NCBI GenBank assembly: GCA_003142635.1
Contig: PLMX01000178.1
Span: forward strand, 921-42,015
Reading direction: 5' to 3'
DNA from: Syntrophaceae bacterium
GTDB lineage: Bacteria > Desulfobacterota > Syntrophia > Syntrophales > UBA2185
DNA length: 41,095 nucleotides
Shown here: positions 1-41,095 of the stretch, in pieces
Layout: each line of letters begins with the position of its first letter
Numbering within the stretch: position 1 is the first letter of the stretch
Notes under the pieces: generated by a model
The model's database searches: none
What the model was told of the DNA's origin: nothing
The model's input: only the letters and a program-made list of their open reading frames with translations
Program-made: the position numbers and the translations under genes

Positions 1-1735
1 TCCCCTCAATGACATTCCCGTTCTTCAAAACAATTGCCTTTATTCCTTTGTAAGGGTCGTCTGCATTCTCTGCTGATTCAGTCTTTTCTATAGCTTGAAG
101 ACTGTCTTTAATAATACCAACGAAACATTCCTCATTTCTTATGTTGTCCAAGTCTTTGTCAGCTTCCATGTGTTTCCAATTTTTAAATCCTCTCTCAATT
201 GCCCATGTCAACCACACGCAGGCTTGCTTTGCGTCTTTTTGAAGAGAAAACGAGCAGGCGTAATTATAATAGGTGTCGTTATCATTAGGTTTCAGCCTGA
301 TTGCTTCATCGAAGTCCGCTCGTGAATTTTTGTATTGACTTAAATGGACATAAGCAACCCCTCGGCCCTTGTAAGCCGTTGCATCAGCCGGCTTCAGCCG
401 GATGGCTTCGTTGTAGTCCCCGATGGCACGTTGGTATTGGCCAAGCTCGTTATAAGTAGCCCCCCGTAAGGTGTAAGCCTCAGTAAAATCTGATTTCAGG
501 CGAATGGCCTGCGTATAGTCCTCGATTGCACGTTGATGCTGACCAAGGAAAGAATAAGTACCTCCCCGGAAAACATAAAGCTCAACAAAATCCGGCTTCA
601 GGCGAATGGCCTCATTGTAATCCTCTATGGCACGTTGATGCTGACCAAGGCTATAATGAGCAAGCCCTCGGTTGTAGTGGGCATAGGCATCACCCGGCTT
701 CAGGCGAATGGCCTGCGTGTAGTCCTCGATGGCACGTTGATGCTGGCCAAGATTGCCATAGGCAACCCCCCGGTCACAATAGGCTTCTGCAAGCTTTGGA
801 TTCAACTCAATTGCCCTGTTATAATCCTGTATCGCCTGCTTGTCGTTACCGAGTTTACTATATACAAGCCCCCTGTTATAATAGGCCGGTATGTATTTCT
901 GGTTCAACTCAATTGCCTTGTTATAATCCTGTATCGCCTGCTTGTTGTTACCAAGGCGATAATAGGCAAGCCCCCGGGCACAATAGGCTTCTGCAAGCTT
1001 TGGATTCAACTCAATTGCCGTGCTAAAATCCTTTATCGACTCCTTGTACTTACCAAGGTCAGCATAGGCAAGCCCCCGGTTATAATAGGCCGGTACAGAT
1101 TTCGGGCTCAGCACGACGACTTCACTATACGCATCAATTGCATCATTATAGTTGCCTGATGTGTGAGATGCGTATCCTTTTTCAAACCATTCATTGGCCG
1201 TGAGATATTTTATGTTTTCATCATAGGTTGCTATCGTTTTCTGCCTCTTTTTACCTTTTGCCACTGTCAGTTCTTTTCGCAATCTTTCATTTTCTTTTAG
1301 AAGATCTTCCGATCTTTTTCTGAGTTCCTCCAGTTCTCTTGTCTTCACACGGTCTTTGCGAAGGGCATCGATTGTTTTGATGACATCAATGGAATCTGCC
1401 ACAATTTTTGACTTAAGCCAGTATGTGCGGCCATCCCATTTCTCATCTACGATTTCTGTCTTCACTATACCTGCCGTGAGCGTGGTGATCTGGTCTTTCG
1501 TAAGCCGGAAGTTTTGAACCTCAGTTATACTTTCAAGGTAGGTTCCTAGCTCTTCCAAGAGAAGCCTTTTTACTTCACGGAGGGCAAGGGTCCTGCTTGA
1601 ATTCCTGCTGTCATCCTCACTTGCTTGATAAGTGTATTCCTTGATGAAGGTTTTTAATTCAGCGGAAGTGAAATTGGGAATAAATAAAACAAACAGAATA
1701 AAGATCAGGTTGATTCGTATAAGAGAAGATTTCAT
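1..1735 (-). CDS. Secreted TPR-repeat protein (partial, runs off window start)
   Basis: Translating the minus strand from the ATG at 1733-1735 gives an open frame to base 1 with no stop, so about 578 residues are present and the C-terminus is missing. Residues 1-25 look like a Sec signal peptide (Lys, then a long hydrophobic stretch ending FTSA). Residues 26-135 form an unrecognised domain, followed by a charged coiled coil (about 125-160). Then come about nine 34-residue TPR units and a TPR-end module with the pattern YACSF...WLTWAIERGF. Repeats 5-8 share LGQHQRAIEDY and are nearly identical in DNA, so they were duplicated recently. A purine-rich AAGAGGGG precedes the start. The likely role is a periplasmic or outer-surface scaffold for protein binding; the partner is unknown. 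Confidence 0.85.
   Translation of the reverse strand, partial: MKSSLIRINLIFILFVLFIPNFTSAELKTFIKEYTYQASEDDSRNSSRTLALREVKRLLLEELGTYLESITEVQNFRLTKDQITTLTAGIVKTEIVDEKWDGRTYWLKSKIVADSIDVIKTIDALRKDRVKTRELEELRKRSEDLLKENERLRKELTVAKGKKRQKTIATYDENIKYLTANEWFEKGYASHTSGNYNDAIDAYSEVVVLSPKSVPAYYNRGLAYADLGKYKESIKDFSTAIELNPKLAEAYCARGLAYYRLGNNKQAIQDYNKAIELNQKYIPAYYNRGLVYSKLGNDKQAIQDYNRAIELNPKLAEAYCDRGVAYGNLGQHQRAIEDYTQAIRLKPGDAYAHYNRGLAHYSLGQHQRAIEDYNEAIRLKPDFVELYVFRGGTYSFLGQHQRAIEDYTQAIRLKSDFTEAYTLRGATYNELGQYQRAIGDYNEAIRLKPADATAYKGRGVAYVHLSQYKNSRADFDEAIRLKPNDNDTYYNYACSFSLQKDAKQACVWLTWAIERGFKNWKHMEADKDLDNIRNEECFVGIIKDSLQAIEKTESAENADDPYKGIKAIVLKNGNVIEG
430..840 (-). repeat. Recently duplicated 102-bp TPR-coding tandem repeats
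   Basis: Successive 102-bp units inside the TPR gene keep long identical stretches such as GGCGAATGGCCT and GCACGTTGATGCTG (plus-strand reading), with differences mostly at variable TPR positions. This is within-gene tandem amplification, not a CRISPR array: the units are in frame, have no fixed-length unique spacers and encode TPR helices. Confidence 0.8.
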
Positions 1736-2100
1736 CGTAGTGGCACCCCTCTTACAAATTGATGCCATTTTATACATCAACCATGAATAAACCACAATAT
1801 TTATTAGCGAATTATGGTTGAATGTCGTATGGATGGACTGACTCAGAAAAGCGAGGAAGAAAGATGTTGACCAGTATTTTTAAGAAAACATGAAAAGATG
1901 ATACTTTTCTGTATAACCGATATTTTTAAGAAAATATTTTTAAGAGTTCACACCTTCTCTTAAAAACAACAGTAAATCGATCGTCCTATCGTTTTCTACA
2001 GTAGATTAGAGAACTGGCGTAGTCGCCAAATCGTTCTACCTCCAGCTTCCCCTCGTCAAACAGGGAAGAAACCATGTTACGAGGAGATGAATTTTTTTGA
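1736..2100. other. Intergenic region with AT-rich hairpin repeat
   Basis: No supportable gene. It holds the upstream region of the minus-strand TPR gene, a truncated repeat copy (1875-1888) and a full hairpin copy (1921-1966). A short TGGCG-TAGT-CGCCA stem lies near 2012-2026. A -24-like TGGCAC at 1741-1746 has no proper -12 element and no gene downstream of it. Confidence 0.6.
1921..1966. repeat. Dispersed AT-rich hairpin repeat, copy A
   Basis: TATTTTTAAGAAAA (1921-1934) is followed by a hairpin with left arm TTTTTAAGAG at 1937-1946, a 10-nt loop and right arm CTCTTAAAAA at 1957-1966. An extra copy of the first 14 bases lies at 1875-1888. Related copies occur at about 22679, 26943 and 39768. 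The function is unknown; it could be a bidirectional terminator, a REP-like element or a protein-binding site. Confidence 0.7.
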
Positions 2101-2343
2101 TTATACTTCTCCGAAGTATTTTATTCTGCCTGGAGGATATGTGTGGTCTATCCACTCCCTTGCAGTCTCGATTGCCTGGGCGGGGCTGTGGAACTTGCAG
2201 TCAGGGTCGTTATCATCGCGGATCACGTAGACCAGTTTGCCCTTCCGGTAAATGTCCGAAATATATCCTTCCCCTGTTTCACGAATCTCTATATTGAATC
2301 CCCTGTGATCCAGGATCTGCATCGCTTTCCTCATGCCTCTCAT
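2101..2343 (-). CDS. Small hypothetical protein
   Basis: An 80-residue product not assigned to a family. The composition looks like a real folded protein: a beta-rich first half (GFNIEIRETGEGYISDIYRKGK) and a helical segment (SPAQAIETAREWIDHTYP). The first ATG has no ribosome-binding site. The third Met (codon 8, 2320-2322) follows GAGGAAAG at good spacing, so the true product may be 73 residues. It lies alone on the minus strand, between the TPR gene and the partition pair. No function is proposed. Confidence 0.6.
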   Translation of the reverse strand: MRGMRKAMQILDHRGFNIEIRETGEGYISDIYRKGKLVYVIRDDNDPDCKFHSPAQAIETAREWIDHTYPPGRIKYFGEV

Positions 2344-2692
2344 CAGATTTTAGAATTTATATACCTTATTCATTGTTTAATGTTAATATTCTTTGAAAAG
2401 AAAGAGGAGAACTTTAGTCCTTTCCCCGCCCTTTAGAGGGCAATCCTGATACCGCATGTTTACAAAACGCAATGAAATGTCAAGCCGCGTTAATCAGGCC
2501 TTTATCTTTCCTGCAGCTCCTTATCAACAAGTGCATATATAACAAGATTGCCCTTCCCTAATACAAGTCGCAAGTTCCAATAATGGGATTAGTTCGTTAA
2601 TAAAGGGTAGAAACTGCAAAGGTGAGACAGTTCATTTTCTGTTTATATAGAATCCGAGTATCTTCCTAAAAGCATATCCGACAATTGGCTCC
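2344..2692. other. Intergenic region, nothing recognised
   Basis: About 350 bases between the small hypothetical gene and the end of the ParR-like gene. No frame on either strand resembles a known protein, and no strong hairpin or promoter was seen. It presumably holds the promoter of the small gene and the 3' end of the partition operon transcript. Confidence 0.5.
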
Positions 2693-2902
2693 TCAACCAA
2701 ATATATCGGCAACGCCAGTGTCAATTACATCTGCCTTCCCTGGCAGCGCGGATTTCACTTCCTGTTTGCCCAGCAAAACAATTGCTCTGGCAATAAAATC
2801 ACTTCTCCAGTACTTGGATACGTCTCTCAGTATTTCCATGGCCTCGGCGTGTTTCTGTCTGGTTAAAGTGAGACGTATCTGCAATCTATCGCTCCGGTTC
2901 AT
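2693..2902 (-). CDS. ParR-like partition adaptor (small DNA-binding protein)
   Basis: A 69-residue basic protein starting MNRSDRLQIRLTLTRQKHAE, a pattern typical of small ribbon-helix-helix/ParR-type adaptors: a short basic strand, then helices through about residue 48. It starts two bases after the stop of the ParM-like gene, so the two are surely co-transcribed and translationally coupled. In type II partition systems the adaptor binds centromere iterons and loads them onto the ParM filament. The identification rests mainly on this arrangement, because ParR sequences diverge quickly. Confidence 0.6.
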   Translation of the reverse strand: MNRSDRLQIRLTLTRQKHAEAMEILRDVSKYWRSDFIARAIVLLGKQEVKSALPGKADVIDTGVADIFG

Positions 2903-2904
2903 AA

Positions 2905-3855
2905 TTATCGTTGTTCCTTTCCGTATTTCTCCATTCCATAATACCAGTAACCGATGGCATTTGCTGCTGCAGGATCGCTTACGGCAGAAAGTTTCTTTTT
3001 CAACTTGACTACGTTTCGGAGAATATGAACCCCTCCACCTCCCGCTATGCCAAGGTCGAACCTGTGGCCTTCCATATAGTTGTTGATAATCGTGGCTACA
3101 TTTGCGCCGTATTTTTTTATGATGTTTTCTACGTTTTTAATCTCAAATGTTTCGCCCAACCAATCAAGGCGCGAATTTTGTATGAATTGTATGGCGTCCT
3201 CGCGGCTGATAAAATAACGGTATTTCTTGTTAACCTCTCTTCTGATCTCGTCTAACAAAACGGATACGCCCATGGGGAAGCTGTTGGCATAGTCGTCGAC
3301 ATATTTCCCTTTATCTACCGTAATCAGGTCAATTGTATGAAAGCCTATATCGGCAACGGAAATCACCATGGTTTTATAATCGCTCCCTATGCCGCTGTCG
3401 TTCATGTATTTCAAGAATATTCCGAACGCCTGCGGGACAATGGAAATATAAGCATAGTCCAGGTCGATCCGGCCATTGCCGGCATAAACATAACGGCGTT
3501 TGACTATATCTACAAGTTCTGCCGCTTTTCCTTTGTCATATTGTTCGGCGGGGATGCCCAGTATGAGGGCGTTTTTATACATATTCGGAAGCGAGCATGC
3601 TTTTATGGCCTGGGCCAGAAGAGCGCTCCATTGGGAGGAACCGACGAAATCTGACGTTCTCGCGTCATACCATTTTTCTTGACCCCTCACATCATCGCCC
3701 ACATAAAATTTTTCGCCATCGACAGCGATACAACTCTTTTCAGTGAATCCTGCAGAGTCAATAGCGTTTGAGACAATTGAGGGAAACGACACTATATTGG
3801 TGCCGTCGTAAACCTTTGTAAAGCCAAACCCGATATCGACGCCTAAGCACATCAT
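2905..3855 (-). CDS. ParM/Alp-like actin-family ATPase (plasmid segregation type)
   Basis: A 316-residue protein with the actin/Hsp70 fold signature of ParM/Alp proteins: phosphate-1 loop DIGFGFTKV (about residues 6-14), phosphate-2 loop VADIGFHTIDLITV (about 169-182) and adenosine motif IAGGGGVHIL (about 271-280). The length fits the family (300-330). It starts at the ATG pair 3850-3855, and AAGGAG (minus strand, 3865-3870) sits 9 bases upstream. Together with the downstream ParR-like gene it forms a type II partition module: ATP-driven filaments push replicon copies apart. Such modules mark plasmids, chromids or integrated elements. Whether it is still active here is unknown. Confidence 0.85.
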   Translation of the reverse strand: MMCLGVDIGFGFTKVYDGTNIVSFPSIVSNAIDSAGFTEKSCIAVDGEKFYVGDDVRGQEKWYDARTSDFVGSSQWSALLAQAIKACSLPNMYKNALILGIPAEQYDKGKAAELVDIVKRRYVYAGNGRIDLDYAYISIVPQAFGIFLKYMNDSGIGSDYKTMVISVADIGFHTIDLITVDKGKYVDDYANSFPMGVSVLLDEIRREVNKKYRYFISREDAIQFIQNSRLDWLGETFEIKNVENIIKKYGANVATIINNYMEGHRFDLGIAGGGGVHILRNVVKLKKKLSAVSDPAAANAIGYWYYGMEKYGKEQR

Positions 3856-4470
3856 AAATTAAATCTCCTTAAAAGTTTTAAACCTCTTTTACTGTTATAT
3901 TACTTCTCCTCCCCAACGAGCCAATCGGAAGAATTGTCACATTCGGCGGATTTGGCGCTTTAAAAGGTCAAGAAAACGACAAAGGTGGCAAAAGTGTCAA
4001 ATGTCCTCTTGGAAAAGGAATACGGAAACGGTACACGGATTCTATCGGATTGCCGGGTGAAAGGTATTGACGACAATATTGAATTTAATGACATCTCTAT
4101 GAATGAGAGGTAGCTGTAATTCAATCAATTCTGAAATCAAGCAGTTTCGAGATTGAAAAAATATTTGTAAATTTTTTTTAATTTTTTTCAAAGAATCATA
4201 TCTGGTCGGGGTAATATATATATAACCATATAGCATTTCGTAGGACGTACCCGAACTAACCGAATAATTTCGAGCCATTGTTCTCATTGGCAAGCAATAG
4301 CAAGCAATGCCGTGGGAAATATTTTGTCCGGAAGTGAGTGTTATCAAAGAGTTAGCGACCAATAAGATATATTCTATACCTTTATACTTTTCATAAATGG
4401 CAGTCTTGAGTCTTAGAATTTTTATTCGCGGCAGGCTTTATGATCACTCCATGAAAGGGGAAAACCGGTT
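3856..4470. other. Long intergenic region between partition pair and GNAT gene
   Basis: This divergent control region of about 615 bases contains the iterons at 3978-4004 and very AT-rich tracts around 4155-4230. A 106-codon minus-strand frame (4042-4362) has no ribosome-binding site, low-complexity AT-driven composition and no recognisable motif, so I do not call it a gene. Confidence 0.5.
3978..4004. repeat. Three tandem 9-bp iterons, candidate parC centromere
   Basis: Three directly adjacent 9-mers fit GNCAAANGT (3978-3986, 3987-3995, 3996-4004), with a degenerate GGTCAAGAAA just before them (3966-3975). They lie about 120 bp upstream of the ParM-like gene, where parC/promoter iterons of type II partition operons usually sit. 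The identification is inference from position and periodicity. Confidence 0.4.
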
Positions 4471-5373
4471 ATGAGCACTGTTAATATTCGCATGGTAGCT
4501 TTAGATGATATCGATTCAGTTCATTCAATAGTCACAGAATGTTTTTCAGTAGATCATTATTCACGTTCTTTTATTTCCCAGGCTTGCGAAGCATTCGCAA
4601 ATACGTTCCTTGTTGCCGAAGACGTGAAAATTTATTCGAAAGAAATAGAGATTCGCCCTGGTGTGACAAGAAACCGCTTTGCGGGTAAGGAAATGAACAT
4701 CGTCGGCCATCTTCTTTCAGTCCCAGGTGAACAAACTGATAATACTGTCCGCATACTATCGATGGCTGTAATTCCTTCAGAGAGAAAAAAGGGAATAGGT
4801 GGAAAGCTGTTATCCGTTTTAGAAAAGCAACTGCGCTTTAAGGGCGTTAACACGGCAATCCTGGCCCTCTCAGATGGTGACACATACGCGAAAGCATTTT
4901 TTGAAAAACATGGATTTAAAAAAGAATCCAGTCATGGTGGAAATATATTGCACAGTCTTATGAAAAAGACTTATGAATACAGCGACAGGGCCAAAAAAAA
5001 CGTGCACGTAAGAAAGCTTATAGACCATGTTAAAACGCTATTCTCAGAGGATAGATTAAAAATACTGAATGCGATAGTCGAGAGCGGCGCAAACGATAAA
5101 GACTTTCTTCGAAAGGCTCATGACAATGTTCTGAAAGCTTATAATATGCAGGTGGGCGGTAAAAAAGCACTTGACGTCAGGATAATTGAAAACTGGATGG
5201 AGAAACGCATTCTCAATTCGTCCGATTCTGAAAAGTTGACCCCGGTACGGCTTGCTTATGAGTATCGCAATTATTATCGCTGGCCGACGAAGATGGCTCC
5301 TTTTCTGCGTACAGTTGCAAGACGGGTGAAGGCAAAAATACTCATGCGAGCAAGGAGAAAAAATTTTAGATAA
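4471..5373 (+). CDS. GNAT-family N-acetyltransferase with C-terminal extension
   Basis: A 300-residue protein. Residues 1-168 are a GNAT domain: the acetyl-CoA pyrophosphate loop appears as VIPSERKKGIGGKLL (about 100-114, a variant of the R/Q-x-x-G-x-G/A motif A), followed by FFEKHGFKKE (motif B, Y/F-E-x-x-G-F). Residues 170-300 are a basic helical extension of unknown type that ends in a very Arg/Lys-rich tail, suggesting binding to nucleic acid or an acidic partner. GAAAGGGG precedes the ATG. The acetyl acceptor cannot be predicted, and there is no obvious operon partner. Confidence 0.8.
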   Translation: MSTVNIRMVALDDIDSVHSIVTECFSVDHYSRSFISQACEAFANTFLVAEDVKIYSKEIEIRPGVTRNRFAGKEMNIVGHLLSVPGEQTDNTVRILSMAVIPSERKKGIGGKLLSVLEKQLRFKGVNTAILALSDGDTYAKAFFEKHGFKKESSHGGNILHSLMKKTYEYSDRAKKNVHVRKLIDHVKTLFSEDRLKILNAIVESGANDKDFLRKAHDNVLKAYNMQVGGKKALDVRIIENWMEKRILNSSDSEKLTPVRLAYEYRNYYRWPTKMAPFLRTVARRVKAKILMRARRKNFR

Positions 5374-5718
5374 TGTATGAAATCTTAAAAATATATTGCA
5401 AGGCTCTAAGCGGCATTCAAGTTCTTCCTATATGAGGAGCATGGATGTTGGATATGCAGACAGCAAATACTAATCCACATAGTTGCTAATCGGATTAATT
5501 TATTGAATTCGGGATGAATCATGCGAAGGCCTAAAAACCTATTTTCAGTTCACGTAGAACATGGCTGCGCTTCCTGTATTCATCTATGATCAAGCTTTTT
5601 TCTTCATGATAGATTTCCTATGAAAATCGTGATAATAGGATTTCACTTCAATAGAAAATGGCTTATTCAAACTATGACATGATGACATAGATCAATAATC
5701 CGGTCATAAGGGGCGCTG
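5374..5718. other. Promoter region of defence island A
   Basis: An AT-rich gap of about 345 bases with no gene. It opens with AATCTTAAAAATATATTG (5381-5398), related to the dispersed hairpin arms, and ends with a 19-bp near-palindrome at 5672-5690, just upstream of the methyltransferase gene. The sharp change to GC-rich coding sequence at 5719 marks a composition boundary. Confidence 0.5.
5672..5690. promoter_or_regulatory. Near-perfect palindrome, candidate operator for the methyltransferase gene
   Basis: CTATGACATGATGACATAG reads as a palindrome except at the symmetric pair of positions 6/14 and the central base. It lies 28 bp before the methyltransferase start. Such operators often bind dimeric repressors or controller proteins that delay restriction genes. 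No regulator is encoded next to it, so the binding protein is unknown. Confidence 0.4.
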
Positions 5719-8700
5719 ATGCCTGTTCTCGAACGTAAGCAGTCCGTACTGAAAATCCTGGAACAACTGCGGGGGCTCGATGCACTGAAGGAACTGTTCT
5801 GGACGGAGCTGAATTACGAGCGCGAAAACAAGCCACTCAGCATGCGCGGCTGGCCGGATTCTGCCCGCAAGGCGTTGGTCGATGGCCCCATCCTGTTTGC
5901 GAGCGGGGGCGAGGATAATGCGTTTCATGTGTTGTATTGCCGCCTGGCGTCCGATAGCCTTCAGAGAAACCTTGAGCGGCCCATCGTCAACCAGTTGATC
6001 CGCGAGCATCCGTACTGCCTGTTCGTTTTCTCCGACACAACACAATCCTACTGGCATTTCCTGAACATCAAGTATGACGAGAATGCGGAGCAGCGGCGAC
6101 TTTTCCGCCGGATTACCGTGCGGGCCGAAGGCGGGTTGCGGACGGCCGCTGAGCGGCTGCAGATGCTGGATCTCGTTTCAATTGGGAAAGAACTGTTCAG
6201 CATCCCCGCACTGGAGATTCAAAAACGCCACGATGACGCCTTCGACGTCGAAAAAGTTACCAAAGATTTCTACAAGGAACTCGCCAACTGGTATTTCTGG
6301 GCATTGAAGCACGTTCGTTTTCCCAAGGATGCACCCAAGGAGGCTGACGGGCACGATTATATCAGCGTGATCCGCATGATCACACGGTTGATCTTCTGCT
6401 GGTTCGTGAAGGAAAAGGGGCTGATTTCTGAGGAACTGTTCGATCAGCGCCGCTTGGATAAACTACTCGACGGGTTCGCACCAGACAAGAATGCCGGGAA
6501 GGATTCGGTTTTCTATAAGGCGATCCTGCAAAACATGTTCTTCGCCACGCTGAATACCGAGATGGACAAGCGGGGCTGGGCAAAGGACGAGCAAAACTTC
6601 CTGGCGCACAGTCTATACCGGTATCGGGATCTGTTTCAGGAGCCTGATGCGGTGCTGGCACTGTTTAAGAATATCCCTTTCCTCAACGGCGGCTTGTTCG
6701 AGTGTCTGGACAAGGATCTGGGCGAAAGTGCCAGGCCGCGTTACGTGCGCATTGACGGATTTTCCAGACGGCCGGACAGCCAGCCGGTTGTCCCGGATTT
6801 TCTGTTCTTCGGATCTGAGCGGGAAGAAGACCTCAGCGCGGACTATGGCGACAAGAAGTTCAGGAAGGTCCGGGTGCGCGGGCTTATCCACACCCTTCAA
6901 CGATACCGCTTCACGATTGAGGAAAACACACCCATCGAACAGGAAGTTGCCCTCGATCCGGAGCTTTCCGGCAAGGTGTTCGAGAACCTCCTCGCAGCCT
7001 ATAATCCTGAAACCGGCGCCACGGCCCGCAAACAGACCGGCTCGTTTTACACCCCGCGCGAGATCGTGGATTACATGGTGGACGAGGTGTTGATCGCATA
7101 CCTGAAGGGGAATTTAAACACAGCGAACACGGAGGATACGGAGAAGAAACTAAGGCGGCTGGTGTCGTGGGAGGAAAGCGGCCACGATTTTGACGCCCGG
7201 GAAACCGAAGCGCTGATCGCTGCGATTGACGGGCTGAAGGCGATGGACCCGGCTGTGGGCTCCGGGGCATTCCCGATGGGCATTCTGCACAAGCTCGTGT
7301 TCATCCTGGGCAAGCTTGATCCGCGCAACGAGCGGTGGGAGCAACGGCAAATCCAGCGCGTGCGCGACGCCATCGCCACGGCGGAAAAGATCGAAGACGC
7401 CGCCATCCGCGAGCGGACGGTCAGGGAACTGGAACAGCAGATTGTCGGCATCGAGGAATCGTTCGAGCGCAACGAGCTGGATTATGGACGCAAGCTCTAC
7501 CTGATCGAAAACTGCATTTACGGCGTGGACATACAACCCATCGCCGTTCAAATCGCCAAGATGCGGTTTTTCATTTCGCTGATCGTGGACCAGAGGGTGG
7601 ACCAGGACGCAGCAAACCTCGGCGTGCGCCCATTGCCCAACCTGGAGACCAAGTTCGTCGCCGCCAACACGCTGATCGGGATCGAGAAACCCAAGCAAAT
7701 GCTCTTGCGCAATCCACAGATTGAAGACAAGGAAGCGGAGCTACGCAAGGTGCGGGAGAAACACTTCAACGCCAAGACCCCGGCCAGCAAAGCCAAGTGC
7801 CGGGAGCAGGACAAGAAATTGCGCGGCGAAATCGCCGAACTGCTCAAGCGCGACGGCTGGGGCGACAAGACGGCGAAACAACTTGCCGCTTGGGATCCCT
7901 ACGACCAGAACGCCTCCGCCCCCTTCTTCGATCCGGAGTGGATGTTCGGCGTGCGGGACGGGTTCGACATTACTATTGGCAATCCACCATACGTTCGAGC
8001 AGACGAGCAATCCAACTGGAATCGTCGTCAGCGCGAGAAAATCCTCAACAGCCAAGACTACGAGACGCTTTGGGAAAAGTGGGATCTCTTCGTTCCTTTC
8101 ATTGAGAAGGGCTACAAATTGCTCAGGTCTAACGGCGTTACCACACTCATCGTTTCCGACGCCTTCTGCCACTCCAAATACGCACAGAAACCACAGAACT
8201 GGTTTCTCAAACATGCCCGCATCTTCCGCCTCGACTTTTGTAGTGATCTTCGAATTTTTGATGCCGCCGTTCACAACCTTATTTACTTTTTCCAAAAAGC
8301 CGACGGCGCGCGCAACGTGCCTGAACGCCGAGTTCACCTTGAGGAATTTGGTAACGTCAGCCTCCTGCCTTCTGATGAGCAATCAAAGCTTACCCACCGA
8401 ACGTTCTTCCCGGAGGACCGAGAAGCAAGAGTGGTTAGCGTCCCTGCAAAATCTCTTGGAGAGATTTGCTACATCAGCGTCGGGATGGTCGTTCACGCAG
8501 ATGAGAAAGTAGCGCAAGGCGCGTTTGAGCTTGAGGATTTGGTTTCCGGCCGAAGGGATGCCACGCATCCGCGCCGCTTTGTGGAAGGCAAGCACCTCGA
8601 AAAGTGGCTGCCCGCGACGAACAAGTGGCTTGAATGGGGCACAGAACGAGCACCAAGCCTGTTCAGGCGACCGACGTTTCCCGAACTCTACTCTGTGCCA

Positions 8701-9213
8701 GAGAAGATATTCATTCACCGGACAACAGGTGAGGGACTGCGCAGTTGCTATGATGGTGATCAGACGCTGTGCAACCACACGATCATGGTCTGTCTGCCGT
8801 GGCACGGATTAAAAGGAGTTCGCAATGCATCAATCAAGAAGTCGGCGCGCTACAACTGCGAGCGGCCGCCGCGCCCGGATTTGCCCAAGCGGGAGGAACT
8901 GGAAGCCACCAGCCGCCGCTTTGCCGTGAAATATCTGCTCGGCGTGATGAACTCGACCGTGGCGCGCGATTTCCTCCGCGCCAACCGCCGCAGCAACACC
9001 GACCTTTATCCGGACGACTGGAAAAAACTCCCCATCCCCGACGTGGACTCCGCCGCCCAAGCCCACATCGTGAATTTTGTCTCCCGCATCCTCGATATCA
9101 AAAAGGCCGACCCATCGGCGGACACCTCGGCACTGGAGAAGGAGATCAACCGGATCGTGTATGAGCTGTATGGGCTGGCAGAAGAGGAAATCAGGATAGT
9201 TGAGGAGCAATGA
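5719..9213 (+). CDS. Eco57I-type (type IIG-like) adenine DNA methyltransferase
   Basis: 1164 residues. SAM-binding motif I is DPAVGSGAF (about 510-518), preceded by the entry signature TGSFYTPREIVDYMVDEVL (about 440-458). YGVDIQPIAVQIAKMRF (about 601-617) follows, and the catalytic NPPY lies at about 754-757 (ITIGNPPYVRADEQ), giving N6-adenine methylation. Residues 850-1130 look like a TaqI-like target-recognition domain. The N-terminal 400 residues resemble this family's usual head but show no clear PD-(D/E)xK site, so nuclease activity is uncertain. AAGGGG (5708-5713) supports the ATG. It is the first gene of the island and probably marks self DNA for the helicase/ATPase genes downstream. 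It is clearly GC-richer than those genes. Confidence 0.85.
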   Translation: MPVLERKQSVLKILEQLRGLDALKELFWTELNYERENKPLSMRGWPDSARKALVDGPILFASGGEDNAFHVLYCRLASDSLQRNLERPIVNQLIREHPYCLFVFSDTTQSYWHFLNIKYDENAEQRRLFRRITVRAEGGLRTAAERLQMLDLVSIGKELFSIPALEIQKRHDDAFDVEKVTKDFYKELANWYFWALKHVRFPKDAPKEADGHDYISVIRMITRLIFCWFVKEKGLISEELFDQRRLDKLLDGFAPDKNAGKDSVFYKAILQNMFFATLNTEMDKRGWAKDEQNFLAHSLYRYRDLFQEPDAVLALFKNIPFLNGGLFECLDKDLGESARPRYVRIDGFSRRPDSQPVVPDFLFFGSEREEDLSADYGDKKFRKVRVRGLIHTLQRYRFTIEENTPIEQEVALDPELSGKVFENLLAAYNPETGATARKQTGSFYTPREIVDYMVDEVLIAYLKGNLNTANTEDTEKKLRRLVSWEESGHDFDARETEALIAAIDGLKAMDPAVGSGAFPMGILHKLVFILGKLDPRNERWEQRQIQRVRDAIATAEKIEDAAIRERTVRELEQQIVGIEESFERNELDYGRKLYLIENCIYGVDIQPIAVQIAKMRFFISLIVDQRVDQDAANLGVRPLPNLETKFVAANTLIGIEKPKQMLLRNPQIEDKEAELRKVREKHFNAKTPASKAKCREQDKKLRGEIAELLKRDGWGDKTAKQLAAWDPYDQNASAPFFDPEWMFGVRDGFDITIGNPPYVRADEQSNWNRRQREKILNSQDYETLWEKWDLFVPFIEKGYKLLRSNGVTTLIVSDAFCHSKYAQKPQNWFLKHARIFRLDFCSDLRIFDAAVHNLIYFFQKADGARNVPERRVHLEEFGNVSLLPSDEQSKLTHRTFFPEDREARVVSVPAKSLGEICYISVGMVVHADEKVAQGAFELEDLVSGRRDATHPRRFVEGKHLEKWLPATNKWLEWGTERAPSLFRRPTFPELYSVPEKIFIHRTTGEGLRSCYDGDQTLCNHTIMVCLPWHGLKGVRNASIKKSARYNCERPPRPDLPKREELEATSRRFAVKYLLGVMNSTVARDFLRANRRSNTDLYPDDWKKLPIPDVDSAAQAHIVNFVSRILDIKKADPSADTSALEKEINRIVYELYGLAEEEIRIVEEQ

Positions 9214-9270
9214 CGGAAGGAATGGGAACGGGAGATCAACGAGCGCGTGGCCGTTCTCTATGGGCTATGA
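9214..9270 (+). pseudogene. Relict of a second methyltransferase C-terminus
   Basis: Directly after the TGA of the methyltransferase, the same frame reads EWEREINERVAVLYGL and then a stop at 9268-9270. This matches the tail found just before the real stop (ALEKEINRIVYELYGL), a conserved ending in this family. It looks like the leftover end of a paralogue or an older C-terminus displaced by recombination, at the junction with the RT cassette. Confidence 0.55.
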
Positions 9271-9273
9271 AGA

Positions 9274-11151
9274 ATGAGACGTGACCTGTACAAAATACTA
9301 TGCAATGCAGAAGTCCTGAAGATCGCCGCGAATTACGTCTACGATGACAAGAAGGATGACTTTATTCCCGATGTTTTCCGCAATCAGGATTACATTTTCA
9401 ACCTTCAGGAAAACTTGGAGCGGCTGGCTCAGTCCCTGAAGAATGGCACCTATCGACCACGGCCACTGAAAGAAATTGACGTCCCCAAGAGCGGATTAGC
9501 TGTGCGGCCCGGCAGTGCGCTCGACATTGAAGATCACATCGCCCTCTTTGCCATCGCCTACTTGCTTGCGCCCATCATAGACCGTGTCTTGCCAGAAAGC
9601 GTTTTTCATTTCCGCGTCAAGAAAAAAGGCAAGAGGCCTCATCCCGATAAACTCTTCCAAAACGAAGGTCCCGTCCTGATTCGTAAAGTGTTGCGGAAGA
9701 AGCTTCGGATTTTTGAGGACTGGTACGAAGCATGGCCTGCGTTTGTAGCCGAGGCGCAGAATATTTACGAAAAGGAAGGATTCACCATCATGGTCGAATC
9801 CGACATCAGCGCTTATTTCGAGAACATCAGTCATCCGCTCCTTGCCGACATTCTGCGACAGTATGCCCCGCATCAACTGCGCTTGATCAATCTGCTGATG
9901 GAAATGCTTTCCATCTGGGCAACACCATCCTTGACCGGATACCGTCCGCAGCGTGGCATTCCGCAGGGCAACGAGGTTTCAAGTTGGCTTGGGACGCTCT
10001 ATCTTGTGGAGATGGACATCGAACTGTTGAAGCTTCAGAGGAGGGGATTGATTAGATACGTCCGTTATGTGGACGACATCAAGGTCTTCACGAAGGACCC
10101 AAAGACGGCGCGGTCAGTCATTTTCATGATCAACCGGATTTTGAGGTGTTTGCACCTGAATATGCAGTCCAGCAAAACACAAATCTTTGAAGGTGCTGAT
10201 GTCCGCAAGCAGCTATACGACGAGCGCGTTGAGCAGGTTACAAAGATAATTGATGGCCTTCCCGAAGACCCATCGAAGATCACGCGCACACAGCGGCAGG
10301 ACGCAGAGGCCGCCGTCCGTCCCGCGTTCAAGCGTCACTTGGCCTACAAGCGGGAGATGGAAAAGGAAGACCTTCGACTGTTCAAGAGGACGCTTACGCT
10401 GTTATCGCGCATTCAATCGCCTATGGCCGTCAGGCAGTCGCTTAAGTGGATTTGGAAACAACCCGCCTTGACCGAGAAGGTATCTCGATACCTCTCCAAC
10501 TGGATGGGCCATAAGTCAGTACGGGCCGGAGTGGAAAGCGCTCTGCTGGGTGAAGAAGAACTTTTCGACGCGCAGTATCTTTACCTCTTGCCGATGTTCC
10601 GAAGCTCCACGGTACTGCATCTGAAGCACAAGAGCCCACTCATGCGATTAGGCTGCGGGGGCGCTTATCATTGGGCCGTGCGCGCCGAAGCATTCCTGAG
10701 TCTCATTCTGTTCCCCTTGGACGACCGAGACTTCAATAAGCTCCAACACCGTTACTTCACGGAGACTTCGCCAGCCGTCAAAAAGACGATTCTTACCCTT
10801 TTCCTGAAAGCGCGGGACCGCGTTAAGAAACAGATGTTCGCTGCGACAATTCAAGAACCGGAAGAGGAGACAAACCGTTTTCGCAAATATATCTGGGCTT
10901 TGACATACAGTGCGAAACTCGGCCGACCACATCTTGCGGCGCTAAAGCGGATTGAGAAAGACCCCGCTCGCCTGCTTGCCACTCTTCTTGGTGCGCTTCA
11001 ATCACGCGACATATCGACGTTACGCCTGGTTGGACGGGTCGCTGATGACCGTCTCAAGATACTGCCTTCTGAACTTACGCGCCGCGCTTTTACTCAGGTT
11101 TCAAATGATGCCAAACGTATGATTGAGGACTTGGCATCTCCAAAGAAATGA
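9274..11151 (+). CDS. Reverse transcriptase, Abi/UG-like with long helical C-terminus
   Basis: 625 residues. RT motif A is VESDISAYFENI (Asp177), motif B is RGIPQGNEVSSWLG (about 227-240) and motif C is RYVDDIKVF (YVDD at 265-268), so the catalytic triad is intact. Residues 330-625 have no maturase X or endonuclease domain. They are helical and repeat-like, as in the HEAT/alpha-repeat tails of Abi and UG-class defence RTs. This argues against a group II intron RT or a retron: no msr/msd-like structure was noticed. It starts four bases after the relict methyltransferase tail, and its ribosome-binding site is weak. The TcmP-like and radical SAM genes follow in what looks like one cassette. The product (template and cDNA role) is unknown. 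Confidence 0.8.
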   Translation: MRRDLYKILCNAEVLKIAANYVYDDKKDDFIPDVFRNQDYIFNLQENLERLAQSLKNGTYRPRPLKEIDVPKSGLAVRPGSALDIEDHIALFAIAYLLAPIIDRVLPESVFHFRVKKKGKRPHPDKLFQNEGPVLIRKVLRKKLRIFEDWYEAWPAFVAEAQNIYEKEGFTIMVESDISAYFENISHPLLADILRQYAPHQLRLINLLMEMLSIWATPSLTGYRPQRGIPQGNEVSSWLGTLYLVEMDIELLKLQRRGLIRYVRYVDDIKVFTKDPKTARSVIFMINRILRCLHLNMQSSKTQIFEGADVRKQLYDERVEQVTKIIDGLPEDPSKITRTQRQDAEAAVRPAFKRHLAYKREMEKEDLRLFKRTLTLLSRIQSPMAVRQSLKWIWKQPALTEKVSRYLSNWMGHKSVRAGVESALLGEEELFDAQYLYLLPMFRSSTVLHLKHKSPLMRLGCGGAYHWAVRAEAFLSLILFPLDDRDFNKLQHRYFTETSPAVKKTILTLFLKARDRVKKQMFAATIQEPEEETNRFRKYIWALTYSAKLGRPHLAALKRIEKDPARLLATLLGALQSRDISTLRLVGRVADDRLKILPSELTRRAFTQVSNDAKRMIEDLASPKK

Positions 11152-11182
11152 GAATTCGATGCCGACATAGGATACGAAAGAA

Positions 11183-12310
11183 ATGATTTCAGACTTCTTT
11201 CAAAGCAAGAAACCATGGTCACCTTACAAGGACATGATCCTGGCCTACTACTTGACGCCATACCTGTCCAAAGTCTGTAGCTTGGGAAAACCGGTTGTGG
11301 TGGTTGACTGTTTTGCTGGGCCGGGTCGCTTTGAAGACGGAACAGATGGTTCACCTTTAATCATTTCCAAAGCGGTTCACCAGATCGCGGAAAAAGGAAA
11401 AGCAGTTTCGGCCATATTCATCGAAGAGAAAAGGAAGTACTTCCACCGGTTGCTGGAATCGGTGAAAGATTATCAGAATATTTGCAGTACAAGACATCAA
11501 AACTTTGAGGTCGTCTCCAGGGAAATTGCTGGCATGGGACGCAACAACACGGTTTTCGTCTACATCGACCCTTATGGAATAAAGCCTCTCCGTTTTGACG
11601 CATTGGCTGGGATTTACGCGAACGTAGCGCGTGGTTCAAGCATAGAAGTGTTGTTGAATTTCAATGCTTCTTCTTTGGTTCGCAATGGTCTGGCGGCATT
11701 GAAATACGCACAACAAGACGACACGGAGGAAGAACTGGACAGGATAATGACTCCAGCGGACGTCGATGCAATAGCCGGCGGTACCTATTGGCGTGGAATT
11801 GTGACCAGCGATATTCCGTTCTCTGACAAGGAAGAACATTGCGTATCCGAATATATAGGGATGATGAAAAGGTACTTCGACGAGGTATGCAGCTATGGGA
11901 TTAAGGAAAAATATGAACACACCATCCCGAAATATCGGTTGCTCTTTGGCTCACGACACGAAGATGCTTTTATCCTTATGAACGATGCAATCTGCAACGC
12001 TCGCGACAAGTTTCTGGGGAAACAGCGCGTGGATGGATATCTGTTCGACATGCGAGCAAATGACGAGATTCACGACCCTAACCGTTTGCGCACGGCCATT
12101 GTGGATAGTCTGACAACATCCATGACACGAAAGAAACTGATTGTGTATGCGATGCACAGAGTGTTTGCCGAGTATAAAGAATCGGAATACAAGCGCATGA
12201 TCGGGAGTCTTCTCAGGGACGGAAGCTTCTACTCCAAGTCTGGAAAGACCCGGATCAATGACTACGAAGTATTGTCTCTAAAAACATCTTTCAATGGCAG
12301 GTGTCCATGA
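11183..12310 (+). CDS. TcmP-like three-Cys-motif partner protein
   Basis: 375 residues. VVVVDCFAGPGRF (about 36-48) resembles a Rossmann methyltransferase motif I, and VYIDPYGIKPLRF (about 125-137) resembles motif IV; both are hallmarks of the TcmP family. That family is known for sitting beside proteins with a CxxxCxxC radical-SAM-like motif, and here the next gene has exactly that motif. The 3' end overlaps the next start, so translation is coupled. A role in nucleotide or nucleic-acid modification together with the radical SAM partner is inference; the family's reaction is not established. Confidence 0.75.
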   Translation: MISDFFQSKKPWSPYKDMILAYYLTPYLSKVCSLGKPVVVVDCFAGPGRFEDGTDGSPLIISKAVHQIAEKGKAVSAIFIEEKRKYFHRLLESVKDYQNICSTRHQNFEVVSREIAGMGRNNTVFVYIDPYGIKPLRFDALAGIYANVARGSSIEVLLNFNASSLVRNGLAALKYAQQDDTEEELDRIMTPADVDAIAGGTYWRGIVTSDIPFSDKEEHCVSEYIGMMKRYFDEVCSYGIKEKYEHTIPKYRLLFGSRHEDAFILMNDAICNARDKFLGKQRVDGYLFDMRANDEIHDPNRLRTAIVDSLTTSMTRKKLIVYAMHRVFAEYKESEYKRMIGSLLRDGSFYSKSGKTRINDYEVLSLKTSFNGRCP

Positions 12311-13440
12311 TGATAGGGCATAGAAATAACGCGGTTCGGAAACAGCAGGCAGCGTACGCAGTGGCGAGCGCGAAGCAGGATCATGCTTTGGTGCGGGAAC
12401 TATGGGCTGTCAAAGGGCAGTCGGATCGGTTCCATGTTCAGCGAATCGCCGAGAGATCAGGCCTCCCGGTTAAATGGCTTTCCACGCCGCCTAAGATCAA
12501 TGGTGAGCGGGGTGTGGATAAGCTCATGGAAGAACGGAATGTCCTGTTGCTCCGCGACCGCAAGAGCCCGTTCATCGAACAGTTTCAGCATCCGCTGGGA
12601 CGGTGCGCGAAGTTCTATAAGCTGACGGCCTACAACAACTGCAATTTCTGGTGCGAATACTGTTATCTGTACCTGACTTTTCGAGCTTGCCCGGTGTCAA
12701 CGCATTTTGTGAACTACGATAGGATGTTTAAGGACATAGAGAAGTTTGACAGGCAGAGCATTCCCGACGTCCTTCGAGTACTGAATCTTGGTGAGCTTGG
12801 CGATCCGTTGGCTGTGGATGATATCACCGGACTGTCGGAGCAGCTTGTTCCGTTCATGCCGGCACATGCGCCTCACACGAAGCTGCTGTTCCTGACCAAG
12901 AGCGACTGTGTCCAGAATCTGCTGGAGATGAAGCATGGCGGACAGACAATCGTTTCGTTCAGCGTCAATTCAGACAAGGTGTGGCAGCATCTGGAGCACC
13001 GGACGCCGGCCCCTACTGACCGGTTGAAAGCGGCGCGAAAGGTTCAGGATGCCGGGTATGAGGTGCGTTTGCGAATAGATCCGGTGGTCCGATATTCAAC
13101 GTGGGAAAAAGATTATCGTAGGCTTACGGAGATGATTTTCGATTATGTCGAACCTTCGAGGATCACGATTGGAGAGTACCGACCCGCAGAAGGGCTTTCA
13201 AGCCACATCAAGGCACGCTTTCCGGAATCGTCCCTTCTGAAGGTGAATGGTTCGCTGATTGCCGAGGCTGGGAAACTACGCTATCCGAGGGAATTTAGGA
13301 TCGAGATGTTCCGTACGATTGTGGATGGAATTCGCCGTTGCGATAAGAAGGTTCAGATTGCGCTTTGCAAGGAAACGCCGCAGGTTTGGAAAGCCGTTGG
13401 TTTGGAGGGGAAGGGCCTGTTTTGCAACTGCACCGGATGA
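12301..13440 (+). CDS. SPL-like radical SAM protein (three-Cys-motif partner)
   Basis: 379 residues from the GTG at 12301; an ATG two codons later (12307) is an equally good start. Both overlap the preceding TcmP-like gene by a few bases. Cys114, Cys118 and Cys121 form the CxxxCxxC motif that holds the SAM-cleaving 4Fe-4S cluster (CNFWCEYCY). LGELGDPLAVDD, LFLTKSD, FSVNSDKVW and RLRIDPVV follow the layout of spore-photoproduct-lyase-like radical SAM proteins, suggesting a DNA or nucleotide substrate. A Cys-rich end (FCNCTG) may bind a second cofactor. With the RT and TcmP genes it forms a three-gene module. Confidence 0.75.
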   Translation: MSMMIGHRNNAVRKQQAAYAVASAKQDHALVRELWAVKGQSDRFHVQRIAERSGLPVKWLSTPPKINGERGVDKLMEERNVLLLRDRKSPFIEQFQHPLGRCAKFYKLTAYNNCNFWCEYCYLYLTFRACPVSTHFVNYDRMFKDIEKFDRQSIPDVLRVLNLGELGDPLAVDDITGLSEQLVPFMPAHAPHTKLLFLTKSDCVQNLLEMKHGGQTIVSFSVNSDKVWQHLEHRTPAPTDRLKAARKVQDAGYEVRLRIDPVVRYSTWEKDYRRLTEMIFDYVEPSRITIGEYRPAEGLSSHIKARFPESSLLKVNGSLIAEAGKLRYPREFRIEMFRTIVDGIRRCDKKVQIALCKETPQVWKAVGLEGKGLFCNCTG

Positions 13441-13471
13441 CGGAAGAAGAGAATAAAAAAGAAGATAAATG

Positions 13472-13502
13472 TTGACGAATATGATCATTTATATTATCAT
13501 AT
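13472..13502 (+). promoter_or_regulatory. Sigma-70 promoter with overlapping operator for the toxin-antitoxin pair
   Basis: TTGACG (-35, 13472-13477), a 17-bp spacer and TATCAT (-10, 13495-13500) make a good housekeeping promoter. Inverted arms ATATGAT (13479-13485) and ATCATAT (13496-13502) cover the spacer and -10 element, which is where an autoregulating antitoxin would bind. This gives the pair transcription independent of the upstream cassette. Confidence 0.6.
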
Positions 13503-13510
13503 AGGTTATC

Positions 13511-13798
13511 ATGGAAGAATTGTTTGCCCCGGCGTTCCGGCGGTTTGTTAAAAAGCAGTCCTTGCCTCTGCAACTGGCCATCCAGGATGAAGTGGACGGT
13601 ATCGGCGACAACCCTGGCATAGGCGAAGAAAAAAAGGGTGACTTGACCGGCTTTCGGGTGCATAAATTCAGGTTCCATCAACAGGAGTATCTGATCGCCT
13701 ATGAAGTAGCGAAGGCGAATCTGATTTTTGTCATGATCGGGACACATGAAAACTTTTATCGTGATCTGAAGAAATATAAAAAGGAGTTTCAGCCATGA
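13511..13798 (+). CDS. RelE/ParE-superfamily toxin
   Basis: A 95-residue basic protein. The C-terminal strands HQQEYLIAYEV...LIFVMIGTHENFYRDLKKY match the RelE/HigB-like type II toxin fold, and the length is typical. If RelE-like, it would cleave mRNA at the ribosome; a ParE-like gyrase target cannot be excluded from sequence alone. Its stop overlaps the antitoxin start (ATGA, 13795-13798). The toxin-first order is as in HigBA. It sits inside the defence island, between the RT cassette and the helicase. Confidence 0.8.
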   Translation: MEELFAPAFRRFVKKQSLPLQLAIQDEVDGIGDNPGIGEEKKGDLTGFRVHKFRFHQQEYLIAYEVAKANLIFVMIGTHENFYRDLKKYKKEFQP

Positions 13799-14109
13799 AC
13801 AGGGCAGAGAGAATTTATAAAGATATCATTACCTTGCCGATGGCAGAACGGGAAAAGCTTTTCTCACTCATTGCCCGCAAAGGTTTCGACAAGGATTATT
13901 ACGCCTATGACGAGGTTTTTGACGATATACCATCGACCTTTACCATCAAAAAGACTTCGGAGTACATGGATGTCGCTGAAATAACGATACGAAGATGGGC
14001 AAAGGAGGGGAAACTTTCTTTTCATAAGGTCGGTAAGAATTATGTCTTTCTTGTTGACGATTTACGGAAATTGAAACAAAAAATGCTTCGTAAATCAATA
14101 AAAGGATGA
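13795..14109 (+). CDS. HTH antitoxin (MerR/excisionase-like helix-turn-helix)
   Basis: 104 residues. The C-terminal half (FTIKKTSEYMDVAEITIRRW to about residue 98) is a winged/MerR-like HTH of the excisionase type; the N-terminal 40 residues probably wrap the toxin. It overlaps the toxin gene by four bases. Its own stop is three bases before the helicase start, so the helicase may be partly driven by the toxin-antitoxin promoter. It likely represses the promoter at 13472-13502. Confidence 0.75.
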   Translation: MNRAERIYKDIITLPMAEREKLFSLIARKGFDKDYYAYDEVFDDIPSTFTIKKTSEYMDVAEITIRRWAKEGKLSFHKVGKNYVFLVDDLRKLKQKMLRKSIKG

Positions 14110-14112
14110 TTC

Positions 14113-17100
14113 ATGCCCGCCCATGACATTATCGACAACCATCAGGAAAAACTGGTGGATCATATCAACCGGATTCTTGACTCCAGCAACGCGGCACGAT
14201 TTGCCGTGGGTTACTTTTTTCTTTCCGGCCTGACGGCCATCTCGGAAAAACTCTCCCGGATCAAGGAATTGAGGCTGCTTATCGGCAATACGACCAACCG
14301 AGAAACCCTGGAACAGTTGGCTGAAGGGTATCACCGTCTGGAGATGGTTGCCGACGCTATTGAAGCAGAGCGGTATCCAAAGAGAAGTGACATAAAGCAA
14401 ATGTCAACGGAGACAACCAGTAGCATCCGATCAGGCATAGAACTGATGGATCAGACGGACGAAGGCGAAACTCTGGTCAAATCCCTTGTTCAGATGATCG
14501 AAGAAAAGCGCCTCAAGGTTCGAGTTTACACGAAGGGACGTCTCCATGCGAAGGCTTATATTTTCGATTACGGCACAGTTTACGACCGGAACGGCAAACC
14601 TGTGGATCGTCATGAAGAAGGGATCGCCGTGGTCGGCTCATCCAACCTGACCCTCGCCGGCGTCACCCACAACACGGAACTCAATGTGATTGTTCAGGGC
14701 AACGACAATCATGCCGAGCTTGTCCGTTGGTTTGAAGACCTCTGGAAGGAGGCGCAAGAGTTCGACGAAACCCTGATGCAGGAGATGAAGGTGTCCTGGG
14801 CAATGGCCCCTGTCCGGCCCTATGATATCTACGTGAAAACTCTGTATGCGCTCGTCAGAGACCGGATCGAGGGCGGCGATGATCAAGATATCCTCTGGGA
14901 TGACGAAATCACCAAGAGACTGGCAGATTTTCAGAAGGTAGCTGTCAAGCAGGCCGTGCAGATCATACGGGACTATGGCGGGGCCTTTGTATCCGACGTG
15001 GTGGGTCTTGGAAAATCTTATATCGGTGCAGCCATTGTAAAACATTTTGAGCGTGTGGAACACTCCCGACCTCTGATTATCTGTCCAGCTACTCTTGTGG
15101 ACATGTGGGAACGCTACAACGAAGTTTATGAACTTAACGCCCGGATCCTGTCCATGGGATTTCTCAGAGAAAGAGATGATCGGCCAGTACAGTTTCTCAA
15201 GGAAGATGTGAATTATCGGGACCGGGACTTTCTACTGGTCGATGAAAGTCACAACTTCCGTTATTCAGACACCCAGCGTTACAAGATCGTAGAGGCCTTT
15301 CTGGAAACAGGCAAGAAGTGCTGTTTCCTTACGGCAGCGCCCAGAAACAAAAGCGCATGGGATGTCTATTACCAGATCAAACTTTTTCACCAGGACGATA
15401 AGACGGACCTACCCATTGATCCCCCAAATTTGAAGGAATATTTTCGACTGGTTGAAAAGGGGGAAAAGGACCTTCCTAATCTCTTGGCCAATGTGCTCAT
15501 CCGCCGGACTCGTAATCACATCCTCCGATGGTATGGTTTTGATAGCGAAACTCACCGGCAAATTGATCCGTCCCGTTTCAGAGAATATAAGGATGGCCAT
15601 CGTCGTGCATACGTCATGGTAGGAAGTAGGCACCAGTTTTTCCCCAAGCGTGAACTGGAAACCATCGAATACAGCATTGAAGAGACCTACCAAGGACTCT
15701 ATCATGAATTACGTGGATATTTAGGCAAAGCTCGGAAAGGGCAGCCAGTCAAGCCACCTCCTAACGAACTGACCTATGCCCGATACGGCCTATGGCATTA
15801 CGTAATCAAGGATAAGCAAAAAAAGGAACCCTATGCCAGTCTCCACCGGGCTGGATCTAACTTACGTGGTTTGATCCGGGTCTTACTCTTCAAAAGATTT
15901 GAATCGAGCGTTTATGCTTTCAGAGAGACAGTGCGTCGCCTGCTGACCGTCCATGGACGTTTTTTAGAAGCCCTTTCCCAGGGAATTGTACCAGCTGGTG
16001 AAGATGCACAGGCTATTTTGTATGAACCTAATCAGGATGAAGAACAGGATCTGATAGAAGCCCTTCGGCAGGTTTCGGGCAAATATGATGCCGCTGATTT
16101 TGACCTGTCAAGACTGAAGGAACATATCGCCCATGACATCTCCCTTCTGGAAAGAATGTTGCAGCTCATCAATCCCATTACCCCAGATCAAGATGCTAAG
16201 CTCAAGACTCTGCAAAAAAGGCTAACAGAGAACCCTCTGAAGGACGGGAAACGGCTGATCTTTACCCAGTATGCCGATACAGCACGTTATCTCTTTGACA
16301 ATTTAAATCCAGATGGTGTGCGGGAGGATATCGATGTAATCTTCAGTGGAGATAAGAGTAAGGCCAAGGTGGTTGGCCGATTTGCTCCAAAGGCAAACCC
16401 GGAATACCGTTTCACTGCTGGGGAAAAAGAATTGATGACTGTTATTGCCACGGATGTTCTTGCTGAAGGTTTGAACCTCCAGGACTGCGATAAAATTATC
16501 AATTACGACCTGCACTGGAATCCTGTTCGGCTGATCCAGCGATTTGGACGTATTGACCGGATCGGGTCGGAACATGATGTAATCTATGGTTTCAATTTCC
16601 TCCCCGAAACAGGCATCGAGCGTAACCTCGGTCTCCGCCAGAAACTTCACAACCGCATCCAGGAGATCCACGATACGATCGGTGAAGACTCGGCCATTCT
16701 GGACAAAACAGAACATCTTAACGAGGAAGCGATGTATGCCATCTACGAAAAGAAGGGAGGTCAGCTTTCCCTGTTTGAGGATGAAGAAGAGGAATTCCTG
16801 GATCTCAATGAGGCTGAAGAAATCCTGCGGCAATTAAAGCGGGATAATCCTGGGGAATACGACCGCATAGCTGATCTGCGGGATGGGATTCGTACGGTAA
16901 AGCCCTCGGCAACGAAGGGGTTGTATGTATTCTGCCAGGCGGGGCGATATCAGCAGCTATTCCTCCTTAACGAAAAGGGAGAAATTATCTCCAGAGACAT
17001 TCCACGTATTCTTGGTAACATAAAATGTGGGCCTGATATCCAAGGACTTGGTCTTCCATCAGGTTATAATGGTGCTGTTATGCGGATCAAGCGACAATTC

Positions 17101-17448
17101 ACCGAAACGGTTAAACAACGTCAAGCGGAACGGGAACATACCTTGTCGTTATCCCAAGGACAGCGATATATCCTCCGTGAACTAAGGGTCATTTTTGGTC
17201 TTAGTACTGATGAGGATGTCAAGATCCAAATCAACATTCTTGAAAAAACCTTCCGTGGTCCCATGACTACTGCTATCAACCGGGAAATTAACCGTATCCG
17301 CCGCAATGGAATGACGGGTGAACATCTAATACGAGCACTGACAGACCTTTATCATCAACATAGTATGCGTGATTGGTCAGATCGTCGGCGTCAGAGATTT
17401 GAAGACCATGTTATACCAAAGATAATCTGTAGCGAGGGTTTGGCATAG
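14113..17448 (+). CDS. SNF2-like helicase with N-terminal phospholipase D domain
   Basis: 1111 residues. An N-terminal PLD-like domain (about 1-215) has GRLHAKAYIFD and VVGSSNLTLAG, the HxK...GSSN layout of PLD nucleases. Next is a superfamily 2 helicase: motif I VVGLGKS (about 295-301), motif II VDESHNF (about 376-382), motif V IATDVLAEGLNL (about 777) and motif VI IQRFGRIDRIG (about 806). The last 250 residues are helical and unassigned. PLD-helicases of this kind accompany Eco57I-type methyltransferases in defence islands and could translocate on and cut unmodified DNA. The gene starts three bases after the antitoxin stop. Codon use is less GC-rich than the methyltransferase. Confidence 0.85.
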   Translation: MPAHDIIDNHQEKLVDHINRILDSSNAARFAVGYFFLSGLTAISEKLSRIKELRLLIGNTTNRETLEQLAEGYHRLEMVADAIEAERYPKRSDIKQMSTETTSSIRSGIELMDQTDEGETLVKSLVQMIEEKRLKVRVYTKGRLHAKAYIFDYGTVYDRNGKPVDRHEEGIAVVGSSNLTLAGVTHNTELNVIVQGNDNHAELVRWFEDLWKEAQEFDETLMQEMKVSWAMAPVRPYDIYVKTLYALVRDRIEGGDDQDILWDDEITKRLADFQKVAVKQAVQIIRDYGGAFVSDVVGLGKSYIGAAIVKHFERVEHSRPLIICPATLVDMWERYNEVYELNARILSMGFLRERDDRPVQFLKEDVNYRDRDFLLVDESHNFRYSDTQRYKIVEAFLETGKKCCFLTAAPRNKSAWDVYYQIKLFHQDDKTDLPIDPPNLKEYFRLVEKGEKDLPNLLANVLIRRTRNHILRWYGFDSETHRQIDPSRFREYKDGHRRAYVMVGSRHQFFPKRELETIEYSIEETYQGLYHELRGYLGKARKGQPVKPPPNELTYARYGLWHYVIKDKQKKEPYASLHRAGSNLRGLIRVLLFKRFESSVYAFRETVRRLLTVHGRFLEALSQGIVPAGEDAQAILYEPNQDEEQDLIEALRQVSGKYDAADFDLSRLKEHIAHDISLLERMLQLINPITPDQDAKLKTLQKRLTENPLKDGKRLIFTQYADTARYLFDNLNPDGVREDIDVIFSGDKSKAKVVGRFAPKANPEYRFTAGEKELMTVIATDVLAEGLNLQDCDKIINYDLHWNPVRLIQRFGRIDRIGSEHDVIYGFNFLPETGIERNLGLRQKLHNRIQEIHDTIGEDSAILDKTEHLNEEAMYAIYEKKGGQLSLFEDEEEEFLDLNEAEEILRQLKRDNPGEYDRIADLRDGIRTVKPSATKGLYVFCQAGRYQQLFLLNEKGEIISRDIPRILGNIKCGPDIQGLGLPSGYNGAVMRIKRQFTETVKQRQAEREHTLSLSQGQRYILRELRVIFGLSTDEDVKIQINILEKTFRGPMTTAINREINRIRRNGMTGEHLIRALTDLYHQHSMRDWSDRRRQRFEDHVIPKIICSEGLA

Positions 17449-17542
17449 AATTATCTGTGCCGTTACCAATTGTTCATTTCCCAAAATTGATACATAAGGG
17501 CAACAAAACGCAAAGAGTACCTAATTAGTAAAGGAGGCTGCT

Positions 17543-18187
17543 GTGCCAGTATTGCATAGATATAGCGATAGGGATGACTATTACATTCTTACCCGAATAA
17601 GAGGTAACATCATAACCTTTCAACTAACTGATGAAGGACAGCGGAGGTTGCATAAAGCTGGTATCAGCCCAGGACAGCAATTTACTCGTGCTCTCTTATT
17701 GGATCTTTATCGTTCAGGTGATGTTTTTACACACGGATCAGGACCAGGTGAAATTATAGATGATCGTCAATTGGTGTTGGATTTCTCAAATGACCCTGAT
17801 TCTGAAAAAATGTTTCCATCATGTGCAGACTGTGCATCTCTGAATGATCTACATTTAGTTGAAATAAAGGGGAGAGATCACCACGCAAGCATTTTATGTG
17901 ATGACTGTCGGTCTAAAAATGTTGCCACTATTGATACCAGTATTCCACTCTCAATGATCTCTCGGGGAATACTGAGCCGCTTATTAACAATAAAAGGAAT
18001 AAATAAGATAGACGCCTCAGTCACAGCCTATAAAGAATTGCTGGATGCCGAATTTGAATCTAAATGGGATGCCTATAGAAAGGGAAAGCCGGAACAAGCG
18101 TTATTAATTGACATCGATAATGGGAATCAGGAGGTTGATATGATCGCCTCACCCTGCAATGGCCGCTCTATAAATAAGAATATTTAA
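17543..18187 (+). CDS. Unknown zinc-ribbon protein of the defence island
   Basis: 214 residues, starting with GTG at 17543-17545; AAGGAGG (17531-17537) decides this start. Two CxxC knuckles (Cys94/97 and Cys119/122) with a 21-residue gap suggest a zinc ribbon. The N-terminal 65 residues look like a compact beta-rich domain, and the C-terminal 70 are helical. I do not recognise the family. It lies between the helicase and the GHKL ATPase, on the same strand with gaps of about 100 bp, so it is probably an adaptor or DNA-sensing subunit of the same system. Confidence 0.65.
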   Translation: MPVLHRYSDRDDYYILTRIRGNIITFQLTDEGQRRLHKAGISPGQQFTRALLLDLYRSGDVFTHGSGPGEIIDDRQLVLDFSNDPDSEKMFPSCADCASLNDLHLVEIKGRDHHASILCDDCRSKNVATIDTSIPLSMISRGILSRLLTIKGINKIDASVTAYKELLDAEFESKWDAYRKGKPEQALLIDIDNGNQEVDMIASPCNGRSINKNI

Positions 18188-18242
18188 GAAAATGCATAAA
18201 ATCTTAAAAATCCTTATGATCGGACCGTCAAAAAGGAAATAT

Positions 18243-18263
18243 ATTATCAGTATCAATGATAAT
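18243..18263. promoter_or_regulatory. Inverted repeat upstream of the GHKL ATPase gene
   Basis: ATTATCA (18243-18249), a 7-nt spacer and TGATAAT (18257-18263) form a perfect 7-bp inverted repeat 40 bp before the ATPase start. It could be an operator or part of a promoter. The arms resemble those of the toxin-antitoxin operator (ATCATAT) only loosely. Confidence 0.35.
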
Positions 18264-18303
18264 CGGACTATATTATTGAAAAGCATTATTTCGAAAAGTT
18301 GAA

Positions 18304-19938
18304 ATGAGCTTCAATGACCAAAACTTCAATTTAATAGACGACTCGTGGATACCCGAAACGACGGCAGAGTGGTTCGCATGGCTTGCACGCGAGGAAGAGA
18401 AGACTCGCAACTCATATCTGGCTAAACCTGCAACATTCATTTCAGAATACATAAAAGAAAAGCAAATCGCCCGCGATTATGAAGGGCGGGAAATTCTGGA
18501 ATTGCTGCAAAATGCAGCAGACCAAGCGCGTGAAAATAATTCTGCTGGTCGGGTTGTGATCGAATTGTTGCCAGACGGGTTAATTGTAGCAAATACTGGT
18601 GCTGCTTTTTCGGTTGGTGGAGTTCAGTCACTCGAAACAACACACCTCAGTCCCAAGTGGCGTAATAGGCGTCATCTCATCGGAAACAAAGGGCTAGGAT
18701 TCCGCTCTATTCTAAACTGGTCATCTTCTCCAATAATTCTCAGTGGCGAACTGAACCTATCCTACTCTCCGCAATATTCTAAACATATCTTGACCAAATT
18801 AATGGACAATCCTGAACTAAAACAGCGAGTCGAAGAAGTGCGTGGGGCAACTGAAGAGCTGGTTGTTCCCTTACTTCCTTTTCCTGGATACACCGAGTCA
18901 GGGCATTTGGATTCCTTTATAAAGACTGATTCGGCAGCATTGATATATTCACAATGCAGAGCTTGGCGGAAGAGAGGCTATGACACCGCATTGGGTATGC
19001 CATTTGACCGACCACATTTCTATAAAGAAGCAAAGGAGCAACTGGAAGCCTTGCGACCTGAGGTACTGTTGTTTGTTGAGTATCTCGTTGAACTGCGGTT
19101 TGTTGCATCCGGTACCGCCGACCGTGTATGGAGGATTGACGGTAATGAAAATCTATCCATGGTAACTGAGAATGATGAACCATTAGGATTGTGGAGAATA
19201 CACCGCAAGTCAGATATAATTCCCGATGACAAGACAGATACTGATCAGAAAGGGCCTCTGGACTATGAAATCGTTGTGGCTATTCCTGATGTCGAAAGTT
19301 TTGGGGAACTTAAACCGTCTCCTCTATTTTCATACTTTCCCACAGAGATAGAGTTGCCACATCCGGTTGTTTGCCATGCAACTCTTGAGTTGAATCAAAG
19401 CCGGAACCACACCCAGCAATGCGATAGCAATACTTATGTTCTCGAACAACTGGCTTTATTTCTTGCTGAAGTAGCAGAGATTCGTTCCAGTCAATATCCA
19501 GAAGGACCCAATGCAGGTTTCAGGTTACTTCTCCCCCTCAAAAGTTACCCTAATGATCTGGTGCGGGAAAAATTTCCTGAACAATTGATTTTGGCCGCAA
19601 GAGAACGGGCCATTGTTCCGACACTGAGCGGCCTACCACTGCGACCCCAAGTCGCCAGGCTTGTACCAGGTGTTGATGTTGTCTGGCTGCCTGCTGCTTC
19701 GTTTCCTGAAGTAGCTTTAATCAGAGATTCAAAGGAAAAAGAGTTTTTTTCTGAGCTGGGCGTCCCACAACTAAGTAATGTGGAATTACGGAAACGTCTT
19801 GTCGAGCTAAAATCTCTATCTATTGAGGAGCGAGCTCTACTGATTTCCGGGCTTATAAAAAATAACATTGAAAAGTCTGTTCATAGCTCTTCCCTTTTGC
19901 TTGACAATAATAGTAACCAAGTTCCAGACTCCGCCTAG
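18304..19938 (+). CDS. Sacsin-like GHKL ATPase, N-terminal part (ends at in-frame TAG)
   Basis: 544 residues. The GHKL ATP-binding fold is clear: N-box EILELLQNAADQA (about 62-75), G1-like LIVANTGAAFS and G2 IGNKGLGFRSIL (about 127-139), as in sacsin N-terminal ATPase-like domains of bacterial defence proteins. The frame stops at TAG (19936-19938), but the same frame stays open for another 2592 bases and encodes the rest of a normal-looking protein. The full gene would be about 1408 codons (18304-22530). The ribosome-binding site before the ATG is weak. This half may still be made as a truncated ATPase, or the gene is disabled. Confidence 0.75.
   Translation: MSFNDQNFNLIDDSWIPETTAEWFAWLAREEEKTRNSYLAKPATFISEYIKEKQIARDYEGREILELLQNAADQARENNSAGRVVIELLPDGLIVANTGAAFSVGGVQSLETTHLSPKWRNRRHLIGNKGLGFRSILNWSSSPIILSGELNLSYSPQYSKHILTKLMDNPELKQRVEEVRGATEELVVPLLPFPGYTESGHLDSFIKTDSAALIYSQCRAWRKRGYDTALGMPFDRPHFYKEAKEQLEALRPEVLLFVEYLVELRFVASGTADRVWRIDGNENLSMVTENDEPLGLWRIHRKSDIIPDDKTDTDQKGPLDYEIVVAIPDVESFGELKPSPLFSYFPTEIELPHPVVCHATLELNQSRNHTQQCDSNTYVLEQLALFLAEVAEIRSSQYPEGPNAGFRLLLPLKSYPNDLVREKFPEQLILAARERAIVPTLSGLPLRPQVARLVPGVDVVWLPAASFPEVALIRDSKEKEFFSELGVPQLSNVELRKRLVELKSLSIEERALLISGLIKNNIEKSVHSSSLLLDNNSNQVPDSA
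19936..19938 (+). other. In-frame amber codon splitting the ATPase/DUF3883 gene
   Basis: CCGCC-TAG-GTT lies in a frame open from 18304 to 22530, just before an eight-T run (19940-19947). Homologous-looking sequence continues immediately after it (VFFAPSTSISPNLPEWISL). TAG is a normal stop for several genes here (helicase, MaoC, both thiolase-region genes, second acyl-CoA dehydrogenase), so recoding is less likely than a nonsense mutation or read error. Confidence 0.85.
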
Positions 19939-22530
19939 GTTTTTTTTGCGCCGAGCACTTCAATATCACCTAACCTTCCTGAATGGATCTCTCTGCGTTT
20001 TCTGCACGATGGCTTGCGTGCTGAACTAATGCGGCAACTGAGGGCACAGGATGTCCGTGATCTACAAGGCAAGCTGTCATCGTTCGGTGTACTGGAATAC
20101 TCACTAGCAAATCTCATACGCCGCTTGGTTGCAGTCGCTAACAGACAAAAGAGGGACAATCAGGATCTTGCCACAAAATTCGATGAGGATGTAAGAGCGA
20201 CCGTCTTCTCTTTATTCCTCTCAGAGAATAAATCGGGTAAATGCCCTGAGTTTCCGGCAATCGCTTCTTTATCTTTACCTACTCAAGCAGGGACGAATGC
20301 GCCAGCAAATGAGCTTTACTTTGGCCACGGTTATGGGACACATGGCAATATTTTGCAGTCCCTTTACGCAAAGAGTCTCGAAAAGCTGGTTGTTGCACCT
20401 GACCGGATGGGGTTGTCCGGGAGTATTGAAGATATAAAAGCCTTTCTTATATGGGTTGGGGTAGCAGAATGGCCAAGGGAGGAATTCTCTGACAAACCTG
20501 ACGATGGATTCTTGAACTACGTCCTGGGGAAGATTCCATATCCATCGAAGTTTGACGATCGCTTATTCGAAACGATGGAAAAAGTTCAAAATCCAACTTT
20601 GAAAAATATACGTTCCGTCGATAGGTTGAAAGAGATACTTGAGCACGCCTCGCCTGCTGCTATTACAGCTTGGTTGGCACTGGACACACGGATGCACCAT
20701 TGGTTAAGGCCTCATACGGACCATGCCCTGCTCACCGCCCGTCGTGAAAGCGACTATAACCGGCGCACCTATCGGAGCACTTTACCTAGCTACCTCCGCT
20801 GGAAAATCGAAAACGTGTCTTGGATACCCAGTGAGAACAGTGAACCACTGAGACCAAGAGATTGTGTATTGGGTCAACGAGCAATTGAGGCTCTTTTCCC
20901 CAGGCCGCCAAAACCGTCGTCTGAACAAATGGAACTATTTGGTATATCTGATTTTGACCTGATTGAAGGCTGGCGTCGGGCTGGAGTACTGACGAGTTTA
21001 GCAGAGCTAGAATTGGAAGACATTTATGCTCGTTTGACGGAATTACCCGAAAGAGACCCAGAAGGCCTATTAGCTAGACCGCTCTACCGTTGGCTTTTGG
21101 ATGCGTCTGATTCGGCAATGGGTAACGGGGCAGCGGCAAGAGAGCGATTCATTAATAGTGGAAAAATGTGGGGAGTACACAAAGAGATATCTGATTACTA
21201 TCCGGTAAAAGCGCTCAGACACGCTGATTCAGAGGGCTTTCCAGCAAGTTTGCTATCACAACTGAAAATAGTACATCTTCCGTATCGTGTCGGTGCAGAT
21301 AAGGTTGAACGAATTTTTGGAGTCAAAGCGATTGACCGCATGGGAATACAGCAGCGTGTTAGAAGTTATCAACTTGTCGCAAATCTAGATCATGATTTCC
21401 AAAAGGCAAAACCGTTTCTTTTTTTATTGAGGACATCCCAGACGAGTCAGACACAATACTTGAAGTCCTTGAAAAACTTATCGCTTAGAATCTGTTCTGA
21501 GTTGATAGCAGTAATACGATACGAAGATCACGAATTCGAATTCATGCCATCGGTTTGGGGATGGTTGATTGAAAGTGATATACTTTACGTCCGTTCCGAT
21601 CCTGCGGAACCTCTCAACATATCCTCTGATCTTCTTGCCGACGCGATCGGTGCAGCGATTGCTTCTATGTTTCGTATCGGAGATGGTGGCGAGTTTGCAA
21701 GAATGTTTCTCTGCAAGGAAAGAGATAGAAAAACCCTTTTGAGAAAGATGCGGGGCGAGACAGCAGATGAGAACATGGAGCAGATTATTGCAGAATTCGG
21801 TATGGTTGATACGACAGCCCGTGTTGCGGCAATGCCAGCGAGCCAAACCATAGATGATCCATCCGTAAAACCTGAATCGTCCAACGATCTTCAGCCGAAC
21901 ACAGAGAACCTTCAAGAAAAGCCAGAAATAGATGATGCCCCATCCTCACCCCTTACAAATGGCGGCCCGCTTATTATTGAATCAGAACCACATAATCCAG
22001 TTAGCGCTAATAGGAAGCAGCCGCTCAGAATACAAAAAACAACAGGTGTGACAAAGCTCACAGTGGTTCATAAAGTAACGGATGGCGCATTTTGTGAGCG
22101 AAAAGCCCTTGAATTTGAAGAGTTAAGTGATCCCCATCGATTCCCTCTATTGGTGAGTCAGATCACTGGCAGCCTCGCGTTTGGGTGCGACATAATAAGC
22201 TTTGTTTCTAATGAAGATCGGGAAGCATTCAAATCTGGTACTAACCGAAACCTCGAAAAAATAATTCGTTTTATAGAAGTCAAAGGCCGCAAGCACGAGA
22301 GCGGTGCCATTGAGTTGAAAGGAAACGAGCTAAATGCCGCTATAGAAAACAAGTCTCGATTCTATATTTATCGTTTATTCAGATCCGGAAATGATGAGTA
22401 TCAGATGAGTATCCTGCAAAATCCTATTGACCAAAAAGAAGCATTGTCATCCTCCGTGTATGTTGACCTGAACCGAGCCAATGAGACGCAGAAATATGTG
22501 CTCACCGGTGGAATATTGGAAACCACTTAA
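19939..22530 (+). pseudogene. C-terminal part of the split ATPase gene, ending in DUF3883
   Basis: 863 codons continue in the same frame after the TAG. The first internal ATG (20014) gives 838 residues but has no ribosome-binding site, so independent translation is doubtful. The last 130 residues are a DUF3883 domain: LEFEELSDPHRFP, then IIRFIEVKGRKHESG and LKGNELNAAIENKSRFYIYRLF. Its E-V-K-G resembles the ExK half of PD-(D/E)xK nucleases, so it may be a nuclease or DNA-binding module gated by the GHKL ATPase. Intact family members are single proteins of about this combined size. Confidence 0.7.
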
Positions 22531-22868
22531 ATCACATATATCCAGCGGACATAAAAAAGTGGCGTTTCTCGTTCAAGGTCGCGCTTCTGGCTGCTGCCAC
22601 TGATATGAGCCGTCCACTCTTTCAACGGTAAGGATCACTCTTCGTGCGCAGCACAGAAACAAGGGGTCGTGAATCGAATATTTTTAAGAGATCGTCAACT
22701 ATCTTAAAAATAATAGCAGTCAGTGGAGTTGCAGTAATTGCTAACACGTCAATACGGGAAGTCATGATGAAGAGGTGAATATAATAATCGATTGAAAGCG
22801 TTGACCGCAAATCTCATCGGGAGCCAGCTTTATTGGCTATCCGCTGCAGCCACTTGTTTCGTTCACTT
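22531..22868. other. Convergent intergenic region between islands A and B
   Basis: No gene is visible in about 340 bases between the converging DUF3883 and TIR genes. It contains hairpin repeat copy B (22679-22712), which could terminate transcription from both sides, and a GTGGC/GCCAC pairing around 22559-22602. Confidence 0.5.
22679..22712. repeat. Dispersed AT-rich hairpin repeat, copy B
   Basis: TATTTTTAAGA (22679-22689) and TCTTAAAAATA (22702-22712) form a perfect 11-bp stem with a 12-nt loop. The stem sequence is shared with copies A, C and D. Confidence 0.75.
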
Positions 22869-23243
22869 TTAACCAATTAGCTTCTTGAGATTCTCCCAGT
22901 TCCATGAGTAAAGCTGACCTGCGTTGGGCACGGCAGTATACTTTCCATCCTTGTAACCGATAACCTGAACGACCCGTATACCTTCATCACGCGCCATCTT
23001 GACCTCTTTAAGAACTCCTGGTGCCTTGTATGTCTGTGGTCCAACCATAACAAGCACAATGTCAGACCGCTTGATCGCGGCCCGTGCTTTATCCTCCCAT
23101 GTCTTCATTGGTGCGGCTTCTTTCAACGAAGTGTCTATTACCTCGAAGGGAGAATCTTGTAGCCTCCCTTGCCCTATCACGAAGTCCTTCAGAACCTTAT
23201 CGTTGTCGAAGTCGAAACTCACGAATACTTTTTTCTTCGCCAT
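22869..23243 (-). CDS. Small ThsB-like TIR-domain protein
   Basis: A 124-residue single-domain protein of ThsB/DUF1863 type: KKVFVSFDFDND at the N-terminus, SDIVLVMVGPQT as the central strand and loop, then APGVLKEVKMA, with Glu80 at the expected NAD-cleaving position. GGAGAGAC precedes the start at suitable spacing. It is the last gene of the minus-strand group after two other TIR genes and the SLOG-patatin gene. In Thoeris, ThsB TIR proteins sense phage and turn NAD+ into a cyclic ADP-ribose-type signal; that role here is inferred from fold and context. Confidence 0.8.
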   Translation of the reverse strand: MAKKKVFVSFDFDNDKVLKDFVIGQGRLQDSPFEVIDTSLKEAAPMKTWEDKARAAIKRSDIVLVMVGPQTYKAPGVLKEVKMARDEGIRVVQVIGYKDGKYTAVPNAGQLYSWNWENLKKLIG

Positions 23244-23345
23244 AGCAGTCTCTCCGATATTATGAATTTTTTAAATTCCTACTTTTATCTAAATTATCGC
23301 TACAAACATGCCTGTTCTCCAATTAAATTCATTCCATCTTCAAAG

Positions 23346-23858
23346 TTAGAGATTTCTAATCGAAACTCCATCCGTCGTTTGGCCCGCAGGAAAAACCTCC
23401 AGCCCCCCTGTAGCACTTGTTAATTGTTTATAAAGCTGGAGATATTCGTTTCCGTACCATCTTCCGGTCTGGTCACTGGTTGGGATAACCAAAATTCTTT
23501 CAAGAGATTTGGATTTATCGGCATAACCTATCTCCCAGGGACACCATCGTGAGGAGGTTGAGTTCGGCGTAGCCAAAAAAAGAAACCAATCGAGACTGAG
23601 GATTCTTTCCTGTATACGTTGAGCCGTTCGCCTGTCGGGCTTCTCTGGCATGGAGTTGTCTTTCCAATCAATATATAACTCCCATCCGTTCTCGTAGAGC
23701 AGGATTTCAAGCCCCGCCGCAAGATCCTGATCGTCATGGCTGTGGCACAGGAATGCAGTCTGCTTTCTTCTCTGGTATGCCTCATCAACCGTTTTCATCC
23801 GCATAACTGTATACGAACGGCGGGCCGCCGCCCTGAGGGAATTCAAAGGTATCGGCAT
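23346..23858 (-). CDS. TIR-domain protein
   Basis: 170 residues. RKQTAFLCHSHDDQDLAAGLE (about 31-51) begins a TIR domain (strand A and AA loop), YIDWKDNSMP is the BB-loop region and SSRWCPWEIGYA (103-114) carries the likely catalytic Glu109. The first 30 residues are a basic extension. AAGGAGGAG before the first ATG favours the full-length start over Met19 or Met21. It differs strongly from the two flanking TIR proteins, so it could respond to a different phage trigger while feeding the same effector. Confidence 0.8.
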   Translation of the reverse strand: MPIPLNSLRAAARRSYTVMRMKTVDEAYQRRKQTAFLCHSHDDQDLAAGLEILLYENGWELYIDWKDNSMPEKPDRRTAQRIQERILSLDWFLFLATPNSTSSRWCPWEIGYADKSKSLERILVIPTSDQTGRWYGNEYLQLYKQLTSATGGLEVFPAGQTTDGVSIRNL

Positions 23859-24133
23859 AAAAAAATCTCCTCCTTTTTTAACCGCCGCAGAGAGCCTTAA
23901 CCCGGCAACGGATGACTACTATGATCCTTTTTATCGGAAAATGAACTTAATTCTGTCTTTTTAAATAATGAATCTTTCCAGATTCACGTTTCTTTTCCAC
24001 AAATGAATATACTTTCGTGTTCTTTTCATGAGATCCGAGGTCGTCTTTAACGTTACCTCGATATTTCAAAATCTCTCACTATTTTCGCTCCATGCGAACT
24101 CAAAACGCTGACGCCTCCGCGACAGGAACAGGG

Positions 24134-24742
24134 TTATCGAGTCTTGGTTATATCGAAGGTGTCAATTTTTTCGCACTTCTCGTATGCGTTTTCTATATAC
24201 TTTGAAGGATCCTTGAGAAAGTCTTCTTCCTCAATTAAAGAAATATAAGATCCACTTAGCTTATCCACCGTCTTACAGCGTTCGCATATATATATAGGAT
24301 CAATCAAATTGTACCTATTTTTAGATATGATCTGGTATACTTTGCTGTTTTCTATTGTGCGAGGCTTACAGCCGTCGTCATAGGGTTTGTACCCAACTAT
24401 CCACCCGTAATCTCCATTCCACTTCATGATTACACCGACAACTCCATTTGTTCTTGATGTCTTGTCTTTACGCGTAATCTCTTTAAGCGAGTATTCGATC
24501 TCCCAGTCTATCCATTTGCTGTTCTTAAGGTTGGGAGATATCACAACAATCGTTACAGACGTGCCGTGCATCATGTCCTTTAAATTCTCCTTGATGTTCT
24601 CCGTAGATGTATCCGTTAGATCCGGGGAATCGCTTGTTTCTCCTTGATAATAGATCGTATCATCCCCCAAAGCCTTAAGAATCTTGTCCCGCAAGCCTTG
24701 CGCCTCACTGTATTTATAGGATATAAATGTTTTTCTTGCCAT
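24134..24742 (-). CDS. ThsB/DUF1863-type TIR protein with C-terminal extension
   Basis: 202 residues. ARKTFISYKYSE opens the TIR-like domain, TSVTIVVISPN (61-71) is the core strand, and NSKWIDWEIEYSL (74-86) holds the likely catalytic Glu81. Residues 130-202 are an extra segment with a CxxC pair (CERC) and a charged tail. A strong AGGAGGA lies about 7 bases before the ATG. It follows the SLOG-patatin gene by 64 bp on the same strand, the closest pairing in the group, so it is the best candidate for that effector's signal maker. Confidence 0.8.
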   Translation of the reverse strand: MARKTFISYKYSEAQGLRDKILKALGDDTIYYQGETSDSPDLTDTSTENIKENLKDMMHGTSVTIVVISPNLKNSKWIDWEIEYSLKEITRKDKTSRTNGVVGVIMKWNGDYGWIVGYKPYDDGCKPRTIENSKVYQIISKNRYNLIDPIYICERCKTVDKLSGSYISLIEEEDFLKDPSKYIENAYEKCEKIDTFDITKTR

Positions 24743-24806
24743 TTATGTTCCTCCTGTTTGTTCTTATGATTCCATTTTGAAAAAGTTTTCTATTTTGTTC
24801 TTCTAA

Positions 24807-26495
24807 CTACGCGAATCTGTCCCACGGAGCGACCGACACTTCATTTAGAAATCTTGACTTCACTGGGCCAAGCGTCTCCGTTTGCAGCGCCGTTTGCTGG
24901 CCGAGATCAGCCAATTCTTCGATTTCCTGTGGTGAATCCAATTTATAGCTCCCAGGCATCGTCATGGTGTTGACTCGTAGAAAGCGTGGCTCCCCTAGTA
25001 GGTGACGTGTGAGTTTTAGCGAAGATTCTTGTTGCACATTCATAAGTAAATCCAGTATCTTTTTCTTCCACAACCAGCCAATAAGCCCAGCTTTCGTCTG
25101 CTTTCGAACAGTGAACGGTTCTTCAGTCGTACCTACGCTCAGCACATCAATTCGCTCCAGTGGGATTCGAAGAAAGCAGGTTGCTTCAACAACAGCAGCC
25201 ATCGCAGGGGAATTTGCCCATACCCCACCATCGAAATAGCTGCTCTCGGCGACCATGTTGGCGATTTTTGCTGCAGTGAAGAACGTTGGTGCTGCCGCAG
25301 TTGCAAGTGCAGCATGTGCGGCTTGTATGTTTGCGTCGGCTGTCAAATCGGGATGATGTGGTGTTCGGAACACGTGAGACACGCCGGCCACGGCATGATA
25401 CGTTGGAATTACTAAGCGGCAACGAGAATCTCGTAGGTATTTCGGTTCACCATCAGGATAGTATGCCTTTTCCAATTCTCGCAGTAATACCTCTTGAGCA
25501 TATTTTGGTTTACAGATATGTCTTAAAATATGCCGCACTCTGCCCCGCAGGCGAGTCACCGGAAAAATAGTAGCCCCCTTCTCTTGATAGAAATCGAGCA
25601 TCTCTTGGCCCGACAGACCGAGCCCTAATCCGATAGCTAGAATTCCGCCAGTCGATGTGCCGGCGATGAGATCAAAGTGGTCTACAATACGGAGATGTGA
25701 CTGACTTTCCCAAGTTGCGAGCGCAGCTGCGGTAAACACACCCTTCAACCCTCCACCATCAAGGGCCAGAATTCTAAATGAAATTCCATCCGAGCCTCGT
25801 CCTCGTACAAGCGGGAGGCGCTCCAGTTGAGCGCAAACCTTTTCAGCGACACTCCTGGCGTCTTCCTCTGCAGATAATCTACGATTCTCGGTCGCATCAA
25901 GGCCATTCTTAAGTTGAGTGAGAAGTATTGGATTCCTTGACAAGAAGTCTTGGGCAACTCCACCGAAGCCACCCAGGAGAAAACAAGGAAGCCCCCGTTT
26001 CATTGCGAGACCAAGCTCAATGGGGATTCCAGCTTGGCCTGCAACCGTATGCCACCACTTGCCTCCAACGACAACCACTGCATCACAGCGTGCCACCATC
26101 CACTTTCGAAGGATTTCCAAACTTTCATCACGGGCTTGGTTTCCTTTGGCTTCAGGTGTTTCATCAACGATTGCCGTTTTTCGCCACTCATCGAGCGAAA
26201 CGACAGAGGGGTCTTTTGACCAAAGGCGGGACACTGCGAGCATCAAAGCGTCTTTCCTACCACCTTGTTCTTGGTGACCCTTGGCTTCTTCCAACAGAAC
26301 TGGCGTGAAGCTAGGGTGGCATCCATGAACAATATGGCCTCCTCGCTGGAATACACAGCGGGAAAATTGGCGCACGAAATCGAGTAGTACCGCACGTTGC
26401 GGCTCTGTGAAGCCCTCCGGAACTGACCCAGATAGCCAGATACGCGCACCGGATAGAGGAACAAAATTGAATTTGTCATGAACATCGTTAGGCAT
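24807..26495 (-). CDS. SLOG-patatin fusion: putative signal-gated phospholipase effector
   Basis: 562 residues. The N-terminal 16-190 region looks like a SLOG nucleotide-sensor domain: ARIWLSGSVPEG, RGGHIVHGCHPS, CDAVVVVGGKW (137-147) and GIPIELGLAMKRGLPCFLLGG. Residues 240-450 are a patatin-like phospholipase with oxyanion loop DGGGLKG (246-252), nucleophile GTSTG (Ser281) and catalytic DGG (Asp422); all key residues are present. No membrane segment was seen. In known systems SLOG domains bind cyclic ADP-ribose-type signals (ThsA) and patatins such as CapV attack membrane lipids once activated. Heading an operon with three TIR genes, it is probably the killer protein of the system. Confidence 0.8.
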   Translation of the reverse strand: MPNDVHDKFNFVPLSGARIWLSGSVPEGFTEPQRAVLLDFVRQFSRCVFQRGGHIVHGCHPSFTPVLLEEAKGHQEQGGRKDALMLAVSRLWSKDPSVVSLDEWRKTAIVDETPEAKGNQARDESLEILRKWMVARCDAVVVVGGKWWHTVAGQAGIPIELGLAMKRGLPCFLLGGFGGVAQDFLSRNPILLTQLKNGLDATENRRLSAEEDARSVAEKVCAQLERLPLVRGRGSDGISFRILALDGGGLKGVFTAAALATWESQSHLRIVDHFDLIAGTSTGGILAIGLGLGLSGQEMLDFYQEKGATIFPVTRLRGRVRHILRHICKPKYAQEVLLRELEKAYYPDGEPKYLRDSRCRLVIPTYHAVAGVSHVFRTPHHPDLTADANIQAAHAALATAAAPTFFTAAKIANMVAESSYFDGGVWANSPAMAAVVEATCFLRIPLERIDVLSVGTTEEPFTVRKQTKAGLIGWLWKKKILDLLMNVQQESSLKLTRHLLGEPRFLRVNTMTMPGSYKLDSPQEIEELADLGQQTALQTETLGPVKSRFLNEVSVAPWDRFA

Positions 26496-26705
26496 GTAAC
26501 CCCCGGTTCAATTGTAAAATGTTTGTCCGTATCCTGTATAATCTCTAAAGTTGGGACATCTGCCCGCAGAACACCAGTGGAAATCTATTCACCGTAATAA
26601 TTTGAAATATTAAGCAGTCGTCGAAGAAAGCAGTTCTTGGTTTGGAGGTTTTATACCAACCTGTATAAATCCCCTACCCGACCCGCACTATCCGCAACAA
26701 AGAAA

Positions 26706-26735
26706 CCCCATTCTCTTTTGAAGAAATGGGGTTGG
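26706..26735. terminator. Perfect 9-bp hairpin, possible terminator
   Basis: AACCCCATT (26706-26714) pairs with AATGGGGTT (26727-26735) over a 12-nt loop. No good T-run follows on either strand, so termination is uncertain. The loop TTTTGAAGAA resembles the loop of the small hairpin at 26996-27015. Confidence 0.4.
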
Positions 26736-26942
26736 CCAAGTCCATATCTATCTCCAGCATAGTAATGCGGGATGAAACTTCTGCAACTGCTCATGACGTG
26801 ATGTGTGGTACTTACTATCATAATTGTCGCTTGAAGTCTACTATAGATAAAATTCCGGTGGCTTAATGACTTCAGAGGAAGAACTATATGAAATAGTATT
26901 TTTTAGAATACGTACAAACGGGTGCTTTCCTCCACAACCAGC

Positions 26943-27015
26943 ATTTTTAAGAAAATATATTTAAGAGTCTACGCATTAGCTTAAAAATACCCATAAAGCC
27001 TTTGAAGAATGGCTT
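26943..27015. repeat. Dispersed AT-rich hairpin repeat, copy C
   Basis: ATTTTTAAGAAAATAT is followed by TACGCATT and CTTAAAAAT (26980-26988); the last 9 bases pair with ATTTTTAAG (26943-26951). A second small hairpin, AAGCC-N10-GGCTT (26996-27015), follows. Copy D has the same order of parts, so the repeat unit is at least 70 bp. Confidence 0.65.
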
Positions 27016-27032
27016 CTTCCTTGTAGTAAATT

Positions 27033-27230
27033 GTGATCCGCTGTAAAGAAAGCCGGGTAATGAGCGAACAGATTGCCAGAGAAATGAGTTATATGATCCC
27101 TCAGTGTGCATTTGCAGAAATACAGGAAGCTACCCATCCTCTCCACATCGACAACCCGGCAGAATTTCAGCGGACGATATTTGCGTTCTTGGGGGACCTA
27201 GGATATACGTACGGTGAGGCCCGCCCTTAA
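27033..27230 (+). pseudogene. C-terminal remnant of an alpha/beta hydrolase
   Basis: The 65-codon frame matches only the end of alpha/beta hydrolases: SEQIAREMSYMIPQCAFAEI, then ATHPLHIDNPAEF and FAFL. The catalytic-His position fits the usual G-x-H-x-x-H-x-x-x-P-x-x-F pattern. The nucleophile elbow and acid, about 200 upstream residues, are missing, and hairpin repeat copy C abuts the break. It is almost certainly a decayed gene end rather than a functional small protein. Confidence 0.6.
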
Positions 27231-27354
27231 GGACTGCCTTTTCACGATTACGTTTATTATTATAGAAAATCAGTGTCACATAAACTGGTCGGAATGAGAA
27301 TAACTCTCCCATCCTTGGACGTAGCTCATTTAAGTTAGATGCTTAATGGTTCCC

Positions 27355-27370
27355 TGGAATATTTATTGCT
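27355..27370 (+). promoter_or_regulatory. Possible sigma-54 promoter upstream of the histidine kinase
   Basis: TGGAATATTTATTGCT has the GG-N10-GC spacing of -24/-12 promoters, with TGG and TTGCT well matched but AAT in place of CAC. It lies 125 bp before the kinase start. If real, the two-component pair is autoregulated by its own NtrC-like regulator. Confidence 0.35.
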
Positions 27371-27494
27371 ACTCATGATATGTAAAAAGAACAAAAAAAC
27401 CCTTAGCACTTTTTGCATTAGCCTTGTGTCGTGATCTTAGAAAGATTATGCATCTTCCTGTTCATGCGCAGCAAGTCTTACGGAAAAGAAAAGA

Positions 27495-29126
27495 ATGGCC
27501 CGTTCGAAGAACACATTGAGCGAAAAACTCAGAATAAATAACAATCTGTTAAGCCATATTTATGAGATCAGTTCCCTCCTCACGCGGTCCCCGGATCTGG
27601 GCAAGGTACTCAACGAGATAACGGATCGTGCCATGAACGGCCTGCATTTCGACCGCGCCATAGTCATGCTGCTAAATACCGACCAGACAAAATTGGAATG
27701 TAAGTGCATCAAAGGTTTCACGCCTCAAGGGGAAAAGCGGGCATGGGAAAAACCGCTGATATTGGAAAAACACGACTGCTACGAAGTAAAGGTTATTGGC
27801 CATGGGGATCCCCGGTTTATTCCCGACACAGAAAATGCCCCTGACGTGACACCCATTGACAAGGTGATTAATCGATATCAGGAACGGAATTCCGTTCTTT
27901 ATGTCCCGCTCAAGATTAAGGACAAGATCCTGGGCCTTCTTGGGGTAGACCGTTACCGGACACGCATGGAAATTACTCATGACGATGTGGAATCTCTCAC
28001 CATATTTGCCAATCAGGCATCCATTATTATCGAGAACGCAAGGTTGTATCAGGCTCTAAATGATGAAAAGGCCCTTTCTGAAAACATTATTAAATGTTCG
28101 ACAAACGGCATTATCGTAAGCGACCTGATGGGTAATATCCTCAATTTGAATCCGCGCGCGGAGGAACTGCTGGATATTCACAAGGAGGATGCAGTAAAAC
28201 TTCGCATTCAGGACGTTTTCAAATTCAGTCTGGATCAGCGGAGGGAAATATACAACGCATTGAAGCGGCTGGAGAATACTCATTTTTTTGATTTTCCTTA
28301 TCAAAGGGCGGATGACAAGAAATTGGTGCTTGATTTGAGCGGCTTTGCTGTTCACGACGATAATCGCAATACTCTGGGAGCCGTCACCATAATTTCCGAC
28401 CTGACGGAAAAGAAAAGGATGGACGATTATCTCTTGCGTGTGGAGAAGTTTGCGGCTTTGGGGCGGATTGCGGCCGGAATTGCTCATGAGATAAGAAACC
28501 CACTGGCCGGCATTTACACTACCGTCCAGAATCTTGAAAGTGAGCTTTCTGAAGGCGGCGTTCAAAGCTCTGAAATGAAAAATATCCTTCACGAAATAGA
28601 CCGGATCGAATTATTGATTCGCGAGCTTCTTGACCTTGTGCGTCCCGCCCCGCTTCACACTGAAGAATTTGATATTCATGATCTGCTTTCAACGACGCTT
28701 TCACTGCTCAAGAAGGAAATGGCGAAGAAGAAAATTGCATTAGAGACGAAATATGATGCTAAACCGTCCATGATCAAGGCGGACCCCTATCGACTTCGGC
28801 AGGTCTTTTTAAATCTGACTATTAATGCTATTGAATCCACGAACAGCAGCGGGAAAATCACGGTGAGAACGGATTCAGTAAAGCAGGGAGACAAAGAAAA
28901 AAATTGGATCTCAGTAGATGTCATTGACGAAGGCATCGGCATTCCGTCAAAACACATGAACCGGATCTTCGATCCATTCTTTACAACCAAAAGCAGTGGA
29001 ACCGGCCTTGGATTAACGGTAACTCACAAGATCATAGAAGATCACAACGGCATGATAGAAGTGGAAAGCCTGAAGGATAAAGGGACCAAGTTCAGGATTT
29101 TACTGCCCGTTGCAAAATTAGAATGA
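27495..29126 (+). CDS. GAF-PAS sensor histidine kinase (NtrB-like)
   Basis: 543 residues with no membrane segments, so a cytoplasmic sensor. A GAF domain (about 20-180, small-molecule sensing) is followed by PAS (about 190-305), the HisKA phosphoacceptor AAGIAHEIRNPLAGI (His331) and HATPase_c with N-box LNLTINAIES, G1 DEGIGIP and G2 GTGLGLT (about 437-505). It is paired with the response regulator that starts 24 bp downstream, and it faces the catabolic operon it probably controls. The ligand could be an acyl-CoA, an acid or redox state; the sequence does not say. The start is the only ATG that fits, preceded by a weak purine-rich site. Confidence 0.9.
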   Translation: MARSKNTLSEKLRINNNLLSHIYEISSLLTRSPDLGKVLNEITDRAMNGLHFDRAIVMLLNTDQTKLECKCIKGFTPQGEKRAWEKPLILEKHDCYEVKVIGHGDPRFIPDTENAPDVTPIDKVINRYQERNSVLYVPLKIKDKILGLLGVDRYRTRMEITHDDVESLTIFANQASIIIENARLYQALNDEKALSENIIKCSTNGIIVSDLMGNILNLNPRAEELLDIHKEDAVKLRIQDVFKFSLDQRREIYNALKRLENTHFFDFPYQRADDKKLVLDLSGFAVHDDNRNTLGAVTIISDLTEKKRMDDYLLRVEKFAALGRIAAGIAHEIRNPLAGIYTTVQNLESELSEGGVQSSEMKNILHEIDRIELLIRELLDLVRPAPLHTEEFDIHDLLSTTLSLLKKEMAKKKIALETKYDAKPSMIKADPYRLRQVFLNLTINAIESTNSSGKITVRTDSVKQGDKEKNWISVDVIDEGIGIPSKHMNRIFDPFFTTKSSGTGLGLTVTHKIIEDHNGMIEVESLKDKGTKFRILLPVAKLE

Positions 29127-29149
29127 TTAACCTCATCTGGAGGAAATGA

Positions 29150-30505
29150 TTGAAACCATCAATCCTGATCGTTGAAGACGAGAAGCTCCTTATGACTTCC
29201 CTGTATAAAGCTCTGTCGAGAGAGGGCTACAAGGTCATTTCGTCAACGACCGGCGAAGAAGCCCTGGATTCTTTCAGGGAAAGCAGCCCCGATATCGTTC
29301 TTCTCGATGTCCGGCTTCCCGGGCTTGACGGCATGCAGGTGCTGAAAACCATCAGGTCCATGGACAACAATGTACCCATTATCATCATGACGGCATTCAG
29401 TGGTATTAAGGGGGCTGTCGAAGCGATGAAACTCGGTGCCCATGACTATATCGCAAAACCATTTGATATCGAGGAGCTGAAATTCGTTCTTGCCAAGTGC
29501 CTTGTTTCTCAAAAAGCGGTAACGGAGGTAAATGAGATTCGCTCCACAAGAAGGGAGCTTTTCACTTTCGAAAATATTATCACGTCCAACGCAAGAATCA
29601 AGACTCTCATCAGCCAGAGTAAACGACTTGCGCAGAACGCTCAATCTACCGTGCTGATAATGGGAGAGAGCGGAACCGGGAAAGAGCTTTTTGCCAACGC
29701 CATTCATTACAACGGGCCCCGCTCCGATGATCCGCTAATCACCGTTAACTGCGCCGCACTCACTGAGGGAATACTTGAAAGCGAACTCTTCGGCCACGAG
29801 AAAGGGGCATTCACGGGCGCCGTGAAGAGGAAAAAAGGTATGTTTGAACTAGCGGATCGGGGGACCCTTTTTCTTGATGAGATTGCAGAGATCAGTAATA
29901 AGACCCAGGTCAAGTTGTTAAGGTTTCTGGAGGAGAAGAAGATTCAACGGGTGGGGGGAACAGAACGTATCGAAGTCGATGTGAGAATTGTTGCCGCGAC
30001 CAATAAGGACCTGCTGCAGCAAATAAAAATGGGGAAGTTCAGGGAAGATCTATATTATCGCCTCAATGTAATTTCCTTTGTCATCCCGCCGTTGAGAGAA
30101 AGAAAGAATGACATTCCTCTCCTCATCGATTATTTCGTCGCCACTTACAACAAAGTCCTGAACAAAAATGTCAGCGGCTGTGACGGCGAGGCACTGGAAA
30201 TACTTAAAAAATATCCGTGGCCGGGAAATATTCGGGAATTGAGAAACATCATCGAAAGAGCAATGCTATTAAGCGACGGCAACATGATCAAGTCGTCAGA
30301 CATTCCCATTGAACATACGTCCACCGACGGAAACTCGAACATGGCGAAGATCAACAACCTTGACCCGATGCCCCTTGACAAACTTATCTCGTCCTACGTG
30401 CAAAGTATCCTGAAACAGTTCGAAAACAACAGGTCCAGGACGGCTGAAGCATTACGAATCACCAGACAAAGACTAAGGCGCATCTTGAAATCCTTGGTGG
30501 ATTAA
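29150..30505 (+). CDS. NtrC-family sigma-54-dependent response regulator
   Basis: 451 residues. The receiver domain (1-118) has phospho-acceptor Asp53 in IVLLDVRLPG and the conserved Lys in YIAKPFD. The AAA+ domain has Walker A GESGTGKE (about 171-178), the sigma-54 contact loop GAFTGA (219-224) and FLDEI as Walker B. The C-terminal Fis-type HTH (about 415-451) ends in RTAEALRITRQRLRRIL. The start is TTG at 29150-29152, set by GGAGG at 29139-29143; the nearby ATG (29146) is out of frame. It likely activates the sigma-54 promoter at 30964-30979 through the inverted repeats lying between its gene and that operon. Confidence 0.9.
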   Translation: MKPSILIVEDEKLLMTSLYKALSREGYKVISSTTGEEALDSFRESSPDIVLLDVRLPGLDGMQVLKTIRSMDNNVPIIIMTAFSGIKGAVEAMKLGAHDYIAKPFDIEELKFVLAKCLVSQKAVTEVNEIRSTRRELFTFENIITSNARIKTLISQSKRLAQNAQSTVLIMGESGTGKELFANAIHYNGPRSDDPLITVNCAALTEGILESELFGHEKGAFTGAVKRKKGMFELADRGTLFLDEIAEISNKTQVKLLRFLEEKKIQRVGGTERIEVDVRIVAATNKDLLQQIKMGKFREDLYYRLNVISFVIPPLRERKNDIPLLIDYFVATYNKVLNKNVSGCDGEALEILKKYPWPGNIRELRNIIERAMLLSDGNMIKSSDIPIEHTSTDGNSNMAKINNLDPMPLDKLISSYVQSILKQFENNRSRTAEALRITRQRLRRILKSLVD

Positions 30506-30538
30506 TTCGGCCCAATCACTGGCCTGATTTCATCCATC

Positions 30539-30556
30539 GTTATCCATCTTCTAATC
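30539..30556 (+). promoter_or_regulatory. Candidate activator-binding site, left arm of 18-bp inverted repeat
   Basis: GTTATCCATCTTCTAATC is the exact reverse complement of 30710-30727, 153 bp away. ATCCATC just before it (30532-30538) adds another half-site. It lies about 410 bp upstream of the sigma-54 promoter, within looping range for an NtrC-type activator. Confidence 0.5.
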
Positions 30557-30709
30557 CTGTTTGATTCAGGTGTTTTACAGATCGATCAAAATACATTCCA
30601 TAAATGAAGGTCCCGGGAATGGATGAAAACCATCCAATTCGCTGATTTTCAGGCTCAATGTAAGAAAGGCTGGAAAGAATAATTGTTCGGTTCCTGATCA
30701 AAAAAATAT

Positions 30710-30727
30710 GATTAGAAGATGGATAAC
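30710..30727 (-). promoter_or_regulatory. Candidate activator-binding site, right arm of 18-bp inverted repeat
   Basis: GATTAGAAGATGGATAAC is the exact reverse complement of 30539-30556. The inner flanks also match imperfectly (TTTGATTCAGG against TTTGATCAGG read on opposite strands). An alternative reading is the ends of a 190-bp MITE-like element, though no target duplication was seen. Confidence 0.5.
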
Positions 30728-30963
30728 TTCATTATGACATCCAGAAATCGGTGCGCGCCATCTCTTTTCACTATATTGCTGTGATCCTTCTCTATTATGG
30801 CCAAGCAAATCTTAAAATCTAAGGCCGCTTTAAATTTCCTGTTTTTCTTGATGTCAATTAAGCGGGTCGTTACAATTCATAATTGTCTCTTGAGGCGCCA
30901 ATAGCAACAACTCAAAAGTCTTTCCCCTTTTTATTTTTTCCTTTTCAAGAAGATATGAATATG

Positions 30964-30979
30964 CGGCACATTGTTTGCT
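30964..30979 (+). promoter_or_regulatory. Sigma-54 (-24/-12) promoter of the CoA-catabolism operon
   Basis: CGGCACATTGTTTGCT matches TGGCAC-N5-TTGCT at all but the first base, with exact GG-N10-GC spacing. It predicts a start site near 30990 and a leader of about 58 nt before the first gene. The NtrC-type regulator just upstream makes this a strong call. Confidence 0.75.
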
Positions 30980-31047
30980 CTCCTGCAAAGTGATTGTTTC
31001 TTGCGTCTAAGACATAAAAGCAAAAGAACAAGGAAAGGAGTGTAGGG

Positions 31048-31971
31048 ATGAAAGAAAAAGCCGTTATCACTGCAGCAATTACCGGTAGTATCCACACGCC
31101 GGTCATGTCTCCCTATCTCCCTATTACGCCCAAGCAGATTGCCGACGAGGCGGTTGCCGCTAGTGAAGCGGGGGCGGCTGTAGCGCATATCCATGTTCGT
31201 GATCCGCAGACGGGTCGTCCGATACCCGATGTGAATCTTATCAAGGAAGTGGTGACCTCGATCAAGAGCAGGTGCAACATGATCGTCTGCATCACCACAG
31301 GCGGCGGGCTTGGCATGACGGCGGAGCAGCGCCTGATACCTGTATCGACATTCAAGCCGGAGCTCGCATCCTTTAATGCCGGCTCTCTCAACTTCGCTCT
31401 TTTTCATGCTCTCGACAAGTACAAGAAATTCAAGTTCGACTGGGAGCCTCAGTATCTTGCCATGACCGAAGATTTCATCTTCCCCAACACCTTCAAATCC
31501 ATGCGTGAGTTCACAACGATCTTCAGCGAACAGGGGACTAAGCCTGAATTCGAAGTTTACGATTCCGGCATGATAAACAACGTGGCATTTCTCATTGAGC
31601 GCGGCTACGTGAAAAAACCCGTCTACATTCAATATGTCATGGGCATCCTGGGTGGTATCACGGCGAGCCCGGAAAATCTCATGTTTCTGGTGGATTATAC
31701 AAAACGTCTCATCGGCGATTTCGAGTTTTCCGTCTGCGTGGCCGGCCGGGCCCAGTTCCCCACCTGTACCCAGTCACTATTGCTGGGTGGTAACTGTCGG
31801 GTCGGCCTGGAGGATAACCTTTACCTGGAAAAGGGTATGATGGCCAAGAGCAACGCCGAGCAGGTGGCGAAGATTGTCCGGATCGCACGTGAGCTGGGCA
31901 TCGACCCGGCTACCCCGGATGAAACAAGGCAGATCCTTGGTCTTAAGGGAATCGGAAAAGTAAATTTCTGA
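31048..31971 (+). CDS. BKACE-family beta-keto acid cleavage enzyme (DUF849)
   Basis: 307 residues, the full family length. The zinc site HIHVRD (His47, His49) and the acidic loop GLEDNLYL (about 253-260) are the hallmarks of 3-keto-5-aminohexanoate cleavage enzyme (Kce) and its BKACE relatives. These condense a beta-keto acid with acetyl-CoA, releasing acetoacetate and a new acyl-CoA. The substrate differs widely in the family; with no lysine-fermentation genes nearby, 3-keto-5-aminohexanoate is unlikely here. It is the first gene after the sigma-54 promoter and probably feeds its acyl-CoA product to the dehydrogenases downstream. Confidence 0.85.
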   Translation: MKEKAVITAAITGSIHTPVMSPYLPITPKQIADEAVAASEAGAAVAHIHVRDPQTGRPIPDVNLIKEVVTSIKSRCNMIVCITTGGGLGMTAEQRLIPVSTFKPELASFNAGSLNFALFHALDKYKKFKFDWEPQYLAMTEDFIFPNTFKSMREFTTIFSEQGTKPEFEVYDSGMINNVAFLIERGYVKKPVYIQYVMGILGGITASPENLMFLVDYTKRLIGDFEFSVCVAGRAQFPTCTQSLLLGGNCRVGLEDNLYLEKGMMAKSNAEQVAKIVRIARELGIDPATPDETRQILGLKGIGKVNF

Positions 31972-32008
31972 TTCCTCTATGCGCAATAAAAGAGTCAGGA
32001 GATAAGAG

Positions 32009-33169
32009 ATGGATTTCAATTTTAGTGAACATCACATCATGTTGAGGGATAGCATTCGTAACTTTGCTTCAAAGGAAATCTGGCCCATCGCCGAGGAGAT
32101 CGATGCAGAGGACAAGTGGCCCGATGGCATGTGGCAGAAGCTGGCAAACATGGGAATTATGGGGATCACCGTTGCTGAAGAGTATGGAGGCGCCGGAGCG
32201 GATCTAATCTCCGCCATCATTGTCCTGGAAGAGCTGTCAAAAGCAAGTCCGGCCATTGCCCTTTCCTGGGGCGCCCATGCTAATCTCTGCTGCAATAATC
32301 TCAACCACAATGCCAGCCCGAATCAAAAAAGTAAGTATCTGCCGCCCCTTTGCACGGGGCAGCACATCGGAGCTCTTGGACTGACAGAGCCTAATGCCGG
32401 CTCTGATGCCGTCAATATCCAGACCGTCGCATTGAGGAAAGCTGATCATTATGTGGTGAACGGCACGAAGATGTTCATCACCAACGGGTCAGTGGCAAAC
32501 ACTATTGTTCTCTATGCCAAGACGGACAAGGGAAAGGGCGCGCGGGGACTTACAGCCTTCATCCTGGACACCAGCTTTCCCGGTTTTTCCGTTTCGAAGA
32601 AGTTGAAGAAGTACGGCCACCGCGGCTCGCCAACGGCGGAGCTGATATTACAGGATTGTATAATTCCAGCAGAGAACGTTATCGGAGAAGAAAACAAGGG
32701 CGTTAACGTCATGATGTCCGGTCTCGATGTGGAGAGGGCTTTCTATGCCGGGGAATCCATCGGGATCGCCGAAGCCTGTCTGGAGCTCTCCCTTAAGTAT
32801 GCCAAGGAAAGGGTTCAGTTTGGAAAACCAATCGGCGCCTTCCAGCTCATTCAGGCCAAGCTGGCGGATATGTACACCCAGCTCGAGGCCGGGAAGATGC
32901 TCTGCTACAAAGCGGCCGTCCTTGCCGAACAGGCAAGAACGGGCGGCAAGGGTACTGAGATACATAAGCTCGCGGCAGCATCCATTCTCTTCAATGCCGA
33001 GATGGCAAGCCGTATCGCCGATCAGGCGGTCCAGATTCATGGCGGTTACGGCTACATGCTCGAATATCCGGTCCAACGATTCTTAAGAGACGCCAAACTG
33101 ATTGAGATTGGTGCAGGAACATCCGAGATCCGACGCCTCATAATTGCAAGAGAGTTGCTCGGAATGTGA
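32009..33169 (+). CDS. Acyl-CoA dehydrogenase (isovaleryl-CoA dehydrogenase-like)
   Basis: 386 residues, a normal acyl-CoA dehydrogenase. GLTEPNAGSDA and FITNGSVAN are the FAD/substrate signatures. The usual catalytic Glu of medium-chain enzymes is absent (IGAGTSEI), but Glu242 in MSGLDVERAF sits where isovaleryl-CoA dehydrogenase has its base. It therefore probably oxidises a branched or otherwise hindered acyl-CoA to the 2-enoyl-CoA, passing electrons to ETF. No etfAB genes are in the window. The gene ends a few bases before the MaoC-like gene, whose ribosome site follows the stop. Confidence 0.9.
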   Translation: MDFNFSEHHIMLRDSIRNFASKEIWPIAEEIDAEDKWPDGMWQKLANMGIMGITVAEEYGGAGADLISAIIVLEELSKASPAIALSWGAHANLCCNNLNHNASPNQKSKYLPPLCTGQHIGALGLTEPNAGSDAVNIQTVALRKADHYVVNGTKMFITNGSVANTIVLYAKTDKGKGARGLTAFILDTSFPGFSVSKKLKKYGHRGSPTAELILQDCIIPAENVIGEENKGVNVMMSGLDVERAFYAGESIGIAEACLELSLKYAKERVQFGKPIGAFQLIQAKLADMYTQLEAGKMLCYKAAVLAEQARTGGKGTEIHKLAAASILFNAEMASRIADQAVQIHGGYGYMLEYPVQRFLRDAKLIEIGAGTSEIRRLIIARELLGM

Positions 33170-33180
33170 GAGGAGGCAAT

Positions 33181-33648
33181 ATGGGGAAGGAATATGAATA
33201 TCTCGACGACTACACCGTTGGTGAAAAATTTGTTTCTCCTGCAAGAACAATCACCGAAGCAGACATAGTCCTCTTCGCCGCTCTCACGGGGGACTGGCAT
33301 CCTTTGCACACCGACGTTGAGTATGCGAAAAAAACCCCCTTCAAGGAAAGGATCGCCCACGGCATGCTGACGCTGTCCGTAGGCATGGTTCTACCTTTCC
33401 GGCTTGGGCCCTATTCAAGCTTCCTTCCTCGATCTTTCATTGCCTTTTACGGCATGGAGTCTGTGCGCTTTACAGGGGCCACCAAGATCGGGGATACGAT
33501 TCACTGTGAAGTGGAGGTCACTGAGATTACAGACAAGGGTATCGAGAGAGGCGTGCTGACCACACAGAACAGGATTGTGAGCCAGAAGGGCGATTTGCTG
33601 ATCACATACGTTATCAAAGTTCTCTGCGGGAAGAGACTAAAGAAATAG
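33181..33648 (+). CDS. MaoC-like hotdog-fold hydratase/dehydratase
   Basis: 155 residues from the ATG at 33181, chosen because AGGAGG (33171-33176) sits just before it; an upstream GTG at 33166 overlaps the previous gene. The hotdog domain carries GDWHPLHTD (Asp38, His43), the place of the GDxNPxH hydratase motif of MaoC/R-hydratases, with His in place of the usual Asn. HGMLTLSVGM continues the fold. It could hydrate the enoyl-CoA made by the dehydrogenases, and it is the only hydratase candidate in the operon. Confidence 0.85.
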   Translation: MGKEYEYLDDYTVGEKFVSPARTITEADIVLFAALTGDWHPLHTDVEYAKKTPFKERIAHGMLTLSVGMVLPFRLGPYSSFLPRSFIAFYGMESVRFTGATKIGDTIHCEVEVTEITDKGIERGVLTTQNRIVSQKGDLLITYVIKVLCGKRLKK

Positions 33649-33665
33649 GCAAGAACAACGACAAT

Positions 33666-33683
33666 GCTGAGTTTAAACTCAGC
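33666..33683. promoter_or_regulatory. Perfect 18-bp palindrome between maoC-like and thiolase genes
   Basis: GCTGAGTTTAAACTCAGC is an uninterrupted palindrome inside the operon. No T-run follows it, so it is not a typical terminator. It could be an operator, a recombination hot spot or an mRNA stability element. The next gene's AAGGAGG follows 17 bp later. Confidence 0.55.
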
Positions 33684-33712
33684 CTCATACCAAAAACCAA
33701 GGAGGTAAAACC

Positions 33713-34849
33713 ATGCGAAGAGTTGCCATTACTCATGTGGCACAGAGTTCCGGCGTGGAGTCAAAAGAGAGCCTTATGGATTTTACATACGCCATCAATA
33801 AGGAGATTCTCGACAAAGCCGGACTGAAGCGTGAAGAGGTAGGGTGTATCATTGCCGGCGCCGCGGATATCTTCCACAGCGGGCTTTCCTGCGCCAATGC
33901 CTTTGACTGGGATGGCATCGGCGCCTTTTTAAAGGAAGGCTCCCGTGCAGAAGAGTCGGCTTTCTCGTTTATCTATGGATGCATGCGGATCATGTCGGGC
34001 CACTTTGACACCGTTCTTGTAACCGCTCTCGTCAAAGGATCCGAGAACCCAGATAACGATGCGATCACTAGTTTTTATGGAGATCCCTTTTATTTGAGGC
34101 CTGTGGGATTGAACGAGAGTGCTGTGGCGGCGATGCAAATGCGTCAATATCTCGAGCGCTACGGGATAACGGAAGAGCAGTGCGCAAAGGTCGTCGTCAA
34201 AAACCGCGGCAATGCCCTTTTCAACCCTTACGCTCATGTAAAGAAAAGAGTGAGTATAAAAGATGTCATGGACTCGGAAAGAATCTATGACCCTCTCAAG
34301 ACCCTGGAATGCTCACCCAAGTCCGACGGCGTCGTCGCCGTTTTGCTTGCGTCGGAGAAGAGAGCCAGGAAGCTTACGGGGAAACCCGTATGGCTTACGG
34401 GCTACGGGTCTTCGATGGATCACTTCATCCCGGGAGACAGGGATCTCCTGAACGGCCAGTTGAAGACGGCCGCTGCCCGTGCCTATAAAATGGCCGGTAT
34501 CCGCGATCCACAAAAGAAGATAGACGTTGCGGAGATCTGCGAGCCATATGCCTTCCAGGAACTCCTGTGGTGCGAACATTTAGGGATCTGCAGTGAGGGG
34601 CAAGGAGGAAAACTGATTGACAGTGGCATGACACAGATGGATGGGGCTCTTCCTGTGAATCCCTCCGGGGGCGTCCTGGCCACAAACCCCTATCCGGCGA
34701 GAGGCCTCTATCGCATTGCCGAAGCGGCCCTCCAGATCAAGGGCCAGGCTGGAGAGCACCAAGTGGATAAAAAAGTAAGAACGGCACTGGCTCACAGCAC
34801 ACACGGATTTGGAGGCCAGTGCCACTCCGTTGTCATCCTATCATCTTAG
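33713..34849 (+). CDS. Thiolase-like protein lacking the usual nucleophile Cys
   Basis: 378 residues of SCP2-type thiolase fold: VNPSGGVLATNPYPARGL and ALAHSTHGFGG (active-site His region) are present. Where its neighbour has the nucleophile motif VETCGST, this protein reads AEESAFS, so no Cys is aligned. It may be the non-catalytic half of a heteromeric thiolase, or it may bind the acyl-CoA for another reaction. AAGGAGG lies just before the ATG. It is one of two thiolase-like genes followed by two DUF35 genes. Confidence 0.8.
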   Translation: MRRVAITHVAQSSGVESKESLMDFTYAINKEILDKAGLKREEVGCIIAGAADIFHSGLSCANAFDWDGIGAFLKEGSRAEESAFSFIYGCMRIMSGHFDTVLVTALVKGSENPDNDAITSFYGDPFYLRPVGLNESAVAAMQMRQYLERYGITEEQCAKVVVKNRGNALFNPYAHVKKRVSIKDVMDSERIYDPLKTLECSPKSDGVVAVLLASEKRARKLTGKPVWLTGYGSSMDHFIPGDRDLLNGQLKTAAARAYKMAGIRDPQKKIDVAEICEPYAFQELLWCEHLGICSEGQGGKLIDSGMTQMDGALPVNPSGGVLATNPYPARGLYRIAEAALQIKGQAGEHQVDKKVRTALAHSTHGFGGQCHSVVILSS

Positions 34850-34864
34850 CAGGAGGGAAACATC

Positions 34865-36031
34865 ATGGGGAAAGCAGTTGCAATTATAGGGACAGGCCAG
34901 ACCAAACACGGAAGACGGTCTGATGTATGCTATCCCGACCTGGTAAGGGAATCAGTTACGACAGCCCTTCAAGACGCCGGGATTACTTTAAAGGATATTG
35001 ACGGTGTCGTTCTCGGGACCATGCCCTCGATGATGGAGGGAGTTTCGTCGACACATTTTTATTTTGCCGAGGCCATGGGTGCACTCAATAAGCCTGTGAT
35101 GAAAGTGGAGACATGCGGAAGCACAGGGCAATCCATCGGACACTGCGGGTATTACTGGGTGGCCTCGGGCATGGCAGACATTGTATTGGTCGTCGGTTCC
35201 GAAAAGATGTCAGAAGGAGACGGCCAGGCGACAATGACAACAGTCTTCGATCCTTTTTTTCAGAGGACCTTTGCGGCAGGAGCGCCGGGGGTCTTTACCA
35301 TGCAGAGCATGGAGTGGATGTACCGCTTCAACATTCCCGAAGACAAGGGCCGTGAAGCGGCTGCGATGATTTCGGTCAGCAATCACGACAACGCCATGGA
35401 CAACCCGCACGCCCATATCAGGGTCCGGGTAACCATGGATGAAGTCAAGAATGCGCGCATCATAACCTATCCCGTCCGCCTCCTCGATGTATGCCCGGCC
35501 TCGGACGGCGCCTGCGCCGTCATATTTGCCAGCGAGGAGAAGGCAAAGAAGATTTGCAAGAAACCGGCCTGGATCAAAGGGCTGGGCTTCAGGGGTGAAG
35601 AATTCTTCTATGGAGAAAGCGACAAGGCCATATGGATGAGCGCAACCGAAGCGGCAAAAGAAGCTTACAAGCAGGCCGGCATCAGGAATCCTCTGAAGGA
35701 ACTGGACGTTGCCGAGATCTACAATCCCTTCACCTATCAGGAGATGATTTTTTATGAGTGTTTGGGGCTCTGTCCCCGTGGTGAAGCGCCTGATTACGTA
35801 TTGAAGGGAACCTTCAAGAAAGGAGGCCAGCTTCCCTGCTGTCCGTCGGGCGGAACACTGTGCAGCAACCCGATAGGCGCCACAGGGCTGATCAGGTTGG
35901 CGGAAGCGGCCCTGCAGGTTACAGGCAAAGCCGGCGCACGACAGGTGGGTGGTGCAAAATTGGCCCTCTCCCATGCCATGGGCGGTGTGGACCAGTTCAA
36001 CGGGGTGACCATAGTCGGATCGAAGCTGTAA
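34865..36031 (+). CDS. Thiolase of the SCP2/BbsB type (intact nucleophile)
   Basis: 388 residues. KVETCGSTGQS holds the probable nucleophile Cys (about residue 80), LSHAMGG gives the active-site His, and CPSGGTLCSNPIGATGL matches the thiolase C-terminal signature with C in place of N. It starts 15 bp after the previous gene with a strong AGGAGGG. Thiolases with adjacent DUF35 proteins, such as BbsAB of anaerobic toluene degradation, cleave 3-oxoacyl-CoA esters in complex with that partner. The same use is likely here; the exact substrate is unknown. Confidence 0.85.
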   Translation: MGKAVAIIGTGQTKHGRRSDVCYPDLVRESVTTALQDAGITLKDIDGVVLGTMPSMMEGVSSTHFYFAEAMGALNKPVMKVETCGSTGQSIGHCGYYWVASGMADIVLVVGSEKMSEGDGQATMTTVFDPFFQRTFAAGAPGVFTMQSMEWMYRFNIPEDKGREAAAMISVSNHDNAMDNPHAHIRVRVTMDEVKNARIITYPVRLLDVCPASDGACAVIFASEEKAKKICKKPAWIKGLGFRGEEFFYGESDKAIWMSATEAAKEAYKQAGIRNPLKELDVAEIYNPFTYQEMIFYECLGLCPRGEAPDYVLKGTFKKGGQLPCCPSGGTLCSNPIGATGLIRLAEAALQVTGKAGARQVGGAKLALSHAMGGVDQFNGVTIVGSKL

Positions 36032-36043
36032 AGGAGGAAAGAA

Positions 36044-36511
36044 ATGTCAAAGGAAGAACACAGAATCGTCAAGGGCCAGGTCATGGTCCCCTATGAACTC
36101 GCCTTGGGCAGGACCTGGTGCCATTTTTTTGATTGCCTGAAGGAAGAAAAAATAATGGGCAAGAAATGCCGGAAGTGCTCAAGGGTACTTGTTCCCCCCA
36201 GGAGCTTCTGTCCACGCTGTTTTGAGGATATGGAAGAATGGGTCGAAGTAAGCCAGGAAGGCGTGGTGGAAACCTGGGTCTATGTAAACATGCCCTTCTT
36301 CGCGCAGGAGCTTAAAATACCCTTTATCTCTGCCCAGATTCGTCTGGACGGCAGCGACAGCGGCTTCATACATCAAATCGCCGGAATCGACCTCTCCGAC
36401 TTTGACAAGGTCAGGGAAAGAGTGAAACTGGGCGATCGGGTGAGGGCGGTCTGGAGCACGGAGAAAAAGGGGAACATTCTTGATATTGCATATTTCGAAC
36501 CGGTGAAATGA
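36044..36511 (+). CDS. DUF35 OB-fold/zinc-ribbon thiolase partner, copy 1
   Basis: 155 residues. The rubredoxin-like zinc ribbon CRKCSRVLVPPRSFCPRC (about 46-63) is followed by a short OB-fold, the standard DUF35 layout (BbsA-like). DUF35 proteins bind thiolases and help pass CoA or acyl groups. It sits directly after the intact thiolase. It is related throughout to the next gene, pointing to an old duplication that gave each thiolase its own partner. Confidence 0.85.
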   Translation: MSKEEHRIVKGQVMVPYELALGRTWCHFFDCLKEEKIMGKKCRKCSRVLVPPRSFCPRCFEDMEEWVEVSQEGVVETWVYVNMPFFAQELKIPFISAQIRLDGSDSGFIHQIAGIDLSDFDKVRERVKLGDRVRAVWSTEKKGNILDIAYFEPVK

Positions 36512-36523
36512 GGAGGGTAAAAC

Positions 36524-36988
36524 ATGGCAAAGGAATACAGAACAATAAGAAATGATGTGGCTCTGCCCTATCAGTGGGCCTTGGGCAAGACATGGACCCG
36601 GTTTTTCGATGGTTTGAAGGAAGAACAAATATGGGGAACAAAATGCACTCATTGCAGCAGGACCTACGTCCCGGCGAGGACATTCTGTCCCGATTGCTTC
36701 ACGGACAGGACGGAATGGGTCCCCGTGAAGCCGGAAGGGAAAATTGTTTCCTGGACCCTCGTGAAGGCAACGTACCACGGACAGGTCAAGCCTCCTCCCT
36801 ATATCATCGCCTTGATTCAGCTATCCGGAACAGATTGCGGATTTCATCATTTCATCGGCGGCGTTGAAACGGAGAACATTAAAAAGCTAAGACAGAAACT
36901 GAAGAAAGGAGCAAAAGTAAAGGCCGTCTGGAATCCCGAAAAAAAGGCGGACATTTACGACATTGCCTACTTTGCACCAGTCAAATAG
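36524..36988 (+). CDS. DUF35 OB-fold/zinc-ribbon thiolase partner, copy 2
   Basis: 154 residues with the same architecture as copy 1: CTHCSRTYVPARTFCPDC zinc ribbon (about 41-58), OB-fold after it, and the shared ending DIAYFAPVK. A 12-bp gap with GGAGGG couples it to copy 1. Two unequal DUF35 copies next to two unequal thiolases suggest a four-subunit complex or two parallel complexes. Confidence 0.85.
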   Translation: MAKEYRTIRNDVALPYQWALGKTWTRFFDGLKEEQIWGTKCTHCSRTYVPARTFCPDCFTDRTEWVPVKPEGKIVSWTLVKATYHGQVKPPPYIIALIQLSGTDCGFHHFIGGVETENIKKLRQKLKKGAKVKAVWNPEKKADIYDIAYFAPVK

Positions 36989-37046
36989 CGCTGTGAGTTA
37001 TAGTGTCTAAACAATCCAAAAAGACCAGAAAAAGGAGGGATTGATT

Positions 37047-38411
37047 ATGTCGTCTGTCGACTGGAAAGATCTTTACAATAAGAAATTATGTAAAGCCGAA
37101 GAAGCGGCCAGCGCCGTGAGAAGCGGAGACCGGATCATGACGCCCCTCTGCCTCGGCCAACCCACGAATCTTATCATGGACGCCATCGCGGACCGCAAGG
37201 ATGAGGTGAAGGACTGCGAGTTCAATGCCCTCCTGACCTTGCGGCCGTATAAGATATTCAAGCCCGAATACCGTGGGAGCTTCAGGATCAATGCGGGGTT
37301 CCTGGGGACGGCCAATATAAGGTCGTGCTTCCCTGTAAGCGAAAGCTATGGGCGCTATGTGCCGGTCAGTTCCTTCTCGACCTCCAAGCAGTATTCCTAC
37401 TATCGGAGGCCTGATGTCGCTGTCATGATGGTAACCCCTCCGGACAAAGACGGCTTTGTAAACCTGGGGCCGGACCTCTTCTATACCCGTTCCATGATCG
37501 AAGGCGTCCAGACGAGCAAAGGCATCATTGGCGGCGCCCGTGTGGTCATCGCCGAGGAGAATGACCAGTACCCGCCTGCCTTCGGATACACCAAGCTCCA
37601 TGTATCCAAGCTGACCCATATTGTTCAGAATTCTGCGAAACTGCCGGCGCCCCCTGCGCCCACTCCAACAGAAGCCCACCAAAAGATTGCGGAGAATGTC
37701 GTGAATCTCCTTCGTGACCGCGACACCATCCAGATCGGCATCGGCGCCCTACCCATGGTGGTATCGGACCTTATCGTCAAGTCCGACCTCAGAGACATCG
37801 GCGTTCTCACGGAGATGCTGCCAACGGGAGCTCCCCAGTGGGTGGAAAAAGGCATCTGCACAGGCAAATACAAAAAGTTCAGAACCGGGGAGATCAACTG
37901 CACCTTCATGGGTCCCTCTGCGGAACTCTATGAGTTTATCCAGAAGAATGAGTTTGTAAAATTCTTTCCCAGCAACGTGACCAACCATCCCGCCACCCTC
38001 GGCGCCGAAGACCAGCTTGTGGGCATCAACGGGGCACTTGAAATCGACCTTGCCGGTCAGATAGCGTCATTGACCTGCGGAGAGAGGATCTTCAGCGGAT
38101 ATGGCGGTCAGATCGATTTTGCCATGGCCTGCCGCATGTCGGAGTTTGGGCGGATGATCATTGCCACAGAATCCATTGGAAGGGATGAGAATCGCAATCC
38201 CATCACTCGTATCGTGAAGCACCTGCAGCCCGGTAGCCTGGTGAACATCCCTGCCCATCTTGTGGATTACGTGGTCACGGAAAACGGCATTGCAGGTCCT
38301 CTGGAAGGAATGTCGGTGACTGAACGTGCCGAAGCGCTGATCAAAATCGCACATCCAAAGTTCCAGGAGGAATTGGTCAAGGCTGCCAAGGGAAGAGGCA
38401 TATTTCAGTGA
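37047..38411 (+). CDS. Acetyl-CoA hydrolase/CoA-transferase family protein
   Basis: 454 residues from the ATG at 37047; AAAGGAGGG (37031-37039) is too close to an upstream TTG (37041). IQIGIGALPMVV and VLTEMLPTGA (catalytic Glu at about 256) together with SGYGGQIDFAMA fit the 4-hydroxybutyrate/butyryl-CoA:acetate CoA-transferase group. The Glu forms the acyl-anhydride intermediate. It would activate the operon's acid substrate with CoA from acetyl-CoA, or release the end product, without spending ATP; this suits an energy-limited anaerobe. Confidence 0.85.
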   Translation: MSSVDWKDLYNKKLCKAEEAASAVRSGDRIMTPLCLGQPTNLIMDAIADRKDEVKDCEFNALLTLRPYKIFKPEYRGSFRINAGFLGTANIRSCFPVSESYGRYVPVSSFSTSKQYSYYRRPDVAVMMVTPPDKDGFVNLGPDLFYTRSMIEGVQTSKGIIGGARVVIAEENDQYPPAFGYTKLHVSKLTHIVQNSAKLPAPPAPTPTEAHQKIAENVVNLLRDRDTIQIGIGALPMVVSDLIVKSDLRDIGVLTEMLPTGAPQWVEKGICTGKYKKFRTGEINCTFMGPSAELYEFIQKNEFVKFFPSNVTNHPATLGAEDQLVGINGALEIDLAGQIASLTCGERIFSGYGGQIDFAMACRMSEFGRMIIATESIGRDENRNPITRIVKHLQPGSLVNIPAHLVDYVVTENGIAGPLEGMSVTERAEALIKIAHPKFQEELVKAAKGRGIFQ

Positions 38412-38435
38412 AACAATAAAGCTCGATTGAAAGAC

Positions 38436-38462
38436 GGGAGAAACAATTAAAGGTTATCTCCC
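38436..38462 (+). terminator. Weak hairpin between CoA-transferase and second dehydrogenase
   Basis: GGGAGA (38436-38441) and TCTCCC (38457-38462) pair over a 15-nt loop, then TTCTTCG. It is too weak for a firm terminator call, but it could attenuate transcription into the last gene, which is 120 bp from its neighbour. Confidence 0.3.
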
Positions 38463-38531
38463 TTCTTCGTTTCTGAAAATTGTTTTCTTTCAAAGAACCG
38501 CGATTCGTCGAGTCATTGAGAGGAGAAAACT

Positions 38532-39677
38532 GTGCAGGCATTTACTGCTGAGCAGAAAATGCTACGGGATACCATCGCCAATTTTGCCGAGAAGGAAGTT
38601 GCACCGCTTGCCTACGAGATCGACCGCGATGAGCGTTTCCCTACAGAGAGTTTCAAAAGACTTGCAGAACTGGGAGTCCTGGGGATCACCGTTCCTGCTG
38701 AATACGGCGGCGCCGGTACAGGATACACCGAGATGTGCATCGTGACGGAGGAGCTTGCCCGATTTTGCGCGTCCACATCGGCGACCTATGCAGATCATGC
38801 CGACCTTTGCATCGATAACATCCGTAGAAATGCCACGGACAATCAAAAGAAAAAATACCTGCCTTCCTTGTGCAGCGGCGACAAAATAGGCGGGCTCGCG
38901 ATGACGGAACCGTCTGCCGGCTCTGATGTTATGTCCATGAACCTCCGGGCAGAAAGGAAGGGCGGTTTTTACATCCTCAATGGCACGAAGACCTTCATCA
39001 CTAACGGGCCCGTGGGAGATGTTTTTGTGATCTACGCCAAGACCGCTCCCGAAAAGAAAGCGCAGGGAGTTTCCGCCTTCATTGTGGAAAACGATTTTCC
39101 CGGTTTTGAACGGGGCAAGAAATTCGAGAAAATGGGGTGGCGCGGTTCACCAACAGGAGAACTTGTCTTCGAGGATTGCAAGGTACCGGCGGAAAATCTC
39201 CTAGGCGAGGAAAACAAAGGCGCCATTGTGCTGATGAGCGGGCTGAATACGGAACGCATCGTTCTCGGGGCCATGTCCCTCGGGATTTCACGAGGGGCTT
39301 GCGAATGCGCTTTGAAATATGCAAAAGAGCGCATTCAGTTCGGTAAGCCCATCGCTGCCTTTCAACTGATCCAGGCCAAACTCGCGGATATGGCCATGGA
39401 GATAGAGCTTTCGCACCTGATTACTTATAAAGGGGCAGCCATGGCGGACCGGGGGCTGCATCGTGAATTGAACCTTGTAGCCGCTTATGCTAAACTTTAT
39501 ACCTCGGAAGCAGCGATGCGCGTGACGACGGAAGCTGTGCAGGTCCTTGGCGGGTACGGTTACATGAAGGAATTTCCCGTGGAGAGGATGATGCGGGATG
39601 CAAAACTCCAGACCATCGGGGGCGGGACATCCGAGATACAACGCATCATCATTGCAAGGGAAATCCTCAACGATTAG
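38532..39677 (+). CDS. Second acyl-CoA dehydrogenase (isovaleryl-CoA dehydrogenase-like)
   Basis: 381 residues, starting with GTG at 38532 behind GAGAGGAG (38518-38525). AMTEPSAGSDV and FITNGPVGDV are the family signatures. The base is again at the isovaleryl type position (Glu241 in MSGLNTERIV), and the medium-chain position reads IGGGTSEI. It is a paralogue of the first dehydrogenase of the operon, so two desaturation steps or two related substrates are implied. It is the last gene of the sigma-54 operon, set apart by a 120-bp gap. Confidence 0.9.
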   Translation: MQAFTAEQKMLRDTIANFAEKEVAPLAYEIDRDERFPTESFKRLAELGVLGITVPAEYGGAGTGYTEMCIVTEELARFCASTSATYADHADLCIDNIRRNATDNQKKKYLPSLCSGDKIGGLAMTEPSAGSDVMSMNLRAERKGGFYILNGTKTFITNGPVGDVFVIYAKTAPEKKAQGVSAFIVENDFPGFERGKKFEKMGWRGSPTGELVFEDCKVPAENLLGEENKGAIVLMSGLNTERIVLGAMSLGISRGACECALKYAKERIQFGKPIAAFQLIQAKLADMAMEIELSHLITYKGAAMADRGLHRELNLVAAYAKLYTSEAAMRVTTEAVQVLGGYGYMKEFPVERMMRDAKLQTIGGGTSEIQRIIIAREILND

Positions 39678-40159
39678 CGAGCGCTTGCAGTATCTTTGTT
39701 AATCTCCACGGACGTTATGAAGCGCCGTCTTGATGCTCCGGGCGAAGGAAACACCTTCATAAGGCAAATTTTTAAGAAAATATTTTTGGATAATACGCAT
39801 TCTCTTAAATGTGCCTTTTTAGCCTTTAAATAATGGCTTTTTCTTGAAGTCCACATTTGACATAACCGATAGAACTATATAGTTATCAATCCATAATCTC
39901 CACTTCTCTCTTTAGTAAGCATGAATTCAAGATTTCTGTCCGCTATACGTAACAAAATGATAATTGACAGTTGAAGACTTGGCGGTCATTATCGTTCTAT
40001 ATTTTGTATTGATTCAGGAGAAGGATTGCTATTCTTATCCATTTTTGGAGCAAAGAAAATTAAGCTGGTTCCGGCAAAGACTAAGCTCCTGCCCTCGCTA
40101 CGAACTATTAGTGTTGCGAGTAATGAAAATCGTCCTCAATCATGTTATCAAGTTGTTAA
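39678..40159. other. Intergenic region after the operon
   Basis: About 480 bases with hairpin repeat copy D and its T-run near the left side. An 80-codon plus frame (39964-40206) overlaps the next gene and has no ribosome site or known motif, so it is not called. No promoter could be fixed for the methyltransferase gene. Confidence 0.5.
39761..39845 (+). terminator. Hairpin repeat copy D, probable operon terminator
   Basis: AAGGCA (39761-39766) pairs with TGCCTT (39812-39817), and inside it TTTAAGA (39771-39777) pairs with TCTTAAA (39803-39809). TTTTT follows at 39816-39820. A small AGCC...GGCT hairpin follows at 39821-39838, as in copy C. The T-run makes this copy the best terminator candidate of the repeat family, about 85 bp after the last operon gene. 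Confidence 0.5.
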
Positions 40160-40891
40160 ATGAGAGAAAAACCCAACTACGGCTTGGATGCACCAGCCAC
40201 CATTAAAAAGTGGGGCGCTATCGGCATCGTCAGCCTGATGATCGCCCTTGCGGCATCAATCTACTTACCATCCAATTGGTGGGCCTATATAGTCACCACC
40301 TTCATCTATTGCGTAGCCTTCTTTTTCCTCGTGCCCACGGCAACACTTACAATGGGAAGCCTGTGGTTTAAATTCAGGGACAGGGACTGGCTCTTTGAAC
40401 AACTTGCCCTAACTGGAAATGAAGTCGTGCTGGATGTCGGATGCGGGCACGGCCTTCTACTGATCGGAGCAGCAAAGCGGCTTACTGCAGGCAAAGCTCA
40501 CGGTATCGACCTTTGGGTACAAGAGGATCAAGCATCCAATTCTCGTGATGCCACATTAGAAAATGCAAAGATTGAAGGAGTAGAAGGTAAGATTGAGATC
40601 CATAGCGGCGACATGAGAAAGATGCCCTTCGCAAGTGGGTCATTTGATACGATCACGTCAAGTTGGGCGATCCACAATATCCACAACAAAGCCGAACGTG
40701 AAAAGGCACTTCAGGAAATCATTCGTGTTCTAAAATCTGGTGGAAGGCTCGCTATACTTGATATTGGCCATGCGCCCAGTTATGCCGAATTCTTTAAAAC
40801 TAATGGAATCACTGATGTCCAGTTGTTGGGGCCACACTACACATTCGGCAACAAGACATATCTGACTCTTGGAAAAAAGCAGTCGGCTTAA
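40160..40891 (+). CDS. Membrane-anchored SAM-dependent methyltransferase
   Basis: 243 residues. Two hydrophobic helices at about 18-36 and 42-62 anchor the protein. A class I methyltransferase follows, with motif I VLDVGCGHG (about 90-98), the acidic HGIDLW, motif IV-like FDTITSSWAIHNI, and IRVLKSGGRLAILDI, as in UbiE/Coq5-like small-molecule or lipid methyltransferases. The final 40 residues are a cytoplasmic beta-rich end. Membrane anchoring suggests a lipid or quinone substrate. The start has no clear ribosome-binding site. Confidence 0.75.
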   Translation: MREKPNYGLDAPATIKKWGAIGIVSLMIALAASIYLPSNWWAYIVTTFIYCVAFFFLVPTATLTMGSLWFKFRDRDWLFEQLALTGNEVVLDVGCGHGLLLIGAAKRLTAGKAHGIDLWVQEDQASNSRDATLENAKIEGVEGKIEIHSGDMRKMPFASGSFDTITSSWAIHNIHNKAEREKALQEIIRVLKSGGRLAILDIGHAPSYAEFFKTNGITDVQLLGPHYTFGNKTYLTLGKKQSA

Positions 40892-40899
40892 CCTTTTTT

Positions 40900-41094
40900 C
40901 TAAAGATCTATTTCAAAAGACACAAGTACTTCGATCGCGCCTAATTGCTGGGTGGAATTACTTTTAATGAGGCCAAACGCTTTTCCTAGATTCACGGTAT
41001 CTTTTTCACAATAAATCTCCTTGCCTTCCAAAACGCTTAATCTTGAAACTAGAGCATCTGCCGCCAGTCCCTTTTCAGTGATCCTCCCCCAGCA
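40900..41094 (-). CDS. C-terminal end of an unknown gene (partial, runs off window end)
   Basis: The minus-strand frame is open from the window edge to a TAG (40900-40902) and reads about 64 residues ending IEVLVSFEIDL. It contains ITEKGLAADALVSRLSVLEG and EKDTVNLGKAFGLIKSN. It converges on the methyltransferase gene with an 8-bp gap. The family is not recognised; it is called a gene because the frame stays open with a plausible composition. Confidence 0.45.
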   Translation of the reverse strand, partial: CWGRITEKGLAADALVSRLSVLEGKEIYCEKDTVNLGKAFGLIKSNSTQQLGAIEVLVSFEIDL

Positions 41095-41095
41095 G

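What the first reader, a model, noticed from the sequence alone, without database searches (positions are those of the whole stretch)
9274..13440. Reverse transcriptase + TcmP-like + SPL-like radical SAM cassette
An intact non-retron RT with an alpha-helical tail is followed by a TcmP-like protein and a CxxxCxxC radical SAM protein whose genes overlap. TcmP/three-Cys pairs are known partners of unknown function; their link to an Abi/UG-like RT in a defence island would be a new combination to me. A DNA- or nucleotide-modifying step on the RT product is possible.
Basis: partly seen in the sequence, partly recalled or inferred. Interest (0 to 1): 0.82.

Follow-up and report, generated by a model that had tools for sequence, protein, structure and literature searches.

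The report
Reverse transcriptase parked in restriction locus
The three genes are real and intact, but they are two separate defence cargoes (a phage-defence-type reverse transcriptase, and a methyltransferase-like/radical SAM gene pair) sitting side by side in a swappable slot inside a DNA restriction-modification locus, not one conserved three-gene machine.

Summary
In detail: RT 9274-11151, TcmP 11183-12310 and SPL-like radical SAM 12301-13440 are intact, and TcmP and SPL overlap by 10 bp. The RT belongs with the UG21 defence RTs, apart from group II intron RTs. The interpretation as one RT-TcmP-SPL cassette is only partly supported. No other genome examined has the trio. The only close RT relative (L006, 79% identical) has the RT without TcmP or SPL. 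Locus L159 has the same TcmP-SPL pair (84% and 91% identical) with a 619-aa unrelated protein where the RT should be, and the shared DNA begins 7 bp before the TcmP start codon. The interval between them is a swap slot. It holds an RT in the window and L006, Shedu in L072, an Avs3a-like protein in L071, an ABC/OLD-type ATPase in L160 and an unknown in L159, usually followed by TcmP-SPL. Related UG19/UG21 RTs recur in type I R-M loci. There is no room for a cis non-coding RNA. Most likely this is a Class-1-like, protein-primed abortive-infection RT housed in an R-M locus; whether it guards that system is untested.

The parts
5719..9213 (+). Eco57I/type IIG-like adenine-specific DNA methyltransferase (1164 aa), left anchor of the conserved locus; N-terminal ~860 aa conserved, C-terminal target-recognition part swapped between loci
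   Evidence: PF07669 103 bits; PADLOC REase_MTase_IIG 197 bits; 80-86% aa identity to L072/L074 over the N-terminal part only
9214..9270 (+). relic of a second methyltransferase C-terminus (in frame RKEWEREINERVAVLYGL*) ending 3 nt before the RT start codon
   Evidence: translation; 4 of 20000 shuffles match methyltransferase tails as well; a similar leftover tail lies downstream of the methyltransferase in L072
9274..11151 (+). reverse transcriptase, UG21 group, YVDD active site, 625 aa with a long C-terminal tail
   Evidence: PADLOC RT_UG21 337.5 bits; clade with L006 and L022 at 100/99 support, apart from group II-type RTs; 79% identical to L006, dN/dS about 0.08
11183..12310 (+). TcmP (three-Cys-motif partner), predicted Rossmann methyltransferase fold with FAGPG and DPYG motifs
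   Evidence: TIGR04474 102 bits; model and PDB fold matches to methyltransferases incl. RlmJ; core residues of both motifs invariant in an alignment of 6 TcmPs
12301..13440 (+). spore-photoproduct-lyase-like radical SAM protein, CxxxCxxC, overlaps TcmP by 10 bp
   Evidence: PF20903 109.6 bits; 4Fe-4S cysteines and SPL tyrosines kept, SPL catalytic Cys replaced by invariant Glu165
13511..13798 (+). ParE-like toxin
   Evidence: PF15781 86.8 bits
13795..14109 (+). HTH_17 protein, probable antitoxin/regulator; overlaps the toxin gene and ends 3 nt before the helicase
   Evidence: PF12728 31.9 bits; 74% identical relative at the same place in L071
14113..17448 (+). PLD (HKD) plus SNF2-type helicase, probable restriction effector, right anchor of the conserved locus
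   Evidence: PF13091, PF00271; PADLOC C3a139 HKD+Snf2 285.7 bits; 69-88% identical relatives in L006, L071-L074

Best explanation
This is an ATP-dependent restriction-modification locus. A type IIG-like adenine methyltransferase would mark self DNA, and a PLD-SNF2 helicase is the probable restriction effector. The interval between the two genes is a slot into which alternative defence modules are swapped. In this genome the slot holds two independent modules plus a toxin-antitoxin pair. Module 1 is a UG21-group RT. Its most likely mode is Class-1-like: protein-primed DNA synthesis without a cis-encoded RNA template, acting as a second-line abortive-infection defence. Module 2 is a translationally coupled TcmP (Rossmann methyltransferase fold) and SPL-like radical SAM pair, probably a nucleic-acid base-modifying pair. 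Shown here: gene content, slot swapping, purifying selection on the RT, absence of room for a cis ncRNA, and lack of a conserved RT-TcmP-SPL trio. Inferred: restriction by the PLD-SNF2 protein, the RT chemistry, and every defence phenotype.
For: Conserved frame: methyltransferase and PLD-SNF2 helicase flank variable genes in the window, L006, L071, L072, L159 and L160, and more distant pairs are adjacent or nearly so (L075, L077, L079, L080, L086). Slot occupants: RT (window, L006); Shedu SduA_C 98 bits (L072); Avs3a-like 801 bits (L071); AAA_15/AAA_21 ATPase (L160) and a 619-aa protein without Pfam match (L159). Module edges: L159 shares 85.7% DNA identity with window 11176-13440, from 7 nt before TcmP to the SPL stop, and nothing over the RT; L071 and L083 break inside the 3' end of TcmP at 12276. 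Independent exchange: dS window versus L071 is 0.55 for SPL but 1.8 for the helicase. RT: UG21 profile and tree, dN/dS about 0.08. No room for a cis ncRNA: 6-nt gap upstream in L006, methyltransferase relic upstream in the window, 31 nt downstream, no Rfam match. Class 1 UG/Abi RTs have a helical repeat domain and make untemplated DNA, in some cases protein-primed (PMC13174585). With one self-excluded panel, 6 of 15 UG19/UG21-like RTs have R-M genes within 3.5 kb versus 0 of 16 other RTs, one-sided Fisher p 0.007; profile searches add L022 and L028.
Against: Only two loci have this RT in this particular slot. No activity was tested. The RT structure model failed (pLDDT 37), so the tail was not shown to be an alpha-repeat domain and no priming residue was identified. 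The primary paper that assigns UG21 to a class could not be read. Several UG21/UG19 RTs (L024, L026, L029, L030, L096) show no R-M gene nearby. The 15-versus-16 comparison uses a small, non-random sample, and the two groups are of different RT types.
Confidence: 0.62

Rival explanations
1. RM guardian: the RT is functionally tied to the restriction system and fires when restriction is inhibited or phage DNA is modified, as PrrC does inside EcoprrI.
For: RT start lies 3-6 nt after a methyltransferase stop or its relic in both loci; related UG19 RTs sit directly downstream of HsdS in L025, L027 and L098; PrrC is embedded in a type IC R-M locus and activated by R-M inhibition (PMC12707154); AbiA and AbiK have been noted in R-M neighbourhoods (PMC8934634).
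Against: Other slot occupants (Shedu, Avs3a-like) resemble systems not known to need an R-M partner; some UG19/UG21 RTs stand outside R-M loci; co-location may only reflect an insertion hot spot.
Confidence: 0.25
2. One reading: TcmP and the SPL-like enzyme modify the RT's DNA product (or its nucleotides), and the three work as one system.
For: Same strand, 31-nt gap between RT and TcmP, TcmP/SPL overlap; SPL family enzymes act on DNA (known for spore photoproduct lyase).
Against: RT without TcmP-SPL in L006; TcmP-SPL without RT in L072, L079, L081, L082, L085, L159, L160, L161; 1 of 55 TcmP genomes has an RT nearby, the window itself; DNA similarity ends at the TcmP start.
Confidence: 0.06
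3. Class-2-like RT templated by a non-coding RNA encoded elsewhere or inside a coding sequence.
For: DRT2, DRT9 and DRT10 use ncRNA templates (PMC12632851).
Against: No intergenic space either side of the RT in L006, and in the window only 60 nt filled by a methyltransferase relic and 31 nt; no Rfam match.
Confidence: 0.1
4. Remnant of a group II intron or other retroelement.
For: Weak match to the group II RT/maturase model, 114 bits against a cutoff of 300; best PDB sequence match is a group IIC RT.
Against: Full-length UG21 match; tree places it with UG21 at 100/99, apart from the group II-type RTs at 100/100; intact ORF under purifying selection.
Confidence: 0.02

Closest known systems
UG/Abi defence reverse transcriptases, group UG21 (PADLOC RT_UG21), neighbouring UG19
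   Same: Full-length profile match, YVDD, long C-terminal tail, defence-island setting
   Different: 32-40% identical to the next UG21-clade members found (L022, L023); sits in a type IIG-like methyltransferase/PLD-SNF2 helicase locus
AbiA/AbiK/Abi-P2 (Class 1 UG/Abi RTs)
   Same: RT plus helical tail, no cis ncRNA room; AbiK and AbiA have been reported near R-M genes (PMC8934634)
   Different: Sequence group differs; no HEPN domain found; priming residue and activity unknown
TcmP-radical SAM mobile pairs (TIGR04474 with a three-Cys-motif radical SAM)
   Same: TcmP gene directly upstream of, and usually overlapping, a radical SAM gene, also in viral contigs L102-L105, L107 and L108
   Different: Here the partner is SPL-like (PF20903) with a Glu at the SPL catalytic Cys position and extra C-terminal cysteines
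R-M loci with embedded accessory defence genes (EcoprrI/PrrC)
   Same: Unrelated toxin or abortive-infection gene carried between R-M subunit genes
   Different: R-M type is methyltransferase plus PLD-SNF2 helicase, and the slot holds different known defence genes in different genomes
PADLOC HKD+Snf2 (C3a139); DISARM DrmD; NgoAVII/CglI-type PLD-helicase restriction (last one from memory)
   Same: PLD and SNF2 helicase domains with a partner DNA methyltransferase
   Different: DrmD is only a partial match (123 bits), and among the genes profile-scanned here no DrmA or DrmB protein was found

Membership tests
UG21 defence reverse transcriptase | Best full-length match to the UG21 profile rather than another RT group | tested here: met
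   337.5 bits over 10-521 versus 204 for UG19 and 114 for group II maturase
UG21 defence reverse transcriptase | Groups with UG21 RTs in a tree | tested here: met
   Clade window+L006+L022 at 100/99; L096, another UG21-profile match, falls elsewhere on a long branch
UG21 defence reverse transcriptase | Anti-phage activity dependent on the RT active site | not testable with these tools
   Needs phage assays
Class 1 UG/Abi RT | C-terminal alpha-repeat (HEAT-like) domain | tested here: inconclusive
   Tail predicted helical, but model pLDDT 37
Class 1 UG/Abi RT | No cis-encoded ncRNA template; untemplated synthesis | tested here: inconclusive
   No intergenic room and no Rfam match; the activity itself is untested
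TcmP (TIGR04474) | Score above the curated cutoff | tested here: met
   102.3 bits, cutoff 53
TcmP (TIGR04474) | Adjacent radical SAM three-Cys partner gene | tested here: met
   SPL-like gene overlaps by 10 bp; CxxxCxxC
Spore photoproduct lyase (DNA repair enzyme) | Radical SAM CxxxCxxC and conserved tyrosines | tested here: met
   C114/118/121, Y120, Y122 invariant in an alignment of 7 relatives
Spore photoproduct lyase (DNA repair enzyme) | Catalytic H-donor cysteine (Cys140 of G. thermodenitrificans SPL) and equivalog score | tested here: not met
   Aligned position is invariant Glu165 (SPL residue role and numbering from memory); 131.7 bits against cutoff 400
RT-TcmP-SPL three-gene system | Conserved co-occurrence in other genomes | tested here: not met
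   0 other cases
Group II intron RT | Groups with group II RTs; scores over the maturase cutoff | tested here: not met
   114 bits versus 300; separate clade
DISARM | DrmA and DrmB with DrmD or DrmMI | tested here: not met
   Helicase matches DrmD only partially (123 bits against 286 for HKD+Snf2); no DrmA/DrmB protein among the window genes scanned at 4471-26495

The most novel reading that the evidence does not exclude
UG19/UG21 RTs form a recurrent class of restriction-coupled reverse transcriptases: embedded next to the specificity gene of type I, IIG-like and perhaps type III R-M loci, they sense failure or activity of restriction and answer with DNA synthesis, an RT counterpart of PrrC.
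Probability: 0.22. Interest if true: 0.75.

Novelty: new variant of a known kind. Interest (0 to 1): 0.45.

Why it matters
It shows an R-M locus acting as a docking frame for interchangeable defence genes: Shedu, an Avs3a-like protein, an RT or ATPases in the same slot, with precise swap boundaries and methyltransferase-tail scars. That makes it directly testable whether embedded abortive-infection RTs depend on the restriction system that carries them. It also corrects a plausible but unsupported three-gene system before anyone builds on it.

Tried and rejected
RT-TcmP-SPL as a conserved unit: rejected by co-occurrence. Group II intron RT: rejected by profile and tree. ncRNA at 9214-9274 or 11152-11182: the first is a methyltransferase relic, the second 31 nt, and there is no Rfam match. 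Relatives on plasmids, phages and viral contigs: only group II-like RT matches on plasmids, no SPL relative on plasmids, one weak phage match for SPL, no RT or SPL relative in viral contigs; TcmP pairs do occur in viral contigs. RT structure prediction failed for lack of relatives, so no fold search was run on it. The UG/Abi classification paper (PMC9226505) is not held, so the class of UG21 could not be checked at source. A literature search found UG21 in one relevant paper only, with no mention of an R-M link in the passage read.

Full report
Observation. The 625-aa RT carries RGIPQGNEVSS and YVDD and gives a full-length match to PADLOC RT_UG21 (337.5 bits; UG19 is next at 204). TcmP passes its curated cutoff (102 versus 53). 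The radical SAM protein is a member of Pfam SPL (109.6 bits) but far below the equivalog score of spore photoproduct lyase (131.7 versus 400). In an alignment with solved SPL structures the 4Fe-4S cysteines and both neighbouring tyrosines are kept, but the position of the SPL catalytic cysteine is a glutamate. That glutamate is invariant in an alignment of seven relatives, as are four further cysteines, C102, C356, C375 and C377. It is SPL-like in fold family, probably not an SPL in reaction.

RT identity. A maximum-likelihood tree puts the window RT with L006 (Nitrospirota, 79% identical) and L022 (UG21) at 100/99 support, apart from the other RTs of the same genomes, which include group II-type ones. 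L006 against the window gives dN 0.133 and dS 1.7, so the RT is maintained by selection. In the class of the window's organism, 6 of 155 genomes match the UG21 profile at E 1e-40 or better, the window's own included, and the three other species of its genus do not; those three also lack the methyltransferase.

What is conserved. L006 has methyltransferase, RT, a small ORF, then the PLD-SNF2 helicase, without TcmP or SPL. Searching the phylum with the helicase and SPL brought in a series of loci with the same two flanking genes but different contents. L071 has an Avs3a-like 2155-aa protein, then SPL (89%), HTH (74%) and helicase (88%). L072 has a Shedu protein, a different TcmP, SPL (90%), a ParE-like toxin and helicase (88%; toxin). 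L079 has TcmP and SPL without RT. L159 has methyltransferase (73%), a 619-aa protein without Pfam match, TcmP (84%), SPL (91%) and helicase. L160 has an AAA_15/AAA_21 ATPase, TcmP, SPL (87%), further cargo and helicase. L161 has TcmP-SPL directly upstream of a type I HsdM gene. The methyltransferase and helicase are therefore the frame, and RT, Shedu, Avs3a-like and the rest are alternative occupants.

Module edges and scars. DNA similarity between L159 and the window runs from 11176 to 13440 at 85.7%, that is from 7 nt before TcmP to the SPL stop, and is absent over the RT. L071 and L083 become similar at 12276, inside the last bases of TcmP. The 57 nt after the methyltransferase stop read in frame as RKEWEREINERVAVLYGL*, a second methyltransferase tail (4 of 20000 shuffles as similar) ending 3 nt before the RT start; a leftover tail of the same kind lies between the methyltransferase and Shedu in L072. 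Synonymous divergence differs by gene: 0.55 for SPL and 1.8 for the helicase against L071, so the pieces have been exchanged at different times.

Is the trio a unit? TcmP occurs in 55 of 390 genomes of the phylum. Compared with the RT places, only the window's genome has an RT on the same contig. A panel of 23 RTs found none in 28 loci with TcmP, SPL or the helicase, and a TcmP panel found none in 15 RT loci. In IMG/VR contigs TcmP lies directly upstream of, and usually overlaps, a small radical SAM gene with no RT. TcmP-SPL is a self-contained pair. Its TcmP model (core pLDDT about 80-94) has a Rossmann methyltransferase fold, with RlmJ, an rRNA adenine-N6 methyltransferase, among the best PDB matches (TM 0.42 by query), and the FAGPG and DPYG motifs are kept. 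A base-modifying pair is the natural guess, not a result.

RT and restriction. Beyond this slot, UG19 RTs sit next to HsdS in L025, L027 and L098 and next to HsdR in L028, and the UG21 RT of L022 precedes a type III-like methyltransferase. With one self-excluded protein panel, 6 of 15 UG19/UG21-like RTs have R-M genes within 3.5 kb against 0 of 16 other RTs of the same phylum (one-sided Fisher p 0.007). The sample is small and the controls are of other RT types, so this is suggestive. R-M neighbourhoods have been noted before for AbiK and AbiA (PMC8934634), and PrrC is the textbook abortive-infection gene embedded in an R-M locus and fired by its inhibition (PMC12707154).

Mechanism. With 6 nt (L006) or a methyltransferase relic upstream, and 31 nt or a 4-nt overlap downstream, there is no room for a cis ncRNA, and Rfam finds none. 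Class 2 UG RTs studied so far depend on a cis ncRNA, Class 1 ones do not (PMC13174585). I therefore favour Class-1-like, protein-primed synthesis in an abortive defence, housed in but not proven dependent on the R-M locus. The guardian reading is the main rival (0.25).

Verdict. Observation confirmed; RT assignment right; the RT-TcmP-SPL system not supported. The finding becomes a UG21 RT in a swappable defence slot of a methyltransferase/PLD-SNF2 R-M locus: a new variant of a known kind, moderately interesting.

Noticed in passing
window 18304-22530: A TmtA-like gene (PADLOC PDLC03964) is split by one in-frame stop near 19936: the two ORFs match profile positions 3-509 and 540-1145 of 1538 in the same frame; a broken gene or an assembly error.
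   Followed up: partly
window 22869-26495, minus strand: Three TIR/ThsB-like proteins (two strong ThsB matches) next to a patatin-like phospholipase with a SLOG domain (LD_cluster2) and a strong match to phospholipase effector models: a possible Thoeris-like or TIR-signalling system with a phospholipase effector.
   Followed up: no
L098 2869-14448: HsdR, HsdM, a YhcG-like gene, HsdS, RT_UG19 and a full-length DrmD helicase (690 bits) in one apparent operon: a type I R-M/DISARM-like hybrid carrying an RT.
   Followed up: partly
L159 8980-10839: 619-aa protein without any Pfam match in the slot where known defence genes sit in sister loci: a candidate unknown defence gene.
   Followed up: no
L084 980-5300: Degraded version of the locus: methyltransferase remnants, an SPL broken by a stop, and RES-domain and sce7725-family genes in the slot.
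   Followed up: no
L074 8371-9315: IS200-type transposase in the slot beside a truncated methyltransferase that is 86% identical over its first 466 residues.
   Followed up: no
L030 9321-12372: A UG21-profile RT lies next to a protein that looks by eye like a DUF1848-type radical SAM; another RT/radical SAM neighbourhood, possibly chance.
   Followed up: no

Follow-up and report, generated by a model that had tools for sequence, protein, structure and literature searches.

The intergenic region of 542 bp described here is, in our reading, the control region of a BKACE (beta-keto acid cleavage enzyme)/acyl-CoA operon, in which an NtrC-type regulator would occupy three dyads and reach a sigma-54 promoter by DNA looping (probability roughly 0.87). 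What is conserved is a 17-bp dyad, TGGATTRAWTTMATCCA (TGGAT-N7-ATCCA), present mostly in three copies at 14 orthologous regulator loci, namely that of the window (the whole stretch of 41,095 nucleotides that was analysed) and 13 others. As far as can be judged from the sequence, it is very probable that the regulator activates the operon through this conserved switch, which would be one of an ordinary kind. A catabolic operon of a group of mostly uncultured Syntrophales can now be assigned its regulator, operator sequence and promoter. The comparative data also corrected a first reading of this DNA: the most striking repeat of a promoter region need not be the operator.

Gene order and predicted operon function

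The window originates from a 3.47-Mb draft genome in 260 contigs, and among its sequence relatives are Syntrophaceae UBA6252, UBA4054 and UBA5761, a Syntrophales MAG and Smithella sp. PtaU1.Bin162, which very probably places it in the order Syntrophales. A histidine kinase gene is followed by that of an NtrC-type regulator, the intergenic region and the acyl-CoA/beta-keto-acid operon (Table 1), so that the regulatory elements lie between regulator and catabolic genes, as an earlier note on this DNA had it.

Table 1 Features of the window discussed in the text
Feature	Position	Strand	Remarks
Type IIG-like restriction enzyme	5719-9213		Defence cluster
UG21-like reverse transcriptase, DRT kind	9274-11151		Defence cluster
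HKD+Snf2 helicase	14113-17448		Defence cluster
TIR/ThsB-like genes	22869-24742	-	Defence cluster
SLOG-patatin effector	24807-26495		Defence cluster
GAF-PAS-HisKA-HATPase sensor kinase	27495-29126	+	Pfam GAF, PAS_9, HisKA, HATPase_c
NtrC-family response regulator	29150-30505	+	Pfam Response_reg, Sigma54_activat, AAA_lid_14; TTG start as listed
UAS copy 1, TGGATTAATTCGGCCCA	30498-30514	+	8/10 match; overlaps regulator stop codon; position and sequence conserved
UAS copy 2, TGGCCTGATTTCATCCA	30520-30536	+	8/10; 22 bp from copy 1; position and spacing conserved
Left arm of 18-bp repeat, GTTATCCATCTTCTAATC	30539-30556	+	Extra ATCCA half-site at 30542-30546; not conserved
UAS copy 3, TGGATGAAAACCATCCA	30620-30636	+	10/10, perfect 5-bp arms; conserved in orthologs
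Right arm of 18-bp repeat, GATTAGAAGATGGATAAC	30710-30727	+	Extra TGGAT half-site at 30720-30724; not conserved
-24/-12 promoter, CGGCACATTGTTTGCT	30964-30979	+	11/12 scored consensus positions; predicted start ~30990
BKACE	31048-31971	+	First operon gene; PF05853
Acyl-CoA dehydrogenase	32009-33169	+	Operon gene
MaoC-type hydratase	33166-33648	+	Operon gene
Thiolase-like protein 1	33713-34849	+	Operon gene
Thiolase-like protein 2	34865-36031	+	Operon gene
OB-fold/zinc-ribbon (DUF35, ChsH2-type) partner proteins, two	36044-36511, 36524-36988	+	Operon genes
CoA-transferase, acetyl-CoA hydrolase/butyryl-CoA:acetate type	37041-38411	+	Operon gene
Second acyl-CoA dehydrogenase	38532-39677	+	Operon gene; probable operon end

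The translated regulator has the receiver Asp, Walker A and B motifs and GAFTGA; the combination of a receiver, a Sigma54_activat AAA+ domain with the GAFTGA loop and a Fis-type helix-turn-helix (HTH) places it among NtrC-family bEBPs, the HTH_8 match (20.2 bits) falling just below the 22-bit Pfam cut-off. Its best NCBIfam model is AtoC (482.7 bits, below the cut-off of 714), and that of the sensor kinase is AtoS (308.8 bits, below the cut-off of 646). By its sequence the kinase seems to be cytoplasmic, and its input is probably an internal metabolite, e.g., an acyl-CoA or keto acid. Kinases 55-77% identical to it stand upstream of the regulator in eight ortholog loci. An rpoN gene is present in the genome.

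The first operon gene encodes a member of the PF05853 family (BKACE), scoring 416.3 bits against NCBIfam NF053538 (3,5-dioxohexanoate:acetyl-CoA acetone transferase), below the cut-off of 430. The gene content suggests CoA-linked acid breakdown as the role of the operon, with fat or keto acids as the presumed substrates.

The regulator is absent from the three other genomes of the same genus, yet occurs in other families of the order, and the BKACE is 85-88% identical to copies from other families versus 75-81% to copies from the genus. Lateral transfer or contig misbinning is a possible source of the locus at 27495-39677; the G+C content of the window (47.7%) lies among the values found for other parts of the genome.

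A dense defence cluster lies upstream (4471-26495). Besides the genes listed in Table 1, two neighbouring ORFs, at 18304-19938 and 20014-22530, correspond to residues 3-509 and 540-1145 of the PADLOC model TmtA; as they cover successive parts of one model, the protein is split or else interrupted at 18304-22530.

A conserved 17-bp dyad after the regulator gene

Searching 155 genomes of the order with the regulator yielded one ortholog group of 14 members in 12 genomes (60-75% identity), other NtrC-family proteins beginning at about 47% identity; no ortholog was found among some 380 further genomes of the phylum. All related genomes compared were drafts. The consensus TGGATTRAWTTMATCCA was built from 37 sites, in which G2 and C16 are invariant. 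At most ortholog loci copy 1 overlaps or directly adjoins the regulator stop codon. Copies 1 and 2 are spaced by 22 bp in 10 loci, 32 bp in one and 44 bp in two; since these values are close to whole helical turns, the protein would sit side by side on one face of the DNA. Wherever both can be recognised (10 loci), copy 3 follows copy 2 at 78-100 bp.

Individual loci vary around this scheme. In the window, each of the first two copies has one degenerate half; in G064, two identical perfect dyads stand 22 bp apart; sites are weak, and the third copy not recognisable, in G030a and G011a, and in G015 the third copy is the only recognisable dyad. In the regulators of L029 and L031 (genomes G030 and G011) the linker ahead of the HTH is longer and contains a repeated QGNRSR motif, which gives the impression of a duplicated HTH start, and there the first two UAS copies are 44 bp apart, not 22.

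The GGATG/CATCC half-sites reported in the earlier note are real, and the best such pair in the intergenic region is the dyad of copy 3; they gave only a partial view of the three TGGAT-N7-ATCCA copies. Copy 1, which falls just upstream of its interval (30539-30979), escaped it.

Dyads were counted in 280 bp around and after the regulator end at the 14 orthologous loci, with shuffled sequences as control. At least 8/10 matching positions were found in 32 dyads against 3.4 expected, and at least 9/10 in 16 against 0.23, an overall frequency about ten-fold over chance, in a statistic that is not fully independent because the motif was already known from the same loci when the ortholog sites were chosen. 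Independent checks came from paralogous regulators, from BKACE loci unlinked to the regulator and from a genome scan. Around 10 paralogous NtrC genes only two dyads of at least 8/10 were present, and none of at least 9/10.

As far as we found, this operator motif has not been described before: a search of the text of the open-access literature, directed also at a BKACE/NtrC link and at Syntrophus sigma-54 regulators, retrieved no published account of a TGGAT-N7-ATCCA operator.

Sigma-54 promoter

The near-consensus sigma-54 promoter of the earlier note was recovered as CGGCACATTGTTTGCT, which carries GG at -24 and GC at -12 at consensus spacing, and the start predicted from it coincides with the one proposed there. 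The pattern YGGCAYN5TTGCW is matched once in the window, where chance would give 0.17 matches. An AAAGGAG stands ahead of the ATG at 31048. At all 14 loci a promoter whose GGCA and TTGC blocks are invariant follows the last dyad at a distance of 145-344 bp; the window, with 344 bp between copy 3 and the promoter, has the longest distance of the set, the others ranging from 145 to 290 bp.

Among 38 BKACE loci, a GGCAY-N6-TTGC-type promoter accompanies every one linked to the regulator (6/6). Of the 32 without it, none has a promoter site at 10 or more positions, six have a weak 9/12 site, always lacking the TTGC block, and a dyad of at least 9/10 is seen at just one. In some genomes the regulator precedes instead a gene for a MaoC protein, an acyl-CoA dehydrogenase or an enoyl-CoA hydratase-like protein (the last label being a reading of the translated gene start), so the design tracks the regulator rather than one enzyme.

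Thus the claim that kinase and regulator, sites and sigma-54 promoter form an activation unit holds in so far as they recur as one conserved unit in 14 loci, which is as expected for enhancer activation at a distance; binding, looping and dependence on rpoN are the parts of it that we infer.

The 18-bp inverted repeat

Between copies 2 and 3 begins the perfect 18-bp inverted repeat to which the earlier note had drawn attention. Its existence was borne out: complementarity of the arms is 100% over 18 bp and still 92% when extended to 24 bp, the perfect arms lie 153 bp apart, and no other exact inverted repeat in the window reaches this length. In 300 dinucleotide shuffles of the intergenic region the largest repeat was 15 and never 18, and shuffles of the whole window gave repeats of 11-12 with arms within 300 bp.

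That the arms, joined in a loop, are the main binding sites of the regulator, as first supposed, is nevertheless very unlikely. The perfection of the repeat, beyond chance, would suit such a role, as would the ATCCA or TGGAT half-site in each arm, the left one lying exactly 10 bp, or one turn, past that of copy 2. Yet the repeat occurs in no ortholog (five close loci aligned; 14 loci in all), though all of them have dyads and promoter, and these alignments ruled it out as a conserved operator; outside the half-site the arm sequence is unlike the conserved dyad, and neither arm forms a proper 17-bp dyad. The repeat is thus confined to this genome, and the conserved operator is the 17-bp dyad.

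Perfect 18-bp ends enclosing about 189 bp overall, in a spacer about 100 bp longer than that of the relatives, might instead mark a small inserted MITE-like element. This is extremely improbable: the arms enclose the third dyad, which orthologs have at the same relative place, so the repeat is not an inserted element; no second copy was found in the 3.47-Mb genome, and no direct repeat was seen right beside the arms. Neither multiple copies nor an insertion relative to the relatives, the marks of a MITE with terminal inverted repeats, could be established, and this assignment was rejected.

An RNA stem formed by the repeat at the 3' terminus of the kinase/regulator transcript, with a role in stability or termination, was considered as well and is judged unlikely. 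The transcript of 30500-30760 folds better than its shuffles (z = -4.45), but this effect stems from the repeat itself, the arms are 153 nt apart, and folding of the orthologous regions is not consistently strong (most z values -2.2 to 0.1). As we looked for an intrinsic terminator and found none, and the fold is not conserved in orthologs, a terminator or conserved RNA structure was discarded.

Being absent in orthologs, single-copy and placed around an ancestral third dyad, the repeat is neither the operator core nor mobile. It is a lineage-specific addition whose role would be accessory at most, bringing no more than two extra half-sites, and its most economical origin would be recent local copying in a region rich in half-sites. 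A functional contribution is conceivable, though unlikely: the extra half-sites, 10 bp past that of copy 2 and 100 bp past that of copy 3, could support a local loop or larger assembly offsetting the long distance between enhancer and promoter.

Occurrence of the dyads elsewhere

When 14 whole genomes were scanned blind for paired dyads at 22-bp spacing, five regulator loci came up and only one further place in each of G030 and G011, some 14 kb away from the second copy of the regulator in these genomes. There, directly after the stop of a kinase gene whose product is 54% identical to the window kinase, come the dyads, then CGGCATGCCCCTTGCT and a BKACE-family gene with 32% identity to that of the window. 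With paired dyads and CGGCATGCCCCTTGCT following a related kinase gene, enhancer and promoter of this type are thus met again, at a predicted second target. The paired pattern was found nowhere else in the window's genome. As a searchable motif, TGGATTRAWTTMATCCA paired at 22 bp may serve to predict other targets of the regulator.

Single dyads of the form TGGAT-N7-ATCCA occur at 11 places in the window's genome against about three expected from base counts alone; among eight inspected outside the window, only a few are close to plausible sigma-54 sites. At L073 (1501-1631; G000 contig C142), on another contig of this genome, a perfect dyad, TGGATACTTATTATCCA, stands about 115 bp before TGGCACAGGCCTTGCT, a full-consensus (12/12) sigma-54 site; it may be a second target or the site of another regulator. 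A wider single-dyad regulon is not claimed, the best candidate, L073, having neither the K/M flanks nor a paired site.

The distribution bears on whether some other regulator, not linked to the locus, binds the conserved dyads. Degenerate sites such as these could suit another Fis-type activator; the dyads are, however, found only beside this regulator or downstream of the related kinase gene, paralogous NtrC genes lacking them, and the HTH of the orthologs is almost invariant (ITRQRL(R/K)RIL), which makes an unlinked regulator most improbable.

Proposed mechanism

Activation by the linked regulator would start at the kinase, whose GAF and PAS domains may sense an intracellular signal, the presumed inducer, and which would then phosphorylate the NtrC-type regulator. 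Dimers of the latter are predicted to bind the three dyads through the Fis-type HTH: copies 1 and 2, two helical turns apart, would carry one dimer each, placed side by side, and copy 3 may aid regulator assembly on them. The bound oligomer would contact sigma-54 polymerase at the -24/-12 element through a DNA loop of about 330-460 bp and spend ATP to open the promoter near 30990. By analogy, assembly of the phosphorylated regulator and loop contact should follow the established behaviour of NtrC-type activators.

Comparison with known systems

At the glnA enhancer, a pair of dyads of about 17 bp lets NtrC act over distance on a -24/-12 promoter. The window resembles this system in its regulator (receiver, AAA+ and Fis-type HTH), its dyads and its distant -24/-12 promoter, but differs in dyad sequence and target genes, and its enhancer overlaps the stop codon of the regulator's own gene.

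Functionally closer is AtoSC of Escherichia coli, a kinase and NtrC-family regulator that activate the sigma-54-dependent atoDAEB operon, for breakdown of acetoacetate and short-chain fatty acids, from an upstream palindromic site; the AtoC operator consists of two inverted 20-bp sites of the GCTATGCAGAAATTTGCACA type (PMC3118216). Shared features are the kinase/regulator pair, the sigma-54 operon for acid breakdown and the palindromic site, and AtoS and AtoC are the best NCBIfam models. The window pair, however, scores far under both equivalog cut-offs and by these curated values is not a member; its operator is TGGAT-N7-ATCCA and not of the AtoC type, its kinase is a GAF/PAS protein, and its enzymes are BKACE, acyl-CoA dehydrogenases and DUF35-partnered thiolases.

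The enhancer-binding protein regulons of Desulfovibrio vulgaris, which belongs, broadly speaking, to the same phylogenetic neighbourhood, were inferred from motifs by the same method and likewise include regulator genes adjoining their own sigma-54 operons (PMC4641369). The main text of that study makes no mention of TGGAT or ATCC motifs (PMC4641369). Most sites there lie within 100 nt of the promoter, but four promoters are more than 300 bp from their UAS (PMC4641369), so that the long spacing in the window is unusual, though not unprecedented.
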